Source: Membranipora membranacea
Lineage: Eukaryota; Bryozoa; Gymnolaemata; Cheilostomatida; Membraniporidae
DNA: 64,000 nucleotides
Assembly (NCBI GenBank): GCA_914767715.1
Contig: OU612075.1
Location: 744,001 to 808,000, forward strand
Direction: 5' to 3'
Under the pieces are notes generated by a model. It had not been told where the DNA came from and did no database searches. It worked only from the letters and a program-made list of their open reading frames with translations. Made by a program: the position numbers and the translations under genes. This document shows, piece after piece, positions 1-64,000 of this stretch; the stretch's first letter is position 1; every line of letters begins with the position of its first letter.

Positions 1-9
1 TGTACTCTT

Positions 10-275
10 TGAGTTCTGTGTAGCTCAAAGAAAACTAATTGAGGCTCCAATGGGCAAATGATTTGCATAAACTGATGTCAAAATCAGAGTATGAAATTAA
101 TGCACTGGTTGTTGACGTCATTGTTTTTAACTAGTAAGACGATAATTATTTCATTATTTCAACCTGATCATTAATTGTATACCCTGATTTTGGCGATAAG
201 TTTGTGCAAATAACTTGCTCATTTGGTGACAATGATGAGATGGTAGCCTCTTTTTGATATTTTTGAGCTTTACAA
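10..275. mobile_element. MITE with long imperfect TIRs, copy 1
   Basis: The core 61-211 is bounded by atttgcataaactgatgtca and its complement (ttttggcgataagtttgtgc). Weaker inverted similarity continues outward to about 10 and 275. The same element is at the other end of the window in the same orientation. Confidence 0.7.
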
Positions 276-1309
276 TAGGCACACATTTCCCTGAGTGGCA
301 GCAATAGTTTAAGCACAAGTTAGCCAACATAACAGATGGCCTGTATTTGGAATTGCTCCCCCTCTACTGATAAGCCGCAGTCAGGAGTCCTGAAGTTTAA
401 TATCAGTAGAGAGGAGTAATGCTGAATATAGGACAATTAGATCAGACATGATCTTAGATATATCCTATGTGATGAGAAACTTACAGTATAGAGGCTAGCC
501 ACCTCACTGACCGAACCCTAGGAGTGTATATACAGTAGCTTTGGATCACTTGGTTTGCACAATATCCTTGTAGTCTATGTTTTATGTAGATAGTGAGAGC
601 TTCCTCACCTTCTTAGTAATGATGTCATACTTGACAGGATAAGTTGTCAGTTTTTTTGGCTGGATGTTAATCTGGAGTTCTCTGACATTCTACGTTGTGT
701 GATCACATGCCTTTACTTTTATTTTTTTAATGGTTAATTGACTGATTTAATGATGTATGAGAGTCGACTTGGCTCGTTGCATACATCATCAAATCCGTCA
801 ACTACAACACACAGAAAATTGTTCACTGAAACATAAAAATATGCAAACCCAGTCAGAAATTCTGATGTCAGAGCTTTTATGTTTCACTTTATATTACAGC
901 TACTAGTATGATGATGAAGTTTGTGTGGAGTTCATGAAATCCAAATCACCAGACACAGCTGGCTGTGTCAGACCTCATAAGAATATCAGCAGAGAGTCAA
1001 AAGGTAATCTATCATAACCGGTTATACTAAGTAGTACACATGTTAGGCAGTTTGGCGGTTTATAAAACATTATAGCCTATTACACAATATTACTACAAAT
1101 GGTAGTTATTCACTCTCCGAGATAATAGTTCAAAGAGAGAACAACTCCATATTATTGAAGGATGATTTACACAAGTAAAAACTTTCATTAGCTGTCTAGC
1201 ACACTGAACCAGCTCAATAAATCAGTTTGGAAGCGTGTTAAGGTATGCCAATTGCTCTGTGAACTCGTTGTGTAGACCACATTACTGATTTATATACTGA
1301 TGTCCCTCT
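276..1309. other. No gene seen
   Basis: AT-rich sequence with no open frame or splice-bounded block I trust and no clear repeat partner in the window. Small inverted piece near 725-790 (ttgactgatttaatgatgta and tacatcatcaaatccgtcaa). Confidence 0.5.
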
Positions 1310-1805
1310 AAGCCTTTTTTGCGGTTTAAATTTGGCTTATTTTAATGGGAGAATAAGAAATTCTTTTATACTGACTGGAAGAGAAAATACCTGCAGGTGA
1401 TGTAAATGATGTTACATGTGAGATTCTCTGAAAAAAATGGCTATAAGTGTTCCATAAACAAAATTTGTATGTCAAAATCTAATATTTTCAATGATAAAAT
1501 CAATGATTCATGCACTATCCACGCACAACCAGATTTTGTCGCGTCATAGAATTGAAAGTGAGAATACCTGCAAGTGATCCACATAGTGTCACATAAAAAG
1601 ATTTCAGAAAAATGGCTCTAAGCGCTCTAAAAATCTAAATTTCCATACTCAATACGTATATTCTCAATGATAAGTTATATGATACAGCCACTAGCCATGC
1701 ACAACCAGATTGCGTCGCGTCATGGATTTCGCAATAATTAAGTAGGACAAAAACTGATGCTATTTTTGTACACATTGCCCACTCTAGAGTATATAATAAC
1801 TCTAT
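1310..1805 (+). repeat. Interspersed repeat ending in agagtatataataactctat, solo copy
   Basis: Matches 58920-59360 (+) and 57567-58030 (-). Shared landmarks: ttggcttatttt, cacaaccagattgcgtcgcg, ggatttcgcaataattaagt and the end ctctagagtatataataact. There are two internal related halves (near 1500 and 1690). Confidence 0.75.
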
Positions 1806-3109
1806 GGCCTAAACTCAGTGTTTATTTGCCTGGTAGACCGTGTGTATATCTATGGTTTGCACAAACCGGTGACACATGTTTTACTGAACGTTCTGTATTT
1901 GCAGATGGAATCCATCAGTGGAAACGATAAAAAAAGGGATGATATTACATCGAGAGCTCAGTTTTACACAGTAAAACAGTCTTATGAAAGGAAACTACAG
2001 ATTAAATGTATTTATGCCTCTACTGTATCACCTTTTATCAGAGCTTGTATCTCTATTCACCAGTAATTGTGTGGTATAATCCTTTTCCAATGGTTCTACT
2101 CAGACAATGAGACCATTTGCTTTGCCTATTTTAAACCCACTCAGTTCATTAAAAGTATTTTGGCTTCAAGTTGCTGTAGAGTTATCTTCTCATTTTCATA
2201 CAATGTCGTACTTATTATGAATTGGAAGTTATCCCACTTTGCCTAATTTATCATATCCCGTCCTAGTATCCAGGTAACCATAAAAACTTAAATGAGAGAA
2301 TTCTTTACCGAAGTAGAATCTAGGATCATAAGTGAATGTCTCCAAATATCAGAAATTATACCAGCATGCAAGTTCTCCCTGTATACAGGTTTTATTTCAA
2401 ACTCCAAGCACCAAGCAGAACAATCAGTCGTGTCAATCTGGTTAAATAACTCTCCGTAAGATAGCTGCAAGATAGCAAGAGAATAGGTAGCGGTAGATAT
2501 TTGATTTACTATTTCCAATCCAAATTCAATACTACTGGTTCTAATTTTTGCTGGATGGGGTCAAAGTTTTTGAGTGCGGGGATTAAATGAGGTCGCATAA
2601 TTCATCTACTGGTACTTGTGTCAACCGAGTGATATGAATTAAATCTAAGCCAGGGATACCCATCAAACAGTTATGAAATATTTCAATCCTAAGAAATACA
2701 CAAGAAGGCCTGACACTATCACATTTTAAACAAGGATTGATTGAGGAAACAATGTCAATTAAAAATTATTGAAGATTATTAAGGTTGTTTCAAACATAAA
2801 TTACTGTCTTTCAAGTAAAATTTTTAAGAATAGATTGGGCAGTGCTTCTGATTTGTGCGAAAATAAATGTCACATTAAAATCCCAAATCCTTCCCTCAAA
2901 GAAGCCTTAATAGTAGTAGTGTTGTTATTATGAAGGCATATTATATCAGATATAAAATACTTCTGGTTTCTAGTTACTATTTGATTATGTAATATCAGGG
3001 CTCCCAATCTGGGAGGATTCGACACCTGAGTTTTGATATTAGCATGTCCCATAGTGGTATGTTAAAGGTGTAAAACGCCCTGAGCATGAACAGCTGAGGG
3101 TACCCCTGA
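1806..3109. other. No gene seen
   Basis: Only short open frames with no recognisable motifs. One (1903-2063, MESISGNDKKRDD) follows a tttgcag-like acceptor but has no context. Confidence 0.5.
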
Positions 3110-3560
3110 GATGGCACCGAAAAATTGTCGGGTGAAATACCTGAGATTTGAAGATTATGTGCAAAGAATAGCTGGAAAAGCAAGTCAAAGAATGTATGTT
3201 GTTAAAAAAATGTTGCATCTAAGTACAAAGCCAGTAGCTTCCATGATGTTCAAATGTTTTGTAGTTTCCCTCTTGATGTATTGTCTGCCTGTTTTGCATA
3301 CGAGCATATGTACCATAGACAAGAAAATTATTATTAAGAAAAGTTTTTAATGTTGCCAAGAATTTGAGGCTTGACGTAGGCGACCTCGATATTATTGTGC
3401 TGTTTTGCTGATACATCATTATACATGATACATGATTGCATCATACAAAATTCTCTAGACGATGCCCTCAAATGCAAGTTCCATACATTAGTAGCAAGCT
3501 CTTTTATTGACAAAGTATATGCATCCTCTTCTTGCAACATTTCATGTTTGTAATAGCAAG
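3110..3560 (+). mobile_element. LINE (CR1/RTE-like) reverse-transcriptase C-terminal remnant
   Basis: Translation RIAGKASQRMYVVKKMLHL, then MFKCFVVSLLMYCLPVLHT, is the typical thumb/C-terminal stretch of a non-LTR retrotransposon ORF2 (K-x-YVLxxL ... VRPxLEYxxPVW). The frame closes at 3350, and similar text continues in another frame (NVAKNLRLDVGDLD), so it is broken. The 3' part (3480-3600) recurs at 16700-16800. Confidence 0.7.
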
Positions 3561-3767
3561 TAAATCAATAAAAACCTAGAGCATTTCTTGTAAACATGAA
3601 ATCGCAAATAATTTTAAATTTGATCCAGATGAACCAATTCATTTATGGACTAACCAAGGCCATCGATGTAAAAATATGTTTGTAAAAATATTGACTTAAA
3701 GGCTGACGAATCGAGCCGCCAGGGTAGAAAGGCATATAATTGATGTAATGTGATGCTATTGAACTCG

Positions 3768-4350
3768 TTGCCTGGATTTATCCAATTCACCTGCAAAATG
3801 ACTTATTTAACATTCCTAAAATTCAAATTTCTATTTAGCAATAATAATCTATTTGCAAATCACTGGGATTGTCAGTGCAGTAAGAGCATAGCTTATCACA
3901 AATGAAATCAAATACTCACAACAAATACCACACATTATTCTCATGCAAAAGTTTGATGTTGCCTGGATTTATCCGGTTCACCCGCAAAATCACCTTTTTT
4001 ACATTCCTAAAATTCAAATTTCTATTTAGCCATAATAATCTATTTCGCAAATCTCTGGGATTGTCAGTGCAATAAGAGCATAGCTTATCACAAATGAAAT
4101 CAAAATATACCCACAACAAATACCACACATAATTCTCATGCAAATGTTTGATGTTGCCTGGATTTATCCGGTTCACCCGCAAACTCACCTTTTTTACATT
4201 CCTAAAATTCAAATTTCTATTTAGCCATAATAATCTATTTCGCAAATCACTGGGATTGTCAGTGCAGTAAGAGCATAGCTTATCACAAATGAAATCAAAT
4301 ACCCACAACAAATACCACACATAATTCTCATGCAAATGTTTGATGTTATC
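3768..4350 (-). repeat. 195-bp tandem repeat carrying a 151-codon open frame
   Basis: Three units at about 3768, 3955 and 4150; the spacing of 195 is a multiple of three, so a - strand frame (4371-3916) stays open through the repeats: NYVWYLLW, CDKLCSYCTDNP, DLRNRLLWLNRNLNFRNVKK. Single or decayed units occur near 16998-17190, 4915-5110 and 17330-17550. Probably repeat-derived, not a gene. Confidence 0.7.
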
Positions 4351-4879
4351 TTTATTATTCATCTCTGCCAAAAATTAGCAATGCAAGCAAGGTGATCTAG
4401 AATAGATAGAGTACACAATAAGAGGCAAACGCAACAAATAAAGAAAGCGACTTCAAACAATAAGCAAACCAATCCTGAGCTGCTGTCAGCAACCATCAGA
4501 AAACACCACTTGAACAAATTGACAATGTAGTTGCAATTTCCTTGTCACCAATGAATTAATTATTTCAATGGGCTGTCACAACTATCCACACCAAAAAATA
4601 ATTTCGATACGATCACTTTGGATATTATTAGTAATGCCCGAGAACATGGATTCTCAATATCAAGACGCTGCCAAGCTGAAAGTCAATCTATCGGCTATTA
4701 AGCAAGCAGATAAGACTATCCTGGGAAAGTGCATTATTTTGCCACCTTCCAATGATATAAATGTCCAACTATCTGCTTAAAACACCAAGCAGTGTTGACC
4801 CTGTGAATGTGATCAAATATGCATGTCATCTCAGTCTGAACCGAGATGCTTTGACAGAAAGGCATGTAGGGGTGTAATG

Positions 4880-5250
4880 TGTTGATACTCAAATTAAAGA
4901 ATAGATTCATTCAATCATGTCAAGTTCATTACAAGCTAAATTTTAAAAGCATTCTGAAATGCAAATTGGAATTTAGCCATATCAATTTCACATAAATGAC
5001 TTGAATAGGCAGCGCAGTGAGAGCATAGCTTATGACAACTAGAATTTAATACCTGATCATTCATTAATAATATGACATAAATTATTGTAAGGCAACATTT
5101 AGCATTGTTTATATATTATTCATCTCTGCCAACGAGCAAAATCTGAGTTTTTAGCCCACTGTCTAAAATCCCCTGAGAAGCCTGAGTTGAACTCAAAGAT
5201 CTGAGTAACTCGGGTTAAACCTGAGTGGTTGAGAGCCCTGGTAATATTGT
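4880..5250. repeat. Interspersed repeat block related to 17215-17680
   Basis: Shared landmarks aaatgcaaattggaatttag, caacatttagcattgtttat and cctgagtggttgagagccct. Non-coding; probably a fragment of the same composite as the 3.1-4.4 kb LINE region. Confidence 0.7.
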
Positions 5251-8200
5251 CTGTGATATGTAATAAATCAATAAATCAAATGAATCAGGTGAAGACCAGA
5301 GAAGGAAGGGGAGGGATTTTGTTTTGCAGCTTAATTTGAGTTAGAAATTTTCCAAATGCAGTCACCACTAGCTCCTCGGCCGTATGCCATCAACAGCTTG
5401 AAGTCAATATGGTTGGTGGGTATCCAGATGAATCACAGTATGAAAGGTTTTTACTATGGTATCTACTGTCATGAGGATATTGCTCACTGTGTTAATGGCT
5501 GTGGTGCCATACAGAGAGCAAGGAGTTACAGGGACCTTAGCCCATGATAATATTCAAAATTGTATCGTGCTAACCTAAATTATTAGCCATCCTTTTGCCT
5601 CTATAAATAAATAAATAAGCAATCACTACTAGTATGCCTACCTGTAAATATGAGAGCATTACATAGTAAATCATTTGATTGTATGACTAAACAGAGTTGT
5701 GTTAAACACTTTCCAACTCCTATCTCAATTTTAACTTATGAATCCCTATGCTCAGTACCAAGATATGCACATATTTTGGTAACCTTCCATTTATCATAAT
5801 AGTTAGATTGCAATTAAGTATCCATTGACCAGCTTTTTGCTTTAATCTGTAATCAAAGAGAAACCAATGCATCCCGATTGACAGGCCCTCGGGGCTAACC
5901 AAACCCATGACCTCCAACGCATGCGCGCTGTGCGACTGTCATTCTTAACGTGTGTCACCAACTCTTAAATCCATCTCATTCTTGATAGCACGCTTTCTGC
6001 ATCGAACAATCGAAGCTAATAAAATATAATCTATTTTAACCACAATTTCTAAATTGAAAGATTCATACCCGTTTGTGTTGACTCAATAAGCCATCACAAA
6101 ATTACAAAGAAGATCTTTCCGAACCCACAGAGTCAGTATATTTTGGAGGCATATGTCACATCATGGTTGCACTAGCTTGCCATGCACTTCTAGTAGCTTG
6201 ACTCAGGAGGCTCTACTGGTCGTGGAGCAAGTCGATTGAATAGTATAAAACTCAAGCACTTTCTGGACGATCAGATGTTTGACAAAGGTGAAAAAACCTA
6301 TATATACATGAAATTACAACTAAACTACACATGAATAAAAATTTTGTTGAGATATTAATCATTGAAATAAGATGGGAAACCAATCAAGACCATTTTTGCC
6401 TAAGACTTATTTCCACATTTGATGTTGAATGATGAGATTTCCTGCTAAATTACTGAATTCCAATCATTTAAGTCATGATCAGATTATTTTGTAAAATGTA
6501 GTATTAACAATATATAATCTTTGGTAATCACGGTATTAGGCTACCAGATTAGCAGATTATAATTGTACTTGTTGCATTTGGGACATAGGATTATCGTGCC
6601 TCATACATCGATTGAATTGAAAGCTTGTTATAGAATAGGCTTTATTTAGACAAAGAGAGTATATCAAAGGCTAAGGTCTCTGGTGTATTGCGCAATCGTA
6701 AGCACACATCAGGCATACTACAAAAACAGATATACATGTTACATTTTGCTTGCATGCAACTTACAATGATGCAAAAATCGGCATATCTGGATAGCCCTAT
6801 TCTGAATAACCAAAAGAAATTTGGAAGTAATCGGACTATTGGAAGTTGGTGTGGGATACATTACTTTGTTAGTAACGGCTGTTTTTTGTAGATTTCTTTG
6901 AGAAAATCAATCAATACTTTTAATGAACTGAGTGAGTATTTATAATTTAGCTCAACATTTTATCGCTGATGACAGACACATTTTACGCAATTGTTATAAA
7001 AGTAATCGTAAATATTTTATCATGCCAAAAGCTAGAACATCGAGATTTTTGTGCAGCTTTGTACCTTTTAGTATTCGTCTGCTAAACAACTAAATTGTAA
7101 TGTGTTTCGAACACAATTACCAAAATAAATAAATTCAATTCAGTGTACCAGAATATTCAACTGTATTGCCTCACAAGTCGTATCTTAATTATACACATTT
7201 ACTACTTACAGTAGGTGATAGATCTTATTGAAAAACTGCTGCATATCAAGTCCACCCTACAGAACTTACCTGTAAGATTGTATCAGTGCTCTCTTCTCCT
7301 CCCTCTGATTTGATGATAAGGAACAGGGTGAGTAGAGTGTGCTCCAAGTTTCAGCTTAACTCGATTGCATGAAAATTCCTGTTGATATTTCACTCATTTC
7401 ATACTCTTATATCTAGCAGTGAAATTTTACCAAGTGCGGTAGGGTAGGGTGATCCATCCATCCAGCAGTGATATTATATACCAAATATGACTGGGTAGCA
7501 TAGGGTAGGATCATAGACTTATTTTTTGATTATTATGTCTATGTGTAGGATAGAGTAGGGTTAGATCAGGGTAAATCAAATCAATCGAGTTGATCTGTCT
7601 TTGTGGTGACTTGCACACAACTTATTGTTGGGTAGAGGAGAGCAACACCAAATACTGGCAACTGAAGGGCAGGATAAGGTGAAATTTCTTTAGTATCTCA
7701 GCCAATATGATAATATTAGGAGATGTATTGCAGGTTTCACAGCTATTGATACACTCTCAAAAATATTCTATTTATATTTTAAGGAAGTTGAAAGATTTTG
7801 AGGTTTTCAAGATTTTAGCAGATTTAGGTTACCACATATACTGACTGTATTAATTAAATTGTGGGAGTTTTATGATGGACAGGCAACACCAGGCTTTAGG
7901 GCAAACTATATTAAACCCAAACTAATATTGTTTCACCAGATGAGTAGGAATATCCTGCATCTACGGTGGTGCCAGGTTGGTTGGTTGATTGATTGTATTA
8001 CTATCACTTACTATCAAAGTTTCGAGAAAATGTTGCTGGTACTCTCTGCTTGTAAAAAATGGTGAGCATGGTGGGCATGTTTTGTCTGGGCTCTTCATGA
8101 TGTTTGTGTGGTGTTTTTGTAATAAGTTGGAGGGAGGCAGCCACTCTAGTCACAGACTATCTGGCTAACCCATACTTTTATTCACTTCCTTTTGAACATA

Positions 8201-8339
8201 TATTTTTACTTCTCAGTTTGAATGTTTATTTGAAGCAGAATACCAAAAATATGTGACTATGTTTCTAGTTACAGTCACGCTGACACATTTGTATGAGTTC
8301 CTCATCTATAATATATATTCGGTTCATCCAGCCAGCCGT
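5251..8339. other. No gene seen
   Basis: AT-rich; short frames without motifs. A gggtaggg/gataggg-rich stretch lies at 7435-7580. A short piece at 7575-7665 resembles 53260-53385 (gagcaacaccaaat). Confidence 0.45.
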
Positions 8340-9193
8340 ATCTTTTGCACAGCGACGTCTTTCCTTGCAAATATGGCATGATCTTGGCATAAACTAAATC
8401 TTAACCTCTTGACCCTTTGCCCTTATAAACTTCAACCAACAATGATATCACATGATATCATCAGGTTTTACTGAGACAATAACATACCTGATTGAACTTC
8501 CTTGTACAAAGCTCATCTATCTTGCTAACAGTGAGGCTGTGATTTATAATCATTCTCCCTTTGTGATATATAGACAGTGATACTGTTACAGCTGCTCATA
8601 GTCAATCTGTATACATACATCTAATACTACATTGGAGTGAACGTGAGCAGATCTTATCACTTAACAAAATCTCATATTTAGAAGATCAGTTTTGAGAGTA
8701 TTTTATGACATGAAGGAATCGACTCCCTAGACTCTGCCCACTTCTCACTTTTCACGGCACACTTTCACTGATCACTGCTTATTGAGGGTAAGTGGAATAA
8801 TATTACATTTCATATTTTCATTAATACTCATGCCCTGTTTTTAATATTTGTGAGCGCTTCAGCCGAATCACGTGGCAGAACAGCCTCCACATCTTCCGGA
8901 GACATGATACCCAAAAAATAGTATGAAGGCTCTATGATAAAATAATCGATAAATGAATTGGGAATCTAACCGCAGCTATATTATACCCAAAAAAAAGTGG
9001 AGTAACAGTAATCAATTAACCCAACTCTTTCCTTTGTGCAAGATTTGTCAGCGATTCAATCTTATGATATGACATTCTCTGTTTGCAAATGCAGCGTAAT
9101 TCAATGAACCATCAAAACTAGTTAACAACTTTGGGCGGCCTTTGAGCATGATTACTTATCCACTCTAAAATTTGGTTTATATGTTTTGCAGTC

Positions 9194-9280
9194 TGTACAT
9201 CTATTTTCCACCTACGAAAGCCACCACTCTCAGATCCTGTCTCATAAATACCCAGAAATCGATGGAGCTGTTCTGATTGG
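9194..9280 (+). other. Exon-like cassette with tttgcag/gtgagt borders
   Basis: Copies near 9194, 11089 and 14468 share a tttgcag acceptor-like border, about 90 bases of well-kept sequence and a ttctgattg/gtgagta donor-like border. The first copy is open in one frame (SVHLFSTYESHHSQI), but one-base indels shift the others, so conserved coding is unlikely. Confidence 0.4.
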
Positions 9281-10464
9281 TGAGTAGAACCAAAGTTGGT
9301 ACTGGTCGTCTGAAATAAATACTGGTATAAAATAATATTGACCTAATAAAATACTGCACCTTTATTCAATCAGATGCGTTTTTTGTGAAACGAGAGCTTT
9401 GCATGCATATATTATGTTAGCATGCTCAAACTAAATGTTAACCTTTTAACATATTGAGCAGTTACGACATTCACTTTGTTTTTATTGCGACACTGACAGA
9501 ACTTCCTTGTATAATGCTCATCTATCTATCAGGCTGTCATGGTTGTCGATTTTAATCAGTGCCATGTCTGCTGTGATTGAAATTTACCACAGCCAAATTC
9601 AATCTTTTGGTATATTACAGTGAGTCGAGCAGGTCCTACTTATGAACTAAATCCTATACTGAGAAGAACATCACCAGAGACACTGATCACTGATTGCTGG
9701 GTACTGGTCACTGGACACTGGTCACTAGGTACTGGTAACAAGTCACTGGTCACTGGTCACCATCGCTAAGATTTAGTCTGTGGCATTTAGCATTTATGTA
9801 TACAAATCACAGTCACACTTGTAGCCTCATCAGTCTTCCCAGACTTTAGGGTGGATCAGATAAAGTGCCATAATCACTGCGTGCAACAGGGTGTGGGTTC
9901 CTAGACTGATTCATATATCACTGATATACTTTCTTCATGACTAGCTAGCTAGCTGTTTATGACCTAGTTGTCAAGTTTTAGTCTCATGACTCTCTTATCT
10001 TTGATACGCTGCCAACTTTCTTTTGAAGTTGTCAAATTGGATTGACTTCATTCAACCAGCTAAGTATTTGTGTGAAATGAGATCTCCACATGCATACAAA
10101 GCGAGATTTTGGCTAAAGCACAATCTAGATTTTAATCTTTTGACCTAATGATCGAGTCTTTTATAGCAAAACTGGATGTAACGACTTTGAATCAAAGTCA
10201 TTGGTGTGCTTTGGTGATACTTGATTCAATAAACAAATGTTAAATGTAAACCCCACAAACAGGATTGATTGATGAATCAAAAAAACTAGATTTTAATCAC
10301 ATGACCTAATGAGCTGAGTAGGGTGTTTTTGCATTGCGTCAATGACAGAACTTCCTTGTATAGAGTTCATCTAGTGATCCTATTATGAGGTTGTGATTTG
10401 TTAGCATTAACTGGACCACTGTCATATACATCCAGTTCTGCCCATAATCAGATACTCAATTATT

Positions 10465-10612
10465 AAATTACAGTTAATGTGAGGAGATCTTACTACTGAA
10501 CCAAACCTCATAGTGAGAAGATCGACTTTAGAGATTATCCAAGCTGTGATGTCATCGACCGTAACTGGTCACTGATACCTTCAGAAAACTCGGCACGAAG
10601 CCTCCCTAACAT
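10465..10612 (+). other. Exon-like non-coding cassette (one of many)
   Basis: Between an aaattacag acceptor-like end and a gtgagtgt donor-like start lies a roughly 150-base block conserved at 13830-13980 and 19470-19615, with looser versions near 8632, 9616, 11569 and 15105. All frames have stops, and small indels between copies ignore frame, so it is not coding. Alternative non-coding leader exons of the downstream gene, or a lncRNA, are possible. Confidence 0.4.
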
Positions 10613-12634
10613 ACCAGTGAGTGTAAGAAGATTGATAACCATTGTAGATTACAGAACACAAACCTGATCCACCTTGAGGCCAATATTGAACGTAAGTGGA
10701 ATAATATTTCAATTTATATTTCAATTAATGCTTATGCTGATTTTAATATTTGTGAGCGCTTCAGCCCAGTCACTCGGCAGAACAGCCTCCACATCTTCCG
10801 GAGATATGATACAGTAAAACTTGTATAAAGAATCTATGATCAAAAGAATCGATAAGTGGCCATCTAACCACCACTTTGTTATACCCAACAAAATAAAGTC
10901 AAGTTACCTAACTCTTTTCTCTGTGCAAGGATAATCAGTGATTCTATCTTATGATATGGTATTCTCTCTGTTGTCACACAAAATATGCCATCAATACTAG
11001 TTAACAACTTTGGACGGCCTTTGAGCATGATTACTTATCCACTCTAAAAATTATGATTATGCGTTTTTTTGGTTAATATCTTTTGCAGTCTGTACATCTA
11101 TCGTCAACCTATAAAAGCCACGCTATCAGAAGCTGTCTAATAAATTCACAGAAATCGATGTAACTGTTCTGATTGGTGAGTAAAACAGAAGTTGGTACTG
11201 GTCGTTTAAAACAACTTAGTTTTCAATGTCTGGAAACTCTCTTTAATGTCCTCGGCATTTCAAGATGTATCATAAAAGAAAATAATATTGACCTTATAAA
11301 ATTCTGCACCTTTGTACAATCAGATGGGATTTTGTGTGAAACGAGAGCTTTTCATGCATCTGTTAACATGCTCACACTAAATGTTAACCTTTTGACCTAT
11401 TGAACAATTATGACATTCACTTTGTTTTTATTGTGACACTGACAGAACTTCCTTGTATAAAGCTCATCCATCTATCAGGCTGTGATAGTTGTGATTTTTA
11501 ATCAGTGCCATGTCTGCTGTGATTGAAATTTACCGCAGCCCAATTCAGTTTTCTGATACGAAATATTACAGTGAGTAGAGCAGGTCCTACTAATGAACCA
11601 AATCCTATACTGAAAAGACCATCGACAGAAAAACTGATCACTGATTGCTGGGTACTGGTCACTGGACCCTGGTCACTAGGTACTGGTAACAACAGGTCAT
11701 CGGTCACTGGTCACTGATCGAGGTAAGGGATATAATGTGTTATAGCCATTTATAGACAATAAATTCTTGGTTATAATATTTTGGAAATGATCTGTGATGT
11801 TTAGTTGTGGTGAAGCCGATAATTATTATCCTTTTTCTATGCACCATTCGATGAATGAAGCTAACTTGTAGATAGCTGACATTTTCAGATTTTGTTTCCG
11901 AGTTTATAGAAACATTAAACCTTCCCTTACCTTCACCCATACTTATCACTTAGCAATGAATGTGAGCAGATCTTACAGTGGTATGTTTATGAATTTGATA
12001 AATATACCACTACGGTATGGTCTTAAAAGGTTTTTTACATTACTTCATAGTCACTCGGTTGTACAAATCACAATGATTTATTCTTGTTTTGATTATTTAT
12101 TGTAGACCACACTTGGCTCAATAACATTTAGAAGGCTGTTCACGTAACATAACATTCCGAGAATATCAACCACTGTCTCCACAGACTGTTCAGTAATTAT
12201 CCAATCTGTTATATTTGGTGAGTACCACAGAAGAGTGGGATGTTGATTCAATAGGTAATGATATTAACATTTCTGGCTGTCATTATCTTCAACCACAGAA
12301 AACAGTAAAGATGATCTAATATTACTTCAATTTTTTGACACAATGATATCATGGTACTTGAAGTAATTTGTGATATAAGGGGTAATTTCCTTATAGGAAT
12401 GTCATCAATCATTCAGCTGTCATTAAATATATTTTAAACCCTAACGCCCAGTGTTAGGCATTTGGCCGTGAGATGTAGATTCTTTGAAGTGAAATTTACA
12501 AATGGACTTATATTGGGAATCATAGCTAAAGATATTTTCTGACGCATCTGAATCATGCTCTTGCAGGATTCGACCAGGGAGTCCCACCAACCATAGGGCC
12601 CAGTGATTTTCTAATCTTGTCTGTTTCTTTTACA

Positions 12635-12751
12635 GCTTACATTGGCTCCATTCACTGTGTAGACCGAGCTCAGCAACAGAAAACATCAAATTGGATTGAT
12701 TGTTAATTTCTTTGCATGAAATCTCAGCACAGAACCTATCTAACATATCAG
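12635..12751 (+). other. Exon-like cassette (second type), also 16282-16397
   Basis: A tttacag acceptor-like end, about 117 bases, then gtaagtatcag. The copy at 16282-16397 is nearly the same and keeps both borders. No shared open frame. Confidence 0.4.
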
Positions 12752-15476
12752 TAAGTATCAGAAAATTAAGAGCTCATGTAGATTTGTCTTATAAGGGCAG
12801 CCAAGCATACACAACATATACCACCTAAGGCTCAGTCCTGATACACTCAACGCCAAATGGTGCGGCGCCATCAACCACAGAACTATATTATCTCTGAAAA
12901 CTGGTGTGAATGCTATGAGTTGTCTTCCCCTGTTTCATATATGAAACCGTTATGCAGCCTTTACATGGAAGTGGCTAAAATCGCAGCACAGGCTCATTTC
13001 ATGATTAAAACCCTCCATCGTGGTCTTTGCTAAGATAAACAGGAAGTACCAACCAAAAGATTTTTCCTCTTAGTTTTAGAACCATCGCTAAAATTTAGTC
13101 TGTGGCATTTAGCATTTATGTATACAAATCACAGTCACACTTGTAGCCTCATCAGTCATCCCAGACTTTAGGGTGGATCAGATAAAGTGCCGTAATCACC
13201 GTGTGCAGCAGGGTCTGGGTTCCTAGACTAATATTTATATCACTGATATACTTTCTTCATGACTAGCAAGCTAGCTGTATATGACCTAGTTGTCAAGTTT
13301 TAGTCTTATGATTCTCTTATCTTTGATAGCCTGCCAAGTTTCTTTTGATGTTGTCAAATTCGATTGACTTCATTCAACCAGCTAAGTATTTGTGTGAAAT
13401 GAGATCTTCATATGCATACAAAGCAAGATTTGAGCTAAAGCACAAACTAGATTTTAACCTTTTGACCTAATGATCCGAGTCAGGTGTTTTTGCTTTGCGA
13501 TAAGGACAGATTTATTGTGAAACCAAATGTATTCTCAAGAAAGCTATTTTATAGCAAAACTGGATGTAAAGACTTTGAATCAAAGTCATTGGTGTGCTTT
13601 GGTGATACTTGATCCGATAAACAAATGTTAAATGTAAACCCCACAAAAAACTTGATTTCAATCTCATGACCTAATGAGCCGAGTCTGGTGTTTTTGCATT
13701 GCGTCAATGACAGAACTTCCTTGTATAAAGTTCATCTAGTGATCAGGTTATGAGGTTGTGATTTGTTAGCATTAACCAGACCACTGTCATATACATCCAG
13801 TTCCGCCCATAATCAGGTACACAATTATTAAATTACAGTTAATGTGAGGAGATCTTACTACTGAACCAAACCTCTTAGTGAGAAGATCGACTTTGGAGAT
13901 TATCGAAGCTGTGATGTCATCGACCGTAACTGGTCACTGATTCCTTCAGAAAACTCAGCACAGAGCCCCCCTAACATACCAGTGAGTGTAAGAAGATTGA
14001 TAACCATTGTAGATTACAGAACACAAACCTGATCCACTTTGAGGCCAATATTGATGGTTAGTGGAATAATATTTCATCTCATATTTTAATTAATACTTAT
14101 GCTGATTATAATATTTGTGAGCGCTTCAGCCGAGTCACTTGGCAGAACAGCCTCCACATCTTCCGGAGATATGATACAGTAAAACTAGTATAAAGGATCT
14201 ATGATCAAAATAATCGATAAGTGGCCATCTAACCACCACTTTGTTATACCCAACAAAATAAAGTCAAGTTACCTAACTCTTTTCTCTGTGCAAGGATAAT
14301 CAGTGATTCTATCTTATGATATGGTATTCTCTCTTTCGTCAAACGAAACGCCGCGTAATCCAATAAACCATCAATACTAGAGAACAACTTTGGGCGGCCT
14401 TTGAGCATGATTACTTATCCACTCTATAAATTATGATTATTCGTTTTTTGGTTAATATCTTTTGCAGTCTGTACATCAATCGTCAACCTATAAAAGCCAC
14501 GCTATCAGAAGCTGTCTCATAAATACCCAGAAATCGATGGAGCTGTTCTGATTGGTGAGTAGAACCAAAGTTGGTACTGGCCGTTTAAAACAACAATCAT
14601 CTTGCGCACCAAGGTCTTGGGGCTAAGACTAGTTCTTATATATTGCTGACACGCTTTCTTCGAAAGAAATACGGCATCGGTGTAATGTAATGTAATGTAG
14701 TGTGTATGTGTCGTTTACTGGTCACATGGTTTAGTTTTCAATGTCTGAAAACTCGCTCTAAACGTCTTCGGCATTTCAAAGGGTATTTTAAAAGCTTGGA
14801 ATGAAATAATATGGACCTAATAAAATTCTGCACCTTTGTTCAATCAGATGCGTTTTGTGTGAAACGAGAGCTTTGCATGCATATGTTAGCATGCTCAAAC
14901 CTTTTGACCTATCGAACAGTTACGACACTCACTTTGTTTTTATTGCGACACTGACAGAACTTGTAAATGTAAAAAAATGTAAAAATATAAAGCTCATCTA
15001 TCTATCAGGCTGTGATAGTTGTGATTTTTAATCAGTGCCGTGTCTGCTGTGATTGAAACTTACCACAGCCAAATTCAATCTTCTGATAATCTGTGATATA
15101 TTACAGTGAGTCGAGCAGGTTCCACTGCTGAACTAAATCTTATACTGAGAAGAACATCACCAGAGACACTGATCACTGATTGCTGGGTACTGGTCACTGG
15201 ACACTGGTCACTAGGTACTGTTAACAAGTCACTGGTCACTGGTCACTGATCGAGGTAAGAGATATAATGTGTTAAAGCCATTCACAGACAATAATTTCTT
15301 GGTTATAATATTTCGGAAATGATCTGTGATGTTTAGTTGTGGTGAAGCCGGTAATTATTATCCTATTTCTATGCACCAATCGATGAATGAGGCTAAATTT
15401 TAGATAGCTGACATTTTCAGATTTGGTTTCAAAGTTTAGAAACTTAAACCTTCCCTTACCTTCACCCATACTTATC

Positions 15477-15581
15477 TAGTTAAAGAGCTCTAACTCTGGT
15501 GGTTCAGTGGCATTACATTTTCATCTCCGGGAGATGATAATGTAATGCCACTGAACCGCCGGAGTTAGAGCTCTTTAACTA
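15477..15581. mobile_element. 105-bp foldback MITE with 9-bp target duplication
   Basis: A nearly perfect palindrome: tagttaaagagctctaactc at the left and its complement at the right, meeting around tcatctccgggagatga. It is flanked on both sides by atacttatc (15468-15476 and 15582-15590). The sister unit at 11939-11947 has one atacttatc and no insert, a clear empty site. A 9-bp duplication suggests a Mutator-like transposase. Confidence 0.92.
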
Positions 15582-16481
15582 ATACTTATCACTCACAGTG
15601 AATGTGAGCAGATCTTACATTTGAATGTTTATGAATTTGATAAACATATTGATATCATATGGTCTTAAAAGGTTTTTTACATTACTTCATATTCACTAGG
15701 TTGTACAAATCACAATGATTTATTGTTGTTTTGTAATTTATTGTAGACCACACTTGAATTGCTAACATTTAGAAGGCTGTTCACGTAACATACCGAGAAA
15801 ATCATCCACTGTCACCACAGTAAACCCAATCCATCAGTAATTATCCAATCTGTTATATTTGGTGAGTACCACAGAAGAGTGGGATGTTGATTCAATAGAT
15901 AATGATATTAACATTCCTAGCTGTCATTATCTTCAACCACAGAAAATAGTAACAATATTCTAACAATATCCTAATTACTTCAATTTTTTGACACAATGAT
16001 ATCATGGTATTTGAAGTAACTTGTGTTATAAAGGGAATTTCCTTATAGGAATGTCATCAATCATTCAGCTGTCATTAAAAACTTTAAAATTTTAAACCCT
16101 GAGATGTAGATTCTATGAAGTGAAACTTACAAATGGACTTATATTGGGAATCATAGCTAAAGATATTTCCTGACGTATCTGAGCGGTGGAGTCATGCTCT
16201 TAGGGTTCTGTGCTTTGATTGGGGAGTCCTACCATCTCTAGAGTCTTAGTGTTTTTCTTATCTTGTCTGTTTATTTTACAGCTTACATTGGCTGCATTTA
16301 CTTGGTAGTCCGAGCTTAGCATCAGAAAACTCCAAATTGGATTGATTGATAATTTCTTCTCGTGAAAACTCAGCAAAGAACCTATCTAACATCTCAGTAA
16401 GTATCAGAAAATTAAGAGCTCATGTAGATTTGACTTAAGGGCAGCCAAGCATACACAACATGTCCCACCTAGGGCTCAGCC

Positions 16482-17990
16482 CAGAGGGCAAATAGTTGTC
16501 TAAACTGAGTTGGAAAGAGGTTACCGGAAGAGACTGAACGCTGTAGCCAATTGTATGCCGTATGGACCGGTGAAAGAGGTTGCCAAAAAGGGATTTTTAG
16601 CAACCTCTTCAAGAAGTTAAATAGAGGTTTTATATCCTTCTCAGGGAAGGATATATCAGGGATAATATTAACTGTCTCTATCCAATTTCGATATTAAGAG
16701 CAAGCTCATTTATTGACAAAGTATATGCATCCTTTTCTCGCAACATTTCATGTTTGTGATAGCAAGTAAATCAATAAAAACCTAGAGCATAAACATAAAC
16801 ATAAAATCGTAAATAATTTTAGATTTGATCCAGATGAACCAATACATATGGACTAACCAAAGCCGTCACCACAGGTGAAAATGAATCCCCATGGTGTTAA
16901 AATATGATGTTTGTAAAGATATTGATTTAAAGGCTGACGAATCGAGGCGCCAGGGTAGAAAGGCATTATTAATGTAATGTGATGCTATTGAAATCACTGC
17001 CTGGATTTATCCGGTTCACCTGCAAAATCACTTTTTTAACATGTCTAAGATCCCAATTTCTATTTAGCCATAATAATCTATTTCGCAAATCTCTGGGATT
17101 GGCAGTTCAATAAGAGCATAGCTTATCACAAATGAAATCAAATACCCACAACAAATACCACACATTATTCTTATGCAAAAGTTTGATGTTATCTTTATTA
17201 TTCATCTCAGTATGGGGTGTAAAGTGTTGAAATTCTATAACGCTTAGAAATCATTGTTTTCAAACAATTTTAAAAAGCGTTTCATAAATGAACTTTATTA
17301 TTCTCATTATTGTATTCAAATTAGAGACTAGATTGTTTAAAAGCATTCTCAAATGCAAATTGGAATTTAGAAATGACTTGAATAGGCAGTGCAGTGAGAG
17401 TATTATTACAGTGAGTGCAGTGAGAGGCATTATTAGTATAGGCAGTGCAGTATTATTTACATAGCTTATCACAACCTAGAATCTATTACCTGATCATTCA
17501 TCAATAATATGGCATAAATTATTGTAAGGCAACATTTAGCATTGTTTATATATTATTCATCTCTGTCAACGAGCAAAATCTGAGATTTTAGCTTACATTC
17601 TAAAATCCCCTGAGTAGCCTGAGTTGAACCCAAAAATCTGAGTAACTCGGACTAAACCTGAGTGGTTGAGAGCCCTGTCGAAAACAATGGGGAGTAAACT
17701 GTTCTCATGCTGGAGCCATACTAATAGATGATAAATACATTAATATTTGAGTGTTGGCTATGTGTTGTCAGTCCAGAAAAGTTATTTCTGCAACCGCCAA
17801 TGGCAAGAAAATGGAGTATAAAAGCAGAAGCATCTACAACCAATTATATCATTTGCTTGGAAATGGGATATCTGGCTCCCTCTGGCATACCTATCAAAGA
17901 CAGGTGATGTCAGAGGATATTGGCTAACAATAAAGCTGCCCATTGGCAACCTCTACAGAAGGTTGCTGGCTAAACCTTGCCGGCTGGGAG
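16482..17990. mobile_element. ~1.5-kb insertion in segmental unit, with LINE 3' tail pieces
   Basis: The sister unit at about 12838 joins ctcag to cctgatacactc directly. Here that joint is interrupted by about 1.5 kb containing 16690-17190 (related to 3480-4370) and 17215-17680 (related to 4870-5250). The right end 'ttgccggctggga' also occurs near 62624-62636. Confidence 0.6.
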
Positions 17991-18064
17991 ACCTGATACA
18001 CTCAACACCAGTCCCACAGCACCATCAACCACACAACTAAATTATCTCTGAAAACTGGTGTGAA

Positions 18065-18578
18065 TAGACAGTTTTCTGAGCTCTTAATTATGCCCCCAAT
18101 TCGGAGTTGTCCTCTCTCCAGTTTGGTACTTTTAACCCATGCCGCATAGGAAAAACCTGCTGAAAGAGGGTTTTATTGAAAACCGCTGATGCTAGGATAA
18201 AAACGATTTTTGATTCAGAGTCTGCACCATTGAAAACCCTGGGAGACAGGGTTTCCAAATCATTGGAGGCTTGACTGTTGATAAGTCTTAATTTTAGTCA
18301 CGAAACTCATGAAAGATTCTGCCAAATTGTCCGCAAAACTGGCAGAAAATGCTATAATTGACTATCCAAATACTAAAATTATTTACCAAACATTGTTCGT
18401 TATGAGTTTTCAATGTTGCAGATTCTGAATCAAAAATAATTTTTATCCTATTATAAGCGGTTTTCAAGATAACCCTCTTTTCAGCATGTTTTTCCTATGC
18501 GGCGTGGGTTGAAAGTACCAAACTGGAGAGAGGACAATTCCAAATTGAGGCCTAAATCAGAGCTCAGAAAACTGTCTA
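18065..18578. mobile_element. 514-bp long-TIR element, copy 1
   Basis: Ends tagacagttttctgagctc and its complement; the inverted arms run for about 165 bases each. The sister unit at 12901-12920 reads straight through (ggtgtgaatgctatgag), so the insertion postdates the segmental duplication. No transposase ORF; non-autonomous. Ends in TA, but no longer target duplication is evident. Confidence 0.88.
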
Positions 18579-19952
18579 TGCTATGAGCTGTCTTCCCCTT
18601 CTTCATATATGAAACGGTTATGCAGCCTTTATATGGAAGATAAGATAAACAGGAAGTACCAGCCAAAAGATTTTTCCTCTTAATTTTAGAACCATTGCTA
18701 AGAATTAGTCTGTGGCATTTAGCATTTATGTATACAAATCACAGTCACGCTTGTAGCCTCATCAGTCCTCCCAGACTTTAGGGTGTATCGGATAAAGTGC
18801 CATAAAATCACTGCGTGCAGCAGGGTGTGGGTTCCTAGACTAATATTTATACCACTGATATACTTTCTTCATGACTAGCAAGCTAGCTGTATATGACCTA
18901 GTTGTCAAGTTTTAGTCTTATGATTCTCTTATCTTTGATAGCCTGCCAAGTTTCTTTTGAAGTTGTCAAATTCGATTGACTTCATTCAACCAGCTAAGTA
19001 TATGTGTGAAATGAGATCTTCACATGCATACAAAGCAAGATTTTAGCTAAAGCACAATCTAGATTTTTATCTTTTGACCAAATGATCCGAGTCTGATGTT
19101 TTTGCTTTGCTATAAGGACAGATTTATTGTGAAACCAAATGTATTCCCAAGAAAGCTGTTTTATAGCAAAACTGGATGTAACGACTTCGTCATTGGTCAT
19201 TGGTGTGCTTTGGTGATACTTGATCCAATAAACAAATGTTAAATGTAAACCCCACAAACAGGATTGATTGATGAATCAAAAAACTAGATTTTAATCTCAT
19301 GACCTAATGAGCCAAGTCGGGTGTTTTTGCATTGCGTCAATGATAGAACTTTCTTGTACAAAGTCCATCTAGTGATCAGGTTATGAGGTTGTGATTTGTT
19401 AGCATTAACCTGACCACTGTCATATACATCCAGTTCTGCCCATAATCAGATACTCAATTATTAAATTACAGTTTATGTGAGCAGATCTTACTACTAAACC
19501 AAATCTCATAGTGAGAAGATCGACTTTGGAGATCATCAAAGCTGTGATATCATCAACCCCAACTGGTCACTGATACCTTCAGAAAAGCTCAGCACGAAGC
19601 CTCCCTAACATACCAGTGAGTGTTAGAAGATTGATAACCATTGTTAAAAACAAAATACAAGACCTGATCCACCTTGATGTACCAGTCAAACGAAATGTGT
19701 CTTAGTTCTAGAACCAATGTTCAGATTTAACATGCTCCATGTAGCATTTATGGATACATCTCACAGAAGATGAACCTTGGACTTTGGGGCAGATTATATT
19801 CATTACTGAATCCAACTCTATGCTGTTGCATCAATAGTTAATTAATAATTTGCATTAATATTTCAAACGGTGATTAAATATCTTACCCAGTATCATTCTC
19901 CGTCTATATTCCCCCTCAGACATCTGATAATTTTATACCCACATTACTTACA

Positions 19953-20078
19953 GGACATTATGATCTGATCTCGCCATTGATAAATCACTGCACATAGTGA
20001 CATCAGATATACTCAGCACAGAGCAATCCTAGTGGTGAACATCTCTATCAGTATTCTCATCTCTACTCTACGATAGAG
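19953..20078 (+). other. Candidate leader exon closest to the Roco gene
   Basis: An acttacag border, then about 125 bases containing ctcagcacagagcaatccta (similar to the ends of the upstream cassettes) and a gttagtg donor-like site. It lies 0.7 kb before exon 1 and has stops in all frames; a 5' UTR exon is the simplest reading. Confidence 0.35.
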
Positions 20079-20712
20079 GTTAGTGAAGAGTGCTTGAGAT
20101 TCAGGCCCGGCACCTATTTGTATTAAAATGTTAAATGGCTAAAGATAATGGTTCTGCAGCATTGAGCTTTTTTGAATAAATCTAGCCCTTCTTTTTGTGT
20201 TCTCATCCTAAACATTGTGGCACAGACTCTTCCATTTATCTGTACATTGTAGATCATTGTCTGAATCTGGACAGTAGACAGATAGACTGTATAACATTAT
20301 CCACTAGTATCTCTTGTTTCTAAGTCTAGTCTTTCTAGCTAGTAAGTGTAAACTTGTGTAGGATCTAGTAAATTTTAATGCATTAGAAAGATGTTTCAAA
20401 GAACTTTCAAATTGTTGATACATGTGTTTGAAATATTTGTGCATTGATTGCATATTATATTGTCTTACCATTAGTAAATATGGCGTGTGTTTTGTTATTG
20501 AAAAATTGCACCTAATTCTCCAAATTCAAGGATGGAACAAAATCTCTATGTGAGTTTAAAACTTAGTTCAGATTGATGTTCGCCATAGATTAGCATATAT
20601 TGGGAGGTAGTTAAATTGGGGTCCATCTGCCAGCTTTTGGAGTTGCTCCCCCTCCAGTCAAATTACAGACTAATGAATAAAACTCGAGCTAATCAGTCAT
20701 TGTCTCTGACTC
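20079..20712. promoter_or_regulatory. Likely promoter/5' region of Roco-caspase gene (no clear motif)
   Basis: About 630 AT-rich bases directly before exon 1. No reliable TATA or initiator found; transcription could equally start in the exon-like cassettes further upstream. Confidence 0.25.
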
Positions 20713-20781
20713 GTGAAATCCATGTCCCATTTTATCTCTCACTGGGGACTGTATTACATATACTATCTGCTTTCAGCTACG

Positions 20782-20920
20782 ATGCTCGGTGCAAGTGCTC
20801 GGTTTTTCAACAGGAAGAGTAAAAGTGAGAGAAAAAATAAGAGTGAGAGTGATGGTGTTGATGAGGATGAGAATAAGATTGAGATTGAGAGGGAGGATGA
20901 GGACAGGGATGAGGGACCGA
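20782..20920 (+). CDS. Roco-caspase exon 1 (charged N-terminus)
   Basis: Starts MLGASARFFNRKSKSE and becomes a run of Lys/Arg/Glu/Asp/Ser, so it is probably disordered. The exon ends at a perfect gtaagt donor in phase 1, matching the next exon. Upstream in-frame ATGs at 20713 and 20722 would add about 20 residues including a hydrophobic stretch (GLYYIYYLLSA) like a signal peptide or anchor. I chose 20782 because Roc and caspase domains work in the cytosol, but the sequence does not decide it. Confidence 0.6.
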
Positions 20921-23900
20921 GTAAGTAACCAAAAACTTTTTTGCTAATACCAGCTTACTATTCCCCCGCTCAAACCAGCTTAGATTCCCCCTGCTCATAC
21001 CAGCTTAGTATCCCCCCCCCCCCACCCCGCTCATACTAGCTTCGATCTCAGCAGAACATGAGCATCTGTTGATATACAAGCTTCATAGCGACAAAAATAA
21101 TCTCTTCACTATTATGACCCCCTGTACTTTAGTCAGGGGAATCTCACTAGGTTTGGGGCGATCAAAGGCAGATCTCATTTTGGACCTAATTAGACAGATG
21201 AAATTAAAATTTCCATTTCAAACTCGACAAGATATGATGATTCCGAATCTTGAGCTTGTAAAATAGGGTATGCTCCCATCTCGCAAGATTATTTAGTCAT
21301 TTGCACGCAATTATATTTTCAGTATGGAAAACAAACAGTCAAATTGTATGTTGGTTATTTCTATACAGAAGCCAATAAATTATTTTATAACCTACCAACG
21401 TCCTGGTAAGACCATCACCACAGCAATTGCTTATACCAGGAAGTGTCAGGCTGTACAGAAAAACCTCAATATAATGTTAGGAGTTTTGGTCTCATACATC
21501 ATAAGATGCTAATAGCCCATAATCATATCATATCACAAGGGACAAGATGATTATCAGTATAATCAGATAAATGCCAGATTACACATTAACAAGACCTTGT
21601 TAGGATGACAGCACTGATTGTATATGATTAATATTATTATATTATAGAATATAGAGTTTGGTACAGACACAGTGGAGAGGCAGAGTTAGAGATTGGGAGA
21701 CGAAAATATAGTGGTAATCCGTATTTCAGACGTAGAGGTGAGGCTGGTGAGATCTCAATTACTAGTACTTCCGAGCCCCTGACTATCAGTGAGATAAAGA
21801 GTAGAGTAGGATCTCACTCTATTACTCACATGTTTATATATGACAGTGAGGTACCTGATAGTCTGAGGTCTATAGCTCCTCATCTTACACATCTCTATCT
21901 GGATAATACCAGTGGATCACTTACAGGGTGAGTAGAATTAGATGGAAATTGTAATTATTGTTATGATTATTTCTAATTCATTGATCAGTTGTGAATGCAA
22001 CAATTTGTGTTTTTGAAAATACTTGAACTTTACCTAAACTGCCGCACCAATTGTGCATTCACAATATTAAAATTGCCCCGACTGGGAACAAATTGTCAAA
22101 TGATCTCACCTCAACCCAGCCTGGTATCCACCATAACACCCCTTCCTGGTTTATCATTTCAACAAAGTCTCATTTTCAAATTACCTTACTGTAAAAGAGA
22201 TAACATGATATATGATATTCTTGTAATCAAATATAGATAATTTAGACATAATATGTCCAAATTATTTGATTAGTATATTATGATAGCAATGGGACATGGG
22301 ACAAATCAATTACTGGCTAATTATATTTGATAGACTAAGATAGATGGAGTAACTGTGTAATATAATGTGATATTTGATGATACATGATGAGAAATATTGG
22401 AAATCTTGTATCTTGTATCATGTACTGATTGATTATATATAATATTATTTTGTACATATTTTACAGACTGTCTAAGCTTAGTCAGCTGGAGGAGCTGTGG
22501 ATAGACGATAGTAACTTCTCAGAGGGTGGTCTGCCTCCTGTTATATACAGTCTTACCTCCCTCAGAGTGCTGGTGCTGCGGAGATGTAAGCTATCATCAC
22601 TAGATGACAGGTGAGTCTGGTGTGTGTATCTCAATAGACAAGAGCTTCAGATAAGTTTGAATGGTTTTTCCCTCATCGCTTATTTTCTGAAGTTCAATTT
22701 TTCATTTGTGAGGCTGTATAAAACGATAGGAGGGTTCCAGAAGAATATATTATCCACAATTTTAAAACTTTACACTCTATCAGTTTCAATTTTTGACTCA
22801 TGAGGCTCTTATAGGATCAGTTCTGTTAGTAATGATGTTTATATCAGACAGAAAGGGATAAAATTTGTTCACCACACTGTCAGCGGTTTGCGAGGGCATT
22901 TAAATTAGAAAAGGAAAAATTTGACGGTCCTAAAAAGATGACTGGTGAAGTCTCAACCTGCTCCTGTGATAGATACAACAATCAATAAAACATTGAACTA
23001 CGGCATCCATTATGATTTTATGGAGTAAAATTAAAGTTTCTAATTTTTTAATGTAATTTGGTGTTTGAAAATATACTATAAGATGTGTCAGGAAACTTAA
23101 ACATTTTACATCTTAACAATACATAATAATATTGACAGGCTATCTTGGGCTGAGCCAGCAAATTTAATAGATGCATTTCTTTTACCAATTTACCAGTCAT
23201 CAACACGCAAAATATACAGCAAAGTCAACAATAAAGTTTGGTATGTCGTATTGACAGGCTGAAAAATGGCGGGGGGGGGGGAGGTGCGGGGATGGGATGG
23301 AGATGTTTGAGGATTTTCATTATATTTCCTTTCTCCATGCTAATTAAATCTAATGAATGAACCATAATGTTTATTAGTTATGTTTTTATCCCCCTAATTA
23401 AAATTAAGGCTTTGTAGACTTTGTTTTGCTAGCTAATGAATTTTTTTTATATTTTTTGGTTATAAAAGGGTAAGTTTAATGGCATTGTCATGCCTGCTTC
23501 CCGATATTATTTGATCTTAAATTTGACCAGTTTAGTTAAATCAATATAGAGAAGTTTTAAATTTAGTTTTCATGGTCTAAGTCTAAGTGTTCAATGTGGA
23601 GAGAGCTGTTCCCATGGTACTTGAACCGCGCTCCATACCCAATTTGTGTTTTTGAAAATACTTGAACTTTACCTAAACTGCCGCACCAATTGTGCATTTA
23701 CAATTTTAAAATTGTCCCGACTGGGAACAAATTGTCAAATGATCTCACCTCAACCCATCCTGGTATCCACCATAACACGCCTTCCTGGTTTATCATTTCA
23801 ACAAAGTCTCATTTTTAAATTACCTAACTGTAAAAGAGATAACACGATATATGATATTCTTATAATCAAATATAGATAATTTAGACATAATATGTCCAAA

Positions 23901-26900
23901 TTATTTGATTAGTATATTATGATAGCAATGGGACATAGAAAAATCAATTACTGGCTAATTATATTTGATAGACTAAGATAGATGGAGTAACTGTGTAATA
24001 TAATGTGATATTTGATGATACATTATGAGAAATATTGGAAATCTTGTATCTTGTATCATGTACTGATTGATTATATATAATATTATTTTGTACATATTTT
24101 ACAGACTGTCTAAGCTTAGTCAGCTGGAGGAGCTGCATATAGACTATAATAACTTCTCAGTTGGTGGTCTGCCTCCTGTTATATCTAGTCTTACCTCCCT
24201 CAGAGTGCTGAGACTGTCTCACTGTGAGCTATCATCACTAGATGACAGGTGAGTCTGGTGTGTGTATCTCAATAGATAAGAGCTTCAGATAAGTTTGAAT
24301 GGTTTTTCCCTCATTGCTTATTTTCTGAAGTTCAATTTTTCATTTGTGAGGCTGTATAAAAAGATAGGAGGGTTCCAGAAGAATACATTATCCACAATTT
24401 TAAAACTTTACACTCTATCAGTTTCAATTTTTGACTCATGAGGCTCTTATAGGATCAGTTCTGTTAGTAATGATGTTTATATCAGACAGAAAGGGATACA
24501 ATTTGTTCACCACACTGTCAGCGGTTTGCAGGGGCATTTAAATTAGAATAGGAAAATTTGACGGTCCTAAAAAGATGACTGGTGAAGTCTCGACCTGGTC
24601 CTGTGATAGATACAACAATCAATAAACATTGAACTACGGCATCCATTATGATTTTATGGAGTATAATTAAAGTTTCTAATTTTTTAATGTAATTTGGTGT
24701 TTGAAAATATACTATAAGATGTGTCAGGAAACTTGAACATTTTACATCTTAACAATACATAATAATATTGACAGGCTATCTCAGGCTGAGCCAGCAAATT
24801 TGATAGATGCATTTCTTTACCAATTTACCAGTCATCAACACGCAAAATATACAGCAAAGTCAACAATAAAGTTTGGTATGTCGTATTGACAGGCTGAAAA
24901 ATGGCGGGGGGGGGGGGAGGTGCGGGGATGGGATGGAGATGTTTGAGGATTTTCATTATATTTCCTTTCTCCATGCTAATTAAATCTAATGAATGAACCA
25001 TAATGTTTATTAGTTATGTTTTTATCCCCCCTAATTAAAATTAAGGCTTTGTAGACTTTGTTTTGCTAGCTAATGAATTTTTTTTATATTTTTTGGTTAT
25101 AAAAGGGTAAGTTTAATGGCATTGTCATGCCTGCTTCCCGATTTTATTTGATCTTAAATTTGACCAGTTTAGTTAAATCAATATAGAGAAGTTTTAAATT
25201 TAGTTTTCATGGTCTAAGTCTAAGTGTTCAATGTGGAGAGAGCTGTTCCCATGGTACTTGAACCGCGCTCCATACCCAATTTGTGTTTTTGAAAATACTT
25301 GAACTTTACCTAAACTGCCGCACCAATTGTGCATTTACAATTTTAAAATTGTCCCGACTGGGAACAAATTGTCAAATGATCTCACCTCAACCCAACCTGG
25401 TATCCACCATAACACGCCTTCCTGGTTTATCATTTCAACAAAGTCTCATTTTCAAATTACCTAACTGTAAAAGAGATAACATGATATATGATATTCTTAT
25501 AATCAAATATAGATAATTTAGACATAATATGTCCAAATTATTTGATTAGTATATTATGATAGCAATGGGACATAGAAAAATCAATTACTGGCTAATTATA
25601 TTTGATAGACTAAGATAGATGGAGTAACTGTGTAATATAATGTGATATCTGATGATACATTATGAGAAATATTGGAAATCTTGTATCTTGTATCATGTAC
25701 TGATTGATTATATATAATATTATTTTGTACATATTTTACAGACTGTCTAAGCTTAGTCAGCTGGAGGAGCTTGATATAAGTTATAACGACTTCTCAGTGG
25801 GTGGTCTGCCTCCTGTTATATACAGTCTTACCTCCCTCAGAGTGCTGAGTCTGTATTGGTGTAATCTATCATCACTAGATGACAGGTGAGTCTGGTGTGT
25901 GTATCTCAATAGATAAGAGCTTCAGATAAGTTTGAATGGTTTTGCCGTCATTGCTTATTTTCTGAAATTCAATTTTTCATTTGTGAGGCTGTATAAAAAG
26001 ATAGGAGGGTTCCAGAAGAATATATTATCCACAATTTTAAAACTTTACCCTCTATCAGTTTCAATTTTTGACTCATGAGGCTCTTATAGGATCAGTTCTG
26101 TTAGTAATGATGTTTATATCAGACAGAAAGGGATACACTTTGTTCACCACACTGTCAGCGGTTTGCACGGGCATTTAAATTAGAATAGGAAAATTTGACG
26201 GTCCTAAAAAGATGACTGGTGAAGTCTCAACCTGGTCCTGTGATAGATACAACAATCAATAAAACATTGAACTACGGCATCCATTATGATTTTATGGAGT
26301 AAAATTAAAGTTTCTAATTTTTTAATGTAATTTGGTGTTTGAAAATATACTATAAGATGTGTCATCTTAACAATACATAATAATATTGACAGGCTATCTT
26401 GGGCTGACCCAGCAAATTTAATAGATGCATTTCTTTTACCAATTTACCAGTCATCAACACGCAAAATATACAGCAAAGTCATCAATAAAGTTTGGTATGT
26501 TGTATTGACAGGTAGAATAATGGCGGGGGGGGGGGTGGGGATGGGATGGGGGAGATTGAGGATTTTCGTTATGTTGCCTTTCTCCATGCTAATTAATTCA
26601 AATGAATGAACCATAATGTTTATTAGTTATGTTTTTATCCCCCCTAATTAAAATTAAGGCTTTGTAGACTTTGTTTTGCTAGCTAATGATTTTTTTTTAT
26701 ATTTTTTGGTTATAAAAGGGTAAGTTTAATGGCATTGTCATGCCTGCTTCCCGATTTTATTTGATCTTAAATTTGACCAGTTTAGTTAAATCAATATAGA
26801 GAAGTTTTAAATTTAGTTTTCATGGTCTAAGTCTAAGTGTTCAATGTGGAGAGAGCTGTTCCCATGGTACTTGAACCGCGCTCCATACCCAATTTGTGTT

Positions 26901-29900
26901 TTTGAAAATACTTGAACTTTACCTAAACTGCCGCACCAATTGTGCATTTACAATTTTAAAATTGTCCCGACTGGGAACAAATTGTCAAATGATCTCACCT
27001 CAACCCATCCTGGTATCCACCATAACACGCCTTCCTGGTTTATCATTTCAACAAAGTCTCATTTTTAAATTACCTAACTGTAAAAGAGATAACACGATAT
27101 ATGATATTCTTATAATCAAATATAGATAATTTAGACATAATATGTCCAAATTATTTGATTAGTATATTATGATAGCAATGGGACATAGAAAAATCAATTA
27201 CTGGCTAATTATATTTGATAGACTAAGATAGATGGAGTAACTGTGTAATATAATGTGATATTTGATGATACATTATGAGAAATATTGGAAATCTTGTATC
27301 TTGTATCATGTACTGATTGATTATATATAATATTATTTTGTACATATTTTACAGACTGTCTAAGCTTAGTCAGCTGGAGGAGCTGCATATAAGAGGTAAT
27401 GACTTCTCAGTGGGTGGTCTGCCTCCTGTTATATCCAGTCTTACCTCCCTCAGAGTGCTGAGTCTGTCTCACTGTGAGCCATCATCACTAGATAACAGGT
27501 GAGTCTGGTGTGTGTATCTCATTAGGTAACAACTTCAGATAAGTTTGAATGCTTTTTCCCTCCATGATTATCTGAAGTTGAGTTTTTGACTCACGAGGCT
27601 GTATAAAAAGATAGGAGGGTTCCAGAAGAATATATTATCCACAATTTTAAAACTTTACACTCTATCAGTTTCAATTTTTGACTCATGAGGCTCTCATAGG
27701 ATCAGTTCTGTTAGTAATGATGTTTATATCAGACAGAAAGGGATACAATTTGTTCACCACACTGTCAGCGGTTTGCAGGGGCATTTAAATTAGAATAGGA
27801 AAATTTGACGGTCCTAAAAAGATGACTGGTGAAGTCTCAACCTGGTTTTGTGATAGATACAACAATCAATAAAACATTGAACTACGGTATCCATTATGAT
27901 TTTATTGAATAAAATTAAATTTTCTAATTTTTTAATGTAATTTGGTGTTTGAAAATATACTATAAGATGTGTCAGGAAACTTAAACATTTTACATCTTAA
28001 CAATACATAATAATATTGACAGGCTATCTTGGGCTGACCCAGCAAATTTAATAGGTGCATTTCTTTTACCAATTTACCAGTCATCAACACGCAAAATATA
28101 CAGCAAAGTTAACAATAAAGTTTGGTATGTCGTAATGACAGGCTGAAAAATGGCGGGGGAATGGGATGGGGGGATGGGATGGGATGGGGAAGATTGAGGA
28201 TTTTCATTATATTTCCTTTCTCCATGCTAATTAATTCAAATGAATGAACCATAATGTTTATTAGTTATGTTTTTATCCCCCCTAATTAAAATTAAGGCTT
28301 TGTAGACTTTGTTTTGCTAGCTAATGAATTTTTTTTATATTTTTTCGTTATAAAAGGGTAAGTTTAATGCCATTGTCATGCCTGCTTCCCGATTTTATTT
28401 GATCTTAAATTTGACCAGTTTAGTTAAATCAATATAGAGAAGTTTTAAATTTAGTTTTCATGGTCTAAGTCTTAGTGTTCAATGTGGAGAGAGCTGTTTT
28501 GATGGTACTTGAACCGCGCTCCATACCCAATTTGTGTTTTTGAAAATACTTGAACTTTACCTAAACTGCCGCACCAATTGTGCATTTACAATTTTAAAAT
28601 TGTCCCGACTGGGAACAAATTGTCAAATGATCTCACCTCAACCCAACCTGGTATCCACCATAACACGCCTTCCTGGTTTATCATTTCAACAAAGTCTCAT
28701 TTTCAAATTACCTAACTGTAAAAGAGATAACATGATATATGATATTCTTATAATCAAATATAGATAATTTAGACATAATATGTCCAATTTATTGGATTAG
28801 ATTATTATGATAGCAATGGGACATAGAAAAATCAATTACTGGCTAATTATATTTGATAGACTAAGATAGATGGAGTAACTGTGTAATATAATGTGATATT
28901 TGATGATACATTATGAGAAATATTGGAAATCTTGTATCTTGTATCATGTACTGATTGATTATATATAATATTATTTTGTACATATTTTACAGACTGTCTA
29001 AGCTTAGTCAGCTGGAGGAGCTGCATATAGGAGGTAATGACTTCTCAGTGGGTGGTCTGCTTCCTGTTATATCCAGTCTTACCTCCCTCAGAGTGCTCGA
29101 TCTGTCTGTCTGTAAGCTATCATCACTAGATGACAGGTGAGTCTGGTGTGTGTATCTCATTAGATGAGAGCTTCAGATAAGTTTGAATGGTTTTTCCCTC
29201 ATTGCTTATTTTCTGAAGTTCAATTTTTCATTTGTGAGGCTGTATAAAAAGATAGGAGGGTTCCAGAACAATATATTATCCACAATTTTAAAACTTTACA
29301 CTCTATCAGTTTCAATTTTTGACTCATGAGGCTCTTATAGGATCAGTTCTTATAGTAATGATGTTTATATCAGACAGAAAGGGATACAATTTGTTCACCA
29401 CACTGTCAGCGGTTTGCACGGGCATTTAAATTATAATAGGAAAATTTGACGGCCCTAAAAAAGATGACTGGTGAAGTCTCAACCTGGTCCTGTGATAGAT
29501 ACAACAATCAATAAAACACTGAACTACGGCATCCATTATGATTTTATTGAGTAAAATTAAATTTTCTAATTTTTTAATTTAATTTTGTGTTTGAAAATAT
29601 ACTATAAGATGTGTCAGGAAACTTAAACATTTTACATCTCAACAATACATAATAATATTGACAGGTTATCCTTGGCTGAGCCAGCAAATTTAATAGATGC
29701 ATTTCTTTTACCAATTTACCAGTTATCAACATGCAAAATATACAGCGAAGTCAACAATAAAGTTTGGTATGTCGTATTGACAGGCTGAAAAATGGCGGGG
29801 GGGGGGCGGGGATGGGTTGGGGGAGATTGAGGATTTTCATTATATTGTCTTTCTCCATGCTAATTAAATAAAATCAACCATAATGTTTATTAGTTATGTT

Positions 29901-32900
29901 TTTATCCCCCCATTGTTAAAATTAAGGCTTCGTAGACTTTGTTTTGCTAGCTAATGAAATACTTTTTGGTTATAAAAGGATAAGTTTAATGGCATTGTCA
30001 TGCCTGCTTCCTGATTTTATTTGATCTTAAATTTGACCAGTTTAGTTAAATCAATATAGAGAAATTTTAAATTTAGTTTTCATGGTCTAAGTCTAAGTGT
30101 TCAATGTGGAGAGAGCTGTTCCTTCTAGGATACAGGTGCTTGGACCCATGGTACTTGAACCGGGCTCCATACCCTTGCCCTTGGAAGATCTGGTAATTCT
30201 TTGATTCGTTGGTTTCTTTTGTCATGCTGAGAAAATTGGGTGTTTATACTGTTGCATGGGCGAGGGATAACAAAGTGTAATATAAAAAGAATATGAGGAA
30301 TGTAAATGTGTATCGAAAAACCAGAAGGGATCTTTTCACTGCATGTGAGGTGTGAGGTATTCTGCATTGAATTCGGACGCCACAGATCACAAGTCCACAC
30401 CATTAACATTTAGACCACTCCTGACTCCTATTTTCAATAGTGAAATTTCCTGTGGTTCAGTTTGTCGTGTTTGTCGACGTCCCTTGATAATCAGATGAGA
30501 CCAAAGTCCTGCAAAAACTCATGTGGACCATATTGGGAGCAGAATATAAACATTCCTTTATTTTAGCTAACAGCATTTTTCTCATATTATCGATTCACCA
30601 AAGATTTGCCCTATATTCTGTAAGAAATAGGTGTCTGAAGTTATGTAGATCTATGACAATTCAAATATATCGAAATATATGGTTAACTATAAATACCTCA
30701 TCGGAAACAATGAAATACAGTGTAGGAAGGAGTCAGGGAATAAGCAGACAATTTTGCCAACAGAATAATTCCAGGTGTATTATTTTATTGATTTAAATGG
30801 AGGATTGTTTTGAATTACTAAAAATATTGCATTAATATAAGTTGAAAAAAATTTCTTGAAGAAGTCATTTAGACTGACCTTTGTAGTTTGTGTACTAAAT
30901 TCTAAGCTGGATCGTTTTTATCTGTTTTTATCTTAATATTATTTACCATAATATATTATATAGATAGTATCAAATTAAACGTGTAAATTCTGGTTCAATT
31001 AAGTATTTTGAGCATAAGATGCATATAAATATAAATATAACTAAATTCCTTAAATTTACATGGTGATAAGATTTCAGATCAATCACAACACTAACTGTGG
31101 ACTTAGATTCAAATATACGTTTTCCAAATCACACGTGATCAAAATATAAAAGGAGAATATACATTTTCCAAATGTAAGTGACCTGCTCTAATGATCACTC
31201 ACATAATAAAGTGCATCATCATCCGTTCAATAATGAGGGAAAACTATAATGGGTGAAAACTCCTAAGATCAGACAACCGCCATCCACTGAGATTTATGTC
31301 AATATTCAAATCGGGTCAATTTTACCATTTACTCATGATAAAGTACAGGTGCAGCTTTTGTATTTAACCATCCCAGTAATCCCAACAAAGATATTGTAAT
31401 CTTACTTCCAGGACGGATAATGTATATTTTAATCTGAGACCGCAGTAAGCGTGGTGTTTTATCTCAAATAGTTATTTTTAGGATTTTAGTTTTAGAACAA
31501 AAAAGTGATGAAACAGGACTTAACATTGTTAGCTGCTTGCTAAATATTTTAGACGCTTTTTATTCTACTTACATTAACACTTACTTTTATGTATTGACTG
31601 CATGTAGGGATTGTCATAATTAGGTAACAAATTGGGAATTTTGAGTGTATAACCAAAAATCTGTCTGTTGTCGCACGTACATCATTGTAATAACCCTCAA
31701 TTTCAAAGCCAAATAAGTCATAACATAGATAACAAATACTGGTGGATAGTTAGAAGGGTATAAAACTCAGAAATTTTAAAATTCAATTCATGTGCTAAAT
31801 GCAGAAAGAAAATATGGCAGTTGTGTCTGCAATTTTAACACTGAGTTTTAACATCAAATGTGTCAGTCTGTCATTCCCCATTTTAGTGTCACCTACATTA
31901 TTATATACAGATTATTGTTTTGTCTCTAATTGCTTTATTGACTTCCTCTCAATTTCATCTATTCTTATTCTGTCTTTTATAGCCTGGATAGTCTTATAAG
32001 ACTAGAGAGGTTAGATCTCCGCCTCAACGAATTCAAATCACTGCCTGCTGTTGTGACCAGACTGAAGTCTCTCACACATCTGGATCTGCCTTACATGAGA
32101 TCTCTAGAGGAGCTTCATCCAGCAGTGATAGACTTACCAAACCTGATAGAGCTGGACTGTAGTGAATGTCATAGTCTCAAATCTCCTCCATATGCAGTCT
32201 GTAAACAAGGATTACCTGCAATCAGGAAATACTACGCAGATCTAGCTGAGAAATCTGGTGTCAAGCGACCGATCATTTCTGCAGCAGTCATCGGGAACAG
32301 AATGGCAGGAAAAACTAGTCTGATAAAGAGTCTGAAGAGTCGGACACGAGAGCTCACACATAGAGATGAGTCTGCTGAAGACGATGAGACTACAAGAGCG
32401 TTTGAAGTCAATGAGGTATCCATGGGTGAGAATATGCTGAGAATGTTTGACTTTGGTGGTGACCAAGTTTATCGCATATCATACCAGATGCTTATTAGGC
32501 CAAATTATATCCCGATTGTGGTTATAAACATGGAGCAGTTTGATCAGCTAGTCAGGTCAGAGAACATTGAAGAGGCCACTAAACAGCTGTGTGTTGAACA
32601 TCTCGCTCATTTGTACCTGCCCTGTCCCAAGTTGGGTCCTCCATTTCTCGTCCTAACTCATAAAGACAAACTGTCTCCTGAACTCTTTGATGAAAGGAGA
32701 GCTGAGCTGCTTGATGCTGTTGAGAAACTTCGGAATGAGATGCTTGCAGAAGAGGCAGTCATCCTGCAGGAAAAACAAAGGAAGGAAAAGTTACAGGATA
32801 GAAAGATGATAACAACGATTGATCACTTCTCAGCAAGAGGTGTGAAGATATTCAGTCTGCAGGACATATTTGAATTTGGCAAAAATTCGGATGAGGTGGA

Positions 32901-35900
32901 CAATATCCTTTCTCTACTCGACGCATTGATTCTGAGATGTAACAGGCACTCGACCAAAATTCCCTTTATTTGGGAGAAAATAGCACGTTTTATCGATGAC
33001 CAGCTTGAGCCCTTCATTCGAGTTGAGGATATATTGAAATCTTTTCCCACACAAGGCCCTCTGATTGTAATCAGATATATGCATAATGAAGGCAGGTTGA
33101 TGTGGTTTGAGAACGAAAGTATGCTGAGCGATGTTGTCTTCCACAATATCTCCAAAATCACAAAGGTGATACTTACGCTGTTTGATCACCGTCGTGGTGA
33201 AATGTGGGACAAAAGAGTGGCTACTTTCAGGCCCTTCTACTTTGATAGGCGTAGAGTTACTGCCGAGAAGTACAGCGAGCTTGTTGATACCTTCAAGGGT
33301 TGTGGGGTCCTTGACGAGCGTCTGCTTAGAGGTCTATTTGCTTTTCCTGAAGACAGGGCCATCTGTCTTCTGAAAACTTTCTATCTTCTTTGTGGACCCA
33401 TCCAGAGAAATCATGCAAAGGAGTACATCATCCCCTACCTCTCACCAGATCTCATCGTGCTCCGTTCTCCTTCTGCCGGTCTTTTGAGAATAAAAATGGC
33501 TGTGAGGTTTGACAGTTTACCTCCACCATCTTACGTCTACCACCTGCTTGTAGTTTCCTTTTTGAACCTTTTCACTGATCATCGTTATCAGATCAAAGCT
33601 GCAAAGAATGGATCATCTGTTACTCATGGTCAGAACGTAACAACTCTCCTTCACAATCACATCAGGCATGAGATCTTACTCTGCACTGACACACCAGTAG
33701 AACAGCTTGATGCAGCCTGGAAGAGAGTCTTTGAAGTATTAGAAACGATTCTCAACAAATTGAAATCGGTCTGGGTAGCTGCTCATCCTGTGTGTACATT
33801 CTACTGCGCTCACTGCCTCCGCTCTGAAGAGTTAGAACCTGACGTGGTGAGAGATCCTGACTGGTACAGACCACCAGAGGATCCTGAGACAGACCAGCCC
33901 TTCAGCCAGCGGTTGGATAACTTCACAGGAATCGATCCAGTACCATGTGGTAACGACAGCTCTGAGGGAGGACCTCCCACAGTGCCCTCACCACTCAGAT
34001 ATCCGTGTGAGTAGCCTTTATGAATAGTATTGAATTATTGACAAATTACTGGATCTACTGTATACCTGTCATGCTCTGAGCCATTGTATAATTATAAATT
34101 CCTCCCATTTGACAGGTTTTGCGTTGACAGCTGCCGAGAAGAGTCAAATCAAAGACTACCTGATCCGTCTTCCAGCTGTACCAGCAGTACCTAATGGTAG
34201 GTTAAAGCTTTTAAACAGTCTTTGTGATGATGGTGTCAGGTGACATGTGAGGTGTTAGATATTCTGAGAATGGAGAAGCTTGTTATTCACTTAATTTTCT
34301 CTATCAGACTAAAAAGATCACTAAGTGATCTGTTTTTTCTCTTTTCCAGAAGCTGCAGCCGTAGACAGAGCAATGATTGAGGAGATAATGAAGGAGATGA
34401 GAGAGAAACCAGCTTTTATAATTCTGGATCCTCAGATAAATAATGTCGGACTCTCAGCCAATCAGGTTACACTAACTCCAGCTGTATATCTTCATCTATT
34501 CTTCGATGATAACTTGCCTTTTATAATATTGCATGAAAGCCGTTTTTCTGTGGTTAACTTTTTAGTCATTGGGGATTATTTCTGTAAACAATACGCATTC
34601 TTCTGGAGGCTCTTTTTTCCGATCTTATTACTCATGAGAATTAATTGTGTTGAGTGATTTCTGCAGATAAATCACTGCGTAGACAACTATAACAGGAACA
34701 AACATCGCTTGCATTGATACTGTTTCCTTTTATTTCCAGTATACAATGACTGAGACACGAGGGAGAGCACTCCTAATATCTAATGAGTACAAACTGCCCA
34801 ACGGCTCATACAGGAAAGGCTCAGAACATGACTATAGAAATATGAGAACTCTTTTTGAGGACTTTGGGTTTGTTGTTGCAGGTGGTCATCAGAACTACAC
34901 AGCAAAGGTACTGATTCAGTTAATATCCTTAGTAATGAATTGAAAATATAATATGATTTTCTTATCTATGGTATGTGCTTATACTTGAAGACCCTTGCTT
35001 TTTTCTGTTGTAGGGAATAGTTGATACAATCCATAGGGAGACACAACTGGTGGATGAAACAGGTGAATCTGTCTATAAGAACCTCGGAGTGTTTGTACTG
35101 ATTATCGCAAGTCACGGTTTGGAAGGCTGTGTAGCGGGTGTGGACGATAAACTAGTAAAACTGGCTGACATATACAACCTCTTGTCTGCTCGGAACTTTC
35201 CAGCCATGACTGGCAAACCAAAGCTACTCATAATACAAGCCTGTGGTGGAAGTAAGTGTAACAATAACAATCCATGAGCTCTTTGAGTAGCCAACTGTCC
35301 ACATCCAATTAAAAGCTTCTTTATGAATTAGTTACGCAAATGTGTTAAATATTGGATAAACCGGTACAGGAGGTTTCTGAGCTAAGAGAGTGTAAGGTTT
35401 AATGTTGTTGTGAATATCAGGGTCAAGGGCAGATATGTCAGAGTAATCAGCAGGTATAATAAGTGCAGTAGGTTTCGCAATCATGACACATGCATGGTAA
35501 AGGTCTTGCTACATGAGCCCACGAAATGCGTGGAATTGTCTTCCCACGCGTGGTAGGCGTGGCTCCATAGGCTAAACACACCCACCTTGTGACAACACTG
35601 CTAAGTGAGTGGCCAATGAGCCATGACCAATGAGTAAGAGTAATGGCCAATTAAATACGCTCTATTGTACCAACTGGCCAATGACAGAAGCGTAGGTTCA
35701 CAACGTGGTTAACAACACGAACATGCTGGTCTTTGAAAAGACGCATCGTTAGCATGGCCAACGGCGTGGTTTGGCATCAACAACGCGTGTAATTGCCTCC
35801 CCACGCGATTTCGTGGGCCTGTCTAGCTACACCTTAAGTGTTGAACAATTTGCTACCAAATTTAACAGGGCTCACTCTTGTTTACATGTTTTCCTGTCTA

Positions 35901-37935
35901 TGTGCCTAGACTGTATTCTTCTGATATCTGGTTCTGGTATCAGCTTCTGGTGATCGTCCTTACAGGTAGCAGAGAGATGTTGTTAGATACTACAGACTCA
36001 GTTCCCTCAATCTCAGAGCTGAGTGCAGCTGCACCTGAACCTCTCCCCACTACCTCTGATCTAGCAGTGACATCATCAGCACCTAGAGAAGGAGATCTGT
36101 ATCAGACAGGAAGTGATTTCATACAGCTATTACCTGAAGTAGACAGTATCAACGAGACAATATCAATGGCTGATCTGTTAATCATGCAAGCAAGTTTTGA
36201 CAGTAAGTTACAGATCTTAAATGAACTTAAAGTTGAAGCAAATGAGCAAAATAAGCTCAAAGCTGGCAATGATATTGAAGATGAGAATATATGGTAGTTT
36301 ATTGGAATCACTTTATTCTACAACAACGCCTTCCCTCCGCATCCTAGAGTTGTTATAAAATTTATCAGTCCCATCAAGTGGCCTAAATTCAGATTTATAT
36401 ATATTTTATAGCATTCGCGTCTGTCAGATCATCGGGCACAGGATCAACACTCATCAGAGCACTAGTTGTGACATTTTACAAGTTTGCTGGACAGTTTGAT
36501 GTTGTAGCTTTAGCTGAATTGGTAAGTGGTTGATGGGCATGAAAAACATTGTGAATGAAAAAAACTTGATGAAATTGTGAACATAATGTGAAGCAAGCCT
36601 AGACAATCCAAACTTAACTGTGCAAGGACAAGCAAAAACACCAAAACACATGCGACTACAATTCAGACAATCAAATTTTATGACATGATGAGCATCATCG
36701 CTTTGCTTCTCTGTTGTTTTTGGCCCGAATCATATGCATCTTGTTAAACTACCTTTTCTTTTATCACGCAGATCAGAGAAGCAGTCAGTAGATATGGAGT
36801 AGAGCTTACTCAGAAGTATCTGCCTCTATATCCAGGTCAGAAGGAAGTCTATCTCGCTCAGATGCCTCGAATATCCAACACATTCACAGACCTGAGAAAG
36901 TTATACCTCAGACCTGGAGTTAATATGAGAAAGGCTGGTGAACATCCACAATCTCTGACAGATCCCAGATATCCTGATGGTAATACTGATACTACTCTAG
37001 AATGGTTACCAGGTGAGTAGAGTACTGCTGTCTTATCATTGAAGTTTTTAGGTACAGATGATAGTCAGGGTTCAGATGAATAGCTGCTTGCTGTGGTTAG
37101 ATATCAGACCTTATGTTAGGTAATCTAAGGATATTTATTCAAAATTTTCGTGGCCTATTATCTCGAGTAGAACATTTTAAAGATCTAAGACAAATTTTTT
37201 GCATCAAGCCTGCCCCCTCAACAAATGACTCTACACGCACACTTGTGACTTTTTGAGGTTTCATTACACCAAATTCTCTGGTTGTCGTTGACTGAGTTTT
37301 TTATGGCACAACCATTGTATTTGTTAATTTATAGGTCTGAAATCGATTATCTACTTCATGAGCTCTATAACAAACAATGACGATGATAGTCCCCAGCTCA
37401 ACACATATCTTACAGAGCTTTGATATACTTTACCCTATTGTAAATGATATACAATCAGGTTTTCTGGTTTTAATACAGAATATTTGGCTCTCTGTCTGTG
37501 CTGCAGAGTGCTCTTAACCGCATGTTTTTCTTTGTGATTTATTTAATAGATTGTTCCAGAGATCTTGGATCTGTCATACTTAAAGTGCAGTGATAAAGTA
37601 ATATTTACATTTGTTATCAAGCATTTACTCATTCTTTTTTTAATTAAATGGGGCCAAAATAACATACCATAGTTAGCCACTGTTATTGTCATATTACAGA
37701 TCGTATAGCAGACGATGACATAAATAATCCCCAGTCTGGAACTAACACTTATATCAGATGGAATGTTCTTAAGAGGAGAAGAGTGCCTGCTACTCCAGTT
37801 GCTCCAGTTGCTCCAGCTACTCCAGCTGCTCCAGCTACTCCGGCTGCTCCAGATATTGCGGCTGCTCCAGTAGCTGCTCCAGTAGCTGCTCCAGTAGCTG
37901 CTCCAGTAGCTGCTCCAGCTGCTCTAGCTCCATGA
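20782..37935 (+). CDS. LRR-Roc-COR-caspase receptor-like gene (15 exons, two alternative last exons)
   Basis: I built this spliced gene by hand; all exon junctions keep one open frame, giving about 1,529 residues with the distal last exon and about 1,480 with the proximal one. Domain order: charged N-terminus (1-46), leader domain (47-139), five 48-residue LRR exons (140-379), three or more LRRs at the start of the big exon, Roc GTPase (P-loop at about 484, DFGG at about 536, THKD at about 605), COR-like region (about 690-960), linker (about 1055-1120), caspase p20 (His about 1210, Cys about 1253), acidic linker, p10, tail. Roco proteins are intracellular GTPase switches and caspases are Asp-specific cysteine proteases, so a cytosolic sensor triggering cell death is inferred. 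No kinase follows COR, unlike LRRK. The exact first exon is uncertain. Confidence 0.88.
21648..21927 (+). CDS. Roco-caspase exon 2 (leader domain and LRR cap)
   Basis: 280-nt exon between an acceptor at 21641-21647 (attatag) and a gtgagt donor; entered in phase 1, left in phase 2. It encodes KYRVWYRHSGEAELEIGRRK and, near its end, LRR-like text (SIAPHLTHLYLDNTSGSLTG) that runs straight into the first LRR exon. The first about 60 residues match no domain I recognise; they may be the N-terminal cap of the LRR solenoid. Confidence 0.85.
22467..22610 (+). CDS. LRR exon copy 1
   Basis: 144-nt symmetric exon (phase 2 on both sides), 48 residues, about two LRRs. The framework LSKLSQLEEL, GGLPPVI and LTSLRVL is shared with all copies. 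Variable residues: W-I-DD-SN after LEEL, E before GG, and V-L-RR-C-K after LRVL. This copy has the most divergent variable residues of the five, and it is the only one joined to exon 2. Confidence 0.9.
23139..23172 (+). pseudogene. Vestigial second LRR exon in array unit (also 24775, 26393, 28023, 29665)
   Basis: In every unit, about 670 bases after the live exon, an acceptor-like tattgacag is followed by gctatcttgggctgagccag. This matches the start of the LRR exon at 43156 (actatccgggctgagtcagc) but loses LRR sequence afterwards and has no donor in place. It looks like a decayed second LRR exon, so the ancestral unit may have held two. Confidence 0.5.
24105..24248 (+). CDS. LRR exon copy 2
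   Basis: 144-nt symmetric exon with the acceptor tattttacag and donor gtgagt shared by the array. Variable residues are H-I-DY-NN and R-L-SH-C-E. By eye it differs from copy 1 at roughly 18 of 144 bases, and the changed codons are almost all amino-acid changing. About 170 bases of the following intron differ at only about four positions. Confidence 0.9.
25742..25885 (+). CDS. LRR exon copy 3
   Basis: 144-nt symmetric exon. Variable residues are D-I-SY-ND and S-L-YW-C-N in an unchanged framework. Its repeat unit is about 25 bases shorter than the others, mainly because of a small intron deletion near 26361; the exon is intact. Confidence 0.9.
27355..27498 (+). CDS. LRR exon copy 4
   Basis: 144-nt symmetric exon. 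Variable residues are H-I-RG-ND and S-L-SH-C-E. Two framework positions are altered: the conserved Leu after C-E is Pro (CEPSS) and the last Asp is Asn (SLDNR). The Pro sits where the LRR core wants Leu, so this repeat may be slightly distorted. The splice sites are intact. Confidence 0.88.
28993..29136 (+). CDS. LRR exon copy 5
   Basis: 144-nt symmetric exon. Variable residues are H-I-GG-ND and D-L-SV-C-K, and GGLPPVI is changed to GGLLPVI. It is the last exon of the array and would splice over about 2.8 kb to the large Roc exon (phase 2 to phase 2). Confidence 0.9.
30173..31982 (+). other. Intron between LRR array and Roc exon
   Basis: About 1.8 kb of unique AT-rich intron after the array. 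Short frames here (30521-30796, 31799-31999) have no motif and no in-phase splice sites. Confidence 0.6.
31983..34006 (+). CDS. Roco-caspase large exon: terminal LRRs, Roc GTPase, COR-like region
   Basis: 2,024-nt exon, entered in phase 2 after a cttttatag acceptor, left in phase 1. It opens with classical LRRs (LERLDLRLNEFKSLPAV, LTHLDLP, LPNLIELDCSEC). The Roc motifs follow: G1 GNRMAGKTSLIKSL, G3 MFDFGGDQVY, G4 VLTHKDKL. The next several hundred residues (IPFIWEKIARFIDDQLEPF onward) resemble the COR domain of MFHAS1/LRRK-type Roco proteins. The P-loop Lys and Thr are present, so GTP binding is expected. The last about 50 residues are Pro/Asp/Glu-rich and probably a flexible linker. Confidence 0.92.
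34116..34196 (+). CDS. Roco-caspase linker exon
   Basis: 81-nt exon (acceptor ttgacag, donor gtaggt), phase 1 to phase 1, encoding FALTAAEKSQIKDYLIRLPA and a short Pro/Val-rich end. It links COR to the caspase part; no domain recognised. Confidence 0.8.
34350..34465 (+). CDS. Roco-caspase linker exon 2
   Basis: 116-nt exon, acceptor cttttccag, weak donor gttaca, phase 1 to phase 0. It encodes a helical acidic stretch (RAMIEEIMKEMREKPAF) followed by LDPQINNVGLSANQ just before the caspase fold. It occupies the prodomain position, but I see no CARD or death-domain pattern. Confidence 0.75.
34740..34907 (+). CDS. Caspase p20, first exon
   Basis: 168-nt phase 0 exon starting the peptidase C14 fold: GRALLISNEY is the first beta strand. 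YRKGSEHDYRNMRTLFEDFG matches the caspase pattern R-x-G-(x)3-D-(x)3-L-(x)3-F-(x)2-G-F. The Arg of YRKG is in the place of the arginine that helps bind the substrate aspartate. Confidence 0.9.
35014..35251 (+). CDS. Caspase p20, catalytic exon
   Basis: 238-nt exon, phase 0 to phase 1, with perfect gtaagt donor. It carries the catalytic dyad: His in IIASHGLEGCV (35113-35115) and Cys in LLIIQACGGS (35242-35244). The pentapeptide QACGG replaces the usual QACRG, a tolerated position in the family. Both catalytic residues are present, so the protease is predicted to be active. Confidence 0.93.
35517..35818. mobile_element. ~300-bp MITE in the caspase intron
   Basis: Inverted ends gcccacgaaatgcgtgg and ccacgcgatttcgtgggc, with internal cgcgtgg motifs. 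It lies wholly inside the intron between the catalytic p20 exon and the linker exon. It is more GC-rich than the surrounding DNA and contains several ccaat boxes. Confidence 0.7.
35966..36202 (+). CDS. Caspase intersubunit linker exon
   Basis: 237-nt exon, phase 1 both sides. It encodes a long Ser/Thr/Pro/Glu linker with several Asp residues (LLDTTDSV, LPTTSDLA, LPEVDSI) and ends with ADLLIMQASFD, the strand that begins the small subunit in caspases. Asp-containing sites here could be cleaved during activation. The linker is longer than in typical effector caspases. Confidence 0.85.
36412..36521 (+). CDS. Caspase p10, first exon
   Basis: 110-nt exon, phase 1 to phase 0. TFASVRSSGTGSTLIRALV aligns with the small-subunit region that carries the S-W-R and G-S-x-(F/L)-I elements of caspases. 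Here the Trp is replaced (ASVRS), while the Arg and the Gly-Ser are kept. AGQFDVVALAEL is the following helix. Confidence 0.85.
36772..37012 (+). CDS. Caspase p10, second exon
   Basis: 241-nt exon, phase 0 to phase 1, acceptor cacgcag, donor gtgagt. It encodes IREAVSRYGVEL (p10 helix), then KEVYLAQMPRIS and the tail LRPGVNMRKAGEHPQSLTD. The second half of this exon has a decayed copy at 59358-59472. Confidence 0.85.
37335..37423 (+). CDS. Alternative last exon A (short tail)
   Basis: Acceptor aatttatag at 37326-37334, entered in phase 1, open for 29 codons to TGA. It ends NNDDDSPQLNTYLTEL, which resembles the start of the distal last exon (ADDDINNPQSGTNTY), so the two seem to be duplicates. 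A possible poly(A) signal ATTAAA lies at 37643-37648. Confidence 0.65.
37700..37935 (+). CDS. Alternative last exon B (Pro/Ala-repeat tail)
   Basis: Acceptor catattacag, entered in phase 1 like exon A. It encodes RIADDDINNPQSGTNTYIRW, a basic patch LKRRR, then a Pro-Ala-Val-Thr repeat tail to TGA at 37933-37935. The basic patch could act in localisation, but that is inference. AATAAA at 38260-38265 is a plausible poly(A) signal. Confidence 0.7.
37779..37932 (+). repeat. GCTCCAGT-type minisatellite inside coding exon
   Basis: Tandem units of 6-12 bases (gctccagta, gctgctccag) encode repeated A-P-V-A and A-P-A-T. All length changes seem to be multiples of three, keeping the frame to the stop. 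Confidence 0.85.
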
Positions 37936-39794
37936 GAGAGCTTCATGTAAAGACACTGTTAAGTTTGTTTGCTACTACTTTGAGGTTGAATGATATATGA
38001 TTTTAATCAATGATTTCCTTTACATTCATACTCAGAAACCCTGTATTATTTATTGTATAAGAGTGTTGGGGAACGCTGTATTATTTTATTTGAGTTGCAG
38101 TAGATGACTGATCGTACTTATATTTTATATTTCACCCAGTAAGTGTCATAGAGTGCAAATATTATCATAGCGTTTTATCTGACCTAACATAATAATGTAT
38201 ATTCATATCAATTCAGAAGCTTTTCGGCATCAGAATTCTGTACAGATAAATGTATGATTAATAAATATCGTAACTCTAGTGAAACGCTAATCATATTTAC
38301 TAGTGGTCAACTTGTGTTGTGGTATTTCCCAACACTCAGTAAATTTGAAAATATGTGGTCTATTTAATCAAAATATGGAATGATTAAGTTTCCGAAGCAT
38401 CCAATCAATCATCATGCGGAATAAACCAATGTTAATTTGATGATGATGTAACTGAAAATATGTCTTTTGGCTGGTGTTATAGTAACATCTTTGTGTCTGA
38501 TAATGCCCTGTATTTATGTTGTGTGTAATGATTCAGTGTTGTGTCTCGATGGTGAGTTATATTGGGAGAACTCTTATGAGTTGGATAGTGTGAGATGTTA
38601 ATAAGGAAAGCGTGAGCTGATAGAATTGCTACTTTTATTCTCGATCCTGATATCACAACTGACAATAGTTAGCGGAACATTACATTACATATGATACTCA
38701 TTAGTGATGCACAGCATAAAAAGGAAACATTATTAACATACCAGGGAAATTAATTGCTCATTATTTTTAACTAACACAATCTACTTATAAAGGTCCGGAC
38801 ACTCCTCTGGTAATGAAACCTTAATTAAAATGTCAAAATCCAGATATAACAATGAGGCTGTGTAAAACTTATGACATGACCCTTGACCCTAACTAAAGTC
38901 TCCCACTTGGTTATGAATAAGAGCCAATGAGGCAGCTTTCAAAGAGTGGGCCTACCAAGAAACAATTCTATTTTCTTTCCAAAATATTTTACCAGATACC
39001 ACAAATGTTCACTATATTATTGACCGCGGTAATAAAAACCCATTAGCATCACCATGTTACAAAGACTTGTTCCCTGGATTCAACAAAGCTGCTGTGTATG
39101 GCGTATGTATGTATTTTTATTTAAGTCCACTGTCCAGAAAAAATTCATGCATGGTCAAAATTTTTGAAAGAAGTTGTGTGCCCCTACTCAAAATTGTATG
39201 TTTATTGTCAAGGCATAGTTTTGATACCTGTGTGTTTCATACCTTCCAATATGAGCCAATCATAGTTAAAAACACAATGTTTCAACCAATTATATGTTGT
39301 TTCCTGAGAACAGCTAGTCCATTCAGATCATTTCCATACATTAAATATGACAAAACAGATCTACTACTCTTCTAGCAAGGGGTACTCCTTGCTTTGAGCA
39401 AGGACAGTCCTCCTTGCTGCTAGTCATACTACATTTCACTTGGTACAGAGGTATCTAAAAGTCTTTCTTCTATCTTCTGAGCATATTTTGATCTATTGTC
39501 TAGATAATGATAGCCTATATAGATAGGTTCACTATAGTATAAGAACTACTCAATTGGTTCAGTGAGTGTGTAAGTTTTAAAATTATTCTATCAATTTTTT
39601 TGACACACATTCTGAATTGACATACATTATTATAACATTATATTTTGTTTTTCCAATGACTGCTTACTCAGACCTTTGTAAGCATTCCTCTGCAAAATAA
39701 TTTTTCAATTTACCTGTGATGAGGCCAAAATACCTAATCTGTTGCTGGGAGCACAGGTCTACTCCAAAACCTGGGATTTAGGCAAAGTTTGACT
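37936..39794. other. 3' flank of Roco gene, no gene seen
   Basis: AT-rich; contains the candidate poly(A) signal. A 102-codon frame at 39067-39375 is Phe/Cys/Ile-rich with no motif and looks like chance. Confidence 0.5.
38260..38265 (+). promoter_or_regulatory. Poly(A) signal AATAAA, Roco-caspase gene
   Basis: AATAAA about 325 bases after the distal stop codon; the only canonical hexamer I noticed in the near 3' flank. Confidence 0.4.
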
Positions 39795-39852
39795 GCCCCC
39801 CTTGAGTTTTTGTTCTTTAGTTGACAACAAAAAACAAAAACTCAAGGGGGGC
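39795..39852. repeat. 24-bp inverted repeat (hairpin)
   Basis: gccccccttgagtttttgtt and aacaaaaactcaaggggggc around a roughly 10-base loop. It may be the core of a small foldback element. Confidence 0.8.
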
Positions 39853-39982
39853 TTTCCTACTTCAAGGGGAACTTTCCTACAGCACACAGCTGACATTGTA
39901 ATTGTCCCATTCATTCAGAGAGATTAATTCCCAAGTAATTTCTTATCCCTGAGATATCTGTAACAGCGCGGTGAGGTAGTCT

Positions 39983-40031
39983 GGGCAGGTAGTCGCAGGC
40001 TGTCTAGGTGACAGCCTGCGATCACCTGCCC
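39983..40031. other. GC-rich 22-bp stem hairpin
   Basis: gggcaggtagtcgcaggctg and cagcctgcgatcacctgccc with a tight loop (gacagcc side, taggt). Strong hairpin in otherwise AT-rich DNA, just before the exon at 40128. Could be structured RNA or a foldback remnant. Confidence 0.5.
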
Positions 40032-40127
40032 ACTGGCTAGTGGTGAGGGGTGAGGAGAGGAGGGGAAGGGATTTAATATCTTGTCTTATATCAGACTAGG
40101 TTTTTTATATGTGGTTCACTTTTACAG

Positions 40128-40274
40128 TTGTATATTATAGGAACAACCTGGATGACGGTGTTGTTTACCCAAGGAGTTACTTCTTGGTTTACCTTGACAA
40201 GAATCAGATCACCAGATACAGCTGTCTCTGAGATTATCAGATTATCAGATGGTTGCATCCCGAAGGTGTACCAG
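40128..40274 (+). CDS. Possible exon of unidentified + strand gene
   Basis: Acceptor cttttacag, donor gtatgt, open from LYIIGTTWMTVLFTQGVTSW to SDGCIPKVYQ in phase 0; the next candidate exon continues in phase 0. No family recognised. A second frame is also open for part of the exon (VVYPRSYFLVYLDKNQITRY), so even the frame is uncertain. Confidence 0.3.
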
Positions 40275-40540
40275 GTATGTAGAGGAAGTATAGAATGTCA
40301 CACTTATGAGTATTAGAGATGTGGTGAATGCTGTGGTGAGTATAATAAGGCATTAAATTCTGTTGGTATATTATGGGAGGTCATGACTTTGTGAATGCTG
40401 AATAATCCAGAAGCCAAAGACACAAATTTGTTCTCAATTCCAGCGGATGAGGCTGAAAACTCAACAGTTGCCCAGTTTCTCTCTTTTCGGTCCAATTTCA
40501 GGCTAAGTACCATGTAGGGTTGTTAGTTTTTGTCCAACAG

Positions 40541-40605
40541 GCAAAGGTCCAGGTCTTGTATCTCAGAACTGATCAAATAGATGCGTTTGGCAGTATTATA
40601 AAATG
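40541..40605 (+). CDS. Possible exon of unidentified + strand gene (2)
   Basis: Acceptor tgtccaacag, donor gtgagt. Open as AKVQVLYLRTDQIDAFGSII, phase 0 to 2. It joins 40274 in frame but not 41157 directly, so another exon would be needed. Confidence 0.3.
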
Positions 40606-41156
40606 GTGAGTTATAATATATGGGGGAGAGGGAGTTCATTGGTAAAACAGTTAGTAAAGAGAATCAGTTTCAGTCCCTTCAGTCCCCGTCAGTCAAGCTG
40701 GTATATCATTTCCAATTACTCAACTTCTACACTTCATACATTAAACATTCCTGAGCAGCAATAACAACCATTCTCCAAGCTCCCTAGATGAGCACAAACA
40801 TGATATACCAATAGCTTATATGATACATCAACATAAAGGAATCAAGTCTGTCAAAATAAAAACGCAACACAGTGTTAGGATATATAAATGAGCAACTCAT
40901 AAAATAGAAACAGACATTTTTAAACGTATATACTGCAAAAACTACAAAAATTCTCTGTCTTATATTCTATCATGTTCTGTCGATCATCTCACACGTCCAG
41001 TTTGTCTCTAATAGACAGGGAAGCCCCACTCCGCAAAGATAAATAATCTTTTTGTAAACTTGGAAAGTCCCAACGTGATGATCCAACCAAAGACGCCACA
41101 AGGTCAAATATCATGACCTCTATTCTAATTTGTTGATCATTTTCTCCAATCTCTAG

Positions 41157-41267
41157 CTGATGAATGATGTGAGCAGAGCACAGATAGATAGATTGAGATC
41201 AGGAGTTATCTGCCATGTAAGACAAAGAGAGAATCCAAATCATACAATTTTAACTCGTCATCCGCAG
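41157..41267 (+). CDS. Possible exon with dispersed relatives
   Basis: Acceptor aatctctag, donor gtgagt, 37 open codons: LMNDVSRAQIDRLRSGVICH, then RQRENPNHTILTRHPQ. Related blocks at 41434, about 44010 and 63548 have stops or decay. It may be a coding exon of a family or an exonised repeat. Confidence 0.35.
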
Positions 41268-41433
41268 GTGAGTGAGCCCCCCTCCCCCCCCCCGCTCCAC
41301 TTCTACCAGAAGTTATAGAAATAAATTATTTTACCAGCTGCATTTTGTGAATTGAGAAGTCTTATCATGACCATTCAACCTAAGTTGCCGTCACCTCAAC
41401 CTTATCTTATTGCTCACCTGCTATAATTTTTAG

Positions 41434-41527
41434 TCATTGTGTGATGTGAACAGGAATCAGACCATAGATGGATTGAGATCCTCAGATCAGGAGTTGTCTG
41501 TAGTTTGTGGGAAATATGTGGGAATCT
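41434..41527 (+). pseudogene. Third relative of the 41157 exon
   Basis: After attttttag-like sequence: SLCDVNRNQTIDGLRSSDQE, LSVVCGKYVGI, stop. A more decayed fourth copy is near 44010-44105. Confidence 0.3.
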
Positions 41528-41775
41528 GAGTCATATGATGAAAACTGTAATTCACATGACCTGAAAGGATAATAAGTAAGTAAAAAGTGATTGATAACTG
41601 ACTTACCACAGGTGTTATAATCATGTGTACTTCGAATGTAGTGTAGTCTGATAAGTTCACCTTGAAGACTTAGCTTCAGCTTTACGCAAAAACTGAGTAT
41701 CAAGCCCATCACGTCTAATTAGCTAAGTCGGTTTACAATTATCACACATACACTCTGTTACACTATCTCTCTTAT

Positions 41776-42008
41776 AAAGGAAGTAAATCCACTTTACTGC
41801 ATCCCGTTGAACCCTCTCAATGTTTTTTCTGGAGTGCTACCTGCTGTGGGGCCACACTTGTACAGCATATTCCAGTGTAGGCTTAACAATAGTCTTGAAG
41901 GCGAGTGATTTTGATCTGACAGGACCCCATCTAAGACGTCGCTTGAGAAACCCTAGTGCTCTGTTAGCCTTACCAATGATACTACTGACATGAACACTAA
42001 GGAAATTT
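41776..42008 (-). mobile_element. LINE reverse-transcriptase remnant (- strand)
   Basis: Reverse translation gives VSSIIGKANRALGFLKRRLR, then FKTIVKPTLEYAVQVW, an in-frame stop, then NIERVQRDAVKWIY. This is the well-known C-terminal reverse-transcriptase motif of CR1/L2/jockey-like LINEs. The rest of the ORF is absent. Confidence 0.9.
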
Positions 42009-42269
42009 TAATTAAAATGAGTGTCTCATTTGGCTAACAGTGTGTGAATGTGTTTTGCAATACCAATACTAGGATACAGCTACTACATTATTTTCTAATT
42101 AACAGTAGTAGGCCTGCTTATGATACCATAAATGGTAATATACAAGAATTATATTGTACATTTTTATCTGTAGGACTACACGGAGTTGTTGGACGCTGAA
42201 CTCTAGGAGGAAAAGATACATACATACTAATTTCTAAAAACTATCAAGGCAGAGGCAGCTGCAACAAGA

Positions 42270-42640
42270 CCTTAACTCGCTAGAGAATAGTAAGCTGGTT
42301 GGGACATGCATTTCGATCCTTTCAAGTGGGAAGTGATACGCTTCAGTCGGGAAAAAAAGCCGGCAGAACAGAGAAAGTATACTATCCACAATGAGCAGAT
42401 CCCACACAGACCTCATTAGATATCCGGGAGTGACGATCCAATCAGACCTGTGCTGGAATGCTCACATTGACTTCACTACTGCCAGGGCATCAAGTCCTCG
42501 AGGCTTTATCCATGCACCATCCCTCCCCAGTCAAGCTGAGCCAGAGCACATAAGCAGCTCATTAAACCAGTGCTGGAATATGCTAGCTGCAGTCGTAGAC
42601 ACTATCAGGCAGACTTGAAGCATCCCAAGTTAGTCAACTA
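42270..42640 (+). mobile_element. LINE reverse-transcriptase remnant (+ strand)
   Basis: One frame reads WDMHFDPFKWEVIRFSREKK; after a stop, another reads IRYPGVTIQSDLCWNAHIDF and then broken text like KPVLEYA. It is the same kind of LINE segment as the neighbour on the - strand, with frameshifts. Not active. Confidence 0.85.
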
Positions 42641-43155
42641 TCAATATCAATATTTATGAAATAACAATTAATGTACTCAGTCAGCTATTCGACTCTTTTC
42701 CTTACAATATTGACATAATTAAATGATAATCATGTATGTATGTATTTATGTTCCTCCTAAAATCAGCAGTGTGATGTACTGGAGTGAATATATAAGGTCT
42801 GTTGTGATAAATAAGGGTCCGCTACGCCAGTCTGCTCCTCACCTCCGCTAAAAGGTCATCCCCCAGTGCTAAATACTCCAATCAAAGTTAAAATGCACCG
42901 TCAAGTCAAGCGTTCAGCACAGCTTCATCCCAGTCCGGGCCGTAAAAAAACAGTCAATAGAATTAAATAGAAAAGAGGAACTAGGAAACATTTTATGATA
43001 TCTGCTTATCTATTAATTTGCACCGCTGGGGGGCCGTCAAGCGGGGGAGGGGGAAGTCTGGGGGGCTCAGACTAGGTTTTATGTTGAGTTGACAAATAAT
43101 TAGGAATCTTGTACACCTTGATTGCATATTACAACATTTTATACTCATTTGACAG

Positions 43156-43296
43156 ACTATCCGGGCTGAGTCAGCTGGAGAAGCTGTATATATCATACAA
43201 TCATTTCTCAGTGGGTGGTCTGCCTACTTGTATATACAATCTAACCTCCTCAGAATGCCGAACACGAGGGACTCTAATGACCTCAAGAGAAGACAG
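43156..43296 (+). pseudogene. Isolated, frameshifted copy of the LRR exon
   Basis: The gacag acceptor, gtgagt donor and following intron bases match the array units. The first half reads LSGLSQLEKLYISYNHFSVG, clearly LRR. Then a base is missing in the 'ctcc' run, and the text becomes TSSECRTRGTLMTSREDR instead of the LRVL-x-L framework; other small gaps bring the exon to 141 nt. It has no neighbouring Roc or caspase exons. It is a relic of a paralogue or of an older, longer array. Confidence 0.75.
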
Positions 43297-43427
43297 GTGA
43301 GTCATGTGTGTGTATCTCAAAAGGTAAGGGCTTCACTCAAGCTTAAAAGTTATAAAATCAATGGAACAGCCATGAAGCTGCTTACCTTTAACCTTTAAGT
43401 TGATGTGAACCGTGAGTCATCTGTGTT

Positions 43428-43622
43428 TACTGCAGCATTGTTAGCACTGCTAGCACTGTTAGCACTGCCAACACAGCTAGCACTGCCAGCACTGTTAGCA
43501 CTGCCAGCACAGCTAGCACTGCCAGCACTGTTAGCTCTGCCAGCACTGCTAGCACTGTTAGCACTGCCAGCACTGTTAGCACTGCCATCACTGCTAGCAC
43601 TGTTAGCACTGCCAGCACTGCA
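43428..43622 (+). repeat. 9/18-bp agcactgcc minisatellite
   Basis: About 20 units of ctagcactgttagcactg and relatives. The unit length is a multiple of three, so long Leu/Ala frames on both strands are artefacts. Confidence 0.93.
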
Positions 43623-44294
43623 CAGTGTAGAACAAGAGTATAAGGGAAAAGAAAGTTAGGATTCTATTTACAAGTTATATAATATAACATAATTGCGCAG
43701 GCCTAACTGATTGGATGCTGACAGTCTGCTGATAGCTGTGGGGATAACTGATTGCATAAACTGAAGCTTCCATCAAACGGGCCGAGTTTAAGCACTTAAA
43801 CTATATGTCAACCTGTCTGTCCTTGCTTGGCAGCTAATCTTCCACTGTTAGTAGTCAGTTTTCAGTTCTCCATACTTACAGACAACAGACCACTAGTTTT
43901 GCAAAAGCTTGTTTCCTGTATGTTGGGTAGCCCTATCATGTTAGGCTGATTAAACACAAGGTCACCATAAAGTTACATATTATGGCTTCTACCATTAACT
44001 GTTTGTGTGTTATAGAATATAGCTGAGTTATGATGTGGACATAAGCAGACCATATATTGAATATGAGCCATAGATCAGGAGTTATCAGCTGTTTCTGAGA
44101 AGAAAATCTAAATATTCTGGTAAGCCGGTATAAATCTATCATATCACTTCAAAACTCCTTGTAGTTAAAGATACTGATAATTGAAACTTGCGAATCTAGA
44201 ATAGATAAAAGCAAAAAGTTATTCCTGTAAGTAATTCTTGTTCAACCTTGAAGACTTAAGTATAAACTATGATATTCATAGGGTCATATCTTGG

Positions 44295-44636
44295 CAGGGA
44301 AGAGATAGTAAAATATTGACATACCATTGTCAGGTCTATCAGTAACTACAAACAAATAAAGCCATGGCTACATTAGCCGATTTTTACATCGATTTGGGGT
44401 CACGAGTGGTTAATCGGGGGATCTGCATGAGTGATTACTCGTGTTAAGTGGACATCGAACTTGTTGGTCTTTTGCCAGAGTGATCTGGACGATCCTCTAT
44501 GCTGATTGGTTGTTGATTGCTTGCTTCAATAATTACGCAGTTAAACACGTCATCTATCAAATCGTGGCAGGGAAGAGATAGTAAAATATTGACCTGCCAT
44601 TGTCAGGTCTATCGGTAACTACAAACAAATAAGGCT
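44295..44636 (+). repeat. 68-bp direct repeat flanking ~205 bases
   Basis: gcagggaagagatagtaaaa through ctacaaacaaataa occurs at 44295-44362 and 44567-44634. The middle is slightly more GC-rich and contains ggttgttgattgcttgcttc. It could be a small duplication or a small element with terminal direct repeats. Confidence 0.6.
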
Positions 44637-46075
44637 GACCGCAAATTGTATTGATCAAAAGTCAGACCCAATTTTGCTTCGAAGATCTGACCGCAGTCAA
44701 TCTCTTTGGAAGAAGATTGAGGACATTGAGATACAATGTCAGTGCGAAGTTGGTATTAACATCACAACTGTTCAGATGCTAGAACATATACTCAGTAGTT
44801 GTATCTGATGAATTTTTAGTTTGACGGAACGATGAGGTCAAGGTGGTATTCATAACTAATGTCATATAAAATTTATCATGTTACATCAGACTGATTTTTG
44901 TGTCTTATTCTTTTATTTGAAGAAGAAGTTTGTCTGCAGTTTGAGAAATCTCGATCCCAAGATGCATATGTGTCTGAGAGTAACATAATATCTGTAATCA
45001 GCCACAAGGAAGCTTTCTCTCTTATTCACCTGCTCGCCTACTCACCACTTACTGGCCAGGAAAGTCTTGTAAATCTGCAGACACGCTTACTCATAAAGTG
45101 AGCTTATTTAAATGAGTGGAACTGATGATTACCTAAAACCTACTGGTTACGAAAGGTATAACAACTTGTAGGAGTTGTCTTGTCACACATATAAGATAGA
45201 CAACTTCATGTAAGATGGAATTCAGGTCATTTTCATGTGTCTTATACCGCTATAGTTCTCCAATGATATGAACACATCTCCATCTGAACAAATTATGTAA
45301 CTCTAACAGCCACACCGAATTAAAATTCTAAACATTCTACTAAGTTGTGACCAGTTGTGTTATTACCATTTATTCATGATTTACGTCAATTTAACATTCA
45401 ATGTGATGCTTTTAGAGTACTTATTATGTTGTCTTAGAGTATCTCCTTTCTCACATTCCTTTACTTAACTTTATCAACAGCGGTTGTAAAATGATTGCGA
45501 CGAAATGACTGACTAGATGTTCTTTCAATTATCATAAAAGGTTCTAATCGCTAAATTTCACTTTTATACTTTCAAAAAGATTTGTGTTACTTGTCCGCTC
45601 ATAGCATACTTATATCACCCTTATATCAAATCCTTAATAAATATGTGAAGTACTTTTCACCTTATAGCCTTGATACAGGAAAACAAGTTGGTACGGAGGA
45701 GTCAAATGAGATGAATAGCAATGTTTGAAATGTTAAGGATTGTTCTCATTGGGAAAGTGGACCAAAAAATGTGTAGAATACTTTTTAGGATAGTTTAGTT
45801 AATTTTTTCTTCCTCTGAAAATGAGTTCCATCCTGGCTGGATTCCCAAATTCAGGTAGATAGACATTAATCAATACCCCTTTCTCTATGCTATTTGAGCT
45901 GCTACGATATAGCTAATGGTTCACAGTTCCCCAGTATGGTGTCAACAAAATCATCGATACGCAATCTTGAAATTAGTGGCATTTCCAAAAAGTTATTGCA
46001 GCACATTAAATTGCAGCTTGAAAAATAATTTGCTGCTCACCAATTTTGAGAAAAATAATTGTTTTTACCTGCCCC
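44637..46075. other. No gene seen
   Basis: A 67-codon frame at 44898-45101 follows an atttgaag acceptor-like site, but no family or partner exon was found. Confidence 0.45.
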
Positions 46076-48284
46076 CACCCTGTCATATGTGCTAGGGGAT
46101 AATTATTAACATTGCTGCACCAGAATGTTGACCAAGTTATACTTGATTCGGGTCACAAAGATGTTACATAACTCTTTGTGCCATTATCTAGGTATATAGG
46201 ACATACGGGATGAAAAGGAGGACAGAGTCTGTTTTTGGGATAATTCCTAATTTTCCTGCAAAACTCAACTAATTTGAGGATATCTGAGTTGCAAAAGCCA
46301 AGTAATGTAGAAAAAATGGTACATTTATAAGCATACTATCTGGCTATTACAGTATGAGCTTATTGTTGGTATTTACCAGTAGCATGAGCTGGTAATCATG
46401 TGAGTTTTCACCATTCTTAATGGTTTGGCAGCTGAAAGCTTAGTACTGTATTAATCAAATATCAAAATCATTCTGTCGCCTGTATATATAATGATGAGTA
46501 GGTAAATAACCAAATATCCAAGACAGTCACGCATGTGAAACTATGAACTTTATAGGAGTTTTACAGTAGAGCCAATCCTTGCATACATAATGTTATGTAC
46601 AGTGTTCTCCCCAACAGCACCAAGGGTGGAACTCAAATCTTTCGATACACCAGATATTACAGGATGTTATTGACATGTAGGAGGGACACCAGAATACAAG
46701 AAGTAAATGTATGAGCCGTTCATCTACATGATATTAATAAAACAAAATAGCTGAATTCTAAAGCATGCCTGGGTTCGCTCTAATACCTTCGACTTTTTAC
46801 ACATAGTTAATTCAATTATTTAGGCTAGCCCACCCTGCCATGTGTGTTAGGAGGTAACTATTTTTGCTATAAGTAATAGCATTATATGTTTGAGCCAGAA
46901 AGCTGACCCAGTTGGTCTGTGGGTAGATTGGGGTCACAGATACATTACATAACTCTATGGGTCATTATCTAGTTATATAGGACATACAGGATGAAAAGGA
47001 GGACATAGCTTGTTTTCGGGATAATTCCTAATATTCCAGAAAAACTCAACTAATTTGAGAAAATCTGAGTTGAAAAAGCCAAGTAATGTAGAATAAACAG
47101 CTCATTTATAAGCATATTATCTGGCTATTACAGTATGAGCCTATTGTTGGTATTTACCAGTAGTATGAGCTGGCTATCATGTAAGTTTTCACCATTCTGA
47201 ATGGTTTGACAGCTGAAAGCTTAGTACAGTATTAACCAAATATCAGAATTATTACCTCACCAGTATAAACAATGATGTATACATAAATATCGAATTAACC
47301 AAGACAGATACGCATGTGACACTATGAACTTTATAAGAGTTTTACAGTAGAGCCAATCCTTGCATAGAGAATGTATGTACAGTGTTCTCCCCAACAGCAC
47401 CAAGGGTGGATCTCAAATCTTTCGATACACTAAATATTACTTGGTCTTATTGACAGGTTGGAGGGTCACCAGAATACAAGGAGTAAATATATGAACAGTT
47501 CATCTACATGATATTAATAAAACAAAAATAGCTGAATTCTAAAGCATGCCTGTATTTGCTTAAATACCTTCGACTTTTTACACATATTTAATTCAATTAA
47601 TTAGACTAGCCCACCCTGTCATGTGTGTTAGGGGGTAACTATGTCCTTGACGTAAATAAAAGCATCATATTGTTGTGCCAGAAAGCTGACCCAGTTGGTC
47701 TGAGGGTAGATTCGGGTCATATAAATGTTACATAACTCTATGGGTCATTATTTAGTAACATAGGACATGCAGGATGGAAAGGAGGACATTCCTTGTTTTT
47801 GGGATAATTCCCAACTTTTCAACAAAATAAGAAATACTGATTTGAAAAGCCAAGTAATTTAAGAGAAATGGCTCATTTATAAGCATATTATTTGGCTATT
47901 ACAGCATGAGCCTATTGTTGGTATTTACCAGTAGTATGAGCTGGTTATCATGTGAGTTTTCACCATTCTGAATGGTTTGGCAGCTGAAAGCTTGGTACTG
48001 TATTAACCAAATATCAGAGTTATTACCTCACCAGTATATACAATGATGTATAGGTAAATAACCAAATAACCAAGACAGTTACGCATGTGTGACTATGGAC
48101 TTTATAGGAGTTTTACAGTAGAGCCAATCCTTGCGTACAGAATGTTATGTACAGTGTTCTCCCTAACAGCACCAAGGGTGGATCTCAAATCTTTCGATAC
48201 ACCAGATATCACTTGGTGTTATTGACATGTTGGAGGGACACCAGAATCCAAGGAGTAAATGTATTAAGTGTTTATCTATGTGTC

Positions 48285-48677
48285 TACTGACTGACTCATG
48301 GAAAGACATGTGACAGCATGGAAAAGACATGCTGACAAGCTGGGAAGACAGCTAAACCTACTACAAGGGGTCCCAGCAATGGGCCATGTAAGGCCAATAA
48401 CCCTAACACGTACGCTGTGTGCCATAGCGTGGCAATGGTGGATTGGAATGTGCTGTGGGATGAGAGAACACAACTCCGAGTAGTGAATAGCGGGCTATCT
48501 AATTAGCGCCATCGACCCATTCTTTTTTGGGGATGGTGAGATGGCGCAATAGGTTAGCGCGCTTACTATTCACTGCCAGGCGATTAGTGCCGCAGGAGTT
48601 GTGGGTTCGAGTCCCACTGGGGGAGCTTTCATTGTTGATTGTTCCAGCCCCCAGCACCCTCGGGTGTATACCCCTCC
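48285..48677 (+). mobile_element. SINE-like element with pol III boxes, copy 1
   Basis: 393 bases inserted in the third unit of the tandem repeat, which resumes with attaataaaac. The inverted copy at 51251-51640 has the same ends (tactgactcatggaaag ... gtataccctcc). It contains a tRNA-like segment about 250 bases from the left end. Confidence 0.85.
48535..48626 (+). tRNA. tRNA-like pseudogene inside SINE-like element
   Basis: The A box tggcgcaatagg (48542-48553) fits TRGCNNARYNGG exactly, and the B box ggttcgagtcc (48604-48614) is perfect inside a GTGGG/CCCAC T-stem. GCGC/GCGC forms a D stem. The acceptor stem does not pair and no clean anticodon stem is seen, so it is probably not a working tRNA. 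The long A-to-B spacing recalls a type II (Ser/Leu) tRNA. Confidence 0.6.
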
Positions 48678-49294
48678 ATTAATAAAACAAAACTAGCTGA
48701 ATTCTAAAGCACGCCTGCGTTTGCACCTTCGACTTTTTGCACAATATTAAATTCAATTATTTAGGCTAGCCCACCCTGTCATGTGTGTTAGGGGGTAACT
48801 TTGTCCTTGACGTAAATAAAAGCATCAGATTGTTCTTCCAGAAAGCTGACCCAGCTGTGCTGTGGGTAGATTCGGGTCACAGAGATGTTACATAACTCTC
48901 TGGGTCATTATCTAGTAATATAGGACACACAGGATGGAAAGGAGGACAGAGTCTGTTTTCCCATTTTCACATTCAATTATGTTCTCTACCAGCAGACTGA
49001 TGTTCTGTTCTCTAGTTCTGTTCTCTAGTCAGTAGTAGGCAAATTAATGTAAATTTAGTAAGAAAATAGACGACATTGACCAATATATTTATAAGAAGAA
49101 AAATTTTACCAGTTGTTTTTATTGTTTGATTTTCTTTTTTATAAATCTTTTTAACTAGAGAACATTCCCCGGTTTGCAGGACTTCAGGACGCCTCTGCTC
49201 ACAAATTACTAGGCTACATAAAGTAAACATTAGACCATAAGGACAAGAACAAATTAGCTAACCATGCAATAACATCAAGAGATATAGCCGACAG

Positions 49295-49381
49295 ATGATA
49301 AAACAGAGTCAACTGTCAACGTCTCTAAACTCCTCATATCAACTACAACAATATCCCAGACCTCCTAGCTTCTATTATCCG
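49295..49381 (+). CDS. Possible small + strand exon
   Basis: ATG after a gccgacag acceptor; MIKQSQLSTSLNSSYQLQQY then PRPPSFYYP and a gtcagt donor. Gln/Ser/Tyr/Pro-rich text is unusual for random AT-rich DNA, but there is no partner exon. Confidence 0.2.
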
Positions 49382-49564
49382 GTCAGTGCGCGATTCGGAG
49401 TTCAACAATAATAATATGATGATTCTAAATATAATTTCTTTTTATTATCATTATTACTATTTGTATGTCAATTGTCACTTTGCAAGCTTTCAGAACAACT
49501 AGTCAGATTTCAATTTGACAAAAACAATAGGCACCAAAACGTCACGTCAGGTACTTAGACAATC

Positions 49565-49570
49565 TTTATT
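49565..49570 (-). promoter_or_regulatory. Possible poly(A) signal, WD40 gene
   Basis: AATAAA on the - strand about 530 bases after the stop codon. A nearer one may have been missed. Confidence 0.25.
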
Positions 49571-50102
49571 ATCAGAGTATATATAATTTAGTTTTGAGAA
49601 AGAACTGCCATTGAGGCATATTAGACTGGCACTTTGAAAAAGGGCAGCCGCTGTGGTAAAAAAAAGTAAAATTTGATCTGATTGGTCGGATTAATCAATT
49701 TATCGGACGGCTTTGAAGTTAAAGATTCATCAAATTCTATAAATAACAAAATATCGTCGGAAAAAATCTGAAGCACAAATAATTTACACAGCATACAACA
49801 AAATAAATAGTCTGGAAAGTATCGTTGCCTTCGAAGCTACATGTCATTTACAGGCAAAAGCTTCTTGATGGAAACCTCTATGATTTGAAAAAATAAAACA
49901 AGAAAGAACCTGCAAGCTGACAGTTTGATAGTACACCATGATAGTAAAAGGAAAAAAGTTTGAGATCGTCCACCATTAATACAAGAGAATCCCTACACTG
50001 ACTTACTTGTGGCCTCCCAGATGGCAAAAACATTCAAGCATAAATAAACACCTAGCAATCCAGGATATGAGAATATGCTCACGAAGGCCTCATATTTAGG
50101 AG

Positions 50103-50190
50103 TTATGCTCCCACATCTTCAGCAGCGTAGAAATCGAAGGGATTGTTTTTGTTAATTTTGAGCCGTGGAGGGTCAGGCTGTGGACAAGTA
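50103..50190 (-). CDS. WD40 gene last exon
   Basis: 88 nt to TAA at 50103-50105, entered in phase 2 after gatctcag. Encodes TCPQPDPPRLKINKNNPFDF and YAAEDVGA. The intron before it is only 34 nt (50191-50224), but phase and protein-like text both support it. Confidence 0.65.
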
Positions 50191-53100
50191 CTGAGATCGT
50201 AACATCGTAACATCTGATACTCACTCGGACCTCCCCGGTTTACCATTCAGCTTTTCCTGACGTAGTCTGAAATAAGAATAGACTTTGATAAGACAGGATC
50301 ACAATCATACTCCGCGGGAGAGAGGAACAGTACCGCTTGAATTCACTCCACTGTTTTTTCTGAATAATGAGACTATTTCGTACACAAATATGAGTGTCAT
50401 CTCAAAAGCCGCTGCCGATGCTGCTGCGCTTTCTCAGGAACGACTTTTAAAGGCAGGAAGCCTGTTGCGCCGATGTATAACAAAAACAAAAGAGAGCTTC
50501 GCTTTGGCTCAAGGTGATCAAATGTGTTAATTATAAAGGATAGAAGCTGTAACTAATGGAAGCCTTTAACATTCAGAATGACTTGATGCTAGGTCTGCAA
50601 CATTGACATAAATATCAGTAAAATTATTATATTTGAGCCAGGCGCGAACTCAAACAGTTATCAATAGACATTCGGGGTTATGGAGCTTTAAATTTCTATT
50701 GTGATCACAATATTAACTGGAACCTGCTATGATACAATGTGCAATCTAAATTTTTGTCAAAATTAAGACTTTAGCTTAATTACGTCACTTGTTGGTGAAT
50801 TGTGAAGACATGGGTCTTGTGGATTGGCAGCAGAGTGAGTAGTGACTGAGGACATGACCATGACTTAAGCCTGACTTAAGCCTGACTTAGGCCTGACTTA
50901 AGCCTGACTTAGGCCTGACTTGAACCTGACTTGGACTGTGACTTGGACTGTGACTCGTCACCTGAAATGAAGTTAATGATGACCCTAAAGTTAACTTATG
51001 AAAACGACAAGCTACCTAATGCCTTGTGTAAAAAAAGAACCTTACTGCAGCAGCAACTAAACACATAAGTGTCAGAATCTTCCTAAACTGTAAATTATAG
51101 GTTTAGACGCCATTTTATTCCTGAGTTTTGTCTTGGACTCCTAAACTTGTGACTCACAAATTTTGACTTGGTAACTATTTTTTGGTAATATCACAATTAT
51201 CTGTTTCAACATATTAAATCAGCATCATCATTCTACCTGGCTGCTCCTAAGGAGAGGTATACACCCGAGGGTGCTGGGGGCTGGAACAATCAACAATGAA
51301 AGCTCCCCCAGTGGGACTCGAACCCACAACTCCTGCGGCACTAATCGCCTGGCAGTGAATAGCAAGCGCGCTAACCGATTGCGCCATCTCACCATCCCCA
51401 AAAAAGAATGAGTCGATGGCGCTAATTAGATAGCCCGCTATTCACTACTCGGAGTTGTGTTCTCTCATCCCACAGTACATTCCAATCCACCATTGCCACC
51501 CTATGAAACACAGCGTACGTGTTAGGGTTATTGGCCTTACATGGCCCATTGCTGGGACCCCTTGTAATGTGTTTTTAGCTGTCTTTCCAGCTTGTCAGCA
51601 TGTCTTTCCATGCTGTCACATGTCTTTCCATGAGTCAGTACGAAATATATGGTAATAATGGGTAGATAAGAAAACTGCTTTTTAGTGTAAAAACTATGTG
51701 ATTAGGTAATAAGACAGAGAAATGATAATTCTACATAATTATACAGTGTGTAATCCCGTACTCAACTATCACCGTGACCAGGGAGGGGGAGCAAGGTGCG
51801 CCCCCACCAATCCTCTGATACAGGGGAGAGTAAAGTACAGGCTACCCATAGCGATATCTTACCCGATACCGGCGTGTCTCGGGTTATAAGCTGAAGACGA
51901 TCTGTCTCTATATTTAACATTCAATAAATCTTTTTAAATATTGCCTTCCTTCAACATTATTTGGCTTCATTAAACATGCAGTCTTAAATACAGCTGGTGC
52001 GCCTTGTTTAGAAAGGGAGTCGACTCGAAACAAAAAATGAGATTCTTGTTTTAATGTAATATATTGTTAGCGAACTACTAGTGATTTTGTTCGCATAGCT
52101 ATAAGACCGGAATGTAAAGCTACTGAGGAACATTACTAACCTTTTGCCCACTTTAGGTGGCGCTGTAAACGTTCTGTCTCTGAGTTGTTTGGTTATCGTA
52201 GCGTCATCTACATGGAAAGTCTGTCGGGCGTGGTTCAGTCTGGCCTGGATCTCTCTCTGTATCTCCTACAATTAGAATAAAATGAAAAGAAGTGATAACG
52301 AAACTAATCTCTATGACAACATATCAGTATTTTTAGAAACCGAAACTTGTGGTTGTTGCGTCTCTCTTTTGCGATATAAGCCACTCTGATGATGACCCTG
52401 ATTAGTTTGGTAGCATTGTAGCTATTGGCAGTTAAAAGTCCTATAGACATGCTCAGGAGAGGGAAAATAAAATATAAATCCCCTCTATTATGTGTATCTC
52501 TGATAGATAATCATTTCATACTTAAATATGTCAGAGTTACGCATACTAACAAGCGTCATGTGATCATACAATAACATATACATAACGATGTATATGATGT
52601 ATATGCATGTACATGATGTACATGCTGTAGATGATGTATACGATGTATATGATGTATATGGTGTATACGGTGTATACGATGTATACGATGTATATGATGT
52701 ATATGATGTATACGGTGTATATGATGCATATGATGTATATGATATATATGATGTACATGATGTACATGATGCATACAATGTATATGATGTATATGATGTA
52801 TATGATATATATGATGTATACCTCTTCCCCGTCAGAGTTAGCAGCTGAGTCCTCGTGTACGACTTGATGTGTGTTTATCTTCCCCTCTATCACCGGATGT
52901 TGAGGCATAGACATCGGGTCAACCAGCACATCAAACGGAGCCATAGGGTGCTGCCAGGTGCTAACATTGTATATATCCCACGGCTCTGGCTGTCCAAATG
53001 TACCTACAATACGCCGAGAATATATAACAATATTAATGGTGTAATCCTGAACTCAACTATCACCCTTATCAGGGTGGGGGGCAGGGTGCACCCTAACAAA

Positions 53101-56100
53101 CCTCTGATACAGGGGAGAGTAAAGTACAGGCTACACATAGCGATATCTTACCTGATACCAGTATGTCTCGGGTTACAAGCTGAAGTCGACCTGTCTCTCA
53201 ATTATAATTAGAGAATATATAACAAATATTAATGGTGGTTAGGTAAGGGGGGTAGATAAAGTTTGATCTGTTTGCCTGCATTAAGACGCGCCTCCTCCCC
53301 TGGTCACGTCACAGCGGCATGCAGCCAGCGGCGTGACCAGTGGGGGAGCAACACCAAATGCTGGCAAATAAATCAAACTTGATCTAGTCGAGGGTGGGTG
53401 GGGGTGGCTAATATCAGAACATTCCTCTTATCATTTCTATCTGACATGTAAGTTACTGGGACAGACAAGTCACAAAAATCCAGCCTGACACAGACCCCTG
53501 TTATTGGCTTTCTTGGCCCTGTCACAGAGCCTTCAATGTCGGAGCCTTTAGACCCTCCCCCCTCCTCCCTCATATGTGACCTGAGTACCTTTGGAGCTTA
53601 TGGAGAAAATTTTTTGGTGAATTATATTGTCGAAACCACCTGGAAGACTCGAGCATGATGGTGAATTTTGCCAAAATATACTGGTCCTAGCACTAGAGAT
53701 AAGTAAACTACTATTGTTTGGAACAAAAAAAACCTGGTTTTGTAAATAAAAGATCTGCAATGAAGATACAAGTACTATGAAGGGGACAGATCTGAAATCA
53801 TCTCTGTGTTACATAAATCTTATATCTGCAATATCTTATAAATATAGTAATAGCAGAGGTTAAGCAAAATGAATGAAATATCAAACAATATATCTGAGAA
53901 AATTAATTTAAAGACTACCCAAAGACCAAAGCATGTTATAGTCAGGCAGTTACTTATATTAAAGTTGTGTCAGATTTGAATGGTGGCAAAATTCAATGCT
54001 CTACTTGGCATGAATTATTGATTGTGGAAAGAGTGGCTGTACAAAGGGAAAATAACTCTCATTCTCTGCATTATGATGTCACAGTCTCCCGGAAGTGCTT
54101 ATTAGTTTACTTATTAAATTTTTCTCATTAAATAATATGTGCTTATTAAATTTCCTTGTATAGACAGTTTTCTGAGCTCTGATTAAGGCCTCAATTCGGA
54201 GTTGTCCTCTCTCCAGTTGGGTACTTTTAACCCACGCCGCATAGGAAAAACGTGCTGAAAAGAGGGTTATCTTGAAAACCACTTATAATAGGATAAAAAT
54301 TATTTTTGATTCAGAATCTGCAACATTGAAAACTCATATGGACTTAGTTTGGGAAATAATTTTAGTAATTGGATAGTCAATTATAGCATTTTCTGCCTGT
54401 TTTGCGGACAATTTGGCAGAAATTTTCATGAGTTTCGTCACTAAAATTACGATTTATCAACATTTAAGCCTCCAATGATTTGGAAACCATGTCTTAGAGG
54501 GTTTTCAATGGTGCAGACTCTGAATCAAAAATCATTTTTATCCTATCATAAGCGGTTTTCAAGATAACCCTCTTTCAGCAGGTTTTTCCTATGCGGTGTG
54601 GGTTAAAAGTACCAAACTGGAGAGAGGACAACTCCGAATCGAGGCATAAATAAGAGCTCAGAAAACTGTCTATTGCATATCCGGGAGACTGGAACATCAT
54701 AATGTAGAGAAGGAGATTTACCTTCCCTTATGACAGGCACTCTTTTCACTATCAATATTTCATATAGAGCACCGAATTTTTTTACCCTGCAAATCTGACA
54801 CAACTTTATCATAAGGAACTGCCTGACTATAACATGCTTTGGTCTTTGGGTAAGTCTTTAAAAACTACTATATAAAACAATATTATTAAACAGTTTGATG
54901 AACAAACTGACCAGGAATGAATTACACTTACACTAAAACATATCTGCAGGATGTCATGTCTGTATAAATAACACTTAGATATACTAATCTGTCTAGCCAA
55001 ACAAATCATTAAAGTAAGATATCGCTCAATTTGTGAAGCACATGTTCACTATTCGAATCGGGAAAGTCCGAGGAAAAATCATAGGAAATGTCAGACAATC
55101 ACTATCTCATCACAATTAACACAACTTGGTAGTTATTGAGATTTACTGCACAGCTCAATCTACCTTTTCCGCTACATTAAGTTAATTTTTTAGAAAACTA
55201 GCTCGCTGATAGATTTTTCTGCCCCTGACACAGTCTTCTTGAGCAAAGACATTACAGAATCTTTAAAAGAAAATTGATCGATCTAACACCTAGAGATGTT
55301 GATGAGACATAATTAACATTCCAACATACCGATATAGTCACCATCTTTGTTCCACAGTCTGACGGAGCAGTCATTAGAGGCTGTGATCAGCAGCTTGTGT
55401 TCATCTGTAAAATCTAGTTAGTTCATTACCTCCACATGGGCTCGCCATGTTGTAATCACTGAAAACTAAATAAGAGTTTGTGCGTAACTGAGGACGGGGT
55501 GCAGTCGATCACACCACTTTATAAATATTAATAAGACAGCAATTGCTGAGACAAAATTGTCTTTGATCAAAAGGCTGGAAGAAGCCCAGTTATTGTGTTC
55601 CTGGATTGTCATGCCCATATCTCATTACATAAGGGTATAACAAAGTTGACAAAGATAGTTCGATGGGCAAAGCTTTCAATACTAGAGGACGGTCATTTTG
55701 CAGTCCAAGGTTGGAAGTCTGAGGATGTTTGGCTGTGTTTCCTGCGGTAGTATGGGCGCAATTGGAATGCAACTTTGTACTACTTAAAGCACCCTAGCAT
55801 TGAAGCTCCTAGGAATATTTCAATATGATTTTACATCATATGATACACATTCTACAGCCAATCAGGTTGACACTTACACTCTGGTGGTTTAGTTTCTTTT
55901 TGATTGAGTCCATAGTCTGATACATTCCAGCAGTGTATAAATCCAAAGTTATCTCCACTATATAATACCTGATCTCCACCGTCCAGTACTAGCGTAGTGA
56001 TCATTACATTAGAGTGCTTACTCTACAACAAACATAATTTAAGTTTAGGTACCTTTACTTTGATTGAGATTTGCCGTCATTCTCTTTTCATTGAGATTGG

Positions 56101-56589
56101 TTAGGAGATGGTGAAGTTAGAGTGCCTGCCCTTCAACATGCGAGTGTTGCAGGTGTTAGGTTTGAATTTCCCTGCCGGTCAATGACTACTGGGTTTGCTG
56201 GTACCCCAAGGGTGCGCAGAGTGGAATGCCATCGAGAGCAACTCAACGCAGTCAATGCAGTCTCACCCCTTAGATTTTGTTAATGGACAGATTCAGAGAA
56301 ACACCGCAGAAATAGACATTAAAAAGAGACACTCGATCGGAGGTCTAGACCCACATGATTTGTAGCTCTCAAATATGACAACAATACCAATATAGATTCC
56401 ATCAAGTTTAACGAAATAAAAGTGACAGCACTTACTCCTTTGAACTTGGCTAGCAGATGTCCATCTTGGAACACATTCCTGAAGTGTATACACCCTCTTG
56501 GTCCTGAGGCTATCAGAGACGCAGCGCCTTTGCTATAAGCTCGAGTTTTCATAAACACCACTTGATTGATAGTCCCATCAATGAACTCC
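50103..56589 (-). CDS. WD40-repeat protein, 3' half (WDR49/WDR64-like), partial
   Basis: Seven - strand exons join in phase to a stop: 56589-56436, 56022-55878, 55404-55330, 53003-52822, 52265-52141, 50266-50225, 50190-50103. The product has at least three WD40-type blades (ASLIASGPRGCIHFRN, VLYSGDNFGFIHCWNV, LLITASNDCSVRLWNKDG), then GDYIGTFGQPEPWDI, a mark I associate with the WDR49/WDR64/'WD repeat on Y' group, then a helical charged C-terminal region ending FDFYAAEDVGA. Such proteins usually have about 10 or more blades and often an EF-hand N-terminus, so the 5' half is missing here or lies beyond 56.6 kb. The family name is a recognition call, not a search result. Confidence 0.82.
50225..50266 (-). 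CDS. WD40 gene exon f
   Basis: 42 nt, acceptor cttatttcag, donor gtgagt, phase 2 to 2. Encodes LRQEKLNGKPGRS. Continuing without splicing would stop at once (GAg tga). Confidence 0.7.
50860..50955 (+). repeat. cctgacttaag minisatellite
   Basis: About eight units of 10-12 bases (cctgacttaag, cctgacttagg, ctgtgacttgga). Confidence 0.9.
51251..51640 (-). mobile_element. SINE-like element with pol III boxes, copy 2
   Basis: Reverse-oriented copy of 48285-48677, highly similar, ending ccatgagtcagta. It lies in an intron of the WD40 gene on the same strand as that gene. Confidence 0.85.
51302..51394 (-). tRNA. tRNA-like pseudogene, copy 2
   Basis: The B box complement ggactcgaacc is at 51314-51324, and the A box complement ccgattgcgcca at 51375-51386. 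Same failings of the acceptor and anticodon stems as copy 1. Confidence 0.55.
51748..51910. repeat. ~160-bp interspersed repeat, copy 1
   Basis: Matches 53040-53198: ctctgatacaggggagagta, agcgatatcttacc, tgtctcgggtta, agctgaag. SINE-like size, but no clear pol III box B found. Confidence 0.7.
52141..52265 (-). CDS. WD40 gene exon e
   Basis: 125 nt, acceptor aattgtag, donor gttagt, phase 0 to 2. Encodes EIQREIQARLNHARQTFHVD, then TKQLRDRTFTAPPKVGK; a charged helix, probably after the propeller. Confidence 0.82.
52585..52821. repeat. gatgtatat-type satellite in WD40 intron
   Basis: About 235 bases of 6-12-base units (gatgtatat, gatgtacat, ggtgtatac). It begins exactly at the splice donor of exon d and supplies it. 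Long open frames on both strands here are by-products of the repeat. Confidence 0.95.
52822..53003 (-). CDS. WD40 gene exon d
   Basis: 182 nt, acceptor gtattgtag, phase 1 to 0. Encodes TFGQPEPWDIYNVSTWQHP, APFDVLVDPMSMPQ, EDSAANSDGEE. The donor gtataca is itself the first unit of the tandem satellite that fills the start of the intron. Confidence 0.85.
53040..53198. repeat. ~160-bp interspersed repeat, copy 2
   Basis: Second copy of the 51748-51910 repeat, in the intron just upstream (in gene sense) of the WD40 exon at 53003. Confidence 0.7.
53295..53348. repeat. GC-rich inverted repeat
   Basis: ctcccctggtcacg and cgtgaccagtgggggag, about 14-17 paired bases with a 24-base loop. The nearby gagcaacaccaaat also occurs at 7639. 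Confidence 0.55.
54161..54672. mobile_element. 512-bp long-TIR element, copy 2
   Basis: Same termini, arms and length as the element at 18065-18578. It lies in an intron of the - strand WD40 gene. The left end is preceded by ta (cttgta|tagacag), and the central part is somewhat diverged. Confidence 0.88.
55330..55404 (-). CDS. WD40 gene exon c
   Basis: 75 nt, acceptor gattttacag, donor gtatgt, phase 1 both sides. Encodes EHKLLITASNDCSVRLWNKD, the most typical WD40 blade in the gene (LITASxDxSVRLW). Confidence 0.9.
55878..56022 (-). CDS. WD40 gene exon b
   Basis: 145 nt, acceptor ttgttgtag, donor gtaagt, phase 0 to 1. Encodes SKHSNVMITTLVLDGGDQVL, YSGDNFGFIHCWNVSDYG, then NQKETKPPE: a full blade with the usual W-x-V end. 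Confidence 0.88.
56436..56589 (-). CDS. WD40 gene exon a (first one seen)
   Basis: 154 nt, enters in phase 2 after a gaag acceptor, ends AAAGGA before gtaagt in phase 0. Encodes EFIDGTINQVVFMKTRAYSK, ASLIASGPRGCIHF, DGHLLAKFKG: one WD40 blade. An upstream exon ending in phase 2 must exist but I could not find it. Confidence 0.8.
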
Positions 56590-57325
56590 CTTCATTGGTC
56601 CCATCACCATCCACTGTGTGTGAATATAGAAATATTATACCAGCATTCATGCAAAAATAAAATGGCTGAGCTTTTGGATGTTTCTGCAAAAAAAAGGAAG
56701 GGCAACTTTCATAAAAAATTACACACGATAACATCACGATAGTAAGCTTGCAAGGAAAAAGCAACAGGTCTTTTGGCAGGGCAAAGCTATTAGTTAAGTA
56801 AGGTCCTTGCTTACTCATTGGAGAAGAAGAATCAGCTTTCAATCAGGCAATTAATGTCCAAAAATACTTATACAACATATATAAACATCAACTCAATGAT
56901 AACAGGAGAAACACACAAAAGATACATAGTAAACTGTAACAGATGGAGGAACACACTGAAGATGGGTTCAATCATGGCAATTTTCCTGTATCAATTGTCA
57001 ATGACCATAAGGATGGATTCTTGAAGTGAAAGTGCAAAAAGTGGCAACACTGAAAATAAAGTAAATGAGAAAAGTGGAAAGTTGCAAAACGGAAGACAAC
57101 TCATACTTAAAAAAATCTGCTGTCCTCTTTTCAGAGTTTTTGTTGCTATCCAATGTGGTACGGGAAATATCAAAAGGGTGGAACACCTGGCTGTTACCTG
57201 GCTAGGGTTTGGTTTTCAGGCTAACAACATCTAGGGAAACAAACTCGCCATAAATGAGCCGAGAGAGGATAACTCCTGGATAGACAACTCCTGCAGACTA
57301 GCAACTGTCAGGGCGTCAACCTAGA

Positions 57326-57571
57326 GAGGGTCGTGCTGGTGGCCAAGCCAACCTAGCAGAGCTGTTATACTGAGGGTCGTACTGGTGGCAAAGCCAACCT
57401 AGCAGAGCTGTTGTATTGAGGGTTGTACTGGTGGCAAAGCCAACCTAGCAGAGCGGTTATACTGAGTGCCGTACTGGTGGCAAAGCCAACCTAGCAGAGC
57501 TTTTATACTGAGGGTCGTACTAGTGGCAAAGCCAACCTAGCAGAGCTGTTATACTGAGGGTTGTACTCATA
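57326..57571 (+). repeat. 46-bp tandem repeat, ~5 units
   Basis: Units at about 57325, 57371, 57417, 57463, 57509, 57555: ctgagggtcgtactggtggc and aagccaacctagcagagctg. Spacing exactly 46. The last unit is cut by the end of the inverted-repeat element. Confidence 0.92.
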
Positions 57572-59360
57572 GAGTTATTATATACTCTAGAGTGGACAAT
57601 GCAGTGCTCAAAACGTCCTACTTAATTATTGCGAAATCCATGACGCGACGCAATCTGGTTGTGCATGGCTAGTGCCCGTATTATATAACTTATAATTGAG
57701 AATATAGGTATTGAGCATGACAATTTATGTTTTAGAGCGCTTATAGCCATTTTTGCGTAACTTTTTCATGTCACACAATGTGAAACACTTGTAGGTATTT
57801 TCACTTGCAGCCATTGGAAAATTTTTTTATGTTTTCCAATCAAAATAAGCCAAAACCCCAACCGCAAACACATCATTGTGATGACAAAAAATTAGTGGGC
57901 TAGCTTGTTTTTTCCACGTTTCTCCCAACCATAAGTTGTATTCTGTCTCTTTTACTCTTATGTTAGCCATCAAGTGAGTTAATGTTATTTGTTCAGTACA
58001 TGGTGTACACATAGCTTCTGGAAAAACTGACTGGAGGTTAAAAGTCGGCCTCTAAGTTCCGCCATTTGCAGAAGCAATTTACATACGGTTCTGACATAAG
58101 ATTCGGCGTCTAGATATGGCATTTAGAGTTCTAAATTCCCTCTCTAGTGGTGTCCTCTAGTTTTTGAATTCGCAAAACCATTCAACCATACACAGCAGGT
58201 TTTGAAAGCGTATAAATGAATGCATTTCGTTTTTGATAAGTCGCTGAGTATCAAGTGAATCTTTGAATGGAAAACTCACATACCTATCCAGACTGACTCC
58301 AGATTTTACAGAACAAACACTCACTAAGGTGACATTTTAAGTTGACGGATATTTCTGAATTCTCACCATACTTGAAATAAGGGACCATTTGCTTCAGAGT
58401 GGTCGGTTGTTGTGGATGTTTGATACAATTTTCTGGTATGCTAATTATGACTATGGTTGTTTGTTTGTGTTGTAAATTAGTTGAGATGGCAACTTCAGCA
58501 TCATAAAGAATATTTTGTATACACTCCAGTCAAGGCACTGGCAGTTGACGTATACATGTGTATTTGTTTGCATAGTTTTGAGGGAAGATTGATTAGTGTA
58601 GTAGTGTGTAATCCTTTGAAATGACCAGAGTTAGCATTTCATACAGCTGTGATTCTCCGTCAGAAGTGGATTGATGCTATAAAAATATAAGAGAGGCAGA
58701 AAGCGATCTTATGAGCAATGAGGACTGACAGTAACACCACATCTGATTTTAGGACCAATCTTAATTGATCTTCTTCGACATAAGAAACAGAAAAACTTAT
58801 TATAATATCCCCAATAAAGTAATGTTATCTGGAGAGCAAATCTGAATCCGGACTTTATGTACACTGTGACTGAAAATGAGGCAAGCGGCATACTTTTACA
58901 CCTCTGATCACTTGTTCACAGGCTACTTGTACTTCATTTAATCAAAAATAAAAGACCCACTGAATGTGTAACATATGAGTAAGAGAGACAGGACACAGCT
59001 TATATGGCTGGCAAGTGGCAGTAGAAAAAACAAGCTAGCCCGGTAATTTTTTTCATCACAATGATGTGTTTGCGGTTGGAGTTTTGGCTTATTTTGATGG
59101 GAAAACATAGAAAAATTTTCCGATGGCTGCAAGTGAAAATACCTACAAGTGTTCCACATAGTGGGCCATGAAAATTTTTCCGAAAAACTTAAATTTTCAT
59201 ACCAGATTCCTAAATTCTCAATGATAAATTATATGATACAGGCATTAGCCTTGCACAACCAGATTGCGTCGCATCATGGATTTCGCAATAATTAAGTAGG
59301 ACAAAAACTAATGCTATTTTTGTACACATTGTCCACTCTAGAGTATTAATAACTCTATGG
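57567..59360. mobile_element. Inverted pair of ~450-bp repeats (possible foldback element)
   Basis: Arms 57567-58030 and about 58920-59360 are inverted copies of the 1310-1805 repeat, with about 890 bases between. The outer ends are both tagagtta/taactcta. The centre has no recognisable ORF. Either two nearby insertions or one composite element; its right end touches the p10 pseudo-exon. Confidence 0.55.
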
Positions 59361-59472
59361 TTATACCTCTGACCTGGAGTTAATATGAGAAGAGCTGGAG
59401 AACATCCACAATCTCTGACAGATCCCAGATATCCTGATGGTAATACTACCACAACTATAGAATGGGTACCAG
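59358..59472 (+). pseudogene. Fragment of caspase p10 exon with in-frame stop
   Basis: About 115 bases closely match 36898-37012 of the caspase p10 exon, including the end of the exon. An AGA codon is now TGA (LYL-stop-PGVNMR), and the donor is gtaaaa instead of gtgagt. The copy begins exactly where an interspersed repeat ends (ctctatgg). Not functional. Confidence 0.85.
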
Positions 59473-59884
59473 GTAAAAATGATTAAAGATTGTAAATTAA
59501 AAATAGCTCAACACAATGTGATTTTGACTGTTACATCACTCTCCAAAGTCCAAATTATATCTTTGGCTTAAATAAAATTTTGAAGGTGGGAAGAATATGC
59601 CGCTCCATTTTCTTTACAGAAGCTGGTTGTTTACACTTTGAAAGGCCAATGTACTGTTGAAATCTTTTTTTCAAAAGTAATCTTTTTGGTTTCATTGTAG
59701 TTTTGAAAACCACCGAGGCGGTCGGAAACACCTAGCCTCAAGTACAGAATTACATACAATGGAGAATCAGGACAGCAGCACCCATTGTATATTTCTATTA
59801 CCAAGCTAAGTGAAAGCTTGATGCTAAGTCATACTGTATGTTACTCATGTTGGTCACCAGTGTTTTGACGCACGTGTGAGTGCA

Positions 59885-61290
59885 TATACAGACAAGGCCT
59901 CTATGTTACAAGTACAAGACACATAATTTTCTACTGACTGCAGACTTGGCCTTCTACACACTTACAAGATACCTAATATTCTACTGAGTGCATATACAGA
60001 CTAGGCCTCTATGTTACAAGTACAAGATACATAATATACTACTGACTGCAGACTTGGCCATCAACACACTTACAAGATACCTAATATTCTACTGAGTGCA
60101 TATGCAAACTGGGCCTTTATGATACAATTAAAAGATACCTAGTATTCTACTGAGTGTATGTGCAGAGTGGGCCTTCAGGGAATAAGTACAAGATACATAA
60201 AATACAACTGACTGCAGACTTGGCCATCAACACAATTACAAGATACCTAATATTCTACTGAGTGCATATACAGACTAGGCCTCTATGTTACAAGTACAAG
60301 ATACATAATATACTACTGACTGCAGACTTGGCCATCAACACACTTACAAGATACCTAATATTCTACTGAGTGCATATGCAAACTGGGCCTTTATGATACA
60401 ATTAAAAGATACCTAGTATTCTACTGAGTGTATGTGCAGACTGGGCCTCCAGGGAATAAGTACAAGATACATAAAATACTACTGACTGCAGACTTGGCCT
60501 TCTACACACTTACAAGATACCTAATATTCTACTGAGTGCATATACAGACTAGGCCTCTACGTTACAAGTACAAGATACATAATATACTACTGACTGCAGA
60601 CTTGGCCTTCTACGCACTTACAAGATACCTAATTATTCTACTGACTGCAGACTTGGCCTTCTACACATTTACAAGATACCTAATATTCTACTGAGTGCAT
60701 ATACAGACTAGGCCTCTATGTTACAAGTACAAGATACATAATATACTACTGACTGCAGACTTGGCCTTCAACACACTTACAAGATACCTAATATTCTACT
60801 GAGTGTATGTGCAGACTGGGCCTTCAGGGCACAAGTACAAGATACATAAAATACTACTGACTGCAAACTGGGCCTTTATGATACACTTACAAGATACCTA
60901 ATATTCTACTGAGTGCATATACAGACTAGGCCTCTATGTTACAAGTACAAGATACATAAAATACTACTGACTGCAAACTGGGCCTTTATGATACACTTAC
61001 AAGATACCTAATATTCTACTGAGTGCATATACAGACTAGGCCTCTATGTTACAAGTACAAGATACATAAAATACTACTGACTGCAGACTTGGCCATCAAC
61101 ACAATTACAAAATACCTAATATTCTACTGAGTGTATGTGCAGACTGGGCCTTCAGGGCACAAGAATAAGATACATAAAATACTACTGTCTGCACACTTGG
61201 TTTGACACCAATAAAAGATAGGCCTACTTATATTCTACTGACTGCGGACTGGGCCTTAATAACACACAAGTATAAGATACATCAGTTTCA
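59885..61290 (+). repeat. ~54/108-bp satellite
   Basis: About 1.4 kb of alternating units: gagtgcatatacagactagg with acaagtacaagatacataat, and gactgcagacttggccttc with acttacaagatacctaatat. The two halves are related (about 54 each) and form a 108-bp higher-order unit, clearest at 60914-61130. Confidence 0.92.
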
Positions 61291-63547
61291 TGTATATTAA
61301 ATAATTATTCATAAATAAACAGACAGAGTGGTACTGTCATAGGACTACCTATGGGGTCTTTCAATTAGAAACAGCCAAAATCACCAACTGATTGCTCACT
61401 CAGTGAGTGAGTGATCCCTGCGAGGCTCTCGCTCTCAAATCGCTCAGCCATAGATAGATGGAACTATTTACATTCTGAGTGAGCAATTTGGGAACGAAAT
61501 TGTGTCTAATTTTGAGCAATGTGATAGTTGTGATAACTTGCTTTAGTAAAGCATCGCTCTTTCTATTTGAAAGACCCCCTGCATTTCCTGAAGTAGTCAT
61601 AATGGTACAGCAGAGAAAGAAAAGTACTCACAGTCAACAGTATAGTTGATAAGTTGTTGTTGATTGATTGTTGGTGTGTCTGGTTACTACTCTTCTCCAG
61701 TAACTAATAACAGCAGGTTGACAGGTTAACACTGGCTAACAAAGCTCATCAGCAGAAAATAGATAGTAAGCAATATCTAGCAGAGGTTCAGTAGGTTTTG
61801 CTGTTATAGATGCGATAGGTGTGTGCTGAAATAGGATTCTTTCCAAAAATAGTTTTAAATGTTGTCTGAAGAATTTTCAAACTTGCCTCCAATATTTATT
61901 ATAAACATTTGAACTGTTGACCTGTAACACGATTGGCCAGTAGATCGAAATTTAAGGACAGATAACTCCTTACAAAACAAAGACCCATCGTGCTAGTAAT
62001 TGCATTCAACAGACTATAATATTACAATACAACGACAATTGACTACTAAATAGATATTGGTGTCAGTTTAGTACAAGATTGTAAGACAGGTAAATCACAT
62101 AAATTATAAATAAACAGAGATCTGCCATCATCATCCTTCTTGACAACTTTGCCTAGAGTTCATGAGAAAGCCTTCAGTTGTTAGGTCAATCAGTAAGGAA
62201 TAGACTAGACTTTTTCATCCTTAGACAGACTGATTGACACACAAATATGTATATTTACATATAAATGTATGTCATATGTCTGAAAAAAGGCTAATTCATT
62301 CGATACCACAACCAAGTTCAAATTTGTAGTGGAGGAAAAAAATAGCAGCTCTTGCTCTCAAATTCATTGATTATTTTTATCATCCAAAGTTTAGAAGTGT
62401 ACCAGCAATCTTTCTTTCAACGCATAAGTGAAGATATGTGACAAGAAATTTGCAAAGTATCCAGTTGGACAACCAAAGAGTGCACAACTTCTGGAAAATG
62501 TTGCCACAGAAACGATAATTTGGCTCCAGGCAAGCTACCTCTTCAAAACGGAGTTTTGGAGAGGAACTTTGGCACCTATACAGCTCCCAATTGGCAACGT
62601 TGTGAAAAGGTTGCTGGCTATTCATTGCCGGCTGGGACTGATTGTAGGTTGATATTGAAAGTTTCTTTGAGCTAAGAAGACAGCAGCAGAGCTCAAATAT
62701 TGAAGAAAGGAGATGTGATGTCAGGCTATGCAACCATATTATAGATCTCAGGCTACACTAACAGGAAGTCACATCACACACCAGAGAGTTGAGAGAGACA
62801 CTCTGATACTAGAGACTTTACTGACAAGTCACCATCTCTATACAGGTGTGTGACTTATATTACTAGTCCTTCCTTTTTTCTCAGTTACATTACAGACTCA
62901 ACACTCAGACTGGTGAGATGATGAGGACACTTAGCCACCATTCGGTAATATCTTAAGGCGACCTAAAGCTTATCAATGTAAACAGACCTGAAAACGCATG
63001 ATAAAAAGAGTACCAGGAACGTTTTAAAAGTAAATGTCTGCGTACCTTTACTAGCCTTAATCCACCAATCGAGCTAGTGAGACTGCACTCTGGTAGATTC
63101 TGTATTCCCAAGCAGCGAGTAAACATTCGTAAAAACTGTTTCAGAACAGGGTGTGCTCGGCTGCTTAATTCCATCTTATAAGTTAGACGTTTTATAGATA
63201 CTTTTTATATTTTTTTATTTATAATTTATTTTATATTCTTTTGGCATCACAGAGCAAAACAACAATGAATTTTATCAAGTATTGATAACAATACAATATA
63301 CATACATACATAACAACATAAATACTGTATTAAGTCAGTCAGTTATGTTTTATCACTCTGCTCACCTGTACATATTGTCTATGCTGGACAGGTAAGCCTC
63401 AAGTCCTAATCTCCAAGAGGTTACAAATATTATTCACCTTTTTTGCAAACTTGAGATATGTTATCATGATGATTCGACTAAAGATGACACAAGACCAATT
63501 ATCATGAGCTATACTCTAATTTGTTGCTCATTTTCTGTAACTTCTAG
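61291..63547. other. No firm gene
   Basis: Contains gagtgagtgagc inverted pieces near 61395-61490 and a transposon-end fragment near 62525-62640 shared with 17940-17990. A - strand frame, 63174-62953 (MELSSRAHPVLKQFLRMFTR), has a gtacgc donor-like site but no partner. Confidence 0.4.
61632..61679 (-). CDS. Possible upstream exon of the WD40 gene
   Basis: 48 nt ending in a gtgagt donor, text TPTINQQQLINYTVD, phase 1 out. The acceptor (accag) lacks a pyrimidine tract, and phase does not match exon a directly. Weak. Confidence 0.18.
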
Positions 63548-63673
63548 CTGATGAATGATGTGGTCAGCACACAGACCAGAGATGGATTGAGATGCTCAGA
63601 TCAGGAGTTGTCTGTAGTTTGTATGAAAAAGAGATATTCTGAATCATACAATGAAACGCTGTCATTGTCATGA
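63548..63673 (+). CDS. Possible terminal exon related to 41157
   Basis: Acceptor acttctag; open LMNDVVSTQTRDGLRCSDQE then LSVVCMKKRYSESYNETLSL to TGA. Similar to the exons at 41157 and 41434. No gene context visible. Confidence 0.25.
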   Translation: MMNDVVSTQTRDGLRCSDQELSVVCMKKRYSESYNETLSLS

Positions 63674-63739
63674 CATGTAAGAACCAAGTAAGTGATACCT
63701 AGATCAAGTATACTTAAAATACTGCTGCCACCCAGGGAA

Positions 63740-64000
63740 ATGTGTGCTATGTGGACTCTGTGTAGGTCCAAGACAACTAATTGATGATTTGCACAAACTG
63801 ATGTCAAAATCAGAGTATGAAATCAATGCACTAGGTGTTGCTGTCATCAAACCCAACTAGCAAGGCGGTAATTATTTCACTATTTCTGCTAGATCATTAA
63901 TTGTATATCCTGATTTTGACAGTCAGTTTGTGCAAATTATTTGCCCAGTGGGTGAAACTGCTCATTTTGTTAGTTTTGAGCTATTCAGAATGCGATAAGC
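63740..64000. mobile_element. MITE with long imperfect TIRs, copy 2
   Basis: Core 63787-63937 (151 bases) with atttgcacaaactgatgtca left and its complement right (gacagtcagtttgtgcaaat). Outer arms gtgtaggtccaagacaacta and ttagttttgagctattcaga are also inverted relatives. The window may cut its right edge. Confidence 0.75.

Follow-up and report, generated by a model that had tools for sequence, protein, structure and literature searches.

Variable LRR cassettes in a predicted LRR-Roc-COR-caspase gene family of Membranipora membranacea

A tandem array in the bryozoan Membranipora membranacea carries LRR exons that differ far more between copies than the introns on either side of them. The window analyzed here is the whole stretch of 64,000 nucleotides (contig OU612075.1, positions 744,001 to 808,000), and its array is the sensor part of a predicted receptor, one of 11 clustered paralogues. 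With all evidence on selection and on the family drawn from one genome, we consider it probable that these genes encode NLR-like receptors without NACHT, of LRR-Roc-COR-caspase type and probably intracellular, whose contact surface is under diversifying selection, with the rest homogenized by conversion and modules moved between genes.

We propose that the concave LRR face would contact ligand and so drive diversifying selection on the variable (x) codons of the LRR strands. Duplication and conversion among intact genes would homogenize introns and framework, and would also spread new strand modules and alter cassette number. Ligand binding could then switch the Roc-COR GTPase, which may bring caspase domains together, and the joined caspases would start cell death or cleavage signaling against microbes or non-self cells. 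An immune or self/non-self function would fit such an LRR-GTPase-caspase architecture.

The predicted gene and its clustered relatives

The spliced prediction for the window gene has 16 exons, with GT-AG introns throughout and consistent phases, and encodes 1480 aa in the domain order cap, LRR, Roc-COR, caspase. The five tandem units with 144-nt LRR exons described in the earlier note are present and repeat from about 22001 to 30174; the GTPase and caspase parts of the gene lie beyond what that note covered. The parts, from the spliced model except where another basis is given, are as follows.

20782..20920, + strand: exon 1, N-terminal charged region, from the first ATG (start codon guessed; gtaagt donor)
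21648..21927, + strand: exon 2, LRR cap
22001..30174, + strand: tandem array of five ~1.64-kb units, each intron tail, 144-nt exon and intron head (unit comparison)
22467..22610, + strand: LRR exon C1, two 24-residue repeats, phase 2-2
24105..24248, + strand: LRR exon C2
25742..25885, + strand: LRR exon C3
27355..27498, + strand: LRR exon C4
27522..27594, + strand: divergent intron tract of unit 4, like the intron type of other cluster genes (intron comparison)
28993..29136, + strand: LRR exon C5
31983..34006, + strand: exon 8, with the final LRRs, Roc GTPase and COR-like region (Pfam Roc; relatives P0001-P0013)
34116..34465, + strand: linker, exons 9 (34116-34196) and 10 (34350-34465)
34740..37012, + strand: caspase p20 and p10, exons 11-15 (34740-34907, 35014-35251, 35966-36202, 36412-36521, 36772-37012; spliced model, Peptidase_C14, CED-3, His/Cys motifs)
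37335..37423, + strand: exon 16 with stop codon (spliced model; 100% match in gene E)
43106..43335, + strand: degenerate LRR exon belonging to this family, at about 73-74% (DNA comparison)

Against Pfam, the predicted protein matched LRR_4 (E 3.6e-28) and Peptidase_C14 (E 1.2e-26, aligned over 1-229 of 233), and at E 0.1 the 14 Pfam families include neither NACHT nor NB-ARC. The Roc domain scored 28 bits in exon 8, against a cut-off of 27, and 26.6 bits, just below the cut-off, in the whole protein; its P-loop, GNRMAGKT, is found in 11 of 11 cluster genes. COR-A matched exon 8 at only E 0.11, and ~450 residues after Roc can be aligned in 13 sequences. By sequence comparison, exon 8 matches structures of bacterial Roco and LRRK2, while a weak named match among its relatives comes from Corticium candelabrum (29% identity). 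The caspase part matches CED-3 (E 2.2e-20), and the His and Cys motifs of p20, SHG and QACxG, occur in all 11 p20 exons of the cluster; p10 was not retrieved or is incomplete in some of the 10 other genes. Protein searches yielded no candidate for one cassette reading frame and, for the caspase part, none of 8000 scored candidates at E 0.01, and thus gave no named relative for the whole architecture. Scans of viral and prokaryote contigs likewise found no relatives.

A DNA search of the 339 Mb genome found 35 open exons of cassette type in 11 LRR-Roc-COR-caspase genes, all on one contig, these cassette counts being lower bounds. All 35 lack a stop and have acag...gtgagt borders, and no two encode the same peptide. 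The 10 other genes of this contig (C11) repeat the order of the window gene, namely cap, LRR, Roc-COR, caspase p20, and each is adjoined by a relative of exon 2 at 81-88% DNA identity. Genome-wide, the Roc-COR exon family numbers at least 66 members; a caspase match lies on the same strand within 6 kb downstream in 41 of the 66 and upstream in none. Besides the C11 genes, the genome has Roco clusters named C9, C3, C5 and C1. The Roc-COR parts of the 11 genes fall into two long-diverged lineages: five genes of one stand at a dS of 0.89-1.06 from the window gene (gene C), which belongs to the other.

Each cassette is a symmetric exon (phase 2-2) encoding two LRRs. Cassette number varies from 1 to 5 among the paralogues of this genome, and since phase is equal and splice borders are nearly so, any subset of cassettes stays in frame. 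Both features would suit alternatively spliced, Dscam-like exons that give each gene many sensors. However, the near-identical introns would offer no obvious copy-specific signal, and all cassettes joined simply make an ordinary longer LRR. Alternative splicing, which is compatible with the receptor model, is in our judgment unlikely.

Divergence and selection in the cassettes

Within the window, the five exons differ pairwise at 10-23 of 144 bases (7-16%, that is, 84-93% identical; 10 pairs), whereas the same pairs show 0-17 differences (0-3.6%) in the preceding ~470 intron bases and 1.6-6.4% in the following ~1 kb of intron. For copies 1 and 2, in which exon divergence had been said to far exceed intron divergence, we count 19 differences in 144 exon bases, 1 in the 100 bases before and 2 in the 100 after, close to the figures given then. 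Variable columns across the five units amount to 31 of 144 in the exon versus 117 of 1449 in the intron (Fisher P 2.6e-6), and columns with three or more bases to 8 versus 4 (Fisher P 1.3e-6). One intron tract goes against this pattern: in unit 4, 15-18 of 97 sites among the first 100 intron bases after the exon differ from the other units, an exon-like level. The tract looks imported and resembles other genes, so that conversion between genes appears to be visible here.

At codons with a constant residue, 2 of 28.2 silent sites vary in the window exons and the intron rate predicts 2.28; the exon framework thus looks as young as the intron. As the earlier note had it, the framework is mostly fixed, with 30 of 40 minimum changes confined to codons 11, 13, 14, 15, 36, 38, 39 and 41 (these eight codons, like the x codons of the wider set, were picked post hoc with the data already seen). 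Its placement of the changes on the x positions of LxxLxLxxN/C is borne out in part: 6 of the 10 x positions in two such motifs vary (Fisher P 0.046), but the first two of each motif are constant. An exon more divergent than the intron on each side is seen in the window array and also in arrays A, F and, for one pair, B, but this does not extend to the whole family. Across the 595 pairs that the 35 exons form, difference is 0.204 in the preceding 120 intron bases, 0.086 in the following 120, and 0.068 in the framework versus 0.444 at seven x codons. To call such a pattern the reverse of normal, as had been done, is too strong, because divergence peaks of this kind in exons of tandem copies have been described where selection opposes gene conversion, as in opsin exon 5 (PMC3924837).

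The 35 cassettes share one framework and vary mainly at the x positions of L-x-L-x-x-(N/C)-x, where most changes are amino-acid replacements. Seven LRR strand codons each take 6-11 amino acids (codon 39, 11 residues from 14 codons; codons 11, 13 and 14, 9, 10 and 9 residues). Over the 35 exons, pN/pS is 2.82 at these seven x codons versus 0.48 at the other forty; for the five window exons alone the ratio is 1.41 over all codons, 1.18 over the eight variable ones and 0.71 over the remainder. The ratio that the earlier note proposed to check at the exposed positions lies above 1 in the wider set and, at only 1.18, in the window.

Third bases speak to the same question. At pyrimidine-ending codons 11, 14, 36, 38 and 39, T<->C third-base switches number 0 of 149, although the first and second bases of these codons changed at least 29 times; blind mutation predicts ~7 switches (P 0.0019). 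Codon 13 contributes 9 more such codons and a single switch, which brings P to 0.006; with codons 15, 16 and 27 as well, P is 0.016. Together with the pN/pS contrast, this test supports diversifying selection, as first suggested, and leaves targeted mutation in its blind form, blind hypermutation, without support.

Silent differences are nonetheless raised at the variable codons. pS is 0.450 at the eight codons versus 0.047 elsewhere in the window and 0.180 at x codons versus 0.108 elsewhere over the 35 exons, and a minimum tree places silent changes there at a three-fold higher rate (8.0 in 4.1 sites versus 20.8 in 31.5). The supply of change may thus be higher at x codons, or the modules older. 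With branch lengths fixed from introns, a codon model needs an omega of about 30 at the eight codons, which the five window copies alone cannot tell apart from omega 1 at a local rate raised 30-fold, and a model of multi-base replacement fits these codons better by 5.3 log units.

Module shuffling and the source of the variation

Difference at x codons is equal within genes (0.445, 46 pairs) and between them (0.444, 549 pairs). The x codons of strand 1 and strand 2 are uncorrelated (Mantel r -0.003), and the strand modules WIIVNN, WIEGSN, DISYND, DLSVCK, DLSGCQ and DLSFCQ reappear with varied partners. A weak correlation links the x codons of strand 1 to the adjoining introns (r 0.097, P 0.036; r 0.167, P 0.006), indicating that shuffling is incomplete. 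The LRR exons of both Roc-COR lineages form one common pool, the framework difference in 306 between-lineage cassette pairs (0.068) equals the overall value, and intron tracts of one type occur in genes of the other. The DNA search, whose counts are lower bounds, found no silent cassette library, only three partial matches beyond the 35 open exons (38 in total). A donor pool, the source of conversion that the earlier note had suspected, does exist and consists of intact paralogous genes, which the unit 4 tract resembles.

The exon differences could instead be old, retained where selection blocks conversion at x codons and the rest is homogenized, making rapid substitution unnecessary. A divergence peak under conversion is a known signature (PMC3924837), and both the modules common to distant genes and the raised silent differences agree with it. 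Old alleles should, however, also differ silently at the neighboring base, yet at five x positions no pyrimidine third base switches, and the framework codons of the window appear as young as the intron. We regard retention as quite unlikely.

A more far-reaching form of the receptor model, in which module reshuffling over at least 11 loci yields individual-specific repertoires, perhaps somatic or splice-varied, and anticipatory recognition built on Roco GTPases, seems to us distinctly unlikely.

Improbable, too, is a directed mechanism, acting in germline or soma by targeted mutagenesis or by mutagenic copying of a template, that writes the x codons and leaves selection secondary. The advantage of the multi-base model, the elevated silent differences and a window omega very high for selection alone all lean toward it. 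Against it, the third-base result (one switch if codon 13 is counted) fits blind hypermutation poorly, and codon 13 ends in A in 26 of the 35 cassettes regardless of bases 1 and 2, which argues against DGR-type adenine copying; judged indirectly from these codon 13 bases, changes are not confined to template adenines as in a DGR target. A pattern similar to the window array also occurs on contig C8, where recent duplicates are nearly identical in the exon and alike at x codons, so divergence at x codons is not automatic. Near-identical tandem units are prone to mis-assembly, but an assembly or sequencing artefact is negligible as an explanation given that all 35 exons are open and different, that the changes, unlike errors, fall on replacement positions of x codons, that the contig spans 23.4 Mb, and that contig C8 shows a similar pattern.

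Comparison with known systems

Non-vertebrate animals distinguish microbes and foreign tissue without antibodies, by variable receptors that are mostly unknown. The locus is a concrete candidate, with a variable LRR sensor, GTPase switch and caspase in one predicted chain of a large clustered family, and a clean natural experiment in which selection and gene conversion vary a few codons and hold the intervening sequence. Among the papers listed in searches of open-access literature, we found no description of an LRR-Roc-COR-caspase protein.

LRRK1, LRRK2, MFHAS1 and bacterial Roco proteins carry a kinase or no effector. The window gene shares their order of LRR then Roc and adds a C-terminal caspase. 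In lamprey VLRs, the framework is fixed and the concave positions vary. As proposed here, their LRR modules are assembled by a conversion-like process (PMC13428168). Germline VLR genes, however, are incomplete and are completed by somatic cassette assembly, whereas this family has complete gene models and intact paralogue donors; 35 of the 38 DNA matches are open exons in the 11 gene models, rather than cassettes flanking an incomplete gene.

Plant NLR families combine diversifying selection with conversion in clustered receptor genes. The zebrafish NLR family does likewise (PMC4852459), but plant and zebrafish NLRs use an NB-ARC or NACHT switch, and the selected part in zebrafish is B30.2, not LRR. 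Sea anemone NG1 (LRR, Roc/COR GTPase, TIR_2; PMC5094078) and, in Aplysia, a pair of TIR-LRR proteins that include Roc-COR (PMC9334734) also join LRR and Roc-COR to an immune effector domain; theirs is TIR in place of caspase, and the available sections of both reports mention no hypervariable cassette array. Dscam is likewise reported to have arrays of similar exons (PMC3236188), but with Ig domains and mutually exclusive splicing.

The HNWD NLR genes of Podospora anserina (het-d, het-e) are alike in several respects (PMC12222747): concerted evolution keeps their sensor repeats nearly identical, diversifying selection acts on some hypervariable sites, the number of repeats varies, and they bring about regulated cell death, which here would be the predicted outcome. 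The window exons, too, are repeats of high internal conservation, more than 80% identical and with hypervariable sites. HNWD proteins differ in pairing WD40 repeats with an NLR switch, whereas the bryozoan genes give each LRR cassette an exon of its own, set apart by ~1.5-kb introns, and join the cassettes to Roc-COR and a caspase.

Exon and intron divergence in the window gene

The window gene is modelled as 16 exons encoding an LRR-Roc-COR-caspase protein of 1480 aa, with all introns GT-AG and phases consistent. It is laid out as follows.

Upstream of the array: exons 1 and 2
About 22001-30174: tandem repeat with five 144-nt exons (cassettes of two LRRs)
31983-34006: 2024-nt exon with the last LRRs, the Roc GTPase and a COR-like region
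After 34006, up to 37423: linker and caspase exons

The cassettes are of phase 2-2, so any number of them fits the reading frame. Pfam matches cover LRR, Roc and caspase domains. By sequence, the closest solved structures are 'Rab family protein' chains, which we take to be a bacterial Roco, together with LRRK2 for the Roc part, and CED-3 for the caspase part. Unnamed proteins (sources jgi, ena, lgn) make up 13 of the 16 protein matches of the Roc-COR exon; one is 98% identical.

In a five-way alignment of the window units, any two exons are separated by 10-23 differences in 144 bases, against 0-17 differences in the ~470 intron bases 5' of the exon and 1.6-6.4% over ~1 kb 3' of it. Units 2 and 4 have 0/470 differences before the exon and 11/144 inside it. 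The earlier note had described near-identical tandem units whose LRR exons diverge more than their introns, and within the window this excess is real: beyond the pairwise counts, variable columns number 31/144 in the exon and 117/1449 in the intron, of which 8 and 4, respectively, show at least three bases. The excess is uneven along the exon. Eight codons, picked after inspection, hold 30 of the 40 minimum changes, and among codons that encode the same residue in all copies 2 of 28.2 silent sites are variable, where the intron rate predicts 2.28.

Further features of the window are listed here.

8780-19677: nested repeats in blocks of roughly 0.4-1.1 kb that are 78-93% identical; two short frames within them have no Pfam match
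43106-43335: decayed LRR cassette, 73-74% identical to the five window exons, whose second repeat no longer keeps the reading frame (a piece at C11:1152813, on the contig carrying the window, scores equally)
51310-51387, minus strand: Rfam tRNA match (32.5 bits vs 29) not found by ARAGORN, perhaps a tRNA-derived repeat
59360-59474: 91% copy of a caspase exon 15 portion (36900-37014), beginning at the end of a dispersed repeat (59359-59360); a piece of the gene that a mobile repeat has transported or disrupted
59877-61200: array of minisatellite type, repeating at 108, 166 and 274 bases

Cassettes and Roc-COR exons in the genome

The window corresponds to C11:744001-808000 of a genome of 339 Mb in 18 contigs. 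A DNA search of this genome with one cassette gave at least 38 matches; those listed all fall on C11, from 631 kb to 1.54 Mb, and comprise 35 full exons (one without one codon) and 3 pieces. Protein search recovered those 35, stop-free, as well as weaker LRR exons, some of them outside C11. The 35 cassettes are distributed over 11 genes, with 1 to 5 each. The cap, Roc-COR and caspase p20 exons follow the window-gene order in 10/10 other C11 genes, and His, Cys and P-loop motifs are present in 11/11.

Genome-wide, there are at least 66 Roc-COR exons, 65 of them stop-free, a lower bound because 66 of 258 candidates were scored. Among 140 of 515 caspase candidates scored, a same-strand match lies within 6 kb downstream of at least 41/66 Roc-COR exons and upstream of 0/66. 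Of the 25 exons without a listed match, seven belong to genes on C11 in which the caspase exons were located directly. This brings the caspase-linked total to at least 48/66 and leaves 18 exons with no match among those listed. Further big Roc-COR clusters lie on C9, C3, C5 and C1, many with caspase matches immediately downstream.

LRR cassettes also occur at C8:18284664-18318495, probably belonging to another Roco gene with its Roc-COR exon at 18262576. One adjoining pair repeats the excess of exon over intron divergence, differing at 1/260 bases before the exon, 10/138 within and 12/260 after; three other copies, which look recently duplicated, differ at 0-1/138, and two further pairs at 0/135 and 2/132. 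Hence, copies begin alike and can diverge at sensor positions.

Probable selection on the variable codons, and gene conversion

Across the 35 cassettes the framework is almost invariant, and variation falls on the third to fifth x of L-x-x-L-x-L-x-x-N/C and the residue after C, with 9, 10, 9, 7, 6, 11 and 6 residues at codons 11, 13, 14, 36, 38, 39 and 41, respectively. The first two x positions are mostly constant (E, E and R, V). LRR x residues face the concave surface, and LRR structures were matched by sequence. Over 595 pairs, the mean difference is 0.444 at these seven x codons and 0.068 in the framework, with flanking introns at 0.204 before the exon and 0.086 after. Before the exon the value is high because introns of at least two types are present; the exon-over-intron contrast is accordingly seen on both flanks in arrays A, B, F and the window array but does not extend to all arrays.

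For the five window copies, with branch lengths taken from introns, omega is ~30 at the eight codons; a model in which omega is 1 and the local rate is raised 30-fold comes within 1.4 log units of that one. The 35 exons are more informative about which explanation holds. pN/pS is 2.82 at the seven x codons vs 0.48 at the other forty. At codons 11, 14, 36, 38 and 39, third-base T<->C switches number 0 in 149 pyrimidine-ending codons, where blind mutation predicts 7 (P 0.0019), and bases 1 and 2 of the same codons carry at least 29 changes. Codon 13, initially excluded for its small number of pyrimidine-ending codons, shows a single switch; including it gives P 0.006, and adding neighbouring codons 15, 16 and 27 gives P 0.016. 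Thus, x-codon change is selected largely at the amino-acid level. Counting against pure selection, silent differences are higher at x codons (pS 0.180 vs 0.108; three-fold by minimum trees) and a multi-base replacement model fits better. Older modules imported by conversion would produce both.

Gene conversion is visible among the C11 genes. Their Roc-COR exons split into two lineages. Inside the first dS is 0.02-0.04 and inside the second 0.05-0.11; comparing the window gene with the five genes of the lineage to which it does not belong gives 0.89-1.06. The LRR framework differs between lineages by 0.068 (306 pairs), no higher than in the full set, and cap exons are not grouped by lineage either. 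A ~70-nt tract 3' of the exon in window unit 4 is similar to the type of intron found in other genes; exons I4 and K2, cassettes of other C11 genes, have the opposite pattern. Difference at x codons is independent of gene (0.445 within vs 0.444 between), and within a cassette strand 1 and strand 2 show no correlation there (r -0.003), with strand-1 x codons correlating weakly with adjoining introns. Several strand modules reappear with different partners; in one pair, I4 and K2, the partner is the same.

Putative receptors and known systems

Gene architecture, x-codon pattern and visible conversion together are best read as a clustered family of putative LRR-Roc-COR-caspase receptors, in which selection would act on likely ligand-contact residues alongside conversion among intact genes. 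The window gene is not an NLR, since NACHT is absent from its Pfam matches, and the C11 genes are not VLRs, being complete. LRR and Roc-COR are joined to TIR in an anemone protein (PMC5094078) and in Aplysia proteins (PMC9334734). A Dysidea avara paper has COR and CASc among its NLR-figure abbreviations, and its section 3.3 and accompanying passages contain no description of an LRR-Roc-COR-caspase architecture (PMC12909245). The C11 family resembles fungal HNWD receptors, whose repeats are highly conserved with few variable sites (PMC12222747).
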